Part shown: piece after piece, positions 1 to 64,000 of the stretch
Numbering within the stretch: the first letter of the stretch is position 1
Layout of the letters: every line of letters begins with the position of its first letter
NCBI RefSeq assembly: GCF_002932875.1
Contig: NZ_PSWS01000054.1
Location: 1 to 64,000 of the forward strand
Reading direction: 5' to 3'
DNA length: 64,000 nucleotides
Origin: Rathayibacter tritici
GTDB taxonomy: Bacteria > Actinomycetota > Actinomycetes > Actinomycetales > Microbacteriaceae
Position numbers and translations under genes: made by a program
Notes under the pieces: generated by a model
Told to the model about the DNA's origin: nothing
Databases searched by the model: none
The model's input: the letters and a program-made list of their open reading frames with translations, nothing else

Positions 1-28
1 GTGGGGGCCGGGATGGGAGGATGGGCGG

Positions 29-772
29 GTGTCTGAGCGAAGCCGTCCGTCCATTTTCTGGTTCCTCGCAGTGGCGGTGATCCCCGTGATGACCGCCTCG
101 GTCGACCTGCGGATCCGGAACGCGGAGAAAATTCCGCGTACCGGTGCATTCGTGTTCGCGCCGAACCACTACAGCGAGATCGATCCGATCATCACCGGCT
201 GGACGCTCTGGCGGTCCGGGCGTGCGCCGCGATTCCTCGCCAAGGCCTCCCTGTTCTCGGTCCCCGTGCTCGGAGCGATCCTCCGCGGCTCCGGCCAGAT
301 TCCGGTCGAGCGCTCGGGCTCGGTCCGTGGCAGCGAGCCGCTGAGGACTGCGAAGGCGCTCGTGGACGAGGGCCGCTCGGTGATCATCTACCCCGAGGGA
401 ACGCTCACCCGCGACCCCGAGCTCTGGCCGATGCGCGGCAAGACGGGGGCGGTGCGGATGGCGTTGCAGTATGGGCTCCCGGTCGTCCCGGTCGCGCACT
501 GGGGCGCCCAGCAGCTCATGGGCCGCTACTCCAAGCGGATCACGCTGTTCCGCCGCAAGCGCGTCGACGTGATCGTCGGCGACCCTGTCGACCTGTCCTC
601 GTTCCGCGGGCGCAGCCTGGACTCCGCCACGTTGAACGAGGCGTCGGCCGTGGTGATGGCCGCGATCACCGGGCTGCTCGAGCAGCTGCGCGGCGAAACG
701 GCGCCCGACACGCGCTGGAACCCGTCCGATCACAACCAGAAAGGCACGGGTCGCTTTGAGTCCGAGCAGTAG
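29..772 (+). CDS. plsC: 1-acyl-sn-glycerol-3-phosphate acyltransferase (PlsC-like)
   Basis: Predicted to acylate lysophosphatidic acid to phosphatidic acid at the membrane in phospholipid synthesis. The 247-residue protein shows the two acyltransferase hallmarks: an NHYSEID box (HX4D catalytic motif) near residue 47 and a YPEGT box near residue 121. A short hydrophobic segment (residues 9-24) could anchor it. I chose the GTG at 29; the window begins just upstream, so a longer form cannot be excluded. It overlaps the next gene, gpsA, by 17 bases, so the two are very probably co-transcribed. Together they make and use glycerol-3-phosphate, which fits the assignment. Confidence 0.9.
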   Translation: MSERSRPSIFWFLAVAVIPVMTASVDLRIRNAEKIPRTGAFVFAPNHYSEIDPIITGWTLWRSGRAPRFLAKASLFSVPVLGAILRGSGQIPVERSGSVRGSEPLRTAKALVDEGRSVIIYPEGTLTRDPELWPMRGKTGAVRMALQYGLPVVPVAHWGAQQLMGRYSKRITLFRRKRVDVIVGDPVDLSSFRGRSLDSATLNEASAVVMAAITGLLEQLRGETAPDTRWNPSDHNQKGTGRFESEQ

Positions 773-1800
773 GAAGGCGCCCATCGCCGTGCCGCGTCGC
801 GTCGCCGTCCTCGGCGCCGGCAGCTGGGGCACCACGTTCGCGAAGATCCTCGCCGACGGCGGGTCCGATGTCGTGATGTGGGCCCGCCGAGCCGAGCTCG
901 CCCGCGAGATCACCGAGGCCAAGCGCAACAGCGACTACCTCCCCGGCATCAACCTGCCGCGCACCATTCGCGCCACGCCTCGGATCGAGGAGGCGCTGGA
1001 GGGTGCTGACCACGTCTACCTCTCCATCCCGTCGCAGTCGCTGCGGAGCAACCTCGAGGCGATCACCCCGTTCCTCACCGAGCGCACGGTACTGGTGAGC
1101 CTGATGAAGGGCGTCGAGAAGGGCACCGGGCAGCGGATGAGCGAGGTGATCGCGCAGATGCTGCCGGTCTCGCCGGATCGGATCGCCGTCGCGTCCGGCC
1201 CCAACCTCGCCCTCGAGATCGCGAAGGAGCAGCCGACCGCGGCGGTCATCGCCTCCGAAAGCCTCATCACGGCGCAGGAGGTGGCTCTCGCGGCGACCAA
1301 CCGCTACTTCCGCTCCTACGTCAACACCGACGTGGTCGGTACCGAGTTCGGCGGTGTGCTGAAGAACCTGATCGCTGTGGCGATCGGGATCGTGGACGGC
1401 GTCGGCTACGGCGAGAACACGAAGGCATCGATCATCACGCGCGGCCTCGCCGAGATGACCGATTTCGCGGTGGCCTACGGCGGGCGGCCGGAGACGATGT
1501 CCGGCCTTGCAGGGCTGGGTGACCTCATCGCGACATCGAGCTCGTCGCTCTCGCGGAACAACACGGCGGGGCGCCTGCTCGGCCAGGGCTACAGCTTCAG
1601 CGATGTCGTGAAGTCGATGCAGCAGACGGCGGAGGGCCTCGCCTCCGTCGCTCCGGTGCTCGAGCTCGCCCGGGCCCGGGGCGTCGACATGCCCATCGTC
1701 GAGCAGGTGTCGCAGGTGCTCGCCGGTACGCTCGATCCCAAGGACATCGCGCCGCACCTGACCACGGATTCGGACGAGCCACAGGGTGAGAGGAACCTCG

Positions 1801-2907
<1,107 letters not shown>

Positions 2908-2918
2908 CGCAGGCGCCC

Positions 2919-3101
2919 GCGATCCGCGTCGAGGCCGACGCCGGTGCGGCGCCGTCCGAGCAGATCCGCGGGCAGATCGCCGCGCTGATCGCGGCGGGGA
3001 ACGCGCCACGTCTCGGAGAGGATTCGGATGGAGCATCTGCGATCATCGTGGCGGCGCAGGCAGCGCTCGGCCCGCGGCAGAGGATGCACGGTCCCGCGTG
3101 A
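2919..3101 (+). pseudogene. Possible remnant of a GntR-family regulator N-terminus
   Basis: Just after ddl, one frame reads a short stretch that looks like the start of a small GntR-type DNA-binding domain (IRVEADAGAAPSEQIRGQI followed by AALIAAG). Short GntR regulators normally continue here with a winged-helix segment. Instead the frame runs into low-similarity sequence and stops at 3101. I see no start codon with a ribosome-binding site. It is best read as a decayed fragment; chance similarity is possible over so short a stretch. Confidence 0.3.
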
Positions 3102-3169
3102 TCGCTCGTCCTTCCCTGTCGTGCTCGCCGCACAACATCGATAATGAACTCAATCAGCAAGGTGGTCTG

Positions 3170-3676
3170 GTGTCTGTGAGACGGTCTCCGTTGTGTGCCG
3201 CGGGCCTCGTCGCCGTCCTCGCGTTAACCGCGTGCTCTCCGGTCGTGGCGCTCGATGCGGCAGATGATTCGGAAAGCGTGAACTGTGCAACTATTTCGTC
3301 GCGGCTACCGAGTGGTCTGATCGATGGTGCCGGTGGGGAAATCGCGCGACGCGAGACCAACGCTCAAGCGACAGCGGCGTGGGGTTCTCCGGCCGTCGTC
3401 CTGCTGCGATGCGGGCTCGAGCCCCCGGCCATTGATCCTCGCTGTATTGAAGTGAATGGCATCGATTGGATACCGGATGATTCCGACGCCCCCAGGTATC
3501 GGTTCATCACGTTCGGCCGCACCCCGGCGACCGAGGTCATCATCGACAGCGAAGCGATCTCGGGTAGTTCGGTCCTCGTCGACCTGGCGTCGGCGGTCGG
3601 CGCCCTTGCCCCTTCGGGCGACGTCAAGTGCCAGGGCCTTGGCGACATCCCTCTGCCGACACCCAGAACCCAGTAG
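3170..3676 (+). CDS. DUF3515-family lipoprotein
   Basis: Predicted lipoprotein of 168 residues. A basic N-terminus and hydrophobic stretch lead to the lipobox LTAC near residue 21-24, so it should be diacylated and held on the outer face of the membrane. The body resembles DUF3515, a family seen next to ddl and thiL in actinobacteria: paired cysteines, the WGSPAVVLLRCG block and a FITFGR segment. I chose the GTG at 3170, because it gives a normal-length signal peptide; longer in-frame starts from 3098 would place an implausible tail before it. Its position between ddl and thiL is the typical neighbourhood. Function of the family is unknown to me. Confidence 0.8.
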   Translation: MSVRRSPLCAAGLVAVLALTACSPVVALDAADDSESVNCATISSRLPSGLIDGAGGEIARRETNAQATAAWGSPAVVLLRCGLEPPAIDPRCIEVNGIDWIPDDSDAPRYRFITFGRTPATEVIIDSEAISGSSVLVDLASAVGALAPSGDVKCQGLGDIPLPTPRTQ

Positions 3677-3850
3677 GCCGACGAGACCGGCGTGTGCCGA
3701 GCGCGTTCTTCTCCGCTCGCTCCAGCGCGTCGTAGGCGTAGTGTCCGTCTGACGGGAACTCTGTCGCACATGTTGCCGAACGATCGCCCTTCTGAGGATC
3801 TGGAACCTGCTCCTCGGGGAGAAGGGCGGCGCTCCGCTAGCGTGGGACGC

Positions 3851-4885
3851 ATGGCAGCGGATCGCAGTCCCACCCTGGCCGAGCTCAGCGAGGGCGAGGT
3901 GCTCGCGCGGGTGCTGACCCGTCTCCCCGGCGGGGGAGCGGAAACGGTGGTCGGGCCGGGGGACGACTGCGCGGTGCTGCGCGCACCCGACGGTCGCTTC
4001 GTGGTCACGACGGACATGATGGTGCACGGCCCCGACTTCCGGCTCGCCTGGTCGACTGCGGCGGATCTGGGCTGGAAGGCGGCTGCCTCGAACCTCGCCG
4101 ACGTCGCGGCGATGGGTGCGCGGCCCACCGGGCTCGTCGTCGCGCTGGCGGCGCCGCAGTCGCTGGGCCTCGACGTGCTGGAGGGGATCGCGGACGGTCT
4201 CGCTGCGGGTTGCGCCGCGATGGCGCCTGGCTGCGGGGTTGTCGGGGGCGACCTGTCCGCCTCCGCGACGCTGACGCTCTCGATCACGGCCTTCGGCTCG
4301 CTCGACGGTCGGCCGCCGGTGCTGCGGAGCGGCGCGCGCCCGGGGGACGTTCTCGCGGTCGCCGGGCCGCTCGGCCGCGCTGGACTGGGGCTGCGTCTGC
4401 TGTTCGAGCAGGCGCGGGAGGAGGGGGAGCCGTCGGCGGACCTCGCGGCGCGGCTGCGTGAGCGGCACCCGTCCCTCCTAGACGCGCAGCTGCGGCCGAC
4501 GGCGCCGATTGCGGCGGGCACGGCCGCTGGCGGGATCGCCTCCGCGATGATGGACGTCTCGGACGGAGTGGTGCTCGACGCGCGCCGGATGTCCCGGGCG
4601 AGCGGAGTGGTGATCGACCTGGACCCGGCGGCGGTCGACGCGCACGCACGACAGCTGACCGGGGTCGAGGGCGTGGATCTCGACCTGGCGAGGGCGCTGG
4701 TGCTGGGCGGTGGCGAGGACCACGCGATGCTCGCGTGCTTCCCGCCGGCGACCGTGCTGCCGGAGGAGTTCGTGCCGCTCGGGATCGTCCGCGAAGGGGC
4801 GCCGGAGGTGCGGTTGGGCGGGGTGGCGCTCGACGAGCGCGGCGGGTGGGACCCGTATCTCGGGTGGGATGGCGCGGCGGGCTGA
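3851..4885 (+). CDS. thiL: Thiamine-monophosphate kinase
   Basis: Phosphorylates thiamine monophosphate to thiamine diphosphate, the last step of cofactor synthesis. The 344-residue protein starts at an ATG giving the N-terminal ThiL block (LSEGEVLARVL). It has the GPGDDCAVL metal-binding motif at about residues 37-45, then TTDMMVHGPDFR and the NLADVAAMGA block of the PurM-like fold. A longer in-frame extension up to 3692 has no family similarity and is rejected. It converges on rsmD with only six bases between the two stop codons, so any terminator must lie inside coding sequence. Confidence 0.93.
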   Translation: MAADRSPTLAELSEGEVLARVLTRLPGGGAETVVGPGDDCAVLRAPDGRFVVTTDMMVHGPDFRLAWSTAADLGWKAAASNLADVAAMGARPTGLVVALAAPQSLGLDVLEGIADGLAAGCAAMAPGCGVVGGDLSASATLTLSITAFGSLDGRPPVLRSGARPGDVLAVAGPLGRAGLGLRLLFEQAREEGEPSADLAARLRERHPSLLDAQLRPTAPIAAGTAAGGIASAMMDVSDGVVLDARRMSRASGVVIDLDPAAVDAHARQLTGVEGVDLDLARALVLGGGEDHAMLACFPPATVLPEEFVPLGIVREGAPEVRLGGVALDERGGWDPYLGWDGAAG

Positions 4886-4891
4886 GTCCAG

Positions 4892-5500
4892 CTACGCGGA
4901 GGCGGGCGGGGCAGGCGACGCAGGCGAAGCAGGCGAAGCCCACCAGATCGTCGTCTCGCCGTAGTCCTTCCTCCGCTCGCGCTCGAGCCCCGCGGGCCAG
5001 CGCGGCTCCGGGCTGCGGGAGCTGCGCTCCACGACGACCACTGCGTCCCCGCGCAAGAGCGGCAGCACTCCGGCGAGGTCGGCGGCGAGGTCGTCCTCGC
5101 CGAGGTCGTACGGCGGGTCGAGGAACACGGTGTCGGTGTTCAGCGCGGGAGAGCCGTCGAGGAACGAGCGGACGGAGCCGGTGACGACCTCGATCCGAGG
5201 AGCGGGGTGCCGATTCTTGGTAGCGGCGGTCGTGATCGCCCGCGCGTTCTCGCCGGCGGTCCGCGCGGCTGTGGGGTCTCGTTCGACGAGGACGACGGCG
5301 CTCGCCCCGCGGCTGGCCGACTCCAGCCCCAACGCCCCGGAGCCGGCGTAGAGGTCGATGACGGTCGCTCCGTCGAGCGCGTCGCGTGCCTCGAGCGCCG
5401 AGAAGACGGCCTCGCGCACGCGGTCGCTGGTGGGGCGGGTGCCCGCGCGCGGGACCTTGAGGGTGAGCGAGCCGGCGAATCCGGCGATGATCCTGGTCAC
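4892..5500 (-). CDS. rsmD: 16S rRNA (guanine(966)-N(2))-methyltransferase
   Basis: Methylates G966 of 16S rRNA during 30S assembly with S-adenosylmethionine. The N-terminus TRIIAG, the block TRPTSDRVREAVFSAL, the SAM motif DLYAGSGALGLE and the catalytic DPPY motif (in FLDPPYDLG) are all RsmD hallmarks. I chose the GTG at 5500, which gives the family's usual start; an ATG at 5512 would add four residues and is equally possible. The far longer open frame to 5920 lies antisense to the MoxR gene and is not real. The C-terminus ends in a low-complexity Ser-Pro-Ala run. Confidence 0.92.
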   Translation of the reverse strand: MTRIIAGFAGSLTLKVPRAGTRPTSDRVREAVFSALEARDALDGATVIDLYAGSGALGLESASRGASAVVLVERDPTAARTAGENARAITTAATKNRHPAPRIEVVTGSVRSFLDGSPALNTDTVFLDPPYDLGEDDLAADLAGVLPLLRGDAVVVVERSSRSPEPRWPAGLERERRKDYGETTIWWASPASPASPAPPASA

Positions 5501-5618
5501 CGAACCGAGCATAGGGCGGCACTCGGCCCGCCCTCGCCCGCGCCTACCGCCTGGCGGCACACTGCGAACTCGCGGAACCTGGACTCTTTTCCCGTTGGGA
5601 CTGCGAGAATCCGTAGCT

Positions 5619-6650
5619 ATGACGTCGCTCGAAGACACCCGCTCCACTGCCGGCCGCCGGGCGGCGCCCGAGACGCCCGTGACCCGCGAGGAGTTCACGG
5701 CGCACTGCGGCGCCGTGCTCGAGAACCTCACCCGCGTGATCGACGGCAAGTCGGCCGAGGTCTCGATGGCGCTGACGGTGTTTCTGGCCGGCGGCCATCT
5801 CCTGATGGAGGACGTGCCCGGCACGGGCAAGACGGTCCTGGCGAAGTCGCTGGCCGCCTCGGTCGGCGGCAGCGTCGCGCGCATCCAGTTCACCCCCGAC
5901 CTCCTGCCCTCGGACGTCACCGGCGTCTCGGTCTACAACCAGGCGACCCGCGACTTCGAGTTCAAGCCGGGTCCGGTGTTCGCGAACATCCTGATCGGCG
6001 ACGAGATCAACCGCGCCTCGCCCAAGACGCAGTCGGCGCTGCTGGAGTGTATGGAGGAGCGGCAGGTCTCCGTCGACGGTGTCACCCACCTGCTCCCGCG
6101 TCCCTTCGCGGTCATCGCGACGCAGAATCCGGTCGAGATGGAGGGCACTTACTCGCTGCCCGAGGCCCAGCGCGACCGCTTCATGGCCCGCCTCTCGCTG
6201 GGCTACCCCGACGAGCGCGCCGAGCTCGAGATGATCCGCACGCGCGACTCCGCCAGCCCACTGGAAGAGCTGCGGCCCGTCGTCGGCCTCGCCGAGCTCG
6301 AACGGATGATGGCCTACGTGCGCTCGGTGTACGTCGCGCCGCCGGTGCAGGAGTACGTGGTGGCGATCATGCAGGCCACGCGCGTCGATCCGGAGCTCCG
6401 GCTGGGTGGGAGCCCGCGCGCCACCCTCCAGCTGATCGCCGCCTCGAAGGCACTCGCCGCCCTCGGCGACCGCGACTTCGTGGTGCCGGACGACGTCGAC
6501 GCGCTCGCCGTTCCCGTGCTCGGACATCGCCTCCTGCCCGCCACGCGCTTGCCGGGCCGTTCGGGTGCCGGATCGTCGCACTCGGTCACCGAGATCGTGC
6601 AGCGCATCGTCGCGGCGACCCCCGTCCCCTTCGGCAATCGTGTCGACTGA
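5619..6650 (+). CDS. MoxR-family AAA+ ATPase
   Basis: AAA+ chaperone-like ATPase of 343 residues. The Walker A motif is DVPGTGKTVLAK, preceded by LLMEDVPG typical of MoxR proteins. Walker B lies in LIGDEINRA, followed by ASPKTQSALLECMEE and the sensor block FAVIATQNPVE. It is the first gene of a three-gene set with a DUF58 protein and a transglutaminase-like membrane protein, the classical MoxR-DUF58-TgpA arrangement, whose physiological role remains poorly defined (proposed cofactor or complex maturation). It overlaps the DUF58 start by 11 bases. Confidence 0.92.
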   Translation: MTSLEDTRSTAGRRAAPETPVTREEFTAHCGAVLENLTRVIDGKSAEVSMALTVFLAGGHLLMEDVPGTGKTVLAKSLAASVGGSVARIQFTPDLLPSDVTGVSVYNQATRDFEFKPGPVFANILIGDEINRASPKTQSALLECMEERQVSVDGVTHLLPRPFAVIATQNPVEMEGTYSLPEAQRDRFMARLSLGYPDERAELEMIRTRDSASPLEELRPVVGLAELERMMAYVRSVYVAPPVQEYVVAIMQATRVDPELRLGGSPRATLQLIAASKALAALGDRDFVVPDDVDALAVPVLGHRLLPATRLPGRSGAGSSHSVTEIVQRIVAATPVPFGNRVD

Positions 6651-7935
6651 GGCCCGTCCCGTCGAGGCACCCTCGGCCCGTCTGGGCGGCCTGCCCGCGC
6701 TTCGCGGGATCGCGCTGACGCTCCGCGGCTGGGTGCTCGTGCTGCTGGGCGTCGCGGGAGTGCTGATCGCGCCGCTCTGGGCTGTCCGCGAGCTGCTCTT
6801 CCTTGGTCTGGTGCTCCTCGGGCTGCCGCTGGGTGCCCTGGTGTCGCTGGCGCTGGCCGCTCCGTCCTTCCGCGTGCAACGCCGCTTCACTCCGCAGGGC
6901 GTGGCGGCCGGTGACGTAGTGGAGGTCGACGTGCTGCTGGAGAACCGTGGCCGCGCGGTGCACAGCGGGGCCCGCGCGCACGATCGGCTGGAGCGCGTGC
7001 AGCGCGGAGTCGTCGTCGGGCGGCCGGTCGCCGAGGGCGCCTTCGGGTTGCCCGGCGTTCCGGCAGGGGGCCGCGTTCGTGCCCACTACCGCCTGCCCGC
7101 TGAGCGGCGCGGCATCCACCGCGTCGGTCCGTTGCGCCTGGTGCGCGGCGACGGCCTCGGGCTGGCGCTGCGCGAGAGCGTCGTGGGCGCTGCCCAGCCG
7201 TTCGTGGTGACTCCGCGGGTCGTGCCGCTGCAGAGCGACGTCCTCGACGCCCACGGAGCCGGCGGATCGAGCCCGGTCGCGCACGCCACGGCCGGCGCCG
7301 GCACCGACGACGTGATCCCGCGCGACTACCGCCCGGGTGACGCGATGCGCCGGGTGCACTGGCGCGCGAGCGCCCGCTCCGGCGAGCTGATGGTCCGCCA
7401 GGACGAGCAGAACACGGATCCGCACGCCTGGATCCTGCTGGAGACCCGCGCGGAGCGCGTGCTCGAGCGCCGCGGTGACGAGCGGCTGGAGTGGGCGGTG
7501 TCGATGACGGCGTCGCTCGCGGTGCACCTGCTCGAGCGGGGATTCGAGACGCACCTCGTCGAGACCGGTGCGGACGGTGAGCCGGAGCACTCGGAGGACG
7601 AGCGGGAGGTGGCGCACGACGTGCTCCTGCGCCTGGCCGAGCTGGCACCCTCGCGCGAGTCGGTCGACGCGGTGAGCCGGATCTCGGCTGAAATGCGGGA
7701 CACCGGGGGAGTGCGCCCCGTGTTCGCGGTCCTCACGCGCCTGCTCGAATCCGACCTCGACGCTCTCTCCTCCCTGGCCGCGCAGGCCCGGCCGGCGATC
7801 GCCTTCGTCGTCGCCGGCACCGCGGAGGAGGAGGCGGCCCTGGCCGCGCTGGGCTGGTATGCGGTCGCCGTCGACCCCAGCGCCTCGGTGGAGGAGGCGT
7901 GGGCGCAGGCCCTCGCGCTGCGGGTGGTGGCGTGA
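6640..7935 (+). CDS. DUF58 domain-containing membrane protein
   Basis: A 431-residue partner of the MoxR ATPase. Two hydrophobic segments lie near residues 27-68, then a beta-rich region. The DUF58 signature follows: RDYRPGDAMRRVHWRASAR. A C-terminal von Willebrand-like region carries DPHAWILLE. I chose the GTG at 6640, which overlaps the upstream stop. The next gene starts within this gene's stop (GTGA), so the three genes are translated as a unit. Family knowledge suggests a substrate-binding adaptor to MoxR, but no substrate can be inferred here. Confidence 0.88.
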   Translation: MSTEARPVEAPSARLGGLPALRGIALTLRGWVLVLLGVAGVLIAPLWAVRELLFLGLVLLGLPLGALVSLALAAPSFRVQRRFTPQGVAAGDVVEVDVLLENRGRAVHSGARAHDRLERVQRGVVVGRPVAEGAFGLPGVPAGGRVRAHYRLPAERRGIHRVGPLRLVRGDGLGLALRESVVGAAQPFVVTPRVVPLQSDVLDAHGAGGSSPVAHATAGAGTDDVIPRDYRPGDAMRRVHWRASARSGELMVRQDEQNTDPHAWILLETRAERVLERRGDERLEWAVSMTASLAVHLLERGFETHLVETGADGEPEHSEDEREVAHDVLLRLAELAPSRESVDAVSRISAEMRDTGGVRPVFAVLTRLLESDLDALSSLAAQARPAIAFVVAGTAEEEAALAALGWYAVAVDPSASVEEAWAQALALRVVA

Positions 7936-10160
7936 GCCGCCGCGCCGAGAGCGATCCGCGCGCCGGATCGGCTCCGCTCAGTGCGCTGCTCTGGCTGGCG
8001 ATCACCGCTGCGGCCGCGGGCACGGGCCGGCTCCTCGTCGGCGTCGACTGGTTGGTGCTGCTCGCGAGTGCGGTCGCCGTTGTGCTCGGTGTCCCGGCGG
8101 CGGCGCGGGCGCTGCGGGTGCACCCCCTCGTCCCGCCGATCCTCGGCACGCTCACCGTGGTCGGTGTCCTGACCGCGATGTTCGTGCCCGCCCGGGCGCT
8201 GCTGTTCGTGATCCCGACTCCCGGCGCGGTGGCACAGGCGGAGGCGCTCGCGCAGGGCGGCTTCGCCTCGATCGCGCAGCAGGGGCTCCCCGCCGTCGCC
8301 GACGACGGGATCTCGTTCCTTTTGATCGGCGGAGTGGTCGTACTCGCCTGGGCGGCGGACCTGTTCGCCTTCTCGGTGCGGCTGCCCGCGCTGGCGGGGT
8401 TGTTTCCGGCCGCGCTGCTCGCGGTGCCCGCGATCATCGATCCGTCCGCTGTGTCCTGGCCGAGCCTGGTCGTCACGGCGCTCGCCTACGCCGGCGTGCT
8501 CGCCGTCAGCGCCGCCCCCGGACGACGGAGCGCGACGACGGCTCTGCTGCCCTCCCTTGCAGCCGTCACCGTGGTCGTGCTCGGAGCGGGCCTGCTCGCC
8601 GGATCCGCCAGCGGCTTCACCCGCACGACCGCCGCCTCCGGCGTCTCGGGCAGCCTCTTCAACGGCGCGATCGATCCCGTGGTCGCGCTGGGTGCCGACC
8701 TGCGCCGCCCCAACCCCGTGACGGTGCTGCGCTACGCCACCGACTCCGACCTGCCCGTCTACCTCCGCGTGCTCACCGTCTCGGACTTCGACGGCGACGA
8801 CTGGGCGCCGAACGCGACCGAGGAGACCGCTCCGATCGACCAGCCGATCGCGCCCGAGGGGCTCGCCGAGAGCGTGCCGCGCCAGTCGGAGGAGGTGGAC
8901 GTCTCGGTCGAGACGCTGCGGAGCCAGTGGCTCCCCGTGCCGTACCCGGTCGCCTCGCTGACTGGCGTGGGTGACGGCTGGCTGCAGGACGTGCAGGACG
9001 GCTCGATCCGCGGTGACGCGACCACCCGCTCCGGCGACGACTACGAGGTGCAGGCGCTACGACTCGAGCCCGCCCCCCGACAACTGCTCGCTGCCCCCGC
9101 GCCGACCGGCGTCGACCGCTACCTCTCGCTCCCGGACGACGTCCCCGAGATTGTCAGCACCACTGCGCAGGAGGTCACCGCCGGCGCGCCGACCGCCTAC
9201 GACCGGGCTCGGGCTCTGCAGACCTACTTCCGCTCGTCGGAGTTCCGCTACTCGGAGCAAACCCCGGCCGAGGAGGGCTACGACGGCGACGGGGTGGGTG
9301 TTCTCGCCGCGTTCCTGGACCAGAAGGAGGGCTACTGCGTCCACTACGCCTCGGCGATGGCGGTGATGGCGCGCGAGCTCGGGATCCCGTCGCGACTCGC
9401 GATCGGCTACCAGCCCGGCTCGGTCGTCCCCTCGCGGGGCAACGATCTGACCACCTACCGGGTGCTCTCCTCGGATCTGCACGCGTGGCCCGAGCTGTAC
9501 TTCGAGGGCGTGGGCTGGCTGCCCTTCGAACCGACGCCGAACCGCGGGGCACCGGCCTCCTACACCCTCCCGAGCGCGACGGCTTCGACGGGCCCGGCGA
9601 CCCCGGGATCGGCGGCCGGCAGCACTCCCGGCGCATCCAGCGCTCCCGCCGAGACGCCGACGTCGACTGCCGCGTCCCCCACGCCGACCCCCGAGGCCGT
9701 CGGTGCCTCGGACACCGCGGCGGCTCCGGCCGTGACGCTCTGGGTGCTGCTGCTCCTGCTACTGATCGTGCCCTGGCTGCTGCGCGCGATCCAGCGCGCG
9801 CTGCGCCAGCGTTCCGCTCGCGCCGGCTCGGTCGAGGCGGCCTGGGCCGAGCTGCTCGCGACCGCGCGCGACCTGGGCATCCCCGCGGAGGAGACGGAGT
9901 CGCCCCGCGCTCAGGAGGCGCGCATAGCAGGAGCGCTCGACCCCGGGGCCGCGGCGGTGCTGCGGGGCCTGCGCGAGCGCGTCGAACGCCGCAGGTACTC
10001 GCCGGCTCCGACCGAGTCGGCGGCGTGGGACGATTCGGTCGCCGTGGCTGCTGCGCTCCGCGGATCCGTGGGCGCCGGGCGTCGGGTGCTGGCGACAGTC
10101 GTCCCGCGCTCGGCGCTCGACCCGGTCGCCCGGCTCGCGCGTCCGAGGTCCGCCCTATGA
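7932..10160 (+). CDS. TgpA-type transglutaminase-like membrane protein
   Basis: A 742-residue membrane protein. Five or six N-terminal transmembrane segments (to about residue 230, the DUF3488 part) precede an extracytoplasmic transglutaminase-like domain. The catalytic Cys lies in GYCVHYASAMAVMA and the His in SDLHAWPELYFEG, followed by WLPFEPTP. A Ser/Thr/Ala/Pro-rich linker then leads to a final transmembrane helix (WVLLLLLLIVPWLL) and a short cytoplasmic tail. Start GTG at 7932 shares bases with the DUF58 stop. It closes the MoxR-DUF58-TgpA unit; recG follows after only seven bases and may be co-transcribed. Confidence 0.88.
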   Translation: MSRRAESDPRAGSAPLSALLWLAITAAAAGTGRLLVGVDWLVLLASAVAVVLGVPAAARALRVHPLVPPILGTLTVVGVLTAMFVPARALLFVIPTPGAVAQAEALAQGGFASIAQQGLPAVADDGISFLLIGGVVVLAWAADLFAFSVRLPALAGLFPAALLAVPAIIDPSAVSWPSLVVTALAYAGVLAVSAAPGRRSATTALLPSLAAVTVVVLGAGLLAGSASGFTRTTAASGVSGSLFNGAIDPVVALGADLRRPNPVTVLRYATDSDLPVYLRVLTVSDFDGDDWAPNATEETAPIDQPIAPEGLAESVPRQSEEVDVSVETLRSQWLPVPYPVASLTGVGDGWLQDVQDGSIRGDATTRSGDDYEVQALRLEPAPRQLLAAPAPTGVDRYLSLPDDVPEIVSTTAQEVTAGAPTAYDRARALQTYFRSSEFRYSEQTPAEEGYDGDGVGVLAAFLDQKEGYCVHYASAMAVMARELGIPSRLAIGYQPGSVVPSRGNDLTTYRVLSSDLHAWPELYFEGVGWLPFEPTPNRGAPASYTLPSATASTGPATPGSAAGSTPGASSAPAETPTSTAASPTPTPEAVGASDTAAAPAVTLWVLLLLLLIVPWLLRAIQRALRQRSARAGSVEAAWAELLATARDLGIPAEETESPRAQEARIAGALDPGAAAVLRGLRERVERRRYSPAPTESAAWDDSVAVAAALRGSVGAGRRVLATVVPRSALDPVARLARPRSAL

Positions 10161-10167
10161 TCGCTAG

Positions 10168-12336
10168 GTGATCCCGGACCCCCTCGACGCCTCCCTCGCG
10201 CCGCTGATCGGGCCGCGCACCGCGAGCGCTGTCGAGAAGGCCTTCGGCTACCGCACGGTCGGTGAGCTGCTGGGCCACTACCCGCGCCGCTATGCACAGC
10301 GGGGGGAGCTGACGGCGCTCTCGCGGCTTCCCGTGGGAGAGAGTGTGACGATCGTCGCGGAGGTGCGCGAGGTGCGCGAGCGCCCGATGCGCAACCGGCG
10401 GGGAACACTGCTCGAGGTCGTGATCTCCGACGGCTCGGGCACGCTGTCGCTGACCTTCTTCGGGCAGCCGTGGCGTGCGGCGAAGCTGCACCGCGGCGTG
10501 CGCGGGATCTTCGCGGGCACGGTCTCGATGTTTCGCGACACGCCCCAACTCACCCACCCCGACTACCGCTTGTTCGACGACGAGGAAGCGGCCGCGGCCG
10601 ACTCGGGTGGCGAGCTGGCGAAGGACTGGGCCGAGCGACCCATCCCGATCTACCCCGCAACCAGCGCGCTCTCGAGCTGGCAGCTCCAGGCCGCGATCGG
10701 CCTGCTGCTGGACGGCCTGCGCGAGGTTCCCGATCCGATGCCGGAGCACGTGCGCGCAGGCCGCTCGCTGCTGGGTCTCGGCGAGGCGCTGGAGCTCATT
10801 CACCGGCCGCAGCGCGAGGGCGAGGAGGCGCAGGCCCGCGAGACGCTGCGCTTCCACGAGGCGTTCCTCCTGCAGCTGGCCCTGCTCGAGCGCCGCGCCG
10901 CAGCGCGCAGCACCCCCGCAACCGCCCGCGTTCCCGCTCCCGGCGGCCTCCTCGAGCGTTTCGACGCCGGCCTGCCGTTCGCCCTCACCGGGGATCAGAC
11001 CGCGGTGGGGCGCGAGATCGCTGCCGATCTCGCGACCGAGAACCCGATGACCCGCCTCGTGCAGGGCGAGGTCGGCTCTGGGAAGACCCTCGTCGCGCTC
11101 CGGGCGATGCTCGCGACCGCCGAGAGCGGCGGGCAGGCCGCGCTGCTCGCTCCGACCGAGGTCCTCGCGGGTCAGCATCTGCGCTCGATCGCGAGCACGC
11201 TCGGCCCCGAGCTCTCGGCCGAGCTGGTACCGACCCTCCTCACCGGCGGGCTGGGCGCGGCCGAGCGCCGTGCTGCGCTGCTGCGGATCGTCTCGGGCTC
11301 GGCGAAGATCGTCGTCGGCACGCACGCGCTCCTCGGCGACGCGGTCACCTTCTACGATCTGGGTCTCGTCGTGATCGACGAGCAGCACCGCTTCGGCGTC
11401 GACCAGCGCGACGCCCTGCGCCGCAAGGGCGCGCGGCCGCCGCACGTGCTCGTGCTGACAGCCACGCCGATCCCGCGCACCGTCGCGATGACCGTCTTCG
11501 GCGACCTCGACACCTCGACCATCCGCGAGCTGCCTGCGGGGCGCCCCGGGATCACCAGCCATGTGGTGCCCCTCGCCGAGCATCGCGCGTGGATCGCGCG
11601 GGCCTGGGAGCGGGCCGAGGAGGAGATCCGCTCGGGTCACCAGGTCTACCTGGTCTGCCCAGCGATCGAGCCGGGCGAGCCCGCCGAGGGCGCTCCGCCG
11701 GCCGAGGCGGACGCCGCCGCGCCGCTCACGACGGTCGCGGCGACGCTCGAGGGCGTCCGCGCGCATCCGCTGCTCGGGAAGCGGCGATCGGCGGCGCTGC
11801 ACGGGCGGATGACGACGGACGAGAAGGATGCCGTGATGCGCTCCTTCGCGGCGGGCGAGATCGACGTGCTGGTCTCGACGACGGTGATCGAGGTCGGCGT
11901 CGACGTGCCGAACGCCTCGATGATGGTCGTGCTCGACGCCGAGCGCTTCGGTGTCTCGCAGTTGCACCAGCTCCGCGGGCGGATCGGGCGCGGCGGAGTC
12001 GCGGGAGTGTGCCTGTTCGTCACGGCGGCGGAGGCGGGGACCATCGCGCGGGAGCGGGTCGAGGCGGTCGCCGCGACGCTCGACGGCTTCGCACTCGCCG
12101 AGGTCGACCTGGAGCTGCGCCGCGAGGGCGACGTGCTGGGCGACTCGCAGTCCGGCGGCCGTTCCTCGCTCCGCCTGCTCCGGGTGGTGCAGGACGCGGA
12201 CGTCATCGTGGAGGCGCGGGCACTCGCCGAGCGCCTGATCGCGGAGGATCCGTCCCTCGCCGCGCACGACCGGCTCCGTGCCGCGCTGGAACGCCGGGTG
12301 CAGGACCGCGACAGGGAGTTCCTCGCCAAGAGCTAG
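10168..12336 (+). CDS. recG: ATP-dependent DNA helicase RecG
   Basis: Branch-migrating helicase that remodels stalled replication forks and Holliday junctions. The 722-residue protein has an N-terminal OB/wedge domain. Its Walker A is GEVGSGKTLVAL, its DExH box VIDEQHRFGV, and motif III LTATPIPRT. The RecG/TRCF C-terminal block follows, with STTVIEVGVDVPNA and QLRGRIGRGG. Length is normal. GTG start seven bases after the TgpA-like gene. The 27-base gap to coaD suggests continued transcription. Confidence 0.95.
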   Translation: MIPDPLDASLAPLIGPRTASAVEKAFGYRTVGELLGHYPRRYAQRGELTALSRLPVGESVTIVAEVREVRERPMRNRRGTLLEVVISDGSGTLSLTFFGQPWRAAKLHRGVRGIFAGTVSMFRDTPQLTHPDYRLFDDEEAAAADSGGELAKDWAERPIPIYPATSALSSWQLQAAIGLLLDGLREVPDPMPEHVRAGRSLLGLGEALELIHRPQREGEEAQARETLRFHEAFLLQLALLERRAAARSTPATARVPAPGGLLERFDAGLPFALTGDQTAVGREIAADLATENPMTRLVQGEVGSGKTLVALRAMLATAESGGQAALLAPTEVLAGQHLRSIASTLGPELSAELVPTLLTGGLGAAERRAALLRIVSGSAKIVVGTHALLGDAVTFYDLGLVVIDEQHRFGVDQRDALRRKGARPPHVLVLTATPIPRTVAMTVFGDLDTSTIRELPAGRPGITSHVVPLAEHRAWIARAWERAEEEIRSGHQVYLVCPAIEPGEPAEGAPPAEADAAAPLTTVAATLEGVRAHPLLGKRRSAALHGRMTTDEKDAVMRSFAAGEIDVLVSTTVIEVGVDVPNASMMVVLDAERFGVSQLHQLRGRIGRGGVAGVCLFVTAAEAGTIARERVEAVAATLDGFALAEVDLELRREGDVLGDSQSGGRSSLRLLRVVQDADVIVEARALAERLIAEDPSLAAHDRLRAALERRVQDRDREFLAKS

Positions 12337-12363
12337 GCGCCGCCTGCCCGCTACTCTGTCGGC

Positions 12364-12846
12364 ATGGCCCGCATCGCCGTCGTCCCCGGCTCCTTCGACC
12401 CCGTAACGCTGGGGCACCTCGATGTCATCGAGCGGGCCGCCCGGCTGGTCGACGAGCTGCACGTGGTGGTCGTGCACAACCCCGGCAAGACGGCCCTGCT
12501 GCCGATCGTGCAGCGCGTCGCGCTGATCGAGCAGTCGATCGCGGAGGCGGGAGTGCAGGGGCGCATCATCGTCGCCTCGTGGAGCATGGGCCTGCTCGTC
12601 GACTACTGCACCGATGTCGGCGCCAGCATCCTGGTGAAGGGCATCCGCTCCCAGGTCGACGTCGCCTACGAGACGCCGATGGCGATCGTGAATCGCAACC
12701 TCGCGCATGTCGAGACGGTGTTCCTCCTGCCGGATCCCGCGCACGCCCATGTGTCCAGCTCGCTGGTGCGGCAGGTCTCCTCCCTCGGCGGTGACGTGGC
12801 CCCCTACGTGCCGCCCGCGGTCGCCGCGTACCTCGCCACCGTCTAG
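12364..12846 (+). CDS. coaD: Phosphopantetheine adenylyltransferase
   Basis: Transfers AMP to 4'-phosphopantetheine to make dephospho-CoA, the fourth step of coenzyme A synthesis. The 160-residue length is typical. The nucleotidyltransferase motif [12 protein letters not shown] (T/HxGH) sits at about residues 9-20, and the SSSLVR block, equivalent to the ISSTxxR loop, lies near residue 128. ATG start at 12364 is clear. Confidence 0.95.
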
Positions 12847-12915
12847 GGTTCTGCCGCGCGCGGCGATCTCGCGGCCGTGGCGCCGCGCGCCCGTGGCAGC
12901 CGGGAGAATGGAGCA

Positions 12916-13707
12916 GTGAGCGAGACGCGCGTGCAGGCCTGGGCCCTCGACGGTATCCCGGAGGTGGCTCCCGGCGACGATCTGCTCGACTTGATCCTCG
13001 CGGCGATCGCGGCCGCCTCCCCCGAGGACCGGGCCGTGGACGGCGACATCCTCGTCGTCACGAGCAAAATCGTGTCGAAGGCGGAGGGGCGCGTCGTCGC
13101 CGCGACCGACCGCGAGGACGCGATCACGGCCGAGACCGTCCGCGTCGTCGCCACCCGCGCGTACGGATCCGGAGTCACCCGCATCGTCGAGAACCGGCTC
13201 GGGATCGTGCAGGCGGCGGCGGGAGTCGATGCCAGCAACGTCGCGGAGGGGACGGTCCTCCTGCTCCCCGTCGATCCTGATGCCTCGGCCCGGGCGCTCT
13301 GCGCGGGCCTACGAGAGCGGCTCGGTGTGCGGGTCGGCGTGCTGATCAGCGACACCCTGGGCCGCGCCTGGCGCGTCGGCCAGACCGACGCCGCGATCGG
13401 AGCCGCGGGCGTTCTCGTCGTCGACGACCTGCGCGGCGGTGTGGACGCCCTCGGCCGCGCCCTCGGCGTGACCATGCCCGCCGTGGCTGACGAGATCGCG
13501 GCGCTCGGAGATCTCGTGAAGGGCAAGTCGAGCGGTCGCCCGGTGGCCGTGGTGCGCGGGCTCGGCCGTCTCGTGACGGATGTCGAGAGCCCCGGCGCCC
13601 GCACGCTCACCCGCACCGGCCCCGATGACATGTTCCGCCTCGGCGCCGACGAGGCCTTCGCCGAGGGCTTCGCCGCCGCAGTCGCCGCGCATGAGGAGCG
13701 CGGGTGA
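12916..13707 (+). CDS. cofE: Coenzyme F420-0:L-glutamate ligase
   Basis: Adds L-glutamates to F420-0 using GTP. The 263-residue protein has the CofE fold landmarks: [15 protein letters not shown], an [22 protein letters not shown]-type substrate region, the [18 protein letters not shown] block and the [16 protein letters not shown]-terminal block. Mycobacterial FbiB is a fusion with a C-terminal nitroreductase-like domain; this protein is only the ligase half. GTG start at 12916. It shares a GTGA overlap with cofC, so the two F420 genes are translationally coupled. CofD and the deazaflavin synthase are not in the window. Confidence 0.9.
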
Positions 13708-14315
13708 CCGGCTGGAGTGCTGTCGTCGTGTTCAAGGGCCGCGGCGGCTCGAAGACGCGCCTTGATGTGCCGGGGCGCGCGGCACTGGCCGAGGCGTTCC
13801 TCCTGGATACCCTCGCCGCCGTGGCCGCCGCGGAGCCGGTGGCGGCCCTGCTCCTGGTCACCTCGGACCCTGGCGCCGCCGAGCGTGCGCGCAACGAGCA
13901 TCCGCAGCTGGTGGTGGTGCCCGACCCGGGAACCCTCGACGCCGCCGTCTCGACCGGCGCCGGAACAGCCCTGCGCCGGCGGCCGGACGCCCCGGTGATC
14001 GTGCTGACCGGCGACCTGCCCGCGCTGGTGCCGTCGGACCTCGCCCGAGCCCTCGCTCTGCCCGCCCTCCCCGCCGTCGTCCCCGATCGCGAGGGGAGCG
14101 GCACCACGGCGCTCCTGCTCGCGGCCGGGGCCCTCGTCGCTCCCGCTTTCGGCCCGGGCTCGCTCGCCCGCCACCGCGACGCGGGCTGCACGGTCCTCGC
14201 GCTGCCCGTCACCTCGACGCTGCGTCTCGACGTCGACACACTCGCCGACCTGGGTGACGCGGAGGAGACGGGCGTCGGGCCGCACACGGCGCGCGCGCTC
14301 GCGGCAGTGGCCTGA
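13704..14315 (+). CDS. cofC: 2-phospho-L-lactate (or phosphoenolpyruvate) guanylyltransferase
   Basis: Activates 2-phospholactate or phosphoenolpyruvate with GTP to start assembly of the F420 side chain. The 203-residue nucleotidyltransferase begins with a [13 protein letters not shown] block, equivalent to the lysine-rich GTP-binding loop. It has [11 protein letters not shown] (the GDLP metal-binding motif) and the [10 protein letters not shown] and FGPGSLARH segments of CofC. It overlaps cofE by four bases. The first loop is slightly unusual ([10 protein letters not shown] instead of KPLxxAKSRL). Confidence 0.88.
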
Positions 14316-14325
14316 GGCGCGTCCG

Positions 14326-15159
14326 TCAGTCGGCCAGCAGCCCCGCCTCGAACACGGACGTCAGAGCGCTGTCGAGCGCGAGCGATGTGCCGTCGACCGA
14401 GCGGATCGGGATCGCCCGGCGCGTGCTCGACACCAGCCAGGCGGCGTCCGCCTCCGTGAGCGCCGACGCCGGCACCTCGCGCCGGGCCGACCGCAACCCC
14501 CGCCGCTCGCCGAGAGCGAGGATCCGCTCCACCGTCGTCCCCGCCAGGACGCCGCCCGACGACGGGGTCGACAGCTCTCCGCCACCGAGGAGCACAAGGC
14601 TCGACGTCGCACCCTCCAGCAGCAGGCCGTCGCTCGTGCGCCAGAGCACGTCGTCCGCGCCCCGCGAGGCCGCCTCTCGCAGCGCGGCCCGGGTGATCGC
14701 GCCGGACGTCGTCTTCACGCCACCCAGGAGCCACGGCGCGAGCGGTCCACTCGCGTAGCCACGGTCGAGCACGACGACCGCGGCGCCTCGCTCCCGGAGC
14801 GCACTCGAATCGGGAGTCGGTGCTGCGCGCACCGTGCACCGCGCATCGTCGCCCGAGCTGTAGGCGGCGATCATCCGGATCGTCAGGTCGTCGACCGGAT
14901 CGTGCTCGGTGACCGCGAGAGCGATCGCTCGGGACCACAGCCCCGCCTCCGGAATCCTCAGCCCGATCGCGCGGGCGGAGTCGGCCAGTCGCTCCAGGTG
15001 CTCGGTCAGGGCGCGCGGGCGTCCGTCGAGGACCGCGAGGGTCTCGAACACGCCGTCACCGCGGAGATAGCCGGCCTCATCGACCAGCACGAGTGGTGCT
15101 GCCGGATCACGAAGGACGGGGACGTCGGTCTCGATCTCGACCAGGACAGGGATGCTCAT
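14326..15159 (-). CDS. Class IV aminotransferase (aminodeoxychorismate lyase-like)
   Basis: PLP-dependent fold-type IV enzyme of 277 residues. GDGVFETLAVLDGRPRALTEHL is the conserved N-terminal block. The PLP lysine lies in LLGGVKTTSG, and the segment DGLLLEGATSSLVLLGGG is the family's substrate-loop region, with GTTVERIL and a late SSTRRAIPI block. It could be 4-amino-4-deoxychorismate lyase (PabC) or a branched-chain/D-amino-acid aminotransferase. A second class IV homologue sits beside pabB at 52.9 kb, so which one is the true PabC is unclear. ATG at 15159 is preferred over the TTG one codon upstream. It converges on cofC. Confidence 0.82.
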   Translation of the reverse strand: MSIPVLVEIETDVPVLRDPAAPLVLVDEAGYLRGDGVFETLAVLDGRPRALTEHLERLADSARAIGLRIPEAGLWSRAIALAVTEHDPVDDLTIRMIAAYSSGDDARCTVRAAPTPDSSALRERGAAVVVLDRGYASGPLAPWLLGGVKTTSGAITRAALREAASRGADDVLWRTSDGLLLEGATSSLVLLGGGELSTPSSGGVLAGTTVERILALGERRGLRSARREVPASALTEADAAWLVSSTRRAIPIRSVDGTSLALDSALTSVFEAGLLAD

Positions 15160-15262
15160 CAACCCATCCTGCCCCCGGTGGGCCGTCAGCGGGAGGAGCG
15201 TCGAGCCGTCGCGTCGGAGAGAGTGCCCGCGGTGTGCACGCCGAGGAACTCCTGGTCGACGC

Positions 15263-17725
15263 TCACTCCTCGACCTCCGTCGTCGTTCTCGCCGAGGGCG
15301 TGGCGCCCGCAGGCGCGGTGGGCGTCGCGGGGGGAGTCTGGGTGGCCGGGTCCGCGTCGCCGCTCGTCGCCGGCGCCTCGGTGGCGGGCGCCGGCACCTG
15401 AGAGCCGTTACTGATCAGCAGGGCGATGTCGGAGTAACGTGCGACGGCCGTCCCCGCGGCCGGGTCGGTGCCGGCCACCACCCCGGCGGGAAGCGACGAA
15501 TCGATGCGCGCGCCCTGCTTGACATCGAAGCCGAGATCCTCCAGTGCCTCCGTGGCATCGGCGACTGAGCGGCCGGAGACGGTCGGCACCGCGATCTGGC
15601 GGCCGTTCAGCAGGGCGCTGCTGGGGTCCTGGAACTCGTCCCCGCCGTACTTCTGATCGGCCCGGGTCATCACCGAGTTCCAGATGTAGTGGCGGATGTT
15701 CGAGGCGTAGGGCCGCGTGCCGAGGTCCGAGTTCGGGAAGCGGACCTCGCGCATCGAGGTGTGGCCGTCGATGTTGCCCACCCAGACCACGGTCGCGACG
15801 CGGGAGCTCGCGCCGTCCATCCAGGTCGACTCCGCGTTGTCGGTGGTGCCGGTCTTGCCGATGTGCTCGATGCCGTCGTCCGGGTTGGACTGGGCGGCGG
15901 TGCCGCTGGTGACGACCCGCTGCAGCGCGTAGTTCGCGACGGCGGTCAGCTCGGGGCTGAGCGCCTGATTGCAGGTCGAGGTCGGCGGCTGCACAGACGC
16001 GCCGGACGCGTCGGTGATCGAGTCGATGGCGATCGCGGAGCAGGCGGTGCCGTTGTTGGCCAGGCCGGCGAAGGCAGTGACCATCGACAGCGGGGAGATG
16101 TTGGAGTCGGAGCCCAGCACGGAGGAGGGGTTGTAGCCGAGCGCGCCCCCGTCGGCGGCCTTGACGCCGAAGGCGGCCGCGCGGTCGCGGATCGCGCAGA
16201 GGTCGAGCTGCTGCGCCATCGACACGTAGACGGTGTTGATCGACTGCATCGTTCCGGTCAGCACGCTGTAGCTGCCATTCTCGCTGTCGTCATTCTTGAC
16301 CTGGTAGGAGGTGCCTAATTCACCACCCGGTGCGCAGCTGGCAGGGAAGCCCGAGAAGGTGCGCTCCCGGCCGTTCACCGTCTCGTTCAGAGTCCGACCA
16401 CTGGCGATCCACTGCGCCAGCGTGAACACCTTGTATGTCGATCCGACCTGGAATCCCGCCGAGCCGCCGTAGGCGGTGTCGGTGTTGAAGTTCACCGCGG
16501 AGAAGTTCTGCCCGTTGTCCGACCCGGCCGCGTCGTAGTCCTTGTTCTGCACCATTGCCAGGATGCGACCGGTGCCGACCTCCATCGAGACCGTCGAGCT
16601 GCCGATGTTGGTGTCGAGCGTCGGGACCTTGGGGACCGCATTGTTCGTCGCGTTGGCTGCCGTGTCCTGCAGGTCGCGGTCGAGAGTCGTGTAGATCTTG
16701 TAGCCGCCGCGCTGGAAGTTCGCGAGGCGGGTGTCCGTGTCCTCGCCGAATGCCGGGTCGTTCTGGACGACGCGGGTGATGTAGTCGCAGAAGAAAGCAG
16801 CGTTGCCGGCCGTCTGGCAACCGGTGGGCGTCTGCGTGATCGCGGGGACGATCTCCTCGGCGACAGCCGCGTCGTGATCGGCCTGCGAGATCTTCCCCTC
16901 CTTCATCATTTGATCGAGGACGTAGTCGCGGCGGACCTTGTTGTCCGGGATGTTCTCTGGCCGGTCGATCCGCAGTCCGTTGGGATTGTTGACCGTGGCG
17001 ATCAGGCTCGCCGCCTGGGCGAGGCTGAGGTCGGCCGCGCTGGTCGAGAAGTAGTACTCGGCCGCGGCCTGAATGCCGTAGACCTGGCCGCCGAATCCAG
17101 CGATATTGAGGTAGCCGAGCAGGATGTCGTCTTTGCTGTACTTCTTCTCCAGGTCGACGGCGAGCTTCATCTCTTTGAGTTTGCGGCTCGGAGTGGTCGC
17201 GGTCGCCTCGTCGTAAGCCGCCTCGGAGGCCGCCTCATCGGTTGAACTGAGCGCCTCGGCCTTTTGCACGAGGACGTTCTTGACGTACTGCTGCGTGATC
17301 GAGGATCCGCCCTGCAGGTCGTCGCCGACGAGGGTGCTGACCACGGCGCGGATCGTGCCCTGCAGGTCGACGCCGCCGTGGCGGTAGAAGCGCGGGTCCT
17401 CGGTCGAGATCGCGGCGTCTTTGACGGACTGGCTGACCTGGTCGAAGGCCACCGCCTCGCGGTTCTGCGCGTAGAAGGAGGCGAGTAGCTCGTCCGAGCC
17501 GTCGGTGCGCTTCGCGTAGATCTCGGTTTTCTGGGCGAGCTGGCCGAGTTCGAGGTACTCGGGCACCGTCTCGAACAAGCCGATCGGGTTGTTCTCAGCG
17601 AGCCCGGTGACAGCGAGGGCGGGGGTCACTCCGACCGTGATGAGCAGACCCCCGGCGAGGCTGGCTCCCACGATCCCGAGGACGCGGGCGAGCACGCCGC
17701 CGCGGGCGGTTTCTTGCGCAGACAT
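15263..17725 (-). CDS. Bifunctional penicillin-binding protein (transglycosylase/transpeptidase) with PASTA domain
   Basis: Class A PBP of 820 residues that polymerises and cross-links peptidoglycan outside the membrane. An N-terminal anchor (about residues 12-35) is followed by a GT51 domain with EDPRFYRHGGVD and QGGSSITQQYVKN. The transpeptidase domain carries the serine in GSTYKVF (SxxK), SIN (SxN) and GKTGTTD (KTG). A PASTA domain (VPTVSGRSVADATEAL onward) precedes a Pro/Ala/Thr-rich tail. I chose the ATG at 17725; the open frame continues to 18664 but lies antisense to the MFS gene. It is divergent from that MFS gene, with 127 bases between them for promoters. Confidence 0.93.
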   Translation of the reverse strand: MSAQETARGGVLARVLGIVGASLAGGLLITVGVTPALAVTGLAENNPIGLFETVPEYLELGQLAQKTEIYAKRTDGSDELLASFYAQNREAVAFDQVSQSVKDAAISTEDPRFYRHGGVDLQGTIRAVVSTLVGDDLQGGSSITQQYVKNVLVQKAEALSSTDEAASEAAYDEATATTPSRKLKEMKLAVDLEKKYSKDDILLGYLNIAGFGGQVYGIQAAAEYYFSTSAADLSLAQAASLIATVNNPNGLRIDRPENIPDNKVRRDYVLDQMMKEGKISQADHDAAVAEEIVPAITQTPTGCQTAGNAAFFCDYITRVVQNDPAFGEDTDTRLANFQRGGYKIYTTLDRDLQDTAANATNNAVPKVPTLDTNIGSSTVSMEVGTGRILAMVQNKDYDAAGSDNGQNFSAVNFNTDTAYGGSAGFQVGSTYKVFTLAQWIASGRTLNETVNGRERTFSGFPASCAPGGELGTSYQVKNDDSENGSYSVLTGTMQSINTVYVSMAQQLDLCAIRDRAAAFGVKAADGGALGYNPSSVLGSDSNISPLSMVTAFAGLANNGTACSAIAIDSITDASGASVQPPTSTCNQALSPELTAVANYALQRVVTSGTAAQSNPDDGIEHIGKTGTTDNAESTWMDGASSRVATVVWVGNIDGHTSMREVRFPNSDLGTRPYASNIRHYIWNSVMTRADQKYGGDEFQDPSSALLNGRQIAVPTVSGRSVADATEALEDLGFDVKQGARIDSSLPAGVVAGTDPAAGTAVARYSDIALLISNGSQVPAPATEAPATSGDADPATQTPPATPTAPAGATPSARTTTEVEE

Positions 17726-17852
17726 GGGTACGAGAGTAGGCGACGCGGCTGTATCCGTCGTGCGGCTGGGTCCTCGCGCGCCCGAATAAGGGGGGAGCGC
17801 GACCGGCTGACGGTGGTCGCCGGTACGGTGAACGGGTGAGCAGAGCCCGAGT

Positions 17853-19226
17853 ATGACCGCCTCCGCCGACCCGGCCGAGAGGAGCCGCCGCGCGGTACTC
17901 GTGGTGGCCGTCCTCGCATCGTTCGTCGCCTTCCTCGACGGCACCGTCGTCAACGTCGCGCTGCCGGCGATCACCCGCGAACTCGGCGGCGGGCTCGCGG
18001 TGCAGCAGTGGGTGGTTGACGGGTACCTGATCACGCTCGGTGCTCTGATCCTGGTGGCCGGCTCACTCGCCGACCGCATCGGTCGGGCCCGCAGCATGAG
18101 CATCGGCCTGATCGGCTTCGGCATCACCTCGCTGCTGTGCGCGCTCGCGCCCACCGCCGAAGTCCTGATCGTGGCGCGGATGCTGCAAGGCGCGGCCGGG
18201 GCCGTCCTCGTGCCCAGCTCGCTCGCCCTCATCATCGCGACCGTGCGCGGTGCGGCGCAGGCCCGCACCATTGGCGCCTGGACCGCGTGGACCGGGACGG
18301 CAACGATCTCCGGTCCTGTTCTCGGTGGTGTACTCGTCGATGCGGGCTCATGGCGCGCCGTCTTCGCGCTCAACCTGCTGCCGATCGCGGTGACGCTCGT
18401 GCTGCTGCGGCGGCTCGGCGCCGTCGAGTCCGGGAGCCGGGTGCCGATCGACGGCGTCGGCGCGGTCCTCGGCGTGCTCGGCCTCGGCGGCCCGGTGTTC
18501 GCGCTGATCGAGCAGCAGCGGCTCGGGATCCAGGATCCGCTCGTGCTCACCGCTCTGATCGGCGGAGTCGCCGCACTGGTCGCGTTCGTGGCGTGGGAGC
18601 GGCGCGCCGCGCATCCGATGCTGCCGCTCTCGCTCTTCTCGTCGCGGAACTTCACCGTTGGCAACGTCTCGACGGCGTTCGTCTACGGAGCACTCTCGTT
18701 CGGCTTCTTCGCGCTGGGGCTCTTCCTTCAGCAGACCCTGGGCTTCACGGCCACGCTCGCCGGTCTGGCGACGCTTCCGCCGACGATCCTGCTGCTCCTG
18801 CTCTCGCAAACGTCCGGGTCCCTGTCGGCGCGGTTCGGTCCGCGGCTGTTCATGGGTGTCGGTCCGCTGATCGCCGCCGCCGGGTTCCTCCTGCTCTCGG
18901 TCGTCGAGGAGGGAGCCGCTTACGCCACGCAGCTGCTCCCCGGCATCCTGCTGTTCGGGTTCGGCCTGGCGGTGACGGTCGCTCCGCTGACCTCGACGAT
19001 CCTCGGCGCGGTCGATGACGGGCACAGCGGAGTCGGCTCCGCCGTCAACAACGCGGTCTCCCGCATCGCGGGTCTGGTCGCCATCGCCGCCACCTCGCTG
19101 GTCGTCGGTGACTCCCTCGACGTCGCGGGCTTCTCGCGCGCCGCCGTCGCGACGGCCGCGCTCCTCATCGTCGGCGGTGTGGTCTCCCTGGCCGGCATCC
19201 GTAATCCCGCCCCCAGCCCCCGCTGA
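17853..19226 (+). CDS. MFS drug exporter (DHA2/EmrB-QacA-like)
   Basis: Proton-driven multidrug efflux protein of 457 residues with about 14 predicted transmembrane helices. The first helix region has FLDGTVVNVALPAI, characteristic of the DHA2 group. GSLADRIGRARS is the cytoplasmic loop motif A, and ARMLQGAAGAVLVPSSLALI is the motif-C-like region. ATG at 17853 follows GTG codons in the same short leader, so a slightly longer form is possible. No adjacent regulator is evident. Substrate cannot be inferred. Confidence 0.9.
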   Translation: MTASADPAERSRRAVLVVAVLASFVAFLDGTVVNVALPAITRELGGGLAVQQWVVDGYLITLGALILVAGSLADRIGRARSMSIGLIGFGITSLLCALAPTAEVLIVARMLQGAAGAVLVPSSLALIIATVRGAAQARTIGAWTAWTGTATISGPVLGGVLVDAGSWRAVFALNLLPIAVTLVLLRRLGAVESGSRVPIDGVGAVLGVLGLGGPVFALIEQQRLGIQDPLVLTALIGGVAALVAFVAWERRAAHPMLPLSLFSSRNFTVGNVSTAFVYGALSFGFFALGLFLQQTLGFTATLAGLATLPPTILLLLLSQTSGSLSARFGPRLFMGVGPLIAAAGFLLLSVVEEGAAYATQLLPGILLFGFGLAVTVAPLTSTILGAVDDGHSGVGSAVNNAVSRIAGLVAIAATSLVVGDSLDVAGFSRAAVATAALLIVGGVVSLAGIRNPAPSPR

Positions 19227-19279
19227 CCGCAGCCCTCTCCCGGTAACCCGCCGCTCACACCAGAACGAATGCCCCGCGA

Positions 19280-19320
19280 ACCCGGTGGTCGAGTAGCGAC
19301 GCAGCGGCGTGACGAGACTC
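19280..19320. repeat. Likely dispersed intergenic repeat element
   Basis: The gap between the MFS and YceI genes contains ggtggtcgagtagcgacgca and continues with gcggcgtgacgagactc. From memory, Microbacteriaceae genomes carry many scattered elements of the form GGTxGTCGAGTAGC...GCGGCGTATCGAGACC, and this resembles one. I see only this copy in the window. Confidence 0.35.
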
Positions 19321-19506
19321 AGCTCCGCATCCCACCCCCCCCGTCCGGGTTGGTGCACCACTCGTCCGCGCGCCATCCGCCGGGGCGTCGAGGTCTGGAG
19401 GGTGAAATAGTTGTCGCTACATGGAATACTGGTCGACGTCGATGCGCTTGCATACATCGGACGGGGACGCTCTCCCCGCGACGACCGTCACTCTCGAGGA
19501 GAAACC

Positions 19507-20061
19507 ATGACCGACGCCATCACCATCCCCGGCTACAAGGCCGGCACCTGGGTCATCGACCCCACCCACAGCGAGGTCGCGTTCAGCGTCCGCCACCTGA
19601 TGATCAGCAAGGTCAAGGGCAAGTTCGAGCGCTTCACGGCCACGTTCACCACCGGCGAGAACCCGCTCGACTCCAAGGTCGAGGCCACCGCCGAGGTCGC
19701 CTCCGTCAACACCAACGAGCCCAACCGCGACGGTCACCTCCGCACCGGCGACTTCTTCGAGGCCGAGCAGTACCCCGAGATCCACTTCGTCTCGACCGCC
19801 GTCCGCCCCCACGGCGACGACTTCCTCGTCGACGGCGAGCTCACGATCAAGGGCACCACCAAGCCCGTCACCTTCGAGGTGGAGTTCGGTGGCTTCGGCA
19901 CCGACCCCTACGGCAACTACAAGGCTGGGCTGACCGCGAAGGCCACCATCGACCGCACCGACTTCGGTCTCACCTACAACGCGGCCCTCGAGACCGGTGG
20001 CGTGCTCATCGGCGAGAAGGTCACGATCACCCTCGACCTCCAGGCCGCCCACCAGGCGTAG
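19507..20061 (+). CDS. YceI-family protein
   Basis: Lipocalin-like beta-barrel of 184 residues predicted to bind a polyisoprenoid or other amphiphile. Family landmarks are TWVIDPTHSEVAFSVRHL, KVKGKFERF, NEPNRDGHLRTGDFFEAEQYPEI and LTIKGTTKPVTFEVEF. There is no signal peptide, so it should be cytoplasmic, as are many actinobacterial members. The ATG at 19507 has a good ribosome-binding site (gagga, ending six bases upstream). Codon usage is strongly biased to GC-ending codons, suggesting good expression. Confidence 0.92.
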   Translation: MTDAITIPGYKAGTWVIDPTHSEVAFSVRHLMISKVKGKFERFTATFTTGENPLDSKVEATAEVASVNTNEPNRDGHLRTGDFFEAEQYPEIHFVSTAVRPHGDDFLVDGELTIKGTTKPVTFEVEFGGFGTDPYGNYKAGLTAKATIDRTDFGLTYNAALETGGVLIGEKVTITLDLQAAHQA

Positions 20062-20137
20062 TCCGAGCCGATCGACCGGAGCCGTCCCTCCCTCCGGGGA
20101 GCGGGCGGCTGCGTCGTTCCCGGGCGCGCGGCGCCGA

Positions 20138-21193
20138 TCAGAGAATGCCGAGCGCCGTCAGCTGCTCCGCGATGCCGGCACCGTCGGGCGCATAGACCCA
20201 GGTCGTGCCGCTGGTCTCGGAGCGGTCCTCGGCCTTGGAGCGCCCTCCCGCCAGCACCGCCTCGCCGGTCGAGAGCTGACGGATCGCGATCGCCGCGACC
20301 TTGTCCGGATGTTCGTGCGCGAAGTCGGAGTAGATCTCCTCATCGTGCTGCCCGTCGTCGCCGACGAGCAGCCAGCGCACGTCCGGGAACTCGGCGGCGA
20401 GTCGACGGAGATTCATCTCCTTGTGCTGCTTGCCGCTGCGGAACCAGCGGTCGTGGGTAGGACCCCAGTCGGTGAGCAGGAGTGCGCCGGCCGGATAGAG
20501 GTGTCGCGAGAGGAAGCGGGTGAGCGCCGGAGCGACGTTCCACGCGCCGGTGGAGAGGTAGATGACGGGGGAGCCCTCGTACTGACGAGCGAAGCGGTCG
20601 AGGAAGACCGCCATGCCGGGAGTGGGCATTCGCGCGTGCTCGTCGAGCACGAAGGTGTTCCAGGCGGCGACGAACGGACGGGGGAGCGCAGTGACCATGA
20701 CCGTGTCGTCGACGTCCGAGACGACACCGAGCCGCGCCTGCGGATGCACGATGAAGACGGGCGCCTCGACCGGCTTCGAGCCCGCGGTCGAGAAGGTGAT
20801 GCTGTGCCAGCCCGGCTCGAGCGTGATCGGCAGGTCGGCATCGACCACACCGCCGCGATCAGCGGTGACACGGTGGCTCTGCCCGTCGGCCTCGACCGTC
20901 ACGACCGCTCCGCTGACGAAGACGCTGGTGAAACTCCGCCAGCCGCGGACGCCCTCAACGGGGCGCACTTCCTCCACTCCGGGGGGTGTCGGCCTCGTGT
21001 AAAGGACACGGGCGAGGACCCGCAGCTGCGTGGTGGTCCCGTAGCCGGTGTAGGGGATAACCCGAGGCAGGTAGCCCTTGCGCGTCACCCGCCCCATCCG
21101 GAGAGAGTGCAGTCGGTCCTCAAGGCGGGCGGCGCGGTGCAGGACCTCGGCCTTGCCTGCGCTCAGTGGCTTGCTCTCGGGCGTCAGCGGCAT
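20138..21193 (-). CDS. App1-type phosphatase domain protein (DUF2183)
   Basis: A 351-residue protein with a C-terminal HAD-like phosphatase domain. The nucleophile motif is SDVDDTVMVT (DxDDT) near residue 180, followed by STGAWNV and LLVGDDGQHDEEIY. This is the DUF2183/App1 family, related to yeast phosphatidate phosphatase App1. The N-terminal half (GYGTTTQLRVLARVLYTRP and a beta-rich part) is the region usually found before this domain in bacteria. Cytoplasmic; no signal peptide. Substrate is unknown for bacterial members. Confidence 0.85.
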   Translation of the reverse strand: MPLTPESKPLSAGKAEVLHRAARLEDRLHSLRMGRVTRKGYLPRVIPYTGYGTTTQLRVLARVLYTRPTPPGVEEVRPVEGVRGWRSFTSVFVSGAVVTVEADGQSHRVTADRGGVVDADLPITLEPGWHSITFSTAGSKPVEAPVFIVHPQARLGVVSDVDDTVMVTALPRPFVAAWNTFVLDEHARMPTPGMAVFLDRFARQYEGSPVIYLSTGAWNVAPALTRFLSRHLYPAGALLLTDWGPTHDRWFRSGKQHKEMNLRRLAAEFPDVRWLLVGDDGQHDEEIYSDFAHEHPDKVAAIAIRQLSTGEAVLAGGRSKAEDRSETSGTTWVYAPDGAGIAEQLTALGIL

Positions 21194-21299
21194 CCCACCA
21201 GTCTGTCAGAACCGGTGCCCGAGCGCGGATCGCGCTCTCACCCGTGAACGCGACCCGGCCCTGCCGCTCGGGCCTCTGCCTGCTCGGTCACGTTGCGGC

Positions 21300-22004
21300 T
21301 CACTCGATCAGTGCAGGTCCGCTCGCCGAGACCGAGCCCACCGCTGTGCCGACCGCGCGCAGCTCGAGATCCTCCGCCAGCTCGGCCGCACCCTCGGCGG
21401 CCGCTCGGAGCAGCTCGCCGTCGCCGGGGGAGGCGGGATCGAGCCAGTCCTCGATCAGCTCCGGTTGCAGCAGGACCGGCATCCGCTCGTGCACCTCGGC
21501 CAGCGGCCCGGCGGAGGGCCGGGTGAGGATCGTCGCCGACAGCAACCACGGCGCTCCCGGCTGCGCGGAGCGCCACCACTCATAAAGTCCGGCGAACAGC
21601 ACGAGCGAGCCCTCGCCCGGTGAGATGTAGACAGGGGCTTTCGCGCCCTCGGGTCCCTCGCGCCATTCGTACCAACCGGAGGCGGGCACGATCGCGCGCC
21701 GGGCGCCGAAGGACTCGCGGAAGAGGGGCTTCTCGGCGACCGATTCGATGCGCGCGTTGATCAGCGGTGGCCCGGCCGATGGGTCGGCGGCGGAGCGGGG
21801 CACGAGACCCCATCGGGCACCGGCGAGCCTGCGCCGAGGTGGGCTGCCCTCCTCGACGCCCTTCATCGACTCGGCAACCACGGCGATCCGCTGGGTCGGC
21901 GCGATGTTCCATGACGGGTCGGGCAGGTCGGCCCCCGGCTCGTCGATGTCGAAGAGCGCCACGAGATCGGCGGCGGTCTGCGAGAGGACGAAGCGTCCAC
22001 ACAT
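21300..22004 (-). CDS. SOS-response-associated protein YedK/HMCES
   Basis: Shields abasic sites in single-stranded DNA by forming a covalent thiazolidine cross-link with its N-terminal cysteine. Starting at the ATG at 22004 places Cys2 in MCGRFVL, exactly as the chemistry requires, so this start is firm even though the frame opens further upstream. Other landmarks: WNIAPTQ, ARWGLVP, INARIE, RAIVPASGWYEW and HERMPVLL. Length (234 residues) is typical. Confidence 0.93.
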   Translation of the reverse strand: MCGRFVLSQTAADLVALFDIDEPGADLPDPSWNIAPTQRIAVVAESMKGVEEGSPPRRRLAGARWGLVPRSAADPSAGPPLINARIESVAEKPLFRESFGARRAIVPASGWYEWREGPEGAKAPVYISPGEGSLVLFAGLYEWWRSAQPGAPWLLSATILTRPSAGPLAEVHERMPVLLQPELIEDWLDPASPGDGELLRAAAEGAAELAEDLELRAVGTAVGSVSASGPALIE

Positions 22005-22144
22005 GGGAACTCCTGGATGATCCGGCCCGACGCGCCGTCGCAGCCCGTTGAGGGGCACGAAACGCGAGGGACTTTCGTTGAGACGACCCCGACCGGCGGT
22101 CGGTGTGCGTACGATTGTAGGAACTACGAATAAAGGAGCCCGCT

Positions 22145-22804
22145 GTGCCTCTTGGAAACCTCGTCGACCGGCCGTTCGGTGAATCGTCTCAGGTCCGTAA
22201 TGAGCCGGTGCAGGTGCGCAGCGCCGCCCGGCTCGCCTCGCTTCTCGATGCGGCAGCCGCCGTCGTCGACGAGGTCGGTTTCGACCGCCTCACGACTGCG
22301 ATGGTCGCCGAGCGGGCCGGAGCCGCGATCGGCACCGTCTACCGCTACTTCCCGGACCGGATCGCTGTGCTCCAGGCGCTGCGCGAGCGGGCGCTTGAAC
22401 GCTTCCGCCGTCGGGTGATCACCGAGATCCGCGACACCGAGCCGGCCAACTGGTGGGGCGCGGTCGACTGCGCGATCGATGCCTTCTGCGAGATGCACCG
22501 CAGCGAGCCGGGCTTTCGGTCGATCCGCTTCGTCGACACGATTCACGCCCCCGAGGCTGCGGGCGAGGCATTCGAGGCCGGCTTCTTTGCTCGCCGCTTC
22601 GCCGAGATCCTCGCTTCCGAGTACGGCCTGCCGGGCGGTGCTCAGCTCTCCTTCCGCCTGGAGGTCACCATCGAGGTCGCGGACGCGCTGCTCACGCGCG
22701 CGTTCCTCATTGACCCCGCCGGCGACCAGCGCTTCATCGACGAGAGCCGATCGCTGCTGCGCCACTACATGACGTCGCATTACGGAGCCGTCGAGGACTC
22801 CTGA
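22145..22804 (+). CDS. TetR-family transcriptional regulator
   Basis: One-component repressor of 219 residues. The N-terminal TetR helix-turn-helix spans about residues 27-75 (LLDAAAAVVDEVGFDRLTTA, then AERAGAAIGTVYRYFPDR). The C-terminal ligand domain is less conserved and gives no clue to the ligand. The GTG at 22145 has a strong ribosome-binding site (aaaggag, seven bases upstream). No target gene is obvious: the upstream neighbour is the divergent YedK gene, and sequence downstream is decayed. Confidence 0.9.
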   Translation: MPLGNLVDRPFGESSQVRNEPVQVRSAARLASLLDAAAAVVDEVGFDRLTTAMVAERAGAAIGTVYRYFPDRIAVLQALRERALERFRRRVITEIRDTEPANWWGAVDCAIDAFCEMHRSEPGFRSIRFVDTIHAPEAAGEAFEAGFFARRFAEILASEYGLPGGAQLSFRLEVTIEVADALLTRAFLIDPAGDQRFIDESRSLLRHYMTSHYGAVEDS

Positions 22805-23351
22805 CCCCGCGGGGTACTCGGCCCTCGCGTCGGCGACAGGCCGGGCTTTGTGATGCGGGGGTGCCTCCTGGCGTGACGGTGCTGCGTCATTCGCCCCTCG
22901 CCAGGGGGCCCCGAGGGGCGGAACTCTGCATCGATCGCGTCGTCCGCGCCTGCGCCTACCGCGCATCCGCAGCGGTGCACCCGGCCGTCGCCGAACGCTG
23001 CGCCCGCAGGAATGTCATGAAGCCCCACGACCTTCTGCAGGACGACGACGTCGAACGCGTCAGCAACCTGACGGCCGAGGTGACCTGAGCGAAGCGAGAG
23101 AGAGCGGGCGTCCACATCGTCACCCTGCGCTCGGCAGGGTCATGTCCATCGACGACAACGAAGACTCCCAGGCCGTCGCCGCGTCGGATCATCTGGAGGG
23201 CACCGACCGTGAGGCCGGGGGTGGTGACGGCGGCAATGCTCTGGTGGAACTGGATGTCGGCGTCGGTGAGGTGGTCGAGGAGCATGTCGGCAAGGTCTTC
23301 ACGGGCGCAGAAACGGCCCTCGATCTCGTCTCGGGCTGTCTGGTCGACGCC
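22805..23351 (-). other. Gene-poor decayed stretch, possible FCD/GntR remnant
   Basis: No convincing intact gene. On the minus strand around 23150-23345 one frame reads DIQFHQSIAAVTTPGLTVGAL after EDLADMLLDHL, which resembles part of an FCD ligand-binding domain of a GntR/FadR regulator, but it is short and soon runs out. All longer open frames here look like GC-driven noise. This stretch marks the transition from core genome to the accessory region. Confidence 0.3.
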
Positions 23352-23930
23352 TTAACGGGAGGCAGTGATCGTGTCCTCCACGACGCTCCGCATCCTCGCG
23401 TGCCCGCGGTCTCCAGAGAGGCGGCGATGCCAGGACAGCACGATGGCGACGTCGGGAAGGTGAATGGGCAGTACGAAGACGGCCGCGCGGCCGGTTGCGG
23501 CGGCGCGCTGGGCAACGGTTGCGGGAACGGCCACGACCGAGTCGCTCGCCTGAAGGATCTCACTCGCAGCGGCGGTCGAGGCGACGGATGCCACCACGGT
23601 GCGCGTCACACCGTGAGCCTCGAGGAGCTCGTCGACGCGGTCGCGGAGACGCCTCGCCTCGACACGGTGATGTGATGTGCCGCGGCCCATCGAGGGACGT
23701 CGAGGCGGTTGTCGAAGAGAGGATGACCGGGCCGGGCGAGTCCGACGAGCGCGTCCGTGCCGACCTGCTCATGAGCGATGTCGGAGGACCCCGGAACCGC
23801 GGAGCCGATCTCGAGGTCCACGAGCCCCCGCCGCAGGTCCGCAGTGTCGTCCGCAGACTCCGTGAGGAACCTCAGCGCGACACGGGGAGCGTCGGCCATG
23901 ACGCGTCCGACGAGACCACGTGCTCCTCGG
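23352..23930 (-). pseudogene. Frameshifted, truncated LysR-family regulator
   Basis: Two minus-strand frames together make the ligand-binding half of a LysR regulator. The first (about 23930 to 23670) reads MADAPRVALRFLTESADDTA onward, with LRRGLVDLEIG and ALVGLARPGHPL, then WAAAHHITV. The homology then jumps one frame and continues from about 23675 to 23352 with ARRLRDRVDELLEAHG, VVASVASTAAASEIL and PDVAIVLSWHRR. The frameshift lies close to 23670-23680. The N-terminal winged helix is absent: the gene is cut off just before the end of the enoyl reductase gene. This is the left flank of the accessory cluster. Confidence 0.7.
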
Positions 23931-23977
23931 CCGCTTCTCGTCGGCGAACCGCGTCGATGACGGCCCGTCGCTCCTCG

Positions 23978-24745
23978 CTAGTAGCCGACTGCATGGAAGC
24001 CTCCGTCGACGTGGATGATCGACCCGGTTGTGGCGCGCAGCAGGTCGCTCAGAAGTGCGACTGTCGCGTCGGCAACCGGCGCGGGGTCAGTGTCGTCCCA
24101 GCGCAGGGGAGCGCGGTTCCAGACTTCTCCCACCTCATTGATGCCCTCAATTGCTCGCATCGTCATGGTCTGGACCGGTCCAGCGGCGATGAGGTTGGAG
24201 CGGATCCCACGTGGCCCCAGATGAAGCGCAAGGTAACGATTGGTGGCCTCGTAGGCAGCCTTCGCAGGACCTGCCCAGCCGTAGATCGGCCACGCCACAC
24301 CGGCATCGAAGGTGCACCCGACAACGCTTGAACCTGAACCCATGAGGGGCAGCGCGGCACGGACGAGGCTCTGAAGTGAGTATGCCGAGACCTGGAAGGA
24401 ATGAGAAACATCCGCCCACGGAGCCTCAAGGAAGTGCCCACCGACGACCGACCGGTAGCTACCCGAGATGAAGTGCACGACACCGTGCAGCTCATCCGTC
24501 TGCTCCCGGAGAGCGGCAGTCAAGGCCTCGGGGTGACCAGATTCTGTGGCGTCGAATTCAAGCACAGCAGCGGGCTGGGGGAGCCTCCTGGCGATGGTTG
24601 TGGCGGCGCGGAGCTGCTTCCCGTAAGCCGTGCACAGGACCCGACCGCCATGCTGCTGTATCGCAGCCGCCGTAGGGAAGGCCAGAGATTGGTCGGTCCA
24701 CAGACCAGCAACAAGGAAGGTCCTACCTGCGAGAAGCGCGCTCAC
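23978..24745 (-). CDS. Enoyl-ACP reductase (FabI/InhA-like short-chain dehydrogenase)
   Basis: A 255-residue SDR of the divergent FabI type. The cofactor region reads GLWTDQSLAFPTAAAIQQHG (compare GxxxxxSIA of FabI/InhA). The active-site tyrosine and lysine lie in YGWAGPAKAAYEATNRYLA (YX6K), followed by LIAAGPVQTMTMRAI, which matches the InhA GPIRT-type segment. It would reduce trans-2-enoyl-ACP with NADH. It is the last of three minus-strand genes (86-residue ORF, Rv3651-like gene, this one) with a 4-base overlap to the gene before. Base composition is lower in GC than the flanks. It is probably an accessory copy rather than the housekeeping FAS enzyme. Confidence 0.8.
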   Translation of the reverse strand: MSALLAGRTFLVAGLWTDQSLAFPTAAAIQQHGGRVLCTAYGKQLRAATTIARRLPQPAAVLEFDATESGHPEALTAALREQTDELHGVVHFISGSYRSVVGGHFLEAPWADVSHSFQVSAYSLQSLVRAALPLMGSGSSVVGCTFDAGVAWPIYGWAGPAKAAYEATNRYLALHLGPRGIRSNLIAAGPVQTMTMRAIEGINEVGEVWNRAPLRWDDTDPAPVADATVALLSDLLRATTGSIIHVDGGFHAVGY

Positions 24746-25800
24746 GAGACACGCTCGAAGGCGACGACGATGTATCGACCTCGCTCTAGATGTACGTCTG
24801 CCGAAACTACCCGAACCCGGTACATAGTTCCGTTCAGGGTGTAGTCGTGCGGGGAGCTGGGCACTTCGGAACGTGCGGTGGTGCGGAACATATCGAGGAG
24901 TTCATCCAGCACCGACCCAACGGCCAGGTCAGCGAGGAGAATCGCGTCCGCGGGTAAGCCTGTCCGTTCCCAATTAGGGGATCGCATGAAGATCGTGCCC
25001 TGGATCACGTCGATGGCCGCAAGCGCTTGCGTCGTAGCGAGTGCGAATGCTGCGGAAGCCAGGCCATCAAGTGCCGGAGCCGCACGGTCAACCGGCTGAA
25101 TCTTCGGGGATTTCTCAACGGAGTGACTGAATCCCCGAAGCCATAGGGCGCCTGGATCGTCTGGATCAGGATACGCACGCGCATACATGCACATGGCGAA
25201 CGTGTCCCCCGTGTCCTGCCGGATCGCATCGTAACCCAGGACTTGAAGCGTCTGAGGCGCGTCCTTAATGCCGCTGTCGATGGCCAGTTTGATGGTGGCT
25301 GCTGAGGACGGGGGGAGGAACTTGGCGAGCCACTCGGCTGATGGCCCGCGGGTCGTGTCGATCCCTGCCGGGTCCACGCCATAGATGCGGTAGAGGTCGT
25401 CATTCCAGCGGCTGGCATTTGGCCCACGGTTCTGCCCCGTCCGGCGGTCGACACGCCATTGCCAGGTACCGATTACCGGGGCATCTTCTGCCACAGTACC
25501 AACTGGGTAGTAGATACCGGTTGCGCCGAGAATAGTGGTTCTGTCGGGACTCCACACCAGCCGCACATCAACGGCGTACTTTCGGCCGGCATAGGTTTCG
25601 TTGACGAAACGATCGGCTTCCGCCGCAACAGCCTCGCGCATCGATGCGTAAAGCAGGCGTACGCCGCGTCGATCAAGCGTTCGTCTCAGGCTGACACCAG
25701 GGAACTCCTGGCCACCGAGCTCCCTGAGCGCGATTGCATCACCCAGGATGTCACAGACGACCCAACTGCTGAGGGCGTCCACCTCTGTCAGACCCGACAC
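24742..25800 (-). CDS. Rv3651-like sensory-domain protein
   Basis: A 352-residue soluble protein. The N-terminal part begins with SSWVVCDILGDAIALRELGG, and later VIGTWQWRVDRRTGQNRG, followed by a PAS-like WNDDLYRIYGVDP segment. This layout resembles the mycobacterial Rv3651-type family (PAS/GAF-like domains), which I recognise only by pattern. The C-terminal third (residues 230-352) carries a GAF-like helix and a beta-rich end. No output domain such as a kinase or cyclase is visible. GTG start at 25800, two bases after the upstream ORF stop; it overlaps the enoyl reductase by four bases, so it is co-translated with it. Confidence 0.55.
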   Translation of the reverse strand: MSGLTEVDALSSWVVCDILGDAIALRELGGQEFPGVSLRRTLDRRGVRLLYASMREAVAAEADRFVNETYAGRKYAVDVRLVWSPDRTTILGATGIYYPVGTVAEDAPVIGTWQWRVDRRTGQNRGPNASRWNDDLYRIYGVDPAGIDTTRGPSAEWLAKFLPPSSAATIKLAIDSGIKDAPQTLQVLGYDAIRQDTGDTFAMCMYARAYPDPDDPGALWLRGFSHSVEKSPKIQPVDRAAPALDGLASAAFALATTQALAAIDVIQGTIFMRSPNWERTGLPADAILLADLAVGSVLDELLDMFRTTARSEVPSSPHDYTLNGTMYRVRVVSADVHLERGRYIVVAFERVS

Positions 25801-25802
25801 GT

Positions 25803-26063
25803 CTACCTACTCTCGCCAACCATTGGATTAAACCTGATGGTATCGTAGACGGCGGCGCGCAGCGCCGCATCATTGAGCGTCAGGCTGTCACCTACGGAGG
25901 TGCAGACGTGGTAACGCAGAAGAGTGCGGATAGCACGAGAGCCAAAGCGCCGTTCGGCTTCCGTGTGCGGGACCGAGCCTGTGGGCGAGTCGCGGATCGC
26001 GACAATCAAGCCGAAGGCGCGCTGTTCGCAGATGGAAGGTAAGACGTGAGGTACTTTGGGCAT
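25803..26063 (-). CDS. Small protein, possible winged-helix regulator
   Basis: An 86-residue protein with no family I recognise. HTEAERRFGSRAIRTLLRYHV followed by TLNDAALRAAVYDTIRF could form a small helical DNA-binding domain. The ATG at 26063 faces fabG across a 93-base divergent promoter region, and the stop lies two bases before the GTG of the Rv3651-like gene, so it leads a three-gene operon ending with the enoyl reductase. Operon position is the main support for it being real; the sequence itself is weak evidence. Confidence 0.45.
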   Translation of the reverse strand: MPKVPHVLPSICEQRAFGLIVAIRDSPTGSVPHTEAERRFGSRAIRTLLRYHVCTSVGDSLTLNDAALRAAVYDTIRFNPMVGESR

Positions 26064-26079
26064 GCTGAGCCGATTTCAA

Positions 26080-26105
26080 GGTGTGAGAAATGCGTCCAGC
26101 ACACC
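26080..26105. promoter_or_regulatory. Inverted repeat in divergent promoter region
   Basis: GGTGTG at 26080-26085 and CACACC at 26100-26105 form a perfect 6-bp inverted repeat with a 14-base spacer. It lies in the 93-base gap between the divergent 86-residue gene and the MabA-like gene. This could be an operator for one of the two neighbouring regulators; six-base arms can also occur by chance. Confidence 0.3.
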
Positions 26106-26156
26106 CGCTATCCAGCGAACACGCTATCGAGTACTGTACACCCAGCGGAGGTTGAT

Positions 26157-26861
26157 GTGAAAAAGCTGGCGGTAGTTTTTGGCGCCTCGCGTGGTATTGG
26201 AGCAGCGACGGCACGATGCTATCTCGCCAACGGGTTCGAGGTCGTCGGCACGCATCGAGGTAGCGGCCCCCCAAAAGGAGTTCAGGGCGTCGAAGCCGAT
26301 GTGCGGGACCAGGCGTCGGTGCGCACAGTTTTCCGTCACGCTCGCGCGATGAGCGATGAGACCACGCTGGATACGGTCGTGGTCAACGCCGGAATCGTCC
26401 GACAGGACTTACTCGTGCGGATGCGAGATGAAGACCTTCGAGAGGTATTTGAGACGAACACCTTCGGCGCGTTCAACGTGGTCCGTGCAGCGGTGCGGGA
26501 GATGAACCGCCTCGGTGGCGGTTCGATCGTGCTGGTTGCTTCTGAATCAGCTCGCGCCGGCATCCCGGGCGGAAGCCACTACACGGCCTCGAAGGCAGCT
26601 CTCGAAGGGCTGGCGCGGTCCGCCATGTGGGAGTACGGGAGCGTTGGTATTCGGTTCAACGTTGTGTCACCTGGAGCAACTGAGACAGACATGTTCTCCC
26701 TGGTGAGCGAAGAGAACCGAGCAGCGCACGTCGCTCGTACACCGCTCGGCCGCATCGGTCGACCCGAGGAGATCGCTTCGGTCATCTACTGGGTCTCACA
26801 GTCCACCTACATGACTGGCGCGACGATCCCTGTGACAGGCGGGGAAGGGCTCGGACTTTAG
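26157..26861 (+). CDS. 3-oxoacyl-ACP reductase (FabG/MabA-like)
   Basis: A 234-residue NADPH-dependent SDR. It has the glycine motif FGASRGIGAATAR near residue 8, NAGIV at about 77, the catalytic Ser in VASESARAG and YTASK (YxxxK) around 145-149, and the late SPGATETDM block. The segments VEADVRDQASV and VVVNAGIVRQDLLVRM are close to mycobacterial MabA. GTG at 26157 is preceded by cggagg, an excellent ribosome-binding site, so the longer frame from 26046 is rejected. It is divergent from the enoyl-reductase operon: reductive steps 2 and 4 of fatty-acid elongation are encoded back to back. Confidence 0.85.
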   Translation: MKKLAVVFGASRGIGAATARCYLANGFEVVGTHRGSGPPKGVQGVEADVRDQASVRTVFRHARAMSDETTLDTVVVNAGIVRQDLLVRMRDEDLREVFETNTFGAFNVVRAAVREMNRLGGGSIVLVASESARAGIPGGSHYTASKAALEGLARSAMWEYGSVGIRFNVVSPGATETDMFSLVSEENRAAHVARTPLGRIGRPEEIASVIYWVSQSTYMTGATIPVTGGEGLGL

Positions 26862-27187
26862 GTGATCCGACGCATGAAGGCATCCAGGACCGCTTGGTAG
26901 CGATCGTGGTTGACGCGCCACATCACCGAGCGGCCCGGCCACATAGTGCGTGGCAAATTAGCTTCGACGATCCCCAAACCTTCTAGGAAGATCAGCGTGC
27001 GATGGACCGTGTCGGCATTCAGACCCGTTGACTCCATGATCTGAGTCCGCAAGATCGGCTCCCCGGCGTCCCGAAGCATCAGCAACACCGCAAGACGAGC
27101 CGGGACCGCGAATGCTTGCCGTGCAGCCTCGGCGTCGTCGTCCCAGTCACGATCCTGGCTCGGAGCCGCGAATTTGGGCACGCGCAC
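26858..27187 (-). CDS. Winged-helix transcriptional regulator (ArsR/MarR-like)
   Basis: A 109-residue DNA-binding protein. Residues 18-80 form a winged helix: ARLAVLLMLRDAGEPILRTQ, IMESTGLNADTVHRTLIFLE, GLGIVEANLP. I chose the GTG at 27187 (a GTG at 27181 is also possible); the frame stays open to 27286 but that extension is Arg-rich, without similarity, and would run through the palindrome at 27210. The gene converges on the MabA-like gene, the stop codons overlapping by four bases. Its own promoter lies next to the palindrome, suggesting autoregulation. Confidence 0.75.
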   Translation of the reverse strand: MRVPKFAAPSQDRDWDDDAEAARQAFAVPARLAVLLMLRDAGEPILRTQIMESTGLNADTVHRTLIFLEGLGIVEANLPRTMWPGRSVMWRVNHDRYQAVLDAFMRRIT

Positions 27188-27209
27188 CCTCCGGATAGCA
27201 CTTCCTGAA

Positions 27210-27225
27210 TGAGGTCCAGACCTCA
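27210..27225. promoter_or_regulatory. Perfect palindrome, candidate operator
   Basis: TGAGGTCCAGACCTCA is a perfect 7-bp inverted repeat with a 2-base centre, 22 bases upstream of the chosen start of the winged-helix regulator. Size and symmetry fit a dimeric winged-helix or FCD-type repressor site. I do not see a full second copy near the reductase genes; a half-like gtgaggtac occurs at about 26046. Confidence 0.5.
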
Positions 27226-27342
27226 CTCTACAGGGCGCTCCCGTTGTCTTCCCGCCAGACCTCGACAACCTGCGCATACGATGCAACTATGGTCGGTATC
27301 AGTCCGGTTAGTATCGGGCCGTTTCCGTAGGAGAGGGATGTC

Positions 27343-27600
27343 ATGTTTAGTTGTTGTGGTGCGAGTGTGGATGAGTCCGTGATCGCCGCTCCCGCACTCG
27401 CCAGCTCCAGCTCTCACGCGCCCCAGACGCCCCAGATACGGGCGCTCGTGCGGGCGTTGTCCGCCGCGGTCCTGGCCAACGTGATCGTCACGTTTGCACT
27501 CGCAACCGCTGGCTGCGCCGGGTGGATCGGTGGTAGCCCGGCCGCCCGTAAGCGCCGCGCCACCGCGGCCGCGGACGCGACCAGCGACACCCAGCGGTAA
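27343..27600 (+). CDS. Small membrane protein of unknown function
   Basis: An 85-residue ORF with ATG at 27343 and a purine-rich ggagaggg sequence nine bases upstream. The N-terminus is MFSCCGAS, then a Ser/Ala-rich stretch. One predicted transmembrane helix (VLANVIVTFALATAGCAGWI, about residues 46-65) is followed by a basic tail with RKRR, which would place the C-terminus inside. No family recognised. An inverted repeat (ACCCTC/GAGGGT around 27600-27623) directly after the stop could act in termination. Confidence 0.35.
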   Translation: MFSCCGASVDESVIAAPALASSSSHAPQTPQIRALVRALSAAVLANVIVTFALATAGCAGWIGGSPAARKRRATAAADATSDTQR

Positions 27601-27748
27601 CCCTCCCGCGAGGATCGAGGGTCGACCGGCTGCGGATCCAGCCTCTACGCCAACGAAGAGTTCGGCAAGCAGATTCTTTGGAGGTCATCGCGATAGGCAA
27701 TGGATCACCGGACGCGTCCGACAGTGCAGTGCTCAGCCGGGAGGGGCA

Positions 27749-28402
27749 TCAGCGCGGGCGCTGTGGCCAGGCCTCCCACGATCTGTTCCAGGGTGCGGAC
27801 AACTGCTGCCCGCTGTGGCTGGTCACCCGGTGTTGGCCCGCCGTGGTGCTGTAGCCGCTGCACATGACGAGTTCGCCGTTGCCTCCGATGCGGCAGCCGA
27901 CAGTGATGCCGTCGTCGCCGGCGGTGATGCTTTCCTCGTAGCGACCCGCGACGACGTCGAGAACGGTCCGCTCGAGGTCCTCGGCGAGGGCAGTCCAGTC
28001 GTCGTCGCAGGCGTCGCATCCGCAGACGGGGTACTCGAACCGGTGCAGTGCTCCGGCGTGGACGAGGACGCCGGGAAAGCCGGTCCAGACGATCGTCAGT
28101 GGTGCAGCGTCGACCGAGCGGGGGGTCACTCGCGTGGCACGGGCAGCCCAGGAGATTTCGGCTTCGTCTCGGGATGCGAGGGCTGGGTCGTCCTTGATCG
28201 TGACGTCGTAGGTGCGCGCGAGGTGCTCGATCAGGGCGTCCGCGATCGCGTGCAGGGGCCGGAATCGCTCGGTGTTGCTGGTGACGGAGTAACTGTCGTC
28301 CGGAGGTGATTCTCCTCCCCAACGGGTGCCGTAGGGGATGGGCCGACCGCCGTCGTCCCTGAAAACGCGGTCCTCGACAGCGGGGCGGGCGTAGTTCGTC
28401 AT
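27749..28402 (-). CDS. DUF6226-like hypothetical protein
   Basis: A soluble 217-residue protein. The segment YPVCGCDACDDDW with LVHAGALHRFEYPV before it is, from memory, typical of the actinobacterial DUF6226 family. That clustered cysteine motif (CGCDAC) might bind metal. ATG at 28402 gives MTNYARPAVEDRVF as the N-terminus; an earlier in-frame start at 28435 would add eleven residues. No partners are obvious. Function unknown. Confidence 0.65.
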   Translation of the reverse strand: MTNYARPAVEDRVFRDDGGRPIPYGTRWGGESPPDDSYSVTSNTERFRPLHAIADALIEHLARTYDVTIKDDPALASRDEAEISWAARATRVTPRSVDAAPLTIVWTGFPGVLVHAGALHRFEYPVCGCDACDDDWTALAEDLERTVLDVVAGRYEESITAGDDGITVGCRIGGNGELVMCSGYSTTAGQHRVTSHSGQQLSAPWNRSWEAWPQRPR

Positions 28403-29113
28403 GGGAAAAGCGTACGACCCGACAGGTCTCGCCATCCGACCAGCAAAATTTCGTATGGGGATCGTTCACCGGCACAGTCCCGCAGACGGATCGAGCTGGC
28501 TGCCCTAGCTGATCCTGAGGCCGAGGGGATCGAACGAGCGCTACTTATTACCAGTAGGCGAAGCGGGGTGGACGCCGTAGACGTGGAGGGGATCCGGGCC
28601 TCTGACAGTAATAGACGTGCTGGGTCGCCCCACCCTCATCTGCTGAGCGCTCCTGATTTCCGCGGCTTGCATACACATCGCGAAGGATGGGTGCTGCGGC
28701 GCCAGCCGGTGCTGCGGCCTCCCGGAATCGTCGGCGTCTGATGAGTCAAACGGTGAAGCCGACCGCGATAGCGAGGCCTCAAGCTATGACGAGCAGTGCT
28801 TCGGACACCGTGATCTCCGATCGTTCGATTCAGTCGAACACGCCTGCCCGGCGACTGCACTGTCTTGGTCACGGCGACGGCACGTCTCGTCAGGGGATGA
28901 GCCCCATACGCGTCGCCGTAGCTGCCACACGCGCACGGCCTGTCTCCTTCCATTCTCGCGTCGTCGCCGCCCCCGGAAGGGGACCCAAGAACAACTGTCT
29001 GTCCCTGCGTCCACGCCAAGTCCGCAACCTTGCCACTCGCCCTCAATGCATGTGCCGCGGGCTTCGAGCAAAAGTAGAATGGATTACGATAAACCGTCAT
29101 GTAGGGTCATTTT
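28403..29113. other. 711-base stretch without a supportable gene
   Basis: No intact gene seen on either strand. On the minus strand near 28741-28830 one frame reads ERSEITVSEALLVIA, a TGA stop, then GLAIAVGFTV and a second stop, which looks like a broken membrane-protein C-terminus. The other open frames are Arg/Ser/Pro-rich and resemble noise. I read this as decayed sequence inside the accessory region. Confidence 0.4.
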
Positions 29114-30060
29114 GTGGGACGCCTCATCTCAAATGTCGTCGGCCCAACCTTGCTGGTGACGAAGCTCGACCGTCTCGCTCCGTCGATTCCCTATGAGCGG
29201 AACATCGTCCATGAGCTGACTTGGCGAAGCGTGAAGTTCAGGACCGGGGGTGATCAGATTGGTTCCGTGGTCGCGGCGTCCCCGCGAACTGTCACTCGTC
29301 ATCTTCTGACAGTCAGCGGGGATTTGGCTGAGACGTCAGGCCGCTGGAACTGGGAAAGCAGCTTTTACTCCTCTCTCCAGCCGGGATCCTTCATTGAGCA
29401 CCAGCTTGGCAAGGGCGCGCGAGTTCTCGTTTCTCAGTATTCGTTCGAAAAGTGAGTGATTCACGTCGACGGGCACTCGATGGGCGTTGAGCAGACGTTC
29501 CGCGGGATTCGCTCCGCTGAAGCCGCTGGCTATGCGTCATTGCTCTTGCAACATGCGGAGGAGTCGTCGCGGGAGCTGCCGTTCGGAGAGCGACAGGTCA
29601 TCGATATTGTCGCGGCCGTCGCATTCGCGCGTGAACACGGCGCAGCTCGGGTCATCTTGATGGGATGGTCGCTGGAGTAGCTTTCACCCTCGACGCCGCA
29701 GTCCGGATTCGTGTCGAAGGACTTATCGCGGTGTCTCCCGTCTTCACCGTCGCCGAACCCGTGGGAGACATCAGCACGCGCCGTCATCTGCCGCGAGAGA
29801 CAGTGCGCCTGACCCTCCGTAGGTTGGGCAGGACAGACCAGGCAGTCGGGTAATCATGCAGGCCCAACGTTCCTACGCTCCTCCTGCACCGCGGCGGAGA
29901 CACTGCTGCACCTCTCAGCCGGTCGGTCAAGTTTGCCACCGCTGAGACGACGGAACTCGCAATCTTCAAAGATTTTACTCATGCCCTCGAATGGAACGTC
30001 GACCGCATCCTGTTCGAACGCGAGGTGGAAGACTGGCTGCGACGGAACTCGGAGCAAGCC
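29114..30060 (+). pseudogene. Decayed alpha/beta hydrolase, paralogue of the gene at 32974
   Basis: Several disconnected frames line up in order with the intact hydrolase downstream. 29250-29400 (TVTRHLL, SGRWNWESS) matches its pre-hydrolase domain. VIHVDGHS matches the oxyanion region WVIHIHGIKSS. LMGWS matches FGWSMGG. VEGLIAVSPVF matches ITNLVLVGPAL. FTHALEWNVDRILFEREVED matches the end APHLLEWNTQPEFFEEQVEK. The damage: TGA at 29453-29455 where the intact copy has Trp, a frameshift at about 29675 just after the nucleophile serine, and missing sequence around 29800-29930 that would hold the acid-residue region. It cannot make a working enzyme. Confidence 0.75.
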
Positions 30061-30375
30061 AGCGCCGATGAGAACATCGATAGGCACGAGCGACGAAGCG
30101 TCTCGACGTACGGCCGGAAGAATCAGATCCCACAGAATTTATGTTGATCAAATAGCTTTCGCTGTTGCGTGCTTTGATTCGAGGAAGCCTGGCAACGAGC
30201 GCTGGGCTGGGACGTCAGTTGTCCATCCGTCCAGCGTTGGTTTGATATCGCGTTTCCCAGCTTGAATCTGCAAGATTGGTGACCCGCTTAACTCATCTAG
30301 AAGACGGGCATAGAGGTCGTCTACGCGGCCGAAGTCGAGCCAGTAGGGGAGCTGATGCGGGAGATCGTGTGTCGA
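30061..30375. other. Gap with no supportable gene
   Basis: Between the hydrolase pseudogene and the small winged-helix gene. The hydrolase frame runs on to a stop near 30145. Nothing else looks like a gene; the base composition is mixed and less GC-rich than the core genome. No terminator-like hairpin with a T-run is visible. Confidence 0.3.
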
Positions 30376-30627
30376 TTACCGATCATTGCTCGCCCTCGCT
30401 CCGGGCGTGGCACGGTCCGGGCGGAAGATGAGCCCGTCAGTTCCGCGGCGAAGCACCCCCGCAGACGAGAGCGTTCTGACGCTGCGTGCGAGAGCCAGGG
30501 GACGGATGCCGGTCCTCGCTTCGAGCTCGCCCAGCGAGAGGGCGGCCCCGTCATCCAGCGCGCGCATCAGTTCGGTGCCCTCGACGGTCATGATTGCGAG
30601 TGCCGCGTCGAGCGAGATGGAGCGCAT
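30376..30627 (-). CDS. Small winged-helix regulator
   Basis: An 83-residue protein starting MRSISLDAALAIM. Residues 14-68 look like a winged helix: EGTELMRALDDGAALSLGEL, EARTGIRPLALARSVRTLSS, AGVLRR. The ATG at 30627 begins the recognisable domain; the frame extends upstream to 30912 but overlaps the start of the XRE gene. It is divergent from the XRE-ImmA cassette with 153 bases between. A comparable winged-helix gene lies on the same strand immediately after the intact hydrolase (34090-34551), so each hydrolase copy is followed by an opposing regulator. Confidence 0.6.
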   Translation of the reverse strand: MRSISLDAALAIMTVEGTELMRALDDGAALSLGELEARTGIRPLALARSVRTLSSAGVLRRGTDGLIFRPDRATPGARASNDR

Positions 30628-30780
30628 GTGAGGCCCTTCAAGTCGTGGGACTCGGGCGTCGGGTACGCCCGTGGGTTGGCGGAACCGCGCCAAGAATCGG
30701 GTACGCTTGGCAAGCCGCTCCGTTTGGCAAGACAGTAACAGAGGTTTCCCTATGTTTGGGATCTGAGAGGACGCTTCCCC

Positions 30781-31470
30781 ATGCCGATGGTTTCGCAGCC
30801 CGTTCCGGGCTTGCTGACACGATCCCTGGGCCGCGGGCTCCGCGCGGCGATGGCCGAGCGACGCACAACCCTCGCCGAGGCAGCTCACGCGATCGACGTC
30901 TCTGAGGGGCAACTGTCAAAGATGCTCCACGGCAAGCGGCGGATCGACATCGAGAAATTCGACGAACTCTGCCAGTTCCTGGAACTCGACTCCGTTGAGG
31001 CGTTCAGGGCGGCGAAGGCCGGGGAGCGTCCACGGCTCGGCCCCGGCAACGCCGTCACCGAGTCGGAGACTTTCCTCGAGGACGTGGACGAGTTCAGCCG
31101 ACGACTACGGTTCCTCGCGAGACGACACCCAGATGACCCATACACCGCAGCGTCCCGCGCTTCTGGTCGCATCGGCGTCGCCCTCTCGTTCTCCCAGTGG
31201 GAAGACCTGTTGGACGGGGCGATGCCCAGCGTGCCGGCAGGGGCCGTCAGCGTGGCGATCAGTGTGGCTCTCGGCGCAGATGGTGCGTACCTCCGGCTGA
31301 TGGATGCCGACGCCGCCGAACGTTTCGAGGCGCAGCTCGAACTCGAGGAGACGATGCGGCGGACGGGCACAGCTCGGATCGCTGCTCGGAATCTGAGCGG
31401 GCTAGGCGTCGACGAGATCCGGGCGATCGCCGATCTCTTGCGCCGAGCCGGTGGGAGCGCGGGGGAGTGA
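30781..31470 (+). CDS. XRE-family regulator of an ImmA-type cassette
   Basis: A 229-residue protein with an N-terminal XRE helix-turn-helix at about residues 15-70 (GLRAAMAERRTTLAEAAHAI, then SEGQLSKMLHGKRRIDIEKF). The C-terminal 150 residues (FLARRHPDDPYTAASRASGR and an acidic helical part) are unlike common repressors and could be the sensing or cleavage-sensitive part. The ATG at 30781 is the first start. Its stop shares bases with the GTG of the ImmA-type peptidase gene, so regulator and protease are made together, as in phage and ICE ImmR/ImmA pairs. Confidence 0.82.
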   Translation: MPMVSQPVPGLLTRSLGRGLRAAMAERRTTLAEAAHAIDVSEGQLSKMLHGKRRIDIEKFDELCQFLELDSVEAFRAAKAGERPRLGPGNAVTESETFLEDVDEFSRRLRFLARRHPDDPYTAASRASGRIGVALSFSQWEDLLDGAMPSVPAGAVSVAISVALGADGAYLRLMDADAAERFEAQLELEETMRRTGTARIAARNLSGLGVDEIRAIADLLRRAGGSAGE

Positions 31471-31952
31471 GCGCGGCCTCCGAAGACTCGGACAAAAAAT
31501 CAGCGCGGAAAGTTGTTCGGCGAATGATTCAGCGGCTTCGGTTGCCCCCGGAGGGCGGGCTCAATGTGATCGTTGCGCGCGCCGAGGAGGTATATGGGAA
31601 GCCGCTCGTCATCGAGGCAGTGACCGACGACAAGCTCCGACGTTTGACGGGCCTCTTCCGCGATACGGAGACGAAAGGTCACATCTGGTATCGACTCGCG
31701 GACGCTGAGGTCTACCAGATTCACTGCGTCCTGCACGAGATAGGGCACGCGGTCTTCAAGCACACTGACTGCGTGCTTCTCCGGAGATTAGGTGTGGCCA
31801 TAGATGATGAAGCCTTCCGCGGAGCCAACATCCTCCGTGGTCGCGGTCTCGTCAATGACCCGTCGGAGCTGGTCGCAGAACTGTTCGCGCTCGAGCTGAT
31901 GCGAACGATGCTCGAGACTCGGCTTGCACCCGGAGAGGAAGAGTTCGGATGA
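31467..31952 (+). CDS. ImmA/IrrE-type zinc metallopeptidase
   Basis: A 161-residue protein with the zinc protease motif HEIGH at residues 90-94 (in CVLHEIGHAVFKH) and a downstream acidic block (NDPSELVAELFALELM) that would supply the third ligand, as in ImmA/IrrE (Peptidase_M78-like) proteins. Family members cleave a partner XRE repressor in response to a signal; the XRE gene directly upstream, overlapping by four bases, is the obvious candidate. The GTG at 31467 is preferred over the longer open frame from 31197, which lies within the XRE coding region. It overlaps the next gene by four bases (ATGA). Confidence 0.82.
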   Translation: MSAASEDSDKKSARKVVRRMIQRLRLPPEGGLNVIVARAEEVYGKPLVIEAVTDDKLRRLTGLFRDTETKGHIWYRLADAEVYQIHCVLHEIGHAVFKHTDCVLLRRLGVAIDDEAFRGANILRGRGLVNDPSELVAELFALELMRTMLETRLAPGEEEFG

Positions 31953-32977
31953 TGGGCGCAACGTCGTGGCTGACAAGCCATCTGATTAGCGCCTGCGTGC
32001 TCCTCACGGTGACGCTACTGCTCGTGCTGTGTATAGGCCGAGCCCGCTCCTCGCTCAAGAATTCCGCGGCACGGCCAGCGTGGCTCGCGTCGTTCTTCGC
32101 ACTCATCGGGATGCTCACGCTGAACATTGGAGTCCCCCTCGCTACCGTCGACGGCTTGCTCGGCGGAACCAATCTATGGAATCTGGTCGAGGCTCTCGCC
32201 GCTACGTGCTCGTTCTGGTTTTTCCGCCGCGCAGTCGGCCTGCTGGTGAACAAGACGGTGCGCCCACGTCGCCTATGGCTACTCGCATTGGTATTAGCGG
32301 CCGAGGCAATTCCGTTCTTCTCTATTGAGAGAATCGGCCCCACTGCGGCAACTTTTGTCGATGATCATCTCGGTCAGCTTGCTTGCTACATCTATCTCAT
32401 GGTATATATCGTCGCTATCGGGACTATAGCAGCTCACTCCCTTCTGCTCGTGGCGAACCGCGCGGTGAGCGTCCTGGGCTGGTTCTTGTGGGGCTATCGC
32501 CTCATCGCAATTGCATGTGCGTCGCACCTCATTTATCTCACAATCGGGCATTTTGGCCTGGGATCTCGTGAGGCACAGCAAGGTCTCAAGGCGTTCTTTT
32601 ACGTTCTCTTTTGCTTCGGCGTTGCGCTTCTCGCGGTTGGCTGGGGTTCATTCTTTATTCGGCGGCAACATAAGCAGCTCCAGCCACTTTGGCGCATCCG
32701 AGCCCTGCGGATCAGCCTTCTCCTCGACAAGATTACGAATAGCAAGCCAGGAGTTGCAAGCGTCTTCATCGCGATCACCGCCAGCGAGCCTCGTGCTCGA
32801 GCTTATGCGGACACAACATGGGTTTTAGACGAAATCAATGACAACAATGCATTTCTCACCAGTCGAGAGGCAAAACTATTGAAGAGGGTAAACGAAGACC
32901 TGCTCGCGCACTTAGGCCACGCAGGAGAATTGGCTGCAATTTCGAAAGTATCGAACGACAAGGGAATCTCTGAATGA
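31949..32977 (+). CDS. Seven-helix membrane protein (MAB_1171c/DUF6545-like)
   Basis: A 342-residue integral membrane protein with about seven predicted helices (near residues 13-29, 44-66, 76-93, 106-124, 140-165, 172-198, 214-236). A soluble C-terminal domain of about 105 residues follows (RIRALRISLLLDKITNSKPG onward). This shape and its place after XRE and ImmA genes fit the actinobacterial family annotated as MAB_1171c putative transporters, from memory; no biochemical function is established that I know of. GC content is clearly lower than in the core genome. Starts and ends with 4-base overlaps, so it is locked into the cassette. Confidence 0.65.
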   Translation: MMGATSWLTSHLISACVLLTVTLLLVLCIGRARSSLKNSAARPAWLASFFALIGMLTLNIGVPLATVDGLLGGTNLWNLVEALAATCSFWFFRRAVGLLVNKTVRPRRLWLLALVLAAEAIPFFSIERIGPTAATFVDDHLGQLACYIYLMVYIVAIGTIAAHSLLLVANRAVSVLGWFLWGYRLIAIACASHLIYLTIGHFGLGSREAQQGLKAFFYVLFCFGVALLAVGWGSFFIRRQHKQLQPLWRIRALRISLLLDKITNSKPGVASVFIAITASEPRARAYADTTWVLDEINDNNAFLTSREAKLLKRVNEDLLAHLGHAGELAAISKVSNDKGISE

Positions 32978-34086
32978 TCGCGGTTACTTCCGCCTCGACG
33001 GTTATCGTCGCGCTGCTTCTTCTCCTCGCAGTAGACATCGCACTCATGCGACGCATTGTACTCGAAGGACGTCGCACAACGATCGACTTCACCTACGACC
33101 CGGATCGATCAGAGCTGGTCCTTCACCGGACACCTCTCGTGGAACGTCCTGGTCGTTACGGTATCTGGGTTCGAGGCGGCGGCCACTTCTCCGTCGGAGA
33201 GATCGTCTTCACCGATCCTTCGAACGCAACGGTCACCAGGAAGGTCCTCCTCGCTACGGACGCCCCCGCGGGCGGCAGGCTCTCAGGACGATGGACCGGT
33301 CACGCCTTCGCGAACGCGTGGACCACAGGTTATGAATTCACGGAAGTATTGATCGAGACCGAGGGAGCACCTCGGCCGGCGTGGGTCTTCCCCGGAGAAT
33401 CAGACAACCGATGGGTCATCCACATACACGGCATCAAGTCATCCCGCGCATCTGCGCTCCGCGGCGTGAGGGTGGCGCAGCGCCTCGGCTACACGTCCCT
33501 CGTCCCCTCGTTCTATGGCGACGGTGAAAGTGGAGGCCGGGAAGGATCGACCCTCGGGCTCCGGGAGGCGGCCGACGTCGCGCGAGCCGTCCGCTTCGCC
33601 GTGGAGAGCGGCGCACAGTCCGTGACACTCTTCGGCTGGTCGATGGGCGGGACGATCGCCCTGATGCTCGCCGATGAGCCCGAGTTTCGCGGGCGCATCA
33701 CGAACCTCGTGCTGGTTGGTCCGGCACTGAACTGGCGCGCAGCGCTCGAGCGCGGGATGACTGCGGCGCGAGTACCCGGCTTCCTCATCGGTCTCGTCTG
33801 TTGGTCCCTTGAGTCACGACTCCTGAGCCGTTTCGCACACATGGAGCGCCCGGTAAGCTTCGAGCAGCTCGATAGGACACACCGATCTTTGCGAGTGCCT
33901 ACGCTCGTGCTCCACTCCCGAGGTGACGCTGATTCATCGTGGCGAGAGAGCGAGGAGCTCGCAGTAAGAAATCGCTCTCTTGTCGAACTCGTGGAGTTCC
34001 CGCCAGCGCCGCACCTCCTCGAATGGAATACGCAGCCTGAATTCTTTGAAGAGCAGGTGGAGAAGTTCCTCCTTCGGAGGTGTTGA
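32974..34086 (+). CDS. Membrane-anchored alpha/beta hydrolase
   Basis: A 370-residue protein. One N-terminal transmembrane helix (residues 8-25) precedes a beta-rich domain (about 35-140) and an alpha/beta-hydrolase domain. HIHG at 150-153 is the oxyanion-hole motif. The nucleophile is Ser223 in GWSMGG, Asp318 (in SRGDAD) is the likely acid, and His347 (in PHLLEWN) the base. It is the fourth gene of the cassette, overlapping the membrane protein by four bases. A broken paralogue lies at 29114-30060. It converges on a winged-helix gene three bases away. Substrate unknown; an ester or amide signal is one possibility. Confidence 0.82.
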   Translation: MIAVTSASTVIVALLLLLAVDIALMRRIVLEGRRTTIDFTYDPDRSELVLHRTPLVERPGRYGIWVRGGGHFSVGEIVFTDPSNATVTRKVLLATDAPAGGRLSGRWTGHAFANAWTTGYEFTEVLIETEGAPRPAWVFPGESDNRWVIHIHGIKSSRASALRGVRVAQRLGYTSLVPSFYGDGESGGREGSTLGLREAADVARAVRFAVESGAQSVTLFGWSMGGTIALMLADEPEFRGRITNLVLVGPALNWRAALERGMTAARVPGFLIGLVCWSLESRLLSRFAHMERPVSFEQLDRTHRSLRVPTLVLHSRGDADSSWRESEELAVRNRSLVELVEFPPAPHLLEWNTQPEFFEEQVEKFLLRRC

Positions 34087-34089
34087 CAG

Positions 34090-34551
34090 CTAGGGTACTG
34101 GATCACCGCTTCGGAGCCGTTCCAGGTGAGACTCAGCGAGTCTCTTGAGGGCAGGACTTCCCTCTGACTTCACAACCTCAAGCTGAAGGTGTTGTTCCAT
34201 TGTGCGTTGCCGCGACGGATTGGTGTAGTTGTGCCACGCAAGATCCAGCTCCCACAGGCGGTAGTGGTTCCGTGAGTAGAGGCCGCCCTGTTGCTTACTG
34301 GGATCATCGGCAGTCGATTCGCGCCCGTAGTCTACTGTCACGACCCCGTACCTCCGCAGATCGTCGAGGACGCGGCCGAGGGTACCGTATGCGATGCCCG
34401 TTTCTCGTGCGATGACGCCTCGCGTCGCCCCGGTCACCGTGTCGAGGTACCTGAGGACCTCAGCGCGCGAACGGTTGCCGTTGACCAGGATCGCGATTTC
34501 GACATCCACGGGTCTCGCTTCGGGTGTCGGCCATTCAACTTTCGGGGACAT
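34090..34551 (-). CDS. Winged-helix transcriptional regulator
   Basis: A 153-residue protein with a winged helix at about residues 15-75 (VEIAILVNGNRSRAEVLRYL, DTVTGATRGVIARETGIAYG, TLGRVLDDLRRYGVVTVDYG). A C-terminal helical part (SRNHYRLWELDLAWHNYTNP) could mediate dimerisation. ATG at 34551 is preferred; the frame extends to 34632 without similarity. It converges with the hydrolase, and is the same strand and position as the smaller winged-helix gene next to the dead hydrolase, suggesting that a hydrolase-regulator block was duplicated. Confidence 0.7.
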   Translation of the reverse strand: MSPKVEWPTPEARPVDVEIAILVNGNRSRAEVLRYLDTVTGATRGVIARETGIAYGTLGRVLDDLRRYGVVTVDYGRESTADDPSKQQGGLYSRNHYRLWELDLAWHNYTNPSRQRTMEQHLQLEVVKSEGSPALKRLAESHLERLRSGDPVP

Positions 34552-34662
34552 GCGTCCATCTTCCCGTAAGGGAAGGTCCAGCAGAGCCTGGGTGAGGGGG
34601 ATCCCGCCGTTCTGCGACGCGCAGGCAAGCAACGACCGACCACGTGGAATCGACGAGCAATG

Positions 34663-34709
34663 GTGTATCGGTGGGGTAGTGTTGGTTGATCGGTAAGCGA
34701 TACACTACC
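34663..34709. promoter_or_regulatory. Two interlocking inverted repeats
   Basis: GTGTATCG (34663-34670) pairs perfectly with CGATACAC (34698-34705), and GGTAGTGT (34675-34682) pairs perfectly with ACACTACC (34702-34709). The two pairs share the right arm. No T-run follows, so a terminator is unlikely. The site lies upstream of the divergent winged-helix gene and of the decayed ORF at 34790. It looks like an operator or partition-type site; the nearby ParA-like remnant makes a plasmid-derived control region conceivable. Confidence 0.4.
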
Positions 34710-34789
34710 ACCCGCTGCCTCTGGTCCGCAGAGGCCGTTGCGGCGGGCCTCCCCGTCATCTGGAGAAGGAGACTGCGTGCATCGATTGA

Positions 34790-35270
34790 GACGGTCTGAC
34801 GAGCGCCGGCGACCGAAACAACCTGCCTCCGGAGCAACTCGCGAAGTTGAACGATGTCCTGACCACGCTGTTCAACAGCAGCTGGGCGGACGTGTCGAAT
34901 GCGAAGGGCGAGGTCGTGAAGGTCACGACTCCCGACATGCACATCAACTCCACCGCGTTGGTGGCGCTGACCGACACCGTCAAGGACGGAGCAATCGTCG
35001 ACGGCGAGGTTTCCGAGGCGCCACGATCATGGTCGAGGCCTACTGGCAGACCCGCGACAAGGTTTGCTGCGCCGTCAACTCCCGCGTCTACGACGGCTCC
35101 GAGGCGCCCGCCACCTTCACCGCCGGCGAGTGCAGACGGAGCTTGACCACCTGCGTCGAGCACATCCCGACCGAGACCATCGGGGAGGCGACGTCGACTC
35201 GTGTCGTCTCAGTGCTCGCCGCCCATAAGAAGAGCGGAGTCGGGAAGACCACGACAGCGCTGTGCCCAAG
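34790..35270 (+). pseudogene. Frameshifted unknown ORF followed by a ParA-like Walker A stub
   Basis: From 34790 to about 35020 one frame reads as plausible coding sequence (LPPEQLAKLNDVLTTLFNSS, then VKVTTPDMHINSTALVALTD), after which sense continues in another frame (MVEAYWQTRDKVCCAVNSRV). I recognise no family for these parts. At about 35199-35265 the reading VVSVLAAHKKSGVGKTTTAL matches the first strand and P-loop of a ParA-family ATPase, but the frame collapses at once. Together these look like remnants of an integrated element. Confidence 0.4.
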
Positions 35271-35351
35271 AGGAACACGGGCGGCACTCCGCGGCGGGTC
35301 CGTGTCGTCCATCGCGCAGCACGCCCGATCGACCCCGATCAAGGAGAGACC

Positions 35352-35807
35352 ATGAGCGGCACCACATCCATCACCCCTACGGGCTCACCGGAGCTGAACG
35401 TTCTGCGGAGGAACACCGTGGCACCCGGCACCAATGGGGTGCGGCCGCGGCAACAGCGCGGGATCGAGACGCGCGAGCGGCTCCTCCGGGCGGCGACGGT
35501 GGTCATGGCGGAGGTCGGCCGGGACCGACTCACGATCTGCGAGGTCGTGAAGCGCGCGGGAGTGGCAGCCGGAACGTTCTACCGTTACTTCCCCGACCGA
35601 GCCGTCCTGATCGAGGCCGTCCTGGCTCGTGACCCGGTCCATCAAGCTCAGCTCGAGATCCTCAACGAAGCCGTGCTCACGGCAACGACCGTCGGCACCG
35701 AGGGGTGCTCGGCCGCGCTTACAGCAGCAGCGAGACGGCTCGTACAAGTAGTCGCCGACGAGGCCCCCGCTCTCGAACCGGCGCGACCGCGCGCAGCGGC
35801 TCCCTAG
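35352..35807 (+). CDS. TetR-family regulator, probably C-terminally truncated
   Basis: A TetR helix-turn-helix lies at about residues 38-88 (ETRERLLRAATVVMAEVGRD, then VVKRAGVAAGTFYRYFPDR). At 151 residues the protein is shorter than the usual 190-220, and the ligand domain stops abruptly in an Ala/Pro/Arg-rich tail, so the 3' end is probably lost or shifted. The ATG at 35352 has a clean ribosome-binding site (aaggagag). It sits at the right end of the accessory region, upstream of the osmoprotectant operon, which it might once have controlled. Confidence 0.7.
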   Translation: MSGTTSITPTGSPELNVLRRNTVAPGTNGVRPRQQRGIETRERLLRAATVVMAEVGRDRLTICEVVKRAGVAAGTFYRYFPDRAVLIEAVLARDPVHQAQLEILNEAVLTATTVGTEGCSAALTAAARRLVQVVADEAPALEPARPRAAAP

Positions 35808-36056
35808 ACCGGTCGTGGCGCCAACCCGCCCGCGGCGTCACCTCCGTGACAGCAGTGGACGCCTAGCCGCTCCCGGAACATCCCGCAACACGCGGCGCCT
35901 CGGGTTGGCAGGCGGCTCCGAATGGTGTTTGGCTGACCGCCTGGCCCCGTTCGGGGTCGACGGGTCGTGTAGCGGCCACACGCGCGGAGCGAGAGCGGGC
36001 ACAGACGTGGGACAGGGACGAATCGGCGCGCACTCCGCCGGACGGCGGGCAGTTTC

Positions 36057-36887
36057 GTGATCGAGTTCCGTGGCGTCAGCAAGCAGTACCCGGACGGCAC
36101 GCGAGCGGTCGACGACTTCTCGCTCGTGCTGGAGTCCCGGCAGACCACCGTCTTCGTCGGTTCGTCCGGCTGCGGTAAGACCACGATCCTGCGCATGATC
36201 AACCGGATGATCGAGCCCACCGGCGGCACGATCGAGATCGACGGCGAAAACATCTCTTCGCTCCCGGCCGTAGCACTGCGCCGCCGGATCGGCTACGTGA
36301 TGCAGAACTCCGGACTCCTGCCGCATCGGAAGGTGATCGACAACATCGCGACCGTGCCGCGGTTGAATGGCGTTTCGAAGAAGCAGGCGCACGTCCACGC
36401 GCTGGAGCTGATGGACACGGTGGGCCTGGACCGCTCGCTCGCCACCCGCTACCCGAGCCAGCTCTCGGGCGGTCAGCAGCAACGCGTCGGAGTGGCGCGC
36501 GGCCTCGCCGTGGACCCGAACATCCTGCTCATGGACGAGCCGTTCGGAGCCGTCGACCCTCTGGTGCGCGCCGACCTGCAGCGCGAGACGCTGCGCCTCC
36601 AGGACGAGCTCGACAAGACGGTCGTCTTCGTCACCCACGACATCGACGAGGCGTTCCTGCTCGGCGACCAGGTCGTGATTCTGGAGAAGGGCGGCCGGAT
36701 CGCGCAAAAGGGCTCACCGGCCGAGATCCTCGCGAATCCCGCGAGCGAGTTCGTGGCCGGCTTCGTGGGAGCCGACCGCGGCAAGCGCTCCCTCCACATT
36801 CTGGAGCGCGACGGCGTGCGCATCGTCGTGGATAGTGACGGGCGCCCCACGGGTGTGCTGCGCTCACAGGACGGCCCCGCCGCGTGA
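36057..36887 (+). CDS. Osmoprotectant ABC transporter ATP-binding protein (OpuCA/ProV-like)
   Basis: ATPase of a quaternary-amine importer (glycine betaine, carnitine, choline or proline betaine). The 276-residue protein has Walker A GSSGCGKTTILRM near residue 40, the signature LSGGQQQRVGVARGL, Walker B NILLMDEPFGAVDP and the switch histidine in VFVTHDIDEAF. There are no C-terminal CBS domains, unlike OpuCA of Bacillus. GTG at 36057; first of four genes joined by 4-base or shorter junctions. Confidence 0.92.
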   Translation: MIEFRGVSKQYPDGTRAVDDFSLVLESRQTTVFVGSSGCGKTTILRMINRMIEPTGGTIEIDGENISSLPAVALRRRIGYVMQNSGLLPHRKVIDNIATVPRLNGVSKKQAHVHALELMDTVGLDRSLATRYPSQLSGGQQQRVGVARGLAVDPNILLMDEPFGAVDPLVRADLQRETLRLQDELDKTVVFVTHDIDEAFLLGDQVVILEKGGRIAQKGSPAEILANPASEFVAGFVGADRGKRSLHILERDGVRIVVDSDGRPTGVLRSQDGPAA

Positions 36888-37570
36888 CCTGGGTCGTCAA
36901 CAATACGGACGCGATCGTCGCGAACCAGCTGGCGCATCTGGCTCTCTCGGTGCCGCCGATCCTGCTCAGCTTTCTCGTCTCGCTGCCGTTCGGCTGGTTC
37001 GCGAACCGTTACCGCTGGAGCCGCGGCACGCTGTTGACCGGGCTCGGTGTGCTCTATGCGATCCCCTCGCTGGCGATGTTCATTCTGTTGCCGGTTCTGC
37101 TGGGGATCCCGCTGCGCTCGACAGCGAATGTGATCACCGGCCTGACCCTTTACGGTGTCGCGCTGATGGTCCGCACGACCTCTGACGCTCTTGGCGCCGT
37201 CTCGGACGACGTCCGCCAGTCGGCGACCGCAATGGGCTACTCCGGTTGGGCGCGCTTCTGGCGGGTGGAGTTCCCGCTCGCCGGTCCCGTGCTGCTTTCG
37301 GGGCTGCGGGTGGTGACCGTGAGCACGGTCAGCCTGGTCACGGTCGGGGCGGTGCTCGGGATCCAAAGCCTCGGCCTGCTCTTCACCGACGGCTTCCAGC
37401 GCGGCATCACCGGCGAGATCGTCACCGGCATCGTGCTCACTATCGTGCTGGCGCTGGTGCTCGACGGGCTGCTGGTGGCGATCGGGCGCCTGCTGATGCC
37501 GTGGACGGCACTGGATCGCGCCCGCCGCGCACGTCGACCGGTCGCCATCGAAGGGGCGGTGACGACGTGA
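36884..37570 (+). CDS. Osmoprotectant ABC transporter permease (OpuCB-like)
   Basis: A 228-residue inner-membrane permease with about five or six helices. The EAA-type loop that contacts the ATPase is at DDVRQSATAMGYSGWARFWR, and the C-terminal part GAVLGIQSLGLLFTDGFQRG is typical of the OpuC/OusW group. GTG at 36884 overlaps the ATPase stop. Forms the channel with the second permease encoded next. Confidence 0.9.
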   Translation: MTWVVNNTDAIVANQLAHLALSVPPILLSFLVSLPFGWFANRYRWSRGTLLTGLGVLYAIPSLAMFILLPVLLGIPLRSTANVITGLTLYGVALMVRTTSDALGAVSDDVRQSATAMGYSGWARFWRVEFPLAGPVLLSGLRVVTVSTVSLVTVGAVLGIQSLGLLFTDGFQRGITGEIVTGIVLTIVLALVLDGLLVAIGRLLMPWTALDRARRARRPVAIEGAVTT

Positions 37571-38319
37571 ACCTCATCGCTGCGGCCTTCGCGTGGATCA
37601 CCGATCCCGCGCACTGGAGCGGCGACTATCCGATCCCGACCCGCGTCGCCCAGCACATCGGCATCAGCCTGCTGGTGCTGGTGATCGCGGCGGCGATCGC
37701 GATCCCGATCGGCTACCTGATCGGGCACACCGGTCGCGGCAAGGGCATCGCGGTCCCGGTCGCCGGTGGTCTGCGCGCTCTGCCGACGCTCGGCGTGCTC
37801 GTCCTTGCGGCGATGAGCCTGGGTCTGGGTCTGGGTGCTCCGCTGATCGCGTTGGTCGTGCTCGCGATTCCGTCGGTGCTCGCCGGGGCCTACGCCGGAC
37901 TCGAGGCGGTTGACCGTCGCACAATCGACGCGGCGCGCTCGCTGGGGATGACGGAGTGGCAGATCCTGACGAGGGTGGAGATCCCCCTGGGCCTGCCGCT
38001 GTTGCTCGGCGGGCTGCGCTCCGCGACGCTGCAGATCATCGCCACCGCCACCCTCGCCGACTACATCGGCGCCGGCGGACTCGGCCAGTACATCTTCCGC
38101 GGAGTGAAGTCGGGTGATTATCCGCAGATGCTCGCGGGCTCGATCCTGGTGATTGTCCTGACGCTGCTCAGCGAGATCGTCTTCGCCGTCCTCCAGCGTC
38201 TCGCCGTGCCGCGCGGAGTCGTGCTCGGTCTGGCCGGTTCCGCCGGCCGCACAGGTTCCCGCGCCTCGTCGCCCCGACGACGCGCGGTGGTGGGAATCCC
38301 CATCGAAGAAGGGAAATAG
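37567..38319 (+). CDS. Osmoprotectant ABC transporter permease (OpuCD-like)
   Basis: A 250-residue permease. The EAA loop reads DRRTIDAARSLGMTEWQILT, and the block LADYIGAGGLGQYIFRG is diagnostic of the OpuCD side of these transporters. GTG at 37567 overlaps the first permease by four bases; the frame stays open back to 37246 but that region belongs to the first permease. A short basic tail follows the last helix. Confidence 0.9.
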   Translation: MNLIAAAFAWITDPAHWSGDYPIPTRVAQHIGISLLVLVIAAAIAIPIGYLIGHTGRGKGIAVPVAGGLRALPTLGVLVLAAMSLGLGLGAPLIALVVLAIPSVLAGAYAGLEAVDRRTIDAARSLGMTEWQILTRVEIPLGLPLLLGGLRSATLQIIATATLADYIGAGGLGQYIFRGVKSGDYPQMLAGSILVIVLTLLSEIVFAVLQRLAVPRGVVLGLAGSAGRTGSRASSPRRRAVVGIPIEEGK

Positions 38320-38321
38320 CA

Positions 38322-39251
38322 ATGTTCACAGCACATTTCACGAAGGGCCGTGTCGCGTTGAGCGCACTCGCGGTCGGTGCCGTCGTGGCACTGGCAGGGT
38401 GTTCTTCGAGCGATCCGCTGGATGAGGGATCGGGTGCGACTGCGGGCGCCGAGACCATCGTGGTCGGCTCGCAGGACTACTACTCCAACGAGATCCTCGC
38501 CGAGATCTACGCGCAGGCACTGGAGAACGACGGCCTCACCGTCGACCGCCAACTGCGCATCGGCCAGCGAGAGATCTACCTGCCCGAGATCGAGAGCGGA
38601 TCCATCGACGTCTTCCCGGAGTACGACGGCAGCCTCCTCCAGGCGCTCCAGCCCGACGCGACGGCGACGACCGCCGAGGACGTCTACTCCGCGCTCGGCG
38701 GGGCCCTGCCCGACGGCCTCCGTGCCCTTGATGCGGCCGGCGCCAGCGACCAGAATTCCTACACGGTGACGAAGGCTTTCGCCGACAAGTGGAAGCTCAC
38801 CGATATCGCATCGCTGAAGAACGTCACCGACCCGATCGTGGTCGGTGGCAACTCCGAGCTGCAGACGCGCCCCTACGGGCCCGAGGCCCTGCAGTCCAAG
38901 TACGGCATCTCGACCACCTTCCAGGCGATCGAGGACAGCGGCGGATCGACCACGGTCGACGCGCTCACCAGCAACCAGATCCAGCTGGCGAACGTCTACA
39001 CCGCCGACCCGAACATCCAGAAGAACGACTTGGTTGCCCTGGCGGACCCGGACGGACTGTTCGTCGCCGACAACGTCGTGCCGATCGTCTCGAGCAAGAT
39101 CACGGACGATGCCGCCGCGGTGCTGAACGCGGTCAGCGCGAAGCTGACGGCGGACGATCTGGTCGCCCTCAACTCCGAGAGCGTCAACGACCAGAAGTCG
39201 GCCTCGGCCGTCGCGGGCGAGTGGCTGACCTCGGCGGGTCTGCTCGACTGA
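38322..39251 (+). CDS. Osmoprotectant-binding lipoprotein (OpuCC-like)
   Basis: Substrate-binding component of the transporter, 309 residues. The signal peptide ends in the lipobox LAGC (about residues 23-26), so the protein is tethered outside. IVVGSQDYYSNEILAEIYAQ is the QAT-family start, and the ligand region includes LPEIESGSIDVFPEYDG and a late DNVVPIVSS block. It begins two bases after the second permease, completing an ATPase-permease-permease-binder operon. Confidence 0.92.
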   Translation: MFTAHFTKGRVALSALAVGAVVALAGCSSSDPLDEGSGATAGAETIVVGSQDYYSNEILAEIYAQALENDGLTVDRQLRIGQREIYLPEIESGSIDVFPEYDGSLLQALQPDATATTAEDVYSALGGALPDGLRALDAAGASDQNSYTVTKAFADKWKLTDIASLKNVTDPIVVGGNSELQTRPYGPEALQSKYGISTTFQAIEDSGGSTTVDALTSNQIQLANVYTADPNIQKNDLVALADPDGLFVADNVVPIVSSKITDDAAAVLNAVSAKLTADDLVALNSESVNDQKSASAVAGEWLTSAGLLD

Positions 39252-39280
39252 TCCTCGCCAGATCCACCCCCGGAGGCGCG

Positions 39281-39919
39281 TCACTCATCGAGGTGACGCG
39301 CCTCCGCTCGGTTGAGGAGCTTCTTGCCCAGGAGCACGAGCAGCGCGAAGACGACGATGACGCCGACGAAGATGTAGCCCGCGCCGTGCAGGCTCTCGGA
39401 GAGTTCTCGGTAGCTGCCAGCCGCCGCAGCGCCGACACCGACGTACGCCGAGGACCAGAGCACGCACGCCGGGATCGTCCACGCCATGAAGGTGCGATAG
39501 CGCATGCCGCTCATCCCTACGGTGAGCGGGATCAGCGAGTGCAGCACCGGCAGGAAGCGCGAGAGGAACACCGCGATCCCGCCGCGCCGGGCGAGGTAGC
39601 GCTCGGCCCGCAACCAGTTCTTCTCGCCGAGCCGACGTCCGAGGCGGGAGGTGCGGATCCGCGGGCCGAACCAGCGACCGAGGTAAAAGCCGACGGACTC
39701 GCCGCAGAGGGCACCGATGACGACGGTGACGGCGAGCGCGACGAACTGGAGCGGGGAGGTGACGCCGGTGGCGCTGACGATCACGATCGTGTCGCCGGGG
39801 ACGATCAGGCCCGCCAGGATCGTCGTCTCGAAGAAGATCGCGAGCCCGGCGAGGAGGGTGCGCCAGATCGGGGGGACGCCGACCACGACGTCGAGGATGT
39901 CGGTGAGGGTGTCGTTCAC
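39281..39919 (-). CDS. DedA-family membrane protein
   Basis: A 212-residue integral membrane protein of the DedA/SNARE-associated superfamily, linked to lipid scrambling and envelope stability in other bacteria. Landmarks: FFETTILAGLIVPGDTIVI, GESVGFYLGRWFG and FLSRFLPVLHSLIPLTVGM with the conserved arginine of the re-entrant loop. ATG at 39919. Convergent with the osmoprotectant operon; 29 bases separate the stops. Confidence 0.9.
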   Translation of the reverse strand: MNDTLTDILDVVVGVPPIWRTLLAGLAIFFETTILAGLIVPGDTIVIVSATGVTSPLQFVALAVTVVIGALCGESVGFYLGRWFGPRIRTSRLGRRLGEKNWLRAERYLARRGGIAVFLSRFLPVLHSLIPLTVGMSGMRYRTFMAWTIPACVLWSSAYVGVGAAAAGSYRELSESLHGAGYIFVGVIVVFALLVLLGKKLLNRAEARHLDE

Positions 39920-40045
39920 CGCGGGCCCCCGACGCGGGAGGGGCGGCTCCGGATGCTCGGCATGGCTCGATCGTAGGGGCGGGCGGCTGGGCGGCGGCAG
40001 GGCTGCGCCCGGGAGGCTCGTGGATGCCGAGTGGGTATCGCGTGG

Positions 40046-42298
40046 TCACGGTACGGTGACGATCGCCGGACCGCCCGTGCCCGCCGGGGGCGACCACGAG
40101 AGCGTGGCCGTGTCTCCGGAGCCCGCCGAACCCGTCACGACGGTCGGCGCTCTGGGGAGCGCGACGAGGGTCGCCGTCAGCGTCGTGCCGCTCAGAGGAG
40201 TGACGACGCTGTGGGAGGCGGCGCCACCGTCGGACCAGGAGGAGAAACGGTAGGCGGTGCCCGATGCGTCGGTCTGGTCGGGGACCTCGAGCTGGAGTGC
40301 CGAGCCCGCCCACGAGACGACGCTCGTCCCTCCGCGGACCTCGCTCCCGTTGACCACGACCGTGCGCCCGGCGGGCTCGGTGACGAGAGTGACGGACACC
40401 TTCTGCGGCGAGAACGTGCGCGTGGCCGTCGCGGAGACTCCGTCCGAATCGGTCGCGGTCACGCTGATCAGCAGGTCGCTGTTCGCGGCGGCTGCGAGGT
40501 CCTCCGGGCCGGGGGCGGTGAAGGCGAGGTCGTTCCCGGTCAGCGGGCCGAGGAACGGATGCGTGTGCTCGGCGTGACGGCGCTGGACCGTCCAGGTCAG
40601 TGCCGACGCGGGGAGGGCGCCGTCCTCCGGGTCGGTCGCCGTCGCGCGCAGGCGGTAGCTCCGCCCTGAGACGAAGACTGCGCCGTCCGCGGGCGCGGTG
40701 ATGCTCACGCTCGGAGCGCGATCGCCCGAGGTGATCGTCGTCGTTGCGGCAGCCGAGACCGCCCCCTTCGGATCGAGGACGCGGAGGGTCGCGGTCCAGC
40801 GGCCTGCCGCATAGCTGTGCGTGAAGGTCGGTCCGGTCGTGATGCGGTCGGGTGTGCCATCCCCGAAGGACCAGAAGTAGCGCAGTGCGCCGCCCTCAGG
40901 GTCGCTGCTGCCGGTGCCGTTCAACCGCGCGGCGAGAGGCGCCGCGCCCGAGGAGGGGGCCGCAGAGAGGGTCGCGGTCGGTGCGCGGTTCGCCGCGGCG
41001 GTGTAGGCCAGCCGACGCAGTTGGCCGCCGTTCGCGTAGCTGGTGTAGAAGAGATCTTGCGTTCCGCGCGAGGGGCCGAAGGCCATCGCGACCGCGCTGC
41101 TGCCACCGAGGCCGGTCACGAGGTCGCCGGCGGTGCCTGTGCGATCAAGGGTCCTGATCTTCCCGCAGACGTAGTCGCCGAAGAGGTAGGAGCCGCTGTA
41201 CGCGGCCGGCCAGACGCCGTTCGGGACGAAGGCGCCGCCGGTGATCGAGCCGCAGCCGCTGCTGTGCGCGTAGTCGAAGAGCGGATCGGTGAGTCCGGCC
41301 GGTGCTGGGGCTCCGCAGTTCGAGGCGGAGCCGGTCTGCGCGCAGTGGCCCTCGCGGGAGTTCCAGCCGTAGTCGGCGCCGGCCGCGCCCTGGTCGATTT
41401 CCTCCTAGGAGTCCTGGCCGACGTCATTGATGCGGAAGACGGTACCGGCCGCGTTCGGGTCGAACGCCATGCGGAACGGATTCCGCAGCCCGCTCGCGAA
41501 CGTCTCGCGGCAGCGCAGGCCGTCAGCGGCAGGAGCGAGTCGGCAGGAGGCGCTGCCGGTGCCCTGGTAGGGGTTACCGGCCGGGATCCCGCCGGTGAGG
41601 GTGATCCGGAGGATCTTGCCGTTGAGGATGTTCGGGTCGCGGGCCGCGTCGTTGCGGCCGCCGCAGCCGCTGCCACCCGGCGAGCCCACTCCGCCGCGGT
41701 AGTCGCAGCCCCCATCGCCGACGCTGACGTAGAGCAGGCCGTCCTTGCCGATGGCGAGGTCGCCGGCGTTGTGATTACCCGCGGGGGAGTAGATGCCGTC
41801 GAGGAGGACGCGCTCGGAGGCCGGGTCGATGCGGTCGTCGGTCCCGAGGTGGAACGAGGAGACGCGGTTGCGGGGTGCCCCCGTGGGGTTCGTGGTGCCG
41901 CTCGCGTTGGTGGGGCAGGAGGCGTCGGAGCCCTTCGCGGTGTAGTAAACGACGACCGTCCGGGAGCCGGGAGCGGGGTCGACCGCGAGGCCGAGCACGC
42001 CGCGCTCGCCGTTCGAGCAGATTCTCGAGCGCAGATCGAGCGCCGGAGTGGCGACCAGCGCGCCTGCGCGCAGCACCCGGATCGCGCCGGTCTGCGAGGA
42101 GACCAGGGTCCGCCCGTCAGTGGTGAAGGCGAGGGCGGTCGGCGAGGGGACGGCGGCCACCAGCGAATCGGTGAAGCCGGCGGGCACGACCGGGGCGGCG
42201 GAGGCCGGGGCCGCGGGGCCCGCGACGAGCGCGGCGGCCGTGACCGCCAGAGCGGAGACTAGTGCGAGAGTGCGCAGGCGGTTCCTCGAGCGGGGCAT
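40046..42298 (-). pseudogene. Secreted PQQ-type sugar dehydrogenase with PKD domain, interrupted by one TAG
   Basis: A single frame encodes a secreted protein of about 750 codons, broken once. A signal peptide (MPRSRNRLRTLALVSALAVT to ASAAP) starts at the ATG at 42298. The beta-propeller of the soluble glucose-dehydrogenase type follows, with YSPAGNHNAGDLAIGKDGLL and ASGLRNPFRMAFDP. A TAG at 41405-41407 then falls in VGQDS-stop-EEIDQG, where family members have Trp. Beyond it the same frame continues unbroken through the rest of the propeller (YLFGDYVCGKIRTLDR), a PKD domain (PTATLSAAPSSG and YFWSFGDGTP) and a C-terminal beta-rich region. A G-to-A change from TGG explains it. It may be a recent inactivation, a read-through site or a sequencing error. 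Confidence 0.85.
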
Positions 42299-42552
42299 CG
42301 GTGACTCCGAGACGGTCGGCGCTGCCGAAGAGGCAGAGGACTGCGACGGTGCAGTGGGCCCGCGTCGGCGATGGCGCGGGGCCAGGATAGGCTTCCGGGA
42401 GCGAAAGACAGTGGCCCCCATCAGGGTCAACGCTGGGGTCCGGAACCTCCGCTCCTGCACGCCGATGGACGGCACGGTCTGCAGCTGACCGACCGGCCCG
42501 CCCCTCCCCGTCCGTTGGCACGGAAGGGGGCGTCCGCGTCCGCCGCCGGTCC

Positions 42553-43350
42553 TTACTCCAGGGCGGGCAGGACCACCGCGCGGACCGCCTCCGAGAAGCG
42601 GGCGTAGCCGGCGTCGTTGAAGTGCAGGCCGTCATCGAGGAAGAGGGAGGGGTCGATCGACCCGTCGGGGGTGAGTAGTACCTGCGCGGTCGGCACGAAC
42701 GTGACGCGGTCGTCGGTCTCGGCATAGGCGCTGATGGCGCTGTTCGCGGCGCGGACCTCCGCGCTGACGGACGCGCGCGCCGGAGTCTCGGCGATCTCGA
42801 CGTAGTAGAGCTCCGCCTCCGGGGCGACCTCCTCGACGCGCTGGAGGTACTCGATGACCGCATCCGCGGTCTGCGCGCCGCTGCGTGAATCCGCTTCGCC
42901 GGTGATGTCGTTGGCACCGACGTAGACGATGACGGCGCGCGGATTGAAGGGAGTGATCATCCGGTCGAGCCAGGCGAGGTGGTCGGCAACCGTCGTCCCG
43001 CCGATCCCGATGTTGTAGGTCTCGAGCGGACGCAGATCCTCCTTCGAGCTCGTCCAGCGGCCGATTGTGGAGCTGCCGGTGAGGACGATGCTGTGCTGCG
43101 GGAATCCGCCCGCGAAACGCTTCTCCAGCCCGGCGACCCGCTCGGCCATGTCGACCGAGGAGGTCGGGGCGGGAGCGGAGGAGGTCACGGCGGGAGCGGC
43201 CGTCCCTCCGCTCCGGGAGGCGAGCGCGAGGGCCGCGGCGACGCTGCCGAGGATCAGCGCAAGCACCAGGAGCGCGACCAGCAGGCGCAGGCGGATGCGG
43301 CGAGGGGAACCGGGGGACGTCGCTGGAGTCATGCCTCGATCATCGGACAT
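42553..43350 (-). CDS. SGNH/GDSL-family hydrolase, membrane-anchored
   Basis: A 265-residue protein with an N-terminal transmembrane anchor (about residues 22-44) and a Ser/Ala/Pro-rich linker, then an extracellular SGNH esterase domain. The serine block is VLTGSSTIGRW, the glycine block NIGIGGTTV, the Asn block VYVGANDI, and the catalytic Asp/His are in DDGLHFNDAGY. Its likely substrates are esters on surface polymers. ATG at 43350, with a second ATG six codons in. It lies downstream of no obvious partner; the divergent acyltransferase-3 gene next door could add the acyl groups that such esterases remove. Confidence 0.85.
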   Translation of the reverse strand: MSDDRGMTPATSPGSPRRIRLRLLVALLVLALILGSVAAALALASRSGGTAAPAVTSSAPAPTSSVDMAERVAGLEKRFAGGFPQHSIVLTGSSTIGRWTSSKEDLRPLETYNIGIGGTTVADHLAWLDRMITPFNPRAVIVYVGANDITGEADSRSGAQTADAVIEYLQRVEEVAPEAELYYVEIAETPARASVSAEVRAANSAISAYAETDDRVTFVPTAQVLLTPDGSIDPSLFLDDGLHFNDAGYARFSEAVRAVVLPALE

Positions 43351-43453
43351 CCGTGGGGCGGCCGGGGCCGACTCGGAGGAGGATCGTCGGTTCGTCCACC
43401 CCGTGGTCGCTCCAGCGTCACCGGATCGACCGATTCTGAAGTGTGCGAAACGT

Positions 43454-43474
43454 CACAGCTGATCCACAGCTGTG
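43454..43474. promoter_or_regulatory. Inverted repeat in the hydrolase/acyltransferase divergent promoter
   Basis: CACAGCT at 43454-43460 and AGCTGTG at 43468-43474 form a perfect 7-bp inverted repeat around gatccac. It lies in the 195-base gap between the divergent SGNH hydrolase and acyltransferase genes, so one bound protein could control both. No cognate regulator is nearby. Confidence 0.35.
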
Positions 43475-43545
43475 TAACACTTGCTCATCGCCTGCGCCAT
43501 CGTCGCCGCCGGCCGATTTCCGACGGATGACCACGACGAGGACTC

Positions 43546-44595
43546 ATGGCACGCGCACGCATCAGCTGGGTGGACACCGCGAAGGGCATCGCGATCATCC
43601 TGGTCGCTCTCGCCCACTCCGTGCAGTGGACGACGACGGCCGGGATCGCCCCCGAGTCGTGGAACGACATCAACCTGCTGCTGATCACGTTCCGGATGCC
43701 GCTGTTCTTTCTTGCGTCCGGTCTGTTCGCGGGTTCGGTGCTCACCCGCTCCTGGCCCGAGCTCTGGCGCTCGCGGCTGAGCCTGCTGGTATGGGCGTTC
43801 CTGCTGTGGTCGGTGGTGCGGTTCCTCTTCTTCTTGGTGGTCCCCAATCCCGGCGGCACTGACGAGTCCGACCTGCTCGCGCTGCTCTTGCAACCGGTGA
43901 TGCCGCATAACGGGCTCTGGTTCCTCTACGCGCTGACGATCTTTTTCGTCCTGGCGAAACTAGCCCAGGGGTGGCTCGACTGGCGCGTGCAGATCGGGAT
44001 CGCGACGGCGATTGCCGTGCTCTGGTATGCGATCCGTTCGAGCACCTCCGGGGGCACCGGCAATATCGCCTGGGACGGTATGGCCCGCTACCTGATGTTC
44101 TTCTTGCTCGGGCTGTATCTGCGCACTGCGGTGATGGCGTTCGTCGAGCGTCGCGGGCTGCTCAGCGGGCTGGGCTTCGGTGTGCTGTTCCTCGCGCTGG
44201 CCGGTGTGATCCTCGCTGTCCGCGGCCGCTTTCCGTTGCTGACGATCGGGCTCGTCCTGGTCAGCGTGCTGGCGGTGCTGGCCGGGCTCGTCGTGGCGCG
44301 CTTTCTCTCCCACCGCCGGGGAGCGGGCTGGATCACGTTCATCGGCCGCAATACCCTGCCGGTGTATGTGGTGCACGTCCTCTTCGTCTCGCTCGCGACC
44401 AGTGTGCTGCTGCTGTTCGAGGGCCAGCGCTGGCTGGACGTGATCGGTCCGGTGGTGCCGCTGCTGGTCTGCGCTCTCGGCGTCGCAGCGGCGCTGGGCT
44501 ACTGGCGCCTCACCCGCGACCTTCCCGTGCTGAGGTATGGCTTCCGGGCGCCGGCCTGGTTCTCGGGCGCCCGCTCCCGCGTTGACGCCGGCTGA
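43546..44595 (+). CDS. Acyltransferase family 3 membrane protein
   Basis: A 349-residue integral membrane acyltransferase with about ten helices. The N-terminal block WVDTAKGIAIILVALAHSVQ carries the conserved His of the family, and RMPLFFLASGLFAG the conserved Arg and loop. Such enzymes O-acylate polysaccharides, peptidoglycan or lipids on the outer face. ATG at 43546 with gagga seven bases upstream. The C-terminus ends in a cytoplasmic tail. The neighbouring SGNH hydrolase suggests an opposing acylation/deacylation pair; this is inference. Confidence 0.88.
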   Translation: MARARISWVDTAKGIAIILVALAHSVQWTTTAGIAPESWNDINLLLITFRMPLFFLASGLFAGSVLTRSWPELWRSRLSLLVWAFLLWSVVRFLFFLVVPNPGGTDESDLLALLLQPVMPHNGLWFLYALTIFFVLAKLAQGWLDWRVQIGIATAIAVLWYAIRSSTSGGTGNIAWDGMARYLMFFLLGLYLRTAVMAFVERRGLLSGLGFGVLFLALAGVILAVRGRFPLLTIGLVLVSVLAVLAGLVVARFLSHRRGAGWITFIGRNTLPVYVVHVLFVSLATSVLLLFEGQRWLDVIGPVVPLLVCALGVAAALGYWRLTRDLPVLRYGFRAPAWFSGARSRVDAG

Positions 44596-44959
44596 TGACG
44601 CCGCCCGCTGGGTATCGGGTGAACGAAATCCCAGAGCGACTGTCGCGGGCGTGCGCCTGGGAATGAGGCAGGGAAAGGTGAGACGAACGCTCAGAGGCCG
44701 GGGGCGGTGCGGATCGCTCGGCCTCGAGAGGTTGGCTGCCGAGCCTTCGACGGACGCGAGGGCTGCTCGGCTGTGAACGCGCGGAGGCCTTCCTCGACAT
44801 CGAGAGGGATTGTCTCGACGTCGAGCGAGTGATCAACCAACGCGCTCGGAACGCTGAGCGCAACCACCCCGGAAGGGGTGTTGCGACGGGGGCGCACATC
44901 CGGCCGAGTACGGGGATCGAAGGCCGTCGGGCCCCTCCCGTCGACCTACTCTCTGAGCT
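44596..44959. other. 364-base gap with a possible enoyl-CoA hydratase fragment
   Basis: On the minus strand, about 44897-44691, a frame includes VETIPLDVEEGLRAFTAEQPSR, which resembles the C-terminal end of crotonase-family proteins. Nothing upstream continues the family, so at most this is a remnant. The rest must contain the cydA promoter, but I cannot assign -35 and -10 boxes with confidence. Confidence 0.3.
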
Positions 44960-46369
44960 GTGAACGAACTCCTGGATCCGCTCCTGCTCTCACGGTGGCA
45001 GTTCGGTCTGACGACGATCTACCACTTCCTGTTCGTCCCGCTCACGATCGGGATGGCGCTCACTGTCGCGATCTTCCAGACCTGCTGGGTGCGCACGGGG
45101 AAGGTGCACTACCTCCAGCTGACGAAATTCTTCGGGAAGCTCTTTCTGATCAACTTCGCGATGGGCGTGGTGACCGGGATTGTTCAGGAGTTCCAGTTCG
45201 GGATGAACTGGAGCGACTACTCCCGCTTCGTCGGCGACGTCTTCGGCGCGCCACTCGCCTTCGAAGGCCTGCTCGCCTTCTTCCTCGAGGCGACCTTCAT
45301 CGGCCTCTGGATCTTCGGTTGGGACAAGCTGCCCGAGAAACTGCACCTGGCGACCATCTGGTTGACCACCCTCGGCACGACTCTCTCGGCCTACTTCATC
45401 ATCGCGGCGAACGCTTTCATGCAGAATCCAGTCGGGTTCCGCATCAACGAGTCCAAGGGCCGCGCAGAGCTCACCGATATCTGGGCACTCCTGACGAATA
45501 AGGTCGCGCTCGCCGCCTTCCCGCACACGATCTTCGCCTGCTTCATGGTGTCGGCGGCCGTGATTATCAGCGTCGCGGCCTACCACCTCTCGCGCAACCA
45601 GCACCTCGAGACCATGCGGCCCGCCCTGACCTTCGGCGCCTGGATGATGGTGATCAGCGGCGGGCTGACCCTGGTCACGGGCGACTCGCTCGGCCTCGCG
45701 ATGGTCGACACTCAGCCGATGAAGATGGCGTCGGCGGAGGCGCTCTACCGCACGTCCACGGGTATCGACGCCTCGTTCTCGGTGTTCACTTGGGGTACCC
45801 CCGACGGATCGAGCGAGCTGTTCTCGATCCGCATTCCGTACCTGCTCTCCTTCCTCTCGACGCACACCTTCACCGGCACTGTGGAGGGCATCAACGATCT
45901 TCAGGCGCAGTACACCGAGGTCTACGGACCCGGCGACTACACCCCGATCATCTGGGTCACTTACTGGTCGTTCCGCTGGATGATGGCACTCGGCGTCCTC
46001 GCGATCGGGGTCGCAGCTGCCGACCTCTGGTTCACGCGGAAGGGCCGTGAGCCCAAGCAGTGGATGTGGAAGGTCGCGATCTGGGCCGCCCCGCTACCGC
46101 TGATGGCGATGATCGTCGGCTGGGTCTTCACCGAGATGGGCCGCCAGCCGTGGCTCGTGTTCGGGCTGCTGAAGACCGCCGACGGCGTCTCGCCCGGAGT
46201 GAGTGGACTCGAGGTCCTGATCTCGCTACTCGCCTTCACCGCGATCTACGGCACGCTCGCCGTGGTCGAGTTCCGCCTGATCAAACGGGCCGCGCAGGCC
46301 GGCCCCGACGACGCTCCCGAAGTCGACGAGGAAAGCGGTCGCCCGCAGCTCGTCGGCACCGTCTACTAG
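44960..46369 (+). CDS. cydA: Cytochrome bd oxidase subunit I
   Basis: Quinol-oxidising subunit of the high-affinity terminal oxidase, in the cytoplasmic membrane. The 469-residue protein has the heme-ligand region SRWQFGLTTIYHFLFVP with His22, a second His in AFPHTIFACFMVS, and the quinol/heme region YWSFRWMMALG with the conserved Arg-Trp-Met. The quinol loop is short, as in many actinobacteria. GTG at 44960. First of four genes (cydA, cydB, cydD, cydC) running the same way with gaps of at most 17 bases. Confidence 0.95.
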   Translation: MNELLDPLLLSRWQFGLTTIYHFLFVPLTIGMALTVAIFQTCWVRTGKVHYLQLTKFFGKLFLINFAMGVVTGIVQEFQFGMNWSDYSRFVGDVFGAPLAFEGLLAFFLEATFIGLWIFGWDKLPEKLHLATIWLTTLGTTLSAYFIIAANAFMQNPVGFRINESKGRAELTDIWALLTNKVALAAFPHTIFACFMVSAAVIISVAAYHLSRNQHLETMRPALTFGAWMMVISGGLTLVTGDSLGLAMVDTQPMKMASAEALYRTSTGIDASFSVFTWGTPDGSSELFSIRIPYLLSFLSTHTFTGTVEGINDLQAQYTEVYGPGDYTPIIWVTYWSFRWMMALGVLAIGVAAADLWFTRKGREPKQWMWKVAIWAAPLPLMAMIVGWVFTEMGRQPWLVFGLLKTADGVSPGVSGLEVLISLLAFTAIYGTLAVVEFRLIKRAAQAGPDDAPEVDEESGRPQLVGTVY

Positions 46370-46379
46370 GAGGCACCTC

Positions 46380-47384
46380 ATGGATCTCGCCGTGCTCTGG
46401 TTCTGGATCGTCGCGTTCTTCTTCATCGGCTACTTCGTTCTCGACGGCTTCGACTTCGGTGTCGGCATGTCGCTTCCGTTCCTCGGTCGCGACGACACCG
46501 ATCGCCGGGTACTGATCAATACGATCGGCCCGGTCTGGGATCTCAACGAGACCTGGGTGATCGTTGCCGGAGCCGCGATGTTCGCGGCGTTCCCGGAGTG
46601 GTACGCCACGCTCTTCAGCGGGTTCTATCTACCGCTGCTGCTTATCCTGCTCGCGCTGATCGCCCGCGGCGTCTCGTTCGAGTATCGGCACCAGCGCCCC
46701 GAGGCAGAGTGGAAGCGGCGATTCGACGCGATGATCGTCGTCGGTTCGGCGGTGCCCGCCTTTCTCTGGGGCGTCGCCTTCGCGAATATCGTGCAGGGCG
46801 TGCCGATGGACGCTGACCACAACTACATCGGCACGGTTCTGGACCTGCTGAACCCCTACGCTCTGCTGGGCGGAGCGACGACACTCCTGCTGTTCTTCAC
46901 GCACGGAGTCGTCTTCGTCGCGCTGAAGACGGAGGGGGAGATCCGGCAGCGGGCTCGCCGGCTGGCGACGCGCGCGGGGCTGCTCGCCGTGGTTGTGGCC
47001 GCCGTCTTCCTCGCCTGGACCAACCTGGGACAGGGCAGCACCGCCTCCTGGATGCTCTCGGCGGGGGCGGCCGTGACCCTCGTCGGTGGCTGGCTCGCTA
47101 TCACCCGGGGCCGGGAGGGACGGGCCTTCGCGCTGCTCGCCGGCACCATCGCGCTGGCGGTGCTCGCCCTCTTCGCGACGCTGTTCCCCGCGGTAATGCC
47201 CGCCTCGAACGACCCCACTTTCGGGCTGACGATCGAGAACGCGTCGAGCACGCCCTATACGCTGACGGTCATGAGTTGGACCGCCCTGGTGTTCGTGCCG
47301 CTCATCGTCGGCTACCAGGCCTGGACCTACTGGATTTTCCGCAAGCGGATCAGCCGGGCGCACATCCCGGTCGACGCGCACTGA
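46380..47384 (+). CDS. cydB: Cytochrome bd oxidase subunit II
   Basis: Partner of CydA, 334 residues, about eight or nine helices. Signatures: FVLDGFDFGVGM, NTIGPVWDLNETWVIVAG and FPEWYATLFSGFYLPL. ATG at 46380, ten bases after the cydA stop, with an aggaggc ribosome-binding sequence in the gap. Confidence 0.95.
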   Translation: MDLAVLWFWIVAFFFIGYFVLDGFDFGVGMSLPFLGRDDTDRRVLINTIGPVWDLNETWVIVAGAAMFAAFPEWYATLFSGFYLPLLLILLALIARGVSFEYRHQRPEAEWKRRFDAMIVVGSAVPAFLWGVAFANIVQGVPMDADHNYIGTVLDLLNPYALLGGATTLLLFFTHGVVFVALKTEGEIRQRARRLATRAGLLAVVVAAVFLAWTNLGQGSTASWMLSAGAAVTLVGGWLAITRGREGRAFALLAGTIALAVLALFATLFPAVMPASNDPTFGLTIENASSTPYTLTVMSWTALVFVPLIVGYQAWTYWIFRKRISRAHIPVDAH

Positions 47385-47401
47385 CCTGAAGCTGCACCAA
47401 C

Positions 47402-49048
47402 GTGAAGCCGCTCGACCCGCGACTGCTGCGCTACGCCCGCGCAGCCCGGGTGTTCCTGCTGCTCGGCGGGGCCCTCGCGCTAGCCCGCACCCTCGCGATC
47501 GTCGCCTTCGCGTGGCTTGTGGCGCAGCTGGTGGCCGGCGCGGTCGATGGGAGAAGCGCCTCGGACCTCGCGCCGCTCCTGGCCGTGCTGCTCGCGGTGG
47601 TCGCTGCACGGGCGGTTCTCGCCTGGGCGGGCGAGGTGAATGCGGTGCGCGGCGGAGTGGGCGCGAAGGCGCAGCTGCGCCAGGCCGTCCTGGCCGCGCT
47701 GGTCGAGCTCGGACCGGCGGGCCGGCGCGAGGGCGGTTCCGGCGGCATCGTTGCGCTGCTCGGCGGCGGGTTGGACGCCCTCGACGGCTACTTCGCCCGC
47801 TACCTGCCGCAGCTGATCGCCACCGCGGTGGCGACTCCGCTGCTGACCCTCGTCGTGTTCTTCGCCGACCCGCTGAGTGCGGTGTTCCTGGTGGTCGCGC
47901 TGCCGCTGATCCCGGTGTTCATGGTGCTGATCGGCTGGGCGACCCAGGCGGTCCAGGCGCGGCAGTGGGAGCGGCTGCAGACGCTGGCCTCCGGCTTCGT
48001 CGACACCGTCGGCGGACTGGCGACCCTCAAGATCTTCGGGCGGGCCGAGCGGCAGGCGGCGCGGATCCGTGCGCTGACCGAGGACTACCGGCGGCACACG
48101 ATGTCCGTGCTGCGAGTGACCTTCGTCAGCGGCTTCGTGCTGGAGCTGGCGGGATCGCTCTCGGTCGCGCTGGTCGCAGTGTCGATCGGGCTCCGCCTCG
48201 TCGACGGCTCGTTGGGACTCGCGGTGGGGTTGTTCGTGCTGGTGCTCGCGCCGGAGGTGTTCCTGCCGGTGCGCCAGGTCGGTGCGGAGTTCCACGCAGC
48301 GGCGGAGGGGGTGCAGGCGGCGGATCGGGCGTTCGTGGTGATCGAGCGCGCGGCGGCGCTGCCCGCTCGCGTAGGCGCCCCGGGATCCCTGGAAGCCCCC
48401 GGAGAGCTGGGGGTACCCGGAGAGCTGGAGCTGCGCGGCCTCGAGGTCGACGACGGACACGGACGGGTGCTCGCTCCCGTCGACGCGGTGCTGCCGGTCG
48501 GCTCGATCACGGTCGTGACCGGGCCGAGCGGATCGGGGAAGTCGACGCTGCTCGCCGCGCTCGCGGGGTTCGTGCCCTTCTCTGGCATGCTACTGCTGGG
48601 CGGGACTCCAGTCGCCGATCTGCGCTCGACGCTCGCCTGGGCGGGCCAGCGAGCCGACCTGTTGCCGGGCACCGTCGCCTCCGCCGTCGAGCTCGGCACG
48701 CTCGCCGCGGATCCCGACCGCGTGCGGCGGGCGCTCTCGATCGCCGGCGCCGACGTCGCTCCGGAGCGCCGCCTGGACGCCGAGGGCACTGGCCTCTCGG
48801 GCGGGCAGAGCGCCCGGGTCGCCGTCGCCCGCGCTGTGCACCGGCTGCTCGAGCGGGACTGCGCCGTGCTCGCCCTTGACGAGCCGACCGCCGCCCTCGA
48901 CGAGAAGTCGGAACAGGCCCTGCTCGCGGGGCTACGGACCCTCGCAGCGCGCGGCACGATCATCGTCGTTGCCAGCCACCGGCCCGCGACCATCGCCGCG
49001 GCCGACACGGTGATCGCCCTCGAGCCGGCGGAGGTGGTCGCGCGATGA
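47402..49048 (+). CDS. cydD: Thiol reductant ABC exporter subunit CydD
   Basis: Half of the CydDC exporter needed for bd oxidase assembly. The 548-residue protein has six N-terminal helices and a C-terminal nucleotide-binding domain: Walker A GPSGSGKSTLL, signature LSGGQSARVAVARAV and Walker B VLALDEPTAALDEKS. GTG at 47402. It overlaps cydC by four bases (ATGA). Confidence 0.93.
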   Translation: MKPLDPRLLRYARAARVFLLLGGALALARTLAIVAFAWLVAQLVAGAVDGRSASDLAPLLAVLLAVVAARAVLAWAGEVNAVRGGVGAKAQLRQAVLAALVELGPAGRREGGSGGIVALLGGGLDALDGYFARYLPQLIATAVATPLLTLVVFFADPLSAVFLVVALPLIPVFMVLIGWATQAVQARQWERLQTLASGFVDTVGGLATLKIFGRAERQAARIRALTEDYRRHTMSVLRVTFVSGFVLELAGSLSVALVAVSIGLRLVDGSLGLAVGLFVLVLAPEVFLPVRQVGAEFHAAAEGVQAADRAFVVIERAAALPARVGAPGSLEAPGELGVPGELELRGLEVDDGHGRVLAPVDAVLPVGSITVVTGPSGSGKSTLLAALAGFVPFSGMLLLGGTPVADLRSTLAWAGQRADLLPGTVASAVELGTLAADPDRVRRALSIAGADVAPERRLDAEGTGLSGGQSARVAVARAVHRLLERDCAVLALDEPTAALDEKSEQALLAGLRTLAARGTIIVVASHRPATIAAADTVIALEPAEVVAR

Positions 49049-50718
49049 AGCGCGCCGACGTCCTCCGCGCCGCGATGCCCGGGCCGCGCCGCTTCCTGCC
49101 CGGGCTCGGCTTCGGTGTGCTCTCCTCCGCCTCCGCGGTGGCGCTGCTGGCCTGCTCAGCCTGGCTGATCGTGCGCGCGGCCGAGCAGCCGCCGATCCTG
49201 TTCCTCTCGATGGCCGTGGTCGGGGTGCGGGCGTTCGCACTCGCGCGGGCCTTCTTCCGGTACCTGGAGCGGCTCGCCGGGCACGACGCGGCGTTCCGTG
49301 CGCTCGCGGAGCTGCGGGTCGGCGTCTACGAGCGTCTGGTGCCGGTCGCACCCGCTGGACTGGGGCGGGTGCGGCGCGGCGACCTGGTCTCCCGCGTGGT
49401 CGCGGACGTCGACGCGCTGCAGGATGTGCCGCTGCGGGTCGTGCAGCCGCTGCTCGTCTCGGCGGTCATCGCGTCGGCCTCGGTGGTCGGGGTGTGGCTG
49501 CTACTGCCGGCGATGGGCGCTGTGCTGCTGGTGCTCCTCTTGGTCGCGTTCGCGGTGGGCGCGGTGGGCGCAGGCACGCTCTCGGCGCAGGCCGACCGCG
49601 AGCTGGCGCCACTGCGGGGAGATCTCGCCGAGCGCCTGAACCTGCTGGTCACTCGGCTCGACGTGCTGATCGCGTTCGACGCGGCCGACGAGGCCCTGGC
49701 GGCGGTCGAGCGGGCGGAGGAGGCGCTCGCGAAAGCGGCGCGCCGGCGGGCGACCTCCACGGGGCTTGCTGCGGCCGTGCTCGCGCTCTGCTCCGGCGGA
49801 GCGGTGTGGGCCGGCCTCGCGCTCGGGATCCCCGCTCTCGGCGATCTCGGCGGACCCGCGCTCGGTGTCGTCGCGCTCGTGCCGCTCGCGGTCTTCGAAG
49901 TCGCCGCCGCGGCTCCGCTCGCCGTCCAGTCCGCGCGCGCGGCGCTCTCCAGCGCCCAGCGCGTGGCTGATCTGGATGCGGAAGCGGCATCGCCGGCGCT
50001 CGCGAGCGACGCCGACGTGGATCCGCTCGCTGCGACGCCCCGGGGCAGTGACATCGTGCTGCGCGACCTGGCGGTGAGCTGGCCCGGCGCCGCTGAGCCC
50101 GCCCTGCGCGGTGTCTCGCTGGAGCTACCGGCCGGTGCACGTGTGCTCGTGACGGGCGGCAGCGGTTCCGGCAAGACCACGCTCGCGCACGCCCTGGTGC
50201 GCTTCCTGGGCTATTCCGGCAGCTATCTCCTGGGCGGAGTCGAGGCACGCACCCTGCCGCAGGCCGAGGTGCGGCGCGTAGTCGGGTTGGTGGAGCAGCA
50301 GCCGTACCTCTTCGACGACACGATCCGGCAGAACCTGCTCTTCGCGCGGCCCGACGCCGATGACGCTGTGCTCGAGGCGATGCTGGAGCGGGTCGGGCTC
50401 GGCTCGTGGCTGGCCGCGCGCGGCGGGCTCGACGCCCGCGTGGGCGAGCGCGGATCGCTCGTCTCGGGCGGGCAGGCACAGCGGATTGCACTGGCCCGCG
50501 CGCTCCTGGCCGGCTTCGGGGTGCTGATACTGGACGAGCCGACCGCGTCAGTGGATGCTCCCGTCGCCGACGCGCTGCTCGCCGATCTGCTGCGGGCGGC
50601 CGAGGGGCGGACAGTGGTGCTGATCGCGCACCGGGTCGCGCCCGGGCTGGTGGTCGACCGGCGGATCCGGGTGGCCGACGGCACTGCAGGCGAGGACGAC
50701 CTGCGCAACGAAGGCTGA
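49045..50718 (+). CDS. cydC: Thiol reductant ABC exporter subunit CydC
   Basis: Second half of the CydDC exporter, 557 residues. Six helices, then a nucleotide-binding domain: Walker A GGSGSGKTTLAHAL, signature LVSGGQAQRIALARAL and Walker B VLILDEPTASVDAP. In many actinobacteria CydC and CydD are fused; here they are separate genes. It ends the operon, 38 bases before the convergent AlkD-like gene. Confidence 0.93.
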   Translation: MKRADVLRAAMPGPRRFLPGLGFGVLSSASAVALLACSAWLIVRAAEQPPILFLSMAVVGVRAFALARAFFRYLERLAGHDAAFRALAELRVGVYERLVPVAPAGLGRVRRGDLVSRVVADVDALQDVPLRVVQPLLVSAVIASASVVGVWLLLPAMGAVLLVLLLVAFAVGAVGAGTLSAQADRELAPLRGDLAERLNLLVTRLDVLIAFDAADEALAAVERAEEALAKAARRRATSTGLAAAVLALCSGGAVWAGLALGIPALGDLGGPALGVVALVPLAVFEVAAAAPLAVQSARAALSSAQRVADLDAEAASPALASDADVDPLAATPRGSDIVLRDLAVSWPGAAEPALRGVSLELPAGARVLVTGGSGSGKTTLAHALVRFLGYSGSYLLGGVEARTLPQAEVRRVVGLVEQQPYLFDDTIRQNLLFARPDADDAVLEAMLERVGLGSWLAARGGLDARVGERGSLVSGGQAQRIALARALLAGFGVLILDEPTASVDAPVADALLADLLRAAEGRTVVLIAHRVAPGLVVDRRIRVADGTAGEDDLRNEG

Positions 50719-50756
50719 GGCGTCCGTACGGGCGTCGCTGCGTCGTGTCGCCCGGA

Positions 50757-51254
50757 TCAGCCTTCGTTCTGCAGATGCCTCGGGCGAGCCAGGGCGGCCG
50801 TGCGCGCCAAGCGCCCGCCCTCTGCTTCCCAGCGGTCCAGGACAGCGTCGGCCCGGCTTCTCGCCGCACCGTCCAGGCCGGCGAGCAGCGGAGCCAGAAC
50901 GTCACGGGCCAGCGGGTCGCTCAGCTCGTCCACCCGCGCATCGCGCACGAAGCCCTCGAGGCGGGTGAGGTCCCCGGCGTGCAGCCAGCCCGCGCAGGAC
51001 TGGAGCACGACGACGGCGGCCAGGCGCGGCTCGAACACCGGCAGATCCCACAGTTCCGAGGAGAGGGCGGTGATCTCGTCGTGCTCGAGCCCACGAAACT
51101 TGTTGAGCGCGTCGCGCACAGTGCCGCGGACGGCCCCGACCGAGGCGCCCGTAGAGTCCAGGCCCGCCCCGAGCCGCTCCCGCACGTCCTGCGCACGCCA
51201 GATGTCGCCCTCGTAGGCCAGGGCTGCTCGGATGAAGTCACCGGGGGCGCTCAC
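50757..51254 (-). CDS. AlkD-like HEAT-repeat protein (DNA alkylation repair family), short
   Basis: A 165-residue all-helical protein. The pattern TVRDALNKFRGLEHDEITAL, SSELWDLPVFEPRLAAVVVL and the helix that follows resembles the HEAT-like repeats at the start of AlkD-type DNA glycosylases. The family usually has about 220-235 residues and conserved aromatic and Asp residues further on; this protein ends before them, so it may be a truncated or structural homologue rather than an active glycosylase. ATG at 51254. Confidence 0.5.
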   Translation of the reverse strand: MSAPGDFIRAALAYEGDIWRAQDVRERLGAGLDSTGASVGAVRGTVRDALNKFRGLEHDEITALSSELWDLPVFEPRLAAVVVLQSCAGWLHAGDLTRLEGFVRDARVDELSDPLARDVLAPLLAGLDGAARSRADAVLDRWEAEGGRLARTAALARPRHLQNEG

Positions 51255-51323
51255 CCCACCATCCTCATCCTCCGCCGTGCTGTCCGGTCCGGGCTCGCGC
51301 GCAGCTTCTCGGCCTTGAGGCTG

Positions 51324-52537
51324 TCAGCGGACGGACCAGACCGCGCGGCGGCTGTCGTACTCGACGAGGTTGCCGTCATCCTGCAGCACGAGCCGGAACG
51401 GACCGGCCGCCGACGCGGGCGGAACTGCCGACCATCCGCTGGTGGTCTCGGTGCCTACGGCCAGCTGCCCGTCGGTGTCGATCGCGAAAAAGGCACCGGA
51501 GCGAGAGGTCTTCGTCGCCCAGAGCGGGCCGTTCTTGCCGTAGAGAACGAAATTGCCGTCGGCCTGCATCACCGCGCGGTAGACGCCGTTGGCCGAGCGG
51601 AGGAAGCTGCCCGCCTCGAGAGAGTTGGCGGCAGAGAGGGTGCTTGAGGGGAAGGCTGCCTGGCTGGTCCAGAGGACGTCGTCGTCCCTGTCCACGAGGA
51701 TCAGCGAGCCGGCGTTGTTGACGCCGAGGCGGAGGTTTCTGCCGGACGTGCCCGAGAACCACTTCACCGATTCGTCCGCGCCGTAGATCACGATGTTGCC
51801 GTCCTTCTGCAGGGCGACCCGGTTGCCCTTGCCGGAGGTGCCGACGCTCCACACGACGCCCTGCGGGCCGTAGCCGACGAAGTTGCCGTCGCTTTGCATC
51901 ACAGCGCGGAACCGGCCGTCGGCCGAGGTCAGCTGGTGGACCGGGCGGAGGTTCTGCTCCGAGAAGAGGGTGTCGGTGACCGGTTCCGGGATGGTGCGGC
52001 GGACGTTGCTCGCCCAGGCGGGGGAGCCGTTCTCGCGGTAGACGACGAGGTTGCCGTCACCCTGGATGATGACCGAGGCGCCGGCCTCATTGGTGGTCGT
52101 CGTGCTCCACACGGCGACGTTCCTCGCGGAGTAGACGACGAGCTCGCCGTTCTTCTGCATCGAGATGTAGGAGCCGCGGCCCTGCGTGCCGGTCGAGAAC
52201 GACGCTCGGCCCTGGGCGTCAGAGGTCACCGCATTGCCGTCGCTCTGCATCCGGAATTCGTACCCGCCTGCTCCGGAGGCGATTTTTTGGCCGGCGGTCA
52301 GCCGCTCACCGCCGACGAGGGCGTCGTAGTAGGTGACGGTCGCACGGGCGCTCTGTTGCGTGGCGTCGGGGGAGTCGCTCGCGGGAGCGAGGTCGGCGGG
52401 GGACTGCTGGGAGGAGGAGAGCGGCTGCTGGGGGTTCTCCGCGGCCAGGGCGGGGGTAGCGCCGAAAGCAGCGCGCTGGTCGCGACGAGAGCGACCAGCC
52501 CGGAGGCGAGGGGGCGGGGGAAGCGGGGATGCGTCAT
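51324..52537 (-). pseudogene. Secreted bulb-type (mannose-binding) lectin protein, frameshifted in its signal peptide
   Basis: About 400 codons. A signal peptide starts at the ATG at 52537 (MTHPRFPRPLASGLVALVAT then SALLSA) but runs out of frame near 52460-52475. In the next frame it continues naturally as GATPALAAENPQQ and then the mature protein. One missing base explains it. The mature part contains many bulb-lectin units with the motif QxDGNxVxY, for example MQSDGNFVGYGP, LQKDGNIVIYGAD, MQADGNFVLYGKN and LQDDGNLVEYDS, three units making one beta-prism. It would bind mannose-rich glycans outside the cell if restored. A sequencing error is possible. Confidence 0.8.
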
Positions 52538-52675
52538 CGCAGGACTTTCTCGAGTGGCCGACGGGGCCGGGAGAGGGGGTACTCGATGCTTGCACGGCGC
52601 GGCGCCCGAGTGCCACCAGAACGGGGGCCCTTCCGTCGGCCGGACGTGGCTTCCGCGCCGCCTGGTGACGTCTCC

Positions 52676-52860
52676 CCGTCCGATTTGCAGGACCGACACT
52701 CACTTCCCCGTCCGATGTGCAGGGGATCCGCGCCCGCCTCGCCGATTCTGGTGGCGGAGAGTGCTCTCGCGTAGAAATCCCCTGCACATCGGACGGTGTC
52801 GGCGAGGCGGTCCCTGCACATCGGACGGCGCGGGCGAAGCAGTCCCTGCACATCGCACCC
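52676..52860. repeat. Cluster of five short repeats with 32-bp spacing
   Basis: The motif CCCTGCACATCGGACGG occurs three times forward (52779-52796, 52811-52828, and 52843-52860 with changes at the end) and twice inverted (52708-52725 exact, 52676-52691 with one change). The forward copies are exactly 32 bases apart and the spacers between them are themselves similar (tgtcggcgaggcgg and cgcgggcgaagcag). The two orientations face each other across about 50 bases. It lies between the lectin start and the 3' end of the pabC-like gene. It is not CRISPR-like, since the spacers are short and related. Confidence 0.75.
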
Positions 52861-52873
52861 GGGGCTCTGAGCC

Positions 52874-53641
52874 TCACCCCTCCGGCAGCGGCCGCCGCAG
52901 CACGTCGAGCCGCCGCCGCCACGCATCCAGGCGCCCCGGCTCCGCGGCGAGCGCCGGCCCGTCCACCCACCGAGTCGCCAGGCGGAGGCCGTGCAGGGCG
53001 TTCGCCGCCCAAACCTCCCGCCCCTCCAGCGACTCGGGTTCGGCCGGGGCCTCGATCACGTCGACGCCGAGCGCCCCGGCGAGCACCGACACCGTGCCGG
53101 CCGTCACGCTGCGCACCCGCGTGCTCGTCACCGGAGGGACGACCAGCGCGTCGCCGAGCCACCACAGGATTGCGCTGCTCGCCCCGTCGACCACCGCGCC
53201 TTCCGCGTCCAGCAGCACCGGTTCATCCGCCCCCGCCGCCCGAGCGCGCGCCCGCAGCAGCTCCAGACGGGCGATGTCCGGTCCCTTCCAGGAGGGGGTG
53301 CGCCGCGGATCCACAGGGCTGGTCCACAGCACCACGGAGCGGCCGAGCGACGGGGCCGGCCGCAGCCGGAGTCGCAGGGCGCCCCCGGAGAGCTCGACGC
53401 GGGGGAACGAGCGACCCGCACGGGGTAGGGCGGCGATCGCTGCGTCGAGGAACAGCTCCACGTCGGGGTGCCCGCCCGCCGAGGCGACGGAGCGGGTGAA
53501 GCGCTCGCGGTGCAGATCGAGTCCGCGCATCCGGCCCTCGTCGACCAGCCAGGAGTCGGCGGCAGCCAGGGGAGCCGCGGGCGGCTGCGCCACGGGGACG
53601 AGCCGGCGCCCGTCCCACTCCTGCACCCGCTCGCCGTCCAC
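52874..53641 (-). CDS. pabC: Class IV aminotransferase (probable aminodeoxychorismate lyase)
   Basis: A 255-residue PLP fold-type IV protein. The N-terminal region has RMRGLDLHRERFTRSV, with the conserved Arg before the substrate loop. The PLP lysine is probably in TPSWKGPD, followed by RARAAGADEPVLLDAEGAVV and ASSAILWWLGDALVVPP, the standard class IV blocks. GTG at 53641. It is head-to-head with pabB, with only 19 bases between the start codons, so PabB's product, aminodeoxychorismate, is its expected substrate. Confidence 0.8.
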   Translation of the reverse strand: MDGERVQEWDGRRLVPVAQPPAAPLAAADSWLVDEGRMRGLDLHRERFTRSVASAGGHPDVELFLDAAIAALPRAGRSFPRVELSGGALRLRLRPAPSLGRSVVLWTSPVDPRRTPSWKGPDIARLELLRARARAAGADEPVLLDAEGAVVDGASSAILWWLGDALVVPPVTSTRVRSVTAGTVSVLAGALGVDVIEAPAEPESLEGREVWAANALHGLRLATRWVDGPALAAEPGRLDAWRRRLDVLRRPLPEG

Positions 53642-53660
53642 GACGGCCTACGCTAGCCCA

Positions 53661-55001
53661 GTGGTCTCGGAGGATCGGCACGTCCGCTCGATCGAGCTGC
53701 CCTGGGTCGACCCGGAGCTCGCGTACGTCGCCCTGTTCGCGCCAGCCGAGGCGTCCTTCTGGCTCGACTCCGGTCCGGGAGCCGCGAGTGGCCGCTCCTA
53801 CCTCGGCTCCTGCGCGGCGGAGGACGTGCTCGTCGTCGACGCGGGCGGCGAGGTTGCGGCGGCGCTTGCCGCGGTCGACGCTGAGACCCGTGCAGGCGCC
53901 CACAGTTCCGCCGGCGACCGGGCACTCGGACGCTACGGCTGGATCTCCTACGAGGCCGGAGCCGCCTCCGTCGCCCTGCCGCCCGTGCCGGAGGGTCCCG
54001 GTGCTCCGCCCGCGCTCGCCCTCCTGCGCGGCGACCCGGTCCTCGAGGTCGACCACGCGAAGCGGACCCTGCGGCTGGTCGCCACGGGTGACGCGCAGGA
54101 GCTCGCCGACCGGGTGCGCGCGCTCGCCGGGGCCCCGGCTCTCGCAGGTCCCGCCGCCGCCGAGCTCGCCGGGGAGCCGGTCCGCCGCCATCGCGCCGAC
54201 GAGTACACCGGGCTGATCGCCCGCTGCCAGGCGGCCATCCGCGCCGGCCACGCCTATCAGGCGTGCCTCACCGACGAGATCGTCGTCGAGGGCCGCTTCG
54301 ACCCGGTCGAGGCCTACCGTCGGCTCCGTCGCTCCAGCCCGAGCCACCACGGCGGGCTGATCCGGCTCGGTCCGCTCGCCCTCGTCAGCGCGTCGCCCGA
54401 GCGTTTCCTCTCCGGCACCGCCGACGGACGCGTTGCGACGCATCCGATCAAGGGAACCCGGCCCCGGGGAAGGGATACCGAGGAGGACCGCGCGCTGCGG
54501 GACGAGCTCGTCGCGAGCGTCAAGGAGCGCGCCGAGAACGTGATGATCGTGGACCTCGTCCGCAACGACCTTGCGCGGATCGCCGTTCCCGGCTCCGTTG
54601 TCGTCGACCGGCTCCTCCAGGTGGAGAGCTACCCGCATGTGCACCAGCTGGTCAGCGAGGTCTCGGCCCGCCGGGCGCCCGGAGTCGGCATCGCCGCGCT
54701 GATCGCGGCCCTGTTCCCGGCCGGCTCGATGACAGGCGCGCCCAAGCGGCGGGCCGTGGAGCTGCTGCGCGAGTGGGAGGGCGGGCCGCGCGGGATCTAC
54801 TCCGGCGCCTTCGGCCGCCTGGGCTCGGACGGATCGCTGGATCTCGCGATGACCATCCGCACCCTCGTGCTCGACGCCGAACGCGCTCGCCTGGGCACGG
54901 GCGGCGGCATCACCGCGCTCTCAGTGCCGGAGGAGGAGGTCGAGGAGACGCGGTTGAAGGCGCGGGCGCTCCTCGCGGTGCTGGGCGCCGCCGAGAGGTG
55001 A
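53661..55001 (+). CDS. pabB: Aminodeoxychorismate synthase component I
   Basis: Chorismate-binding enzyme of 446 residues that makes 4-amino-4-deoxychorismate for folate. Landmarks: HPIKGTRPRGRDTEEDR, VMIVDLVRNDL, FPAGSMTGAPKRRAVELL and RGIYSGAFG. Anthranilate synthase component I shares these, but the adjacent pabC-like gene favours PabB. No glutamine-amidotransferase partner is adjacent. GTG at 53661; the open frame extends far upstream to 51894 but there it is antisense to the lectin and pabC genes. Confidence 0.88.
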   Translation: MVSEDRHVRSIELPWVDPELAYVALFAPAEASFWLDSGPGAASGRSYLGSCAAEDVLVVDAGGEVAAALAAVDAETRAGAHSSAGDRALGRYGWISYEAGAASVALPPVPEGPGAPPALALLRGDPVLEVDHAKRTLRLVATGDAQELADRVRALAGAPALAGPAAAELAGEPVRRHRADEYTGLIARCQAAIRAGHAYQACLTDEIVVEGRFDPVEAYRRLRRSSPSHHGGLIRLGPLALVSASPERFLSGTADGRVATHPIKGTRPRGRDTEEDRALRDELVASVKERAENVMIVDLVRNDLARIAVPGSVVVDRLLQVESYPHVHQLVSEVSARRAPGVGIAALIAALFPAGSMTGAPKRRAVELLREWEGGPRGIYSGAFGRLGSDGSLDLAMTIRTLVLDAERARLGTGGGITALSVPEEEVEETRLKARALLAVLGAAER

Positions 55002-55110
55002 GCGGGCGCCCGGTTCGTCTGCCGTCTGCGCGGGGCCAGTAGGGTTGATGGTCGAACGCAGCCGCCCACGTGTGCGCGTTCTCCCCCTCCTTCAGAAGTG
55101 AGAAGCACCT

Positions 55111-57693
55111 GTGGCAGAAGACACCTCCCAGCAGACCGGCGCCGGCGACGAGGAGCGCTACGACTTCCGAGCGCTCCAGGAGAAGTGGCTCCCGATCTGG
55201 GAGGAGACGCGCCCGTTCGCGACGGACGACCCCGACGACAAGCGCCCCCGCAAGTACGTGCTCGATATGTTCCCGTACCCCTCCGGAGACCTGCACATGG
55301 GTCACGCCGAGGCGTACGCGCTGGGTGACGTCATCGCGCGCTACTGGCGCCAGCAGGGCTTCACTGTGTTGCATCCGATCGGCTGGGACAGCTTCGGCCT
55401 GCCCGCCGAGAATGCCGCGATCAAGCGGGGGCTGAATCCGGTCACGTGGACCTACGACAACATTGAGCAGCAGAAGCGCTCGATGAAGCGCTACGCCGCG
55501 TCCTTCGACTGGGACCGCGTGCTGCACACCTCCGACCCCGAGTACTACAAGTGGAACCAGTGGCTGTTCCTGAAGATGTACGAGAAGGGTCTGGCGTACC
55601 GCAAGGACAGCTGGGTCAACTGGGATCCGGTGGACCAGACCGTTCTCGCGAACGAGCAGGTCCTCGCGGACGGCACGTCCGAGCGCTCCGGCGCGGTGGT
55701 GGTCAAGAAGAAGCTCACGCAGTGGTATTTCAAGATCACGGATTACGCCGATCGCCTGCTCGACGATTTGAATCAGCTTGAGGGCTCCTGGCCGTCGAAG
55801 GTCATCGCCATGCAGCGCAACTGGATCGGCCGCTCCGTGGGCGCCGACGTCGAGTTCGAGATCGAGGGTCGTGACGGGCGCGTCACCGTCTTCACCACCC
55901 GCCCGGACACGCTCTACGGCGCGACCTTCATGGTCGTCGCCCCCGACTCCGACCTCGCCGCCGAGCTGGTCGAAGACTCCGAGGCCGAGGTCCGCGACGC
56001 CTTCCGCGCGTACCTCGAGACGGTGCAGAAGTCGAGCGAGATCGAGCGCCTGACGGCCGACCGCCCCAAGACGGGCGTCTTTCTCGGTCGGTACGCGGTG
56101 AACCCCGTGAACGGCGAGCGCCTGCCGATCTGGGCCGCCGACTACGTCCTCTCCGACTACGGTCACGGAGCGGTCATGGCCGTCCCCGCGCACGACCAGC
56201 GCGACCTCGACTTCGCCCGCGCCTTCGACCTACCCGTGCGCGTCGTGGTGGACACGACCGCCTCCGTCACCGGCGCGATCCCGGTCATCCCGAAGGACCC
56301 GGAGGAGTTGGCCGCGCTCGAGAAGGAGTACTCGCTCGACCCGGCCACGACCGGCGAGGCGCTGACGGGTGACGGCCGCCTGATCAACTCCGGTCCGCTC
56401 GACGGACTCTCCAAGCGGACCGCGATCGAGCGCGTGATCCGGCTGCTGGAGGAGCGCGGCCGTGGCCGTTCCGCGAAGAACTACCGCCTGCGCGACTGGC
56501 TCATCTCGCGTCAGCGCTACTGGGGCACGCCCATCCCGATCATTCACGCGGCCGACGGCGAGCTCGTGCCGGTCCCCGAGGATCAGCTGCCCGTCGTCCT
56601 GCCCGCCACCGAGGGCCTCGACCTGCAGCCCAAGGGCTCGTCGCCGCTCGGAGCGGCGGAGGAGTGGGTGAGCGTGCCGCATCCGGTCGACGGCTCGCCC
56701 GCGCGTCGCGACCCCGACACGATGGACACCTTTGTCGACTCGTCGTGGTACTTCCTCCGCTTCCTCTCGCCCAAGGACGACACGCAGGCGTTCGATCCGA
56801 AGCTCGCCGAGAAGTGGGCGCCGGTCGATCAGTACGTGGGAGGAGTGACGCACGCGATCCTGCACCTGCTCTACGCCCGCTTCATCACCAAAGTGCTGTT
56901 CGATCTGGGCTATGTCTCGTTCACGGAGCCGTTCACCGCGCTGCTGAACCAGGGCATGGTGCAGATGGATGGCGCCGCGATGTCGAAGTCGAAGGGCAAT
57001 ATCGTTCGCCTGTCGGATCAGCTCGACGAGTTCGGCGTCGACGCCGTGCGCCTGACGATGGCCTTCGCCGGCCCGCCCGAGGATGACATCGACTGGGCCG
57101 ACGTGTCTCCCGGCGGCAGCGGAAAGTTCCTCGCGCGCGCCTGGCGCCTGGCGAAGGACGTCACCTCCAAGCCCGACGTGGAATGGAAGAACGGCGACGC
57201 ATCGCTGCGCCGCCAGACGCACCGATTCCTTGCGGAGTCGCCGTCGCTGATCGAGGCGTTCAAGTTCAACGTCGTGGTCGCGCGCCTGATGGAGCTGGTC
57301 AACGCGACGCGCAAGGTGCTCGACTCGGGCGCGGGAGCCGGCGATCCCGCGGTTCGTGAGGCCACGGAGGTCGTCGCGATGGCGCTGAACCTCTTCGCGC
57401 CGTACACGGCCGAGGACATGTGGCACCGGCTTGGCTACGAGGGCACCGTCGCGCACGCGCTGTGGCGCAAGGCCGACCCGACGCTGCTGGTCGAGGAGAA
57501 GGTCACCGCGATCCTCCAGGTCGACGGGAAGGTCCGCGATCGCCTCGAGGTGTCGCCGAAGATCTCGTCCGACGAGCTCGAGGAGCGCGCGCGGGCGACG
57601 AGCGGGGTGGCACGGGCTCTCGTCGGCCGCGAGGTCGTGAAGGCGATCGTGCGGGTGCCGCGACTGGTGAATCTGGTGACGAAGGCGGTCTAG
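55111..57693 (+). CDS. leuS: Leucyl-tRNA synthetase
   Basis: Class I aminoacyl-tRNA synthetase of 860 residues. The HIGH motif is HMGH (in [11 protein letters not shown]), and the KMSKS motif is MSKSKGN (in [12 protein letters not shown]). The editing domain has [14 protein letters not shown]. Bacterial-type arrangement and length. GTG at 55111; a second GTG lies 13 bases upstream out of frame. Confidence 0.97.
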
Positions 57694-57701
57694 TGCTCGG
57701 G

Positions 57702-57733
57702 CGTCCGGCTCGTTCTGTTCGAGCGGCCGGATG
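57702..57733 (+). terminator. Possible leuS terminator hairpin
   Basis: TCCGGC...TCG and CGA...GCCGGA can pair around ttctgtt, with a small internal bulge, beginning nine bases after the leuS stop. There is no T-run, as is common in high-GC actinobacteria, so function is uncertain. Confidence 0.35.
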
Positions 57734-57841
57734 CTGACGGCATGGGCACCGGAGCACGAGAGGCTCGTGACTCGCGGCTCGTGAGTCATCGTGTCTGAAT
57801 AGTGCCATCACTCATTCTCCGGATTGCTGTACCTCGGGAAG

Positions 57842-57858
57842 ATTCGCGTTAAGCGAAT
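57842..57858. promoter_or_regulatory. Inverted repeat upstream of the secreted Gly/Ala-rich protein
   Basis: ATTCGC at 57842-57847 and GCGAAT at 57853-57858 form a perfect 6-bp inverted repeat around gttaa, about 90 bases upstream of the 57949 start. It may be an operator or a weak hairpin after leuS. The surrounding 255-base gap is visibly more AT-rich than the coding flanks. Confidence 0.3.
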
Positions 57859-57948
57859 GAGAGAGATCCTGCCGATAATGAGTATTGTCTCGGTGCACAC
57901 TCGCGGCCAGACACGGTAGTCTGTGACTATGCGCAAGCAGGAGCGTTC

Positions 57949-58437
57949 ATGAATCGTGACTATCAACAGTGGACAGTGCGAACGGGAGTCGTGATCGCCG
58001 CCACCGCTTTGGTGATCAGCGCAGCTTGTCCGGCCTCTGCGATGACGCTCCTCTCAAAGGATCCGGCATCACAATCATCAGGGCAAGCGTCCACGGCACG
58101 AGCGCTGAGTCGGGATCAGATGACCCGACTTGCTGAAGAATTGAAGAGCGGATCCTCATCCCGTTCCGTTACATCGGTGGCTGAGGGTTCACGTGTTGCC
58201 TTTCATTTTCGAGGCGGTGACTCCTCGGAGCAGGCCGCGGGCGCGGGGGCTGCCGCAGGCGGGCTGGCGGCGGCGATCTGTGCGGCCCTCGGCCCCGAGA
58301 GCGGCGGCGTGGGCTGTGTGGTGGCCGGCGGTATCGGAGTCACCATTGCCTCCATCGCGGCTGCGCACGGGGTCTGCCCTGACGGCCAAGACTTCCGCAT
58401 CTACCTTCTGACTCTCGAGGATCAGTGTCGCGAATGA
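57949..58437 (+). CDS. Secreted Gly/Ala-rich protein, bacteriocin-like candidate
   Basis: A 162-residue protein with a clear Sec signal peptide (hydrophobic residues 12-26, likely cleavage after ASA at 31). The mature part begins with a polar Ser/Gln/Arg-rich segment. A Gly/Ala-rich hydrophobic stretch of about 40 residues follows (GAAAGGLAAAICAALGPESG, then GCVVAGGIGVTIASIAAAHG), ending with CPDGQDFRIYLLTLEDQC. The mature protein has four cysteines, enough for two disulfides. No family recognised. ATG at 57949 has aggag seven bases upstream. It overlaps the next small membrane gene by four bases (ATGA). The layout resembles a secreted toxin or bacteriocin with its immunity gene, which is inference only. 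Confidence 0.65.
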   Translation: MNRDYQQWTVRTGVVIAATALVISAACPASAMTLLSKDPASQSSGQASTARALSRDQMTRLAEELKSGSSSRSVTSVAEGSRVAFHFRGGDSSEQAAGAGAAAGGLAAAICAALGPESGGVGCVVAGGIGVTIASIAAAHGVCPDGQDFRIYLLTLEDQCRE

Positions 58438-58640
58438 AGAATCACAGAAAGATATCCTGGGTTTCCTGGCTGATCGTCATGATCGTCATTCCGGTTCAGA
58501 TCTCGGCGCTGGTGCGGGGGTCGGATGCCGCGAATGTGTCCTCGTGGATCTTCGTTCTGGGATTCGATGCATTCATGGTCGTGTTCGTCTACGGTGTCGT
58601 GGCCTTGCGGAGGCAGTGGGACCAGCGTCGACGCCCCTGA
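58434..58640 (+). CDS. Small two-helix membrane protein, possible immunity partner
   Basis: A 68-residue protein with two predicted transmembrane helices (WVSWLIVMIVIPVQISAL, and WIFVLGFDAFMVVFVYGVVA) and a basic C-terminus (RRQWDQRRRP) that should stay in the cytoplasm. ATG at 58434 overlaps the stop of the secreted-protein gene. No family recognised. Translational coupling to a secreted Gly/Ala-rich protein is what suggests a membrane immunity or export-helper role. Confidence 0.65.
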   Translation: MKNHRKISWVSWLIVMIVIPVQISALVRGSDAANVSSWIFVLGFDAFMVVFVYGVVALRRQWDQRRRP

Positions 58641-58759
58641 GAACAGCGCTCACGTCCGAGAGGGATCGAGGCTCCTCCACAACGGGCTCATCGGCTAGCT
58701 CTCCGCTGATCGGCGCCTGCTGTCCTCGGGGACAGTGACCGGCGTCCTACCGTCGTCGC

Positions 58760-59398
58760 ATGCCAGACAGCACCGGGACGGACGACGAGCAGCTGACGGC
58801 GCTGCTGCGGCCACGCCGCTCCCGGCCCCGCTGGCGAATCGGTGCGGGGGCGGCAGTGGTGCTCGTCGTCGGAGCCGCGGTCGTCGCGGTCCTGCTCTCG
58901 GGTGCTCGCGCGGGAGGGCGCGAGCGGGTCCTCGAGCCGACGGTGGCGGCGAGTGCGCCCGCCACGGCGGTCGAGTCGCTGTACGTGCACGTCGCCGGCG
59001 AGGTCGCGACTCCGGGGCTGTACTTGCTGTCGCCCGGGGCGCGGGTGGCGGATGCGGTCGCCGCGGCGGGCGGGTTCGGCGGGTCGGCGGAGCGGGCGGC
59101 GGTGAATCTGGCGCGCAAGCTCGTCGACGGTGAGCAGGTCGTGGTGCCGGCGGTGGGAGCGGCGCCAGCGATGTCCGGCGGGGCGCCGGGTGCCTCCGCT
59201 ACGGGGTCGGTTCTGAGCCTGAGCACGGCGAGCGCGGCGCAGCTCGAGGCGCTGCCCGAGATCGGGCCCTCGACGGCCGCGAAGATCGTCGCCTACCGCG
59301 AGGAGAACGGACCGTTCACGTCGGTCGACCAGCTGCTCGAAGTGCCCGGCATCGGCGAGAAGACGCTCGCCGCGTTCCGCGATCAGGTCGCGCCGTGA
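58760..59398 (+). CDS. comEA: ComEA-like DNA-binding protein
   Basis: A 212-residue membrane-anchored protein. One transmembrane helix (residues 26-46) precedes an extracellular SLBB domain (YVHVAGEVATPGLYLLSPGA) and a C-terminal helix-hairpin-helix pair (TASAAQLEALPEIGPSTAAK and VPGIGEKTLAAF). It would bind incoming double-stranded DNA. It overlaps comEC by four bases, the usual comEA-comEC order. Confidence 0.9.
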   Translation: MPDSTGTDDEQLTALLRPRRSRPRWRIGAGAAVVLVVGAAVVAVLLSGARAGGRERVLEPTVAASAPATAVESLYVHVAGEVATPGLYLLSPGARVADAVAAAGGFGGSAERAAVNLARKLVDGEQVVVPAVGAAPAMSGGAPGASATGSVLSLSTASAAQLEALPEIGPSTAAKIVAYREENGPFTSVDQLLEVPGIGEKTLAAFRDQVAP

Positions 59399-61785
59399 GG
59401 GCCGTGCGGTCGTCGGACCTGCGCCTGCTGCCGGTTGCGGTGACGAGCTGGGCGGCCGCGTGGTCGGTGGGCCTGCTCCCGGTGGCGGTGGTGCTCGATC
59501 AGGGAGGCGCCGCATGCGCCGCGACGTGGGCGTTGGTCGGCGCGGCGGCCGGCCTGCTCCTGGTCCGCCGCGACCGCGTACGCGCTCTACCGGGAGTCGT
59601 GCTGGTCGCGGCGGCGGGTGCCGCCCTGGCGATGACCTCCGTCGTCGTCTCCGCGCCCGGCGATCACCCGGAGGCCCTCCGCTCGGCGGTTGAGGATCGC
59701 GCGGAGAGGGTGGTCACCGTCCGCATCGACACGGGAGCACGACCGCTGCGCACCGGCGGGGTCTGGTTCGAGGCGACTGCGCTGCGGATTGGCGACGACG
59801 CGGTGTCGGCTCCGGTCCGGGTTCTGCTCGCCGAACCGGGCGGGCGCCTCCCGGTCGCCTCCGAGCTGGTGCTCGACGCGCGCGCGGGGCCGGGAGAGGG
59901 GGCCGTTGGTGAGGCGACTCTGCTCGCCGCCTCGAGGATCGTGGAGCGGCGCGGACCGGAAGGCGCGGGCGCGGTGGCGGAGCTTCTCCGCTCGCGCTTC
60001 CTCGAGCGCGCGGATCGGATCGGCGGCGACGTCGCGGGTCTGCTGCCGGGGCTCGCGACCGGCGACACCTCCGCGCTCGACGCAGAGCTCGAGGAGGCGA
60101 TGCGCACCGCCTCGCTCACCCACCTGACCGCCGTGTCGGGCGCGAACTGCGCGGTCGTGGTGCTGGCAGGCTGGACGATCGCGGCACTCCTCGGAGTCGG
60201 GCGCCGCCTCCGGACCGCCGCCGCGCTCGCCCTGCTCGCGGCCTTCGTCGTGCTCGTGACCCCGGAGCCGAGCGTGGTGCGGGCCGCGGCGATGGCGACG
60301 GTGGTCCTTCTCGCCCGACTCGGGCGGCGCTCCGGAGCGGCGGTGCCGGCCCTGCTGGCGAGTGTCGTCGTGCTCGTGGTCGCCGATCCGTCGATTGCGG
60401 GCAGGCTCGGCTTCGTCCTCTCCGTCCTCGCCACCGCGGGGCTCCTACTGCTGGCCGAGCCGATCGGCGCCGCGCTCGGCCGGCTGCTGCCTCGTCCGCT
60501 CGCCCTTGTGCTCGCAGTGCCGACCGCCGCGCAGCTCGCCTGCCAGCCGGTCCTGGTGCTCGTGGATCCGTCAGTGCCGGTGTACGGGGTGCTCGCGAAT
60601 CTGCTCGCCGAGCCGGCGGCACCCGCTGCGACCGGTCTCGGACTGATCGGCTGCCTACTCGCACCGTGGTGGCCCGGCGGCGCCGATGTCGCGATCCGCC
60701 TCGCGGCAGTGCCCACGTGGTGGATCGCCGCGATCGCCCGCGCTGTGGCCTCCTGGCCCGCCCCGCGGATCGCCTGGTGGCCGGGCGTCGCAGGGGCGCT
60801 CGCGCTGACCGTGCTCACCGCTCTCGCGCTCGTGCTGGTCACCCGATCGCCGAGGCTCGCGCGGCTGCGGAGGATCACCGCGGTCGCCCTCGCCTGCGCG
60901 CTCGCAGCGGCCGGGGGCAGCACCGCCGCAACTCCGTTCCTCCGCGCCGCGTCGGTGCCCGACGACTGGCGCGTTGCGATGTGCGACGTCGGCCAGGGCG
61001 ACGCGATCCTCCTCCGCGGCGATGCGGGCGTGCTGCTCGTCGACAGCGGGCCGGAACCCGCACCGCTGGACGACTGCCTCCGCCTCATGGGAGTGGACCG
61101 GGTCTCGTTGCTGGTGCTTACTCATTACGACCTCGACCACGTCGGCGGGCTCGAATCCGCCCTTGGCCGGATCGACGCCGCGCTGGTCGGGCCCGCCGCC
61201 GGCCGCGACGACGAGCGCGACCGGGCCGCGCTCTCGCGGGCGGGAGCGACCGTGCAGGAGGCGGCCCGCGGCGACAGCGGCGCGCTCGGCTCCCTCCGGT
61301 GGCGGGTGGAGTGGCCGGAGCGGGCGAGTGCGCTGCGCGGGAATGAGGCGAGCGTGATGCTGCGGGTCGACATCGGCGCCGACGCCCGGGGAGGCCCGCT
61401 GTCCGTCGCGCTGCTGGGCGACCTCGGGGCGGAGGAACAGGGCCGCGTCTCCCGGCTGCCTGTCGGCCGGGTCGACGTGGTGAAGGTCGCGCACCACGGC
61501 TCGGCGGATCAGGCGCCCGCCCTCTATGATGCGCTCGGCGCGGGGGTCGGGCTGATCTCGGTCGGGGCGGGGAACGACTACGGGCACCCCACTGCGTCGC
61601 TGCTCGCCCTGCTCGCCGAGCGCGGCGTCGAGGCGCTGAGGACGGATGTCGAGGGCACGGTCGTGCTCGCGTCCCGGAATGACGGGATCGCGGTCTGGGC
61701 GAGCGGAGCGGCGCCGGCGACGGCTCGGCGTCGGAGGTGGGCCATAGGGTGGAGGGCACTCGAATGGCGCGGCACGAAGGGATGA
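59395..61785 (+). CDS. comEC: ComEC/Rec2-family DNA uptake channel
   Basis: A 796-residue membrane protein. After several N-terminal helices and an extracellular beta domain comes the Competence region (SLTHLTAVSGANCAVVVLAG). More helices and a C-terminal metallo-beta-lactamase-like domain follow, with CDVGQGDAILL and LTHYDLDHVGGL. The metal motif is HYDLDH, a partly degenerate HxHxDH (first His then Tyr), followed by VAHHGSADQ. GTG at 59395. Whether this organism is naturally transformable cannot be judged here. Confidence 0.9.
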   Translation: MRAVRSSDLRLLPVAVTSWAAAWSVGLLPVAVVLDQGGAACAATWALVGAAAGLLLVRRDRVRALPGVVLVAAAGAALAMTSVVVSAPGDHPEALRSAVEDRAERVVTVRIDTGARPLRTGGVWFEATALRIGDDAVSAPVRVLLAEPGGRLPVASELVLDARAGPGEGAVGEATLLAASRIVERRGPEGAGAVAELLRSRFLERADRIGGDVAGLLPGLATGDTSALDAELEEAMRTASLTHLTAVSGANCAVVVLAGWTIAALLGVGRRLRTAAALALLAAFVVLVTPEPSVVRAAAMATVVLLARLGRRSGAAVPALLASVVVLVVADPSIAGRLGFVLSVLATAGLLLLAEPIGAALGRLLPRPLALVLAVPTAAQLACQPVLVLVDPSVPVYGVLANLLAEPAAPAATGLGLIGCLLAPWWPGGADVAIRLAAVPTWWIAAIARAVASWPAPRIAWWPGVAGALALTVLTALALVLVTRSPRLARLRRITAVALACALAAAGGSTAATPFLRAASVPDDWRVAMCDVGQGDAILLRGDAGVLLVDSGPEPAPLDDCLRLMGVDRVSLLVLTHYDLDHVGGLESALGRIDAALVGPAAGRDDERDRAALSRAGATVQEAARGDSGALGSLRWRVEWPERASALRGNEASVMLRVDIGADARGGPLSVALLGDLGAEEQGRVSRLPVGRVDVVKVAHHGSADQAPALYDALGAGVGLISVGAGNDYGHPTASLLALLAERGVEALRTDVEGTVVLASRNDGIAVWASGAAPATARRRRWAIGWRALEWRGTKG

Positions 61786-61789
61786 CGGC

Positions 61790-62818
61790 ATGGCAGGCAG
61801 GGCCCCGACACGCGCAAAGGCAGCGCCCTCGAAGGCGGCGATCCCGCAGCTCCCCTGGAACCAGACGCGGCCCGCACCGATCGTGCTGATCACCGGTCCG
61901 GAGCAGTTTCTCGCCGATCGCGCCGTGCGCTTCCTCCGCGAGTTCCTGCGCGCCGAGGACCCGAGCCTGGAGGTCAGCGACATCGACGCCGGCGGGTACG
62001 CGCCGGGGGAGCTGCTGACGCTCGCGAGCCCGTCCCTCTTCGACGAGCCCCGCCTCATCCGAGTCTCGAACGTCGAGAAGTGCACCGACGCGTTTCTCCT
62101 CGAGACGCTCGACTACCTCGCCGCCCCCGCCGACGGCGCCACCCTCGTGCTGCGCCACGGCGGCGGTAACCGCGGCAAGAAGCTGCTCGACGCCATCCGG
62201 TCGGGCACCGGCGGCGGCATCGAGATCGTCTGCGCCGAGCTCAAGCGCGAGAGCGACAAAGTCGACTTCGCGATCGCCGAGTTCCGCACCGCCGGCCGCA
62301 CCGCAACAACCGGCGCCGTCCGCGCCCTCGTCTCGGCGTTCTCCGACGACCTCGACGAACTCGCCTCGGCGTGCCAGCAGCTGCTCTCGGATGCGTCCGG
62401 CGAGATCACCGAGGCGACCGTCGCGAAGTACTACGGCGGCCGGGTCGAGACGACGGCGTTCACCGTCGCCGACTCCGCCATCGCCGGCCGGCATGGGGAG
62501 GCCCTGCTGGGCCTCCGTCACGCCCTCGCGTCCGGTGCCGATCCGGTGCCGATCGTCGCCGCGTTCGCGAGCAAGCTCCGCACGATGGCGAAGGTCGCCG
62601 GCACCCGCGAGGGCTCCGGGCAGGTCGCCTCCCGCCTGGGGCTCGCCCCCTGGCAGGTGGACCGGGCCCGCCGCGACCTCCAGGGCTGGACAGGCGAGGG
62701 CCTCGGGACCGCGATTCTCACGGTCGCCGATGCGGACGCCAACGTGAAGGGTGCCACCCGCGACCCCGTCTACGCCCTCGAGCGCCTGGTGACGGTCGTC
62801 TCCGCCCGCGGTCTCTGA
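61790..62818 (+). CDS. holA: DNA polymerase III subunit delta
   Basis: Clamp-loader subunit of 342 residues. PIVLITGPEQFLADRAVRFL is the N-terminal family block, and the end of the protein has the conserved C-terminal helical region (RARRDLQGWTGEGLGTAILT). In actinobacteria holA commonly follows comEA-comEC, as it does here, five bases after comEC. ATG at 61790. Confidence 0.9.
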   Translation: MAGRAPTRAKAAPSKAAIPQLPWNQTRPAPIVLITGPEQFLADRAVRFLREFLRAEDPSLEVSDIDAGGYAPGELLTLASPSLFDEPRLIRVSNVEKCTDAFLLETLDYLAAPADGATLVLRHGGGNRGKKLLDAIRSGTGGGIEIVCAELKRESDKVDFAIAEFRTAGRTATTGAVRALVSAFSDDLDELASACQQLLSDASGEITEATVAKYYGGRVETTAFTVADSAIAGRHGEALLGLRHALASGADPVPIVAAFASKLRTMAKVAGTREGSGQVASRLGLAPWQVDRARRDLQGWTGEGLGTAILTVADADANVKGATRDPVYALERLVTVVSARGL

Positions 62819-63011
62819 GCCCCCTCCCGCCCCTCACAACTCCCCGCCGCAAAAGCCCTGTCCAGGTGAGGGTGGGGCTCCCTCACCCAGGAGCACCGAC
62901 CACCCAGGAGCATCGACGTCGTCGAGGAGATCCCGCAGACCGATATCGGCGAGCTCTCGATCTCCGCCCGTCGACGCTCGCGGTGAACGGGGAGCCCGTC
63001 GACGCCGGGCT

Positions 63012-63056
63012 GCAACGACGAAGGGCCCGACCATCGGCCGGACCCTTTGTCGTTGC
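63012..63056. terminator. Bidirectional terminator between holA and rpsT
   Basis: GCAACGACGAAGGG and CCCTTTGTCGTTGC form a long stem (about 14 pairs, one or two mismatches) with further GGCC pairing inside, between the convergent holA and rpsT genes. T- and A-rich bases within the stem (gaaggg/cccttt) fit termination on both strands. The rest of the 252-base gap (62819-63070) shows no gene. Confidence 0.65.
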
Positions 63057-63070
63057 TGCGAGGCGCCGTA

Positions 63071-63331
63071 TTACAGCCCCGCGACCTGCTTCGCGATGGC
63101 GGACTTGCGGTTCGCGGCCTGGTTCTTGTGGATGACGCCCTTGCTGGCGGCCTTGTCGAGCTTCTTGGCGGCGAAGGCGAGGGCGGTGCCGGCCTTCTCG
63201 GTGTCGCCGGCGGCGATGGCGGTGTGGACCGAGCGGATGGCGGTCTTGAGCTCGCTCTTGACGGCCTTGTTGCGCTCGTTCGCCTTCTTGTTGGTGAGGT
63301 TGCGCTTGATCTGCGACTTGATGTTTGCCAC
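63071..63331 (-). CDS. rpsT: 30S ribosomal protein S20
   Basis: A basic 86-residue protein that binds 16S r[23 protein letters not shown] and the C-terminal block [20 protein letters not shown] are S20 signatures. GTG at 63331 is fixed by the family N-terminus; the frame continues upstream to 63490 without similarity. An aagaagg ribosome-binding sequence precedes it. Adjacent, divergent lepA is the usual neighbour. Confidence 0.95.
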
Positions 63332-63602
63332 GTGGATTACCTTCTTCTCGGATGTGCGTGTGTGCAGCCGGCTACTCGTCGGAGTGCCCCTTCCGCGGGT
63401 GTCTGGATGCCCTGCGGTGCGACTGGAGGTCGCCGGCTTCTGATCACTCCACGCCTGCCGGGTGTCCGGAGGGGGAGCGCAAGCCAACAAGGAACTTTAG
63501 CGCACCCGTCGCCGCCCTTCAACCGCCGGCCATCGCCCGCATCGCGCAGCGCGAGCGCCCGGTCCCGGCCCCCGCCGCCGGGCATGGGACACTGGTCGCA
63601 CG

Positions 63603-64000
63603 ATGTCTCCACGTGCACACTCCGGGCTCGAGCCCGCCGCGACTGATCCGGCGTCCCTCCGCAACTTCTGCATCATCGCCCACATCGACCACGGCAAGTC
63701 CACTCTCGCCGATCGGATGCTGGGCATCACGGGGGTCGTCGAGGACCGGGCGATGCGCGCGCAGTACCTCGACCGCATGGACATCGAGCGCGAGCGCGGT
63801 ATCACGATCAAATCGCAGGCCGTGCGGATGCCGTGGGAACGCGGCGGCCGCACCTTCGCCCTGAACATGATCGACACTCCGGGGCACGTCGACTTCTCCT
63901 ACGAGGTCAGCCGCTCGCTCGCCGCGTGCGAGGGCGCGATCCTCCTGGTTGACGCCGCGCAGGGCATCGAGGCGCAGACGCTCGCGAACCTGTACCTCGC
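63603..64000 (+). CDS. lepA: Elongation factor 4 (LepA), 5' part only
   Basis: GTPase that acts on the ribosome during stress. The window includes the first 132 codons: [20 protein letters not shown] is the P-loop (G1), then the switch region with [25 protein letters not shown] (G3) and the following [19 protein letters not shown] block. ATG at 63603. The gene runs off the end of the window. Confidence 0.95.

What the first reader, a model, noticed from the sequence alone, without database searches (positions are those of the whole stretch)
30376..34551. Coupled XRE / ImmA peptidase / seven-helix protein / anchored hydrolase cassette bracketed by winged-helix regulators
Seen: four same-strand genes joined by 4-base overlaps (30781-34086), encoding an XRE regulator, a HEIGH metallopeptidase, a seven-helix membrane protein with a soluble tail, and a membrane-anchored alpha/beta hydrolase with a Ser/Asp/His triad. 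Opposing winged-helix genes lie at 30376-30627 and 34090-34551. Known: ImmA-type peptidases cleave partner XRE repressors on a signal; MAB_1171c-like membrane proteins often sit next to such pairs. Inferred: the membrane protein could sense or export a molecule, the hydrolase could make or destroy it, and cleavage of XRE would switch the cassette. I know of no description of this exact five- or six-gene arrangement.
Basis: partly seen in the sequence, partly recalled or inferred. Interest (0 to 1): 0.75.

Follow-up and report, generated by a model that had tools for sequence, protein, structure and literature searches.

The report
Plasmid switch cassette stranded on chromosome
Four overlapping genes (a repressor, a protease that could cut it, a membrane receptor-like protein and an enzyme) form a unit that in many related bacteria sits between plasmid replication and DNA-transfer genes; this copy is an orphan on a chromosome, and the unit looks like an undescribed control switch for plasmid transfer.

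Summary
XRE, HExxH peptidase, 7TM protein and alpha/beta hydrolase overlap by 4 bases at 30781-34086, followed by a convergent winged-helix gene (34090-34551); the other winged-helix gene (30376-30627) is weakly supported. The linkage is real: in the 30 best loci found by the 7TM profile alone in Microbacteriaceae genomes, 29 have the hydrolase, 29 the peptidase, 27 the XRE gene. The four genes co-vary (r 0.81-0.92) but little with the neighbouring replication-type gene (0.23-0.27), although their order is reshuffled. In 49 non-redundant cassettes the nearest transfer-cluster gene points away from the cassette in 36 and towards it in 1, the replication-type gene away in 28 of 28, on opposite sides in 26 of 26. 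In the window it lies in a 13.3-kb chromosomal insertion without these genes, beside a decayed older cassette. Best reading: an outward-facing 7TM sensor makes the peptidase inactivate the XRE repressor, while the cytoplasmic hydrolase makes or clears the signal. Architecture is shown; signal, cleavage and control of transfer are inferred.

The parts
30376..30627 (-). P0001, possible winged-helix protein divergent from XRE; doubtful part
   Evidence: Pfam only E 0.0046 to HVO_A0114; cassette winged-helix profile E 0.0094 for its frame; no hit at E<=1e-3 among other loci; 36% over 58 aa to a G225 winged helix, E 4e-4 in a small database
30628..30780 (.). intergenic region between P0001 and XRE; presumed promoter. 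Weak operator candidates CTTGGCAAG (30706) and TTTGGCAAG (30723), 17 bp apart
   Evidence: low confidence, no palindrome as clear as in some relatives
30781..31470 (+). P0002, regulator: N-terminal XRE HTH plus EspR-like C-terminal half; presumed repressor
   Evidence: HTH_3 1.5e-6; family profile A4 hits EspR structures, 3r1f E 9.7e-16
31467..31952 (+). P0003, ImmA/IrrE-like HExxH metallopeptidase
   Evidence: M78 in 8 of 22 alignment members, not in P0003 alone; H,E,H of HExxH in 49/49 and two downstream Glu in 48/49 non-redundant cassettes
31949..32977 (+). P0004, 7TM protein of a divergent MAB_1171c/DUF6545 branch with a cytoplasmic tail; presumed sensor
32974..34086 (+). P0005, one N-terminal TM helix, beta domain, alpha/beta hydrolase with Ser223/Asp318/His347, predicted on the cytoplasmic face
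34090..34551 (-). P0006, convergent winged-helix protein, recurrent cassette partner
   Evidence: profile E 2.6e-13; plasmid tblastn hits 1 record of 72,556, a Frondihabitans cassette plasmid, in the same convergent place
29258..30084 (+). decayed hydrolase of an older cassette, in two reading frames
   Evidence: 69% and 56% aa identity to the G225 cassette hydrolase; three frame pieces match the hydrolase profile
30246..30390 (+). decayed winged-helix gene of the older cassette (approximate limits, read by eye from the frames)
   Evidence: frames at 30246 and 30301 resemble the G225 winged helix 5772-6092; not tested statistically
26861..27286 (-). further cassette-type winged-helix gene in the island
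   Evidence: profile E 2.1e-14
22793..36055 (.). chromosomal insertion (island) holding the cassettes; ends approximate
   Evidence: flanks lie close together (about 150-520 bp apart) in 5 of 6 related genomes compared; occupied in G225; GC 0.56-0.69 per kb in 23-36 kb against 0.62-0.76 elsewhere

Best explanation
The four genes are a signal-responsive switch that belongs to the backbone of Micrococcales plasmids, where it lies between a replication-type gene and the conjugation operon. Proposed working: the XRE/EspR-like protein represses its own operon and the neighbouring backbone promoters; the 7TM protein, N-terminus out and tail in, binds a signal on its outer face; its tail then activates the ImmA-like peptidase, which cleaves or inactivates the repressor; the membrane-tethered cytoplasmic hydrolase makes or removes the ester-type signal, or its precursor; the winged-helix gene, often placed towards the transfer operon, is a second regulator. 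In this window the cassette is intact but orphaned in a chromosomal insertion, so here it can only act on itself, on other genes of this genome or in trans on an incoming plasmid. Shown: gene set, linkage, co-variation, placement in relatives, catalytic residues, topology by charge, operator-like palindromes in some relatives. Inferred: signal, cleavage, control of transfer.
For: Linkage from 7TM alone: hydrolase 29/30, peptidase 29/30, XRE 27/30 of the best loci fetched (54 of 398 genomes matched). Co-variation r 0.81-0.92 inside the cassette, 0.23-0.27 with the replication-type gene, 28 loci. Reshuffled gene order with a constant set; peptidase and 7TM on one strand in 45 of 45. Placement: transfer gene pointing away 36, towards 1; replication-type gene away 28 of 28; opposite sides 26 of 26. 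Control: 24 hydrolase loci without cassette have 0 replication-type and 0 transfer-cluster genes (ParA in 2). HExxH 49/49; Ser 48, Asp 47, His 47 of 49. 7TM: conservation highest in outer loops 1 and 2. EspR-like DNA-binding half. Operator-like palindromes: TTGAGCATGCTCAA arrays in front of XRE in 10 of 13 loci searched, the motif having been found in loci of that branch; a palindrome copied at both ends of the cassette in 7 of 48 loci. Known parallel: ICEBs1, where ImmA cleaves ImmR under peptide control (PMC6540685, passages).
Against: No replication-type or transfer-cluster gene was found in the window, and 10 of 49 non-redundant loci show neither (some loci are short). L142 has 7TM and hydrolase genes but no detected peptidase or XRE and is outside these counts. 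In six loci, among them close hydrolase relatives of the window, the regulator matches the XRE profile only weakly (1e-11 to 2e-14) and is annotated MarR in two of them. No clear operator was found in the window; in the TTGAGCATGCTCAA branch the sites sit at XRE, none at a transfer operon apart from one 2-mismatch hit inside a gene. The both-ends result comes partly from related plasmids, and its control measured a wider interval. P0003 and P0004 alone miss the family cut-offs. Outer loop 3 is not more conserved than inner loop 1, and charges of inner loop 2 and outer loop 2 hardly differ. The Foldseek search of the 7TM model has no hit at E<=0.001. A MAB_1171c knockout in another genus was read by its authors as a transport defect (PMC8707978, passages). 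In G225 the 7TM gene is split between two frames.
Confidence: 0.6

Rival explanations
1. The 7TM protein is an exporter: the hydrolase matures a small molecule, the 7TM protein exports it, and XRE-peptidase regulates production.
For: NCBIfam names the family a putative transporter; the M. abscessus MAB_1171c mutant has less biofilm.
Against: The most conserved loops are outer loops 1 and 2; a single 7-helix bundle with a helical tail; no biosynthetic gene in the cassette.
Confidence: 0.17
2. The cassette is a stability or toxin-antitoxin-like module that merely prefers plasmid backbones; peptidase/XRE is the pair, the membrane protein and hydrolase are effectors.
For: COG2856-Xre pairs have been proposed as toxin-antitoxin systems (PMC2701414, passages); frequent on plasmids; two cassettes met at one chromosomal site.
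Against: That paper excluded Xre/membrane-protein pairs because no type II system had a membrane component; placement between divergent replication-type and transfer genes is specific; hydrolase active site kept.
Confidence: 0.12
3. The cassette is an exclusion, immunity or anti-phage module; the orphan in the window silences or blocks incoming relatives.
For: Orphan chromosomal copies exist, including the window; a plasmid repressor supplied in trans can give immunity (recalled, for ICEBs1).
Against: PADLOC gives only weak matches (HTH and capH for P0002, capP for P0003, CARF-type winged helices for P0006); no nuclease or killing domain among the Pfam matches; central placement on plasmids fits control better.
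Confidence: 0.08

Closest known systems
ICEBs1 ImmR/ImmA switch (Bacillus)
   Same: XRE repressor next to an HExxH peptidase on a conjugative element; signal input to the peptidase (PMC6540685, passages)
   Different: Input here would be a 7TM membrane protein with a hydrolase instead of RapI/PhrI; repressor carries an EspR-like half; no transfer-cluster gene found in the window
pLS20 Rco/Rap/Phr control (Bacillus)
   Same: plasmid-borne repressor and signal input for transfer genes (PMC6540685, passages)
   Different: no protease in that scheme; peptide sensing by Rap
XRE-ImmA-MAB_1171c (DUF6545) neighbourhoods of Actinomycetes
   Same: peptidase profile beside 23 and XRE profile beside 16 of 28 MAB_1171c loci, from 17 genomes
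   Different: cassette hydrolase clearly present (E<=1e-20) in only 1 of those 28, genome G001 (Microbacterium); three others have weak hydrolase matches
EspR (mycobacterial nucleoid regulator)
   Same: C-terminal half of the regulator, E 9.7e-16 by profile
   Different: P0002 and 9 of the 11 Microbacteriaceae plasmid members of A4 carry an added N-terminal XRE domain
Pf2001-type esterase (5g59)
   Same: hydrolase core, Foldseek E 4.1e-17
   Different: added TM anchor and N-terminal beta domain; substrate unknown
IrrE/DdrO (Deinococcus)
   Same: COG2856-type peptidase and XRE repressor logic (recalled; abstract start of PMC5552922)
   Different: radiation response; IrrE profile match only E 0.33

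Membership tests
ImmR/ImmA-type switch | XRE repressor and HExxH peptidase in one operon | tested here: met
ImmR/ImmA-type switch | placed next to transfer genes of a conjugative element | tested here: inconclusive
   37 of 49 non-redundant cassettes have a transfer-cluster gene in the fetched stretch, pointing away in 36; none found for the window copy
ImmR/ImmA-type switch | peptidase cleaves the repressor | not testable with these tools
   needs biochemistry
ImmR/ImmA-type switch | Rap/Phr signal input | not tested
   no search for Rap-like genes was made; the conserved, co-varying partner is a 7TM protein
MAB_1171c family (NF042915) | score over curated cut-off of 100 bits | tested here: not met
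   P0004 14.1 bits; relatives up to E 3.5e-26; G001 cassette 84.9 bits: divergent branch
Peptidase_M78 / ImmA | HExxH and downstream Glu; profile match | tested here: inconclusive
   residues met 49/49 and 48/49; profile match for 8 of 22 alignment members, not for P0003 alone
alpha/beta hydrolase | fold and Ser-Asp-His triad | tested here: met
EspR-like regulators | homology of the C-terminal half | tested here: met
   by the family profile
Type II toxin-antitoxin (ZnMP/Xre) | toxic partner neutralised by XRE | not testable with these tools
   no toxicity data
G-protein-coupled-receptor-like fold | significant structural match | tested here: not met
   no hit at E<=0.001; TM-scores by query 0.24-0.43 in the 50 listed

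The most novel reading that the evidence does not exclude
A mate- or crowd-sensing system for actinobacterial conjugation: plasmid-free cells or the host chromosome release an ester-type signal connected with the widespread chromosomal paralogue of the hydrolase, the plasmid's own hydrolase removes the signal inside donor cells, and the outward-facing 7TM receptor licenses transfer by triggering cleavage of an XRE/EspR repressor; orphan chromosomal copies such as the one in this window act as decoys or immunity against incoming plasmids.
Probability: 0.15. Interest if true: 0.88.

Novelty: new variant of a known kind. Interest (0 to 1): 0.68.

Why it matters
How large Micrococcales plasmids decide when to transfer is, to my knowledge, little studied. 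This module is a concrete candidate for that decision. Its 7TM gene is found on plasmids of Clavibacter, Arthrobacter, Curtobacterium, Paenarthrobacter, Pseudarthrobacter, Microbacterium, Leifsonia, Rathayibacter and Cnuibacter, and is annotated 'hypothetical protein' in the 30 records listed of 40. It would add a membrane 7TM input to protease-controlled repressor switches, and it suggests that the name 'putative transporter' for MAB_1171c proteins should be tested against a receptor role.

Tried and rejected
Rejected: (1) 'the hydrolase is specific to plasmid cassettes', my first impression (a line in my notebook entry says so): 207 of 396 sampled Micrococcales-order genomes have a related hydrolase at E<=1e-25, mostly outside cassettes (7TM seen in 8 of the 30 best loci), though cassette and other forms are separated by one change on a tree of 103 (58 with 7TM beside them, 45 without). 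(2) The resolvase match of P0007: it is the front of the decayed hydrolase. (3) A GPCR-like fold: no significant hit. (4) A clear operator in the window: none. (5) Recurrence of palindromes as general proof of operators: 350 of 1753 control windows also have a recurring palindrome and 141 have a far copy 2.5-5.5 kb away, against 16 and 7 of 48 cassette starts; only the both-ends placement (the L141 case may be chance) and the TTGAGCATGCTCAA arrays stand out. (6) Viral origin: no 7TM match in phages, one short unannotated hydrolase record; one pattern scan of viral contigs found no relative. (7) Direct repeats at the island ends: none of 9 bases or more between the two stretches compared.

Selections: plasmid neighbourhoods were fetched for 24 records, picked by me, out of 40 (7TM) and 54 (hydrolase) records with matches. 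Besides the window protein, A1 holds 18, A2 and A3 21 and A4 19 of those. A7 used 21 of 23 and A8 29 of 45 relatives listed. One search examined the 30 loci given for the 54 genomes with matches, best first; the 30 given for 207. The 20 regions were picked by me, mostly on large contigs; 19 of them entered the placement counts (L142 had no detected peptidase). So the placement counts are not a random sample; the non-redundant filter is 7TM identity under 90%. In one search, 66 of 398 genomes were not scored. The names REP and c5 to c15 are mine: REP from the annotation 'replication protein' in L003, with only HTH-type and a weak primase match in Pfam; c5 contains M23/CHAP/SLT-type enzymes; c15 is 'SCO6880 family' by annotation; c6 has a weak ParA-like match. 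The loop limits used were set by me from the model and the charges.
Full report
Observation. P0002 is an XRE regulator, P0003 carries HEIGH, P0004 folds as a seven-helix bundle with a helical tail (mean pLDDT 84), and P0005 as an N-terminal helix, a beta domain and an alpha/beta hydrolase (mean pLDDT 93). A winged-helix gene, P0006, converges on the hydrolase with a 3-base gap. P0001 is much less certain.

Is it a unit? Three starting points agree, of which the second rests on records that I picked. From the hydrolase in a genome collection, 22 of 46 loci have all four genes, 2 more are cut by the contig end inside the 7TM gene, and 22 have no 7TM gene. Of 24 plasmid records fetched, 22 have all four; the 2 others are Deinococcus records with the hydrolase only. 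From the 7TM profile in 398 Microbacteriaceae genomes, 54 match; of the 30 loci given, 29 have the hydrolase (the exception, L098, is a short stretch that ends with the 7TM gene), 29 the peptidase and 27 the XRE gene. Gene order varies: XRE-ImmA-7TM-hydrolase; ImmA-7TM-hydrolase-XRE; hydrolase-ImmA-7TM-XRE; XRE-ImmA-7TM with a convergent hydrolase; and ImmA-7TM-XRE-hydrolase (L151 and L152). A set that stays together while its order changes points to selection for the set. Distances co-vary at r 0.81-0.92 within the cassette in 28 non-redundant loci but at 0.23-0.27 with the replication-type gene next door; none of 500 permutations reached any of these values, the low ones included. In six loci (L009, L023, L025, L027, L029, L030) the regulator matches the XRE profile only weakly.

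Where does it sit? In plasmid relatives the cassette lies between a gene of about 600 aa that I call replication-type (one member is annotated 'replication protein'; Pfam shows HTH-type domains and a weak primase match) and a conjugation operon with peptidoglycan-cleaving enzymes and, in some records, VirB2/TrbC, pilin and SCO6880-family genes (annotations; clusters). Over 64 cassettes the nearest transfer-cluster gene points away in 50 and towards in 1, and the replication-type gene points away in 41 of 41, on the opposite side in 38 of 38. After removing near-identical 7TM proteins (49 left) the numbers are 36 and 1, 28 of 28, and 26 of 26; 10 loci, the window among them, show neither gene. 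The 24 hydrolase loci without a cassette have none of these genes apart from ParA in 2. One region, L142, has a 7TM and a hydrolase gene without detected peptidase or XRE and is not among the 64. Of 54 plasmid records with the hydrolase, 27 are typed conjugative, 5 mobilizable and 22 non-mobilizable.

What the proteins suggest. The family profile of the regulator matches EspR structures (9.7e-16); short forms have only this half, long forms, as here, add an XRE domain. HExxH is unbroken in 49 of 49. At the hydrolase triad Ser is kept in 48, Asp in 47 and His in 47 of 49; the rest are alignment gaps and one Arg at the Asp place, and at least one copy, L006, is in two frames. In the 7TM family positive charges are 3.47, 1.39, 2.45 and 5.82 per protein in inner loops 1-3 and after helix 7, against 0.45, 1.31 and 0.39 in outer loops 1-3, which gives N-out/C-in although the middle pair hardly differs. 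Conservation is highest in outer loops 2 (2.03) and 1 (1.78); outer loop 3 (1.26) is below inner loop 1 (1.46). The top residues are N75, Q143, F123, F136, H201, Y149, D294 (tail) and D68. I read this as an outward binding site and a cytoplasmic output tail. More positive charges follow than precede the hydrolase's helix in 46 of 49, so its catalytic domain should be in the cytoplasm. The nearest solved structure is the esterase Pf2001. Nothing here shows the signal or cleavage.

Operators. Palindromes were first listed for all cassettes. In one branch, on mostly large contigs, TTGAGCATGCTCAA stands near the start of XRE in 3-4 copies (up to 2 mismatches) at steps of about 46, 22 and 22 bases (65 and 22 in L042) in 10 of the 13 loci searched (L042 and L140 are the same genome); these 13 loci, of 17-20 kb each, show only one hit elsewhere, at 2 mismatches. 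In other plasmids a palindrome such as TGAAACATGTTTCA occurs once at the start of the operon and once at its far end, towards the winged-helix or transfer genes: 5 of 10 loci searched with that motif. By an automatic count 7 of 48 loci show a copy at the far end, while 141 of 1753 control windows have a copy anywhere 2.5-5.5 kb away, a range several times wider. This supports autoregulation, and in some plasmids a second site; it does not show control of transfer.

The window itself. The window's right flank is 95% identical to genome G225 and 84-86% to five others. In those five the bases next to 22.79 kb and 36.06 kb of the window lie about 150-520 bases apart, so the window carries a 13.3-kb insertion. 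G225 is occupied at the same site, with its own cassette whose 7TM gene is in two frames. The window still holds remains of that older kind of cassette: 29258-30084 is 69% and 56% identical to the G225 hydrolase in two frames. The intact cassette is of another branch: P0005 is 30% identical to the G225 hydrolase and groups with hydrolases of Arthrobacter-type cassettes (L009, L023, L025, L026, L029; support 0.96). No replication-type or transfer-cluster gene is found in the window at E<=1e-5.

Comparison with what is known. ImmA cleaving ImmR in ICEBs1 under RapI/PhrI control is the closest working model (PMC6540685, passages seen). XRE-peptidase pairs are common (PMC2701414, passages). In 118 Actinomycetes genomes, 17 have a MAB_1171c-family match; of the 28 loci, 23 have a peptidase beside it, 16 an XRE match, and 1 clearly the cassette hydrolase. 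A study of Antarctic Arthrobacter plasmids describes shared conjugation and stability modules; the passages I saw do not mention this unit, and the word ImmA does not occur in its held main text (PMC6305408). Searches for MAB_1171c, Arthrobacter plasmid with ImmA, plasmid backbones in Microbacteriaceae, DUF6545, Arthrobacter plasmids with conjugation, ImmA with conjugative elements, pCM2, pAO1 and IrrE/7TM listed no paper whose title or abstract start describes it; I opened passages of four papers only, the lists were capped, and most subscription journals are not held. I therefore call it a new variant of the protease-controlled repressor switch, not a member of the ICEBs1 type, because the likely signal input differs and the key reaction is untested.

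Noticed in passing
window 22793-36055: A 13.3-kb insertion between a TetR gene and a glycine betaine ABC operon; the site is empty in five related genomes and occupied with largely different content in G225, so it may be a hot spot for cassette-bearing elements.
   Followed up: partly
window 26861-27286 (-): A further winged-helix gene of the cassette type (profile 2.1e-14), about 3.5 kb from the intact cassette; possibly left from yet another cassette.
   Followed up: no
window 27752-28435 (-): A DUF6226 gene (E 2e-66) inside the island, which also has two short-chain dehydrogenase genes (23981-24745, 26046-26858).
   Followed up: no
L161 (G225), 5305-9027: Another cassette at the same chromosomal site, with the 7TM gene in two frames and two winged-helix genes.
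   Followed up: partly
genomes: A relative of the cassette hydrolase is present in 207 of 396 sampled Micrococcales-order genomes at E<=1e-25; the forms without a 7TM gene beside them are a separate group on the tree; their role is unknown.
   Followed up: partly
L152 and L148: Cassettes with two winged-helix genes, and in L152 a second XRE-type gene after the hydrolase.
   Followed up: no
L020, L024: Deinococcus plasmids carry related hydrolases (27.7% and 28.8% identity) with no cassette, one near a Tn3 transposase.
   Followed up: no
L016 (pTC1) 6726-7873: Transposase genes of ISAau1 lie within the 7TM gene of this cassette, which appears as two pieces.
   Followed up: no
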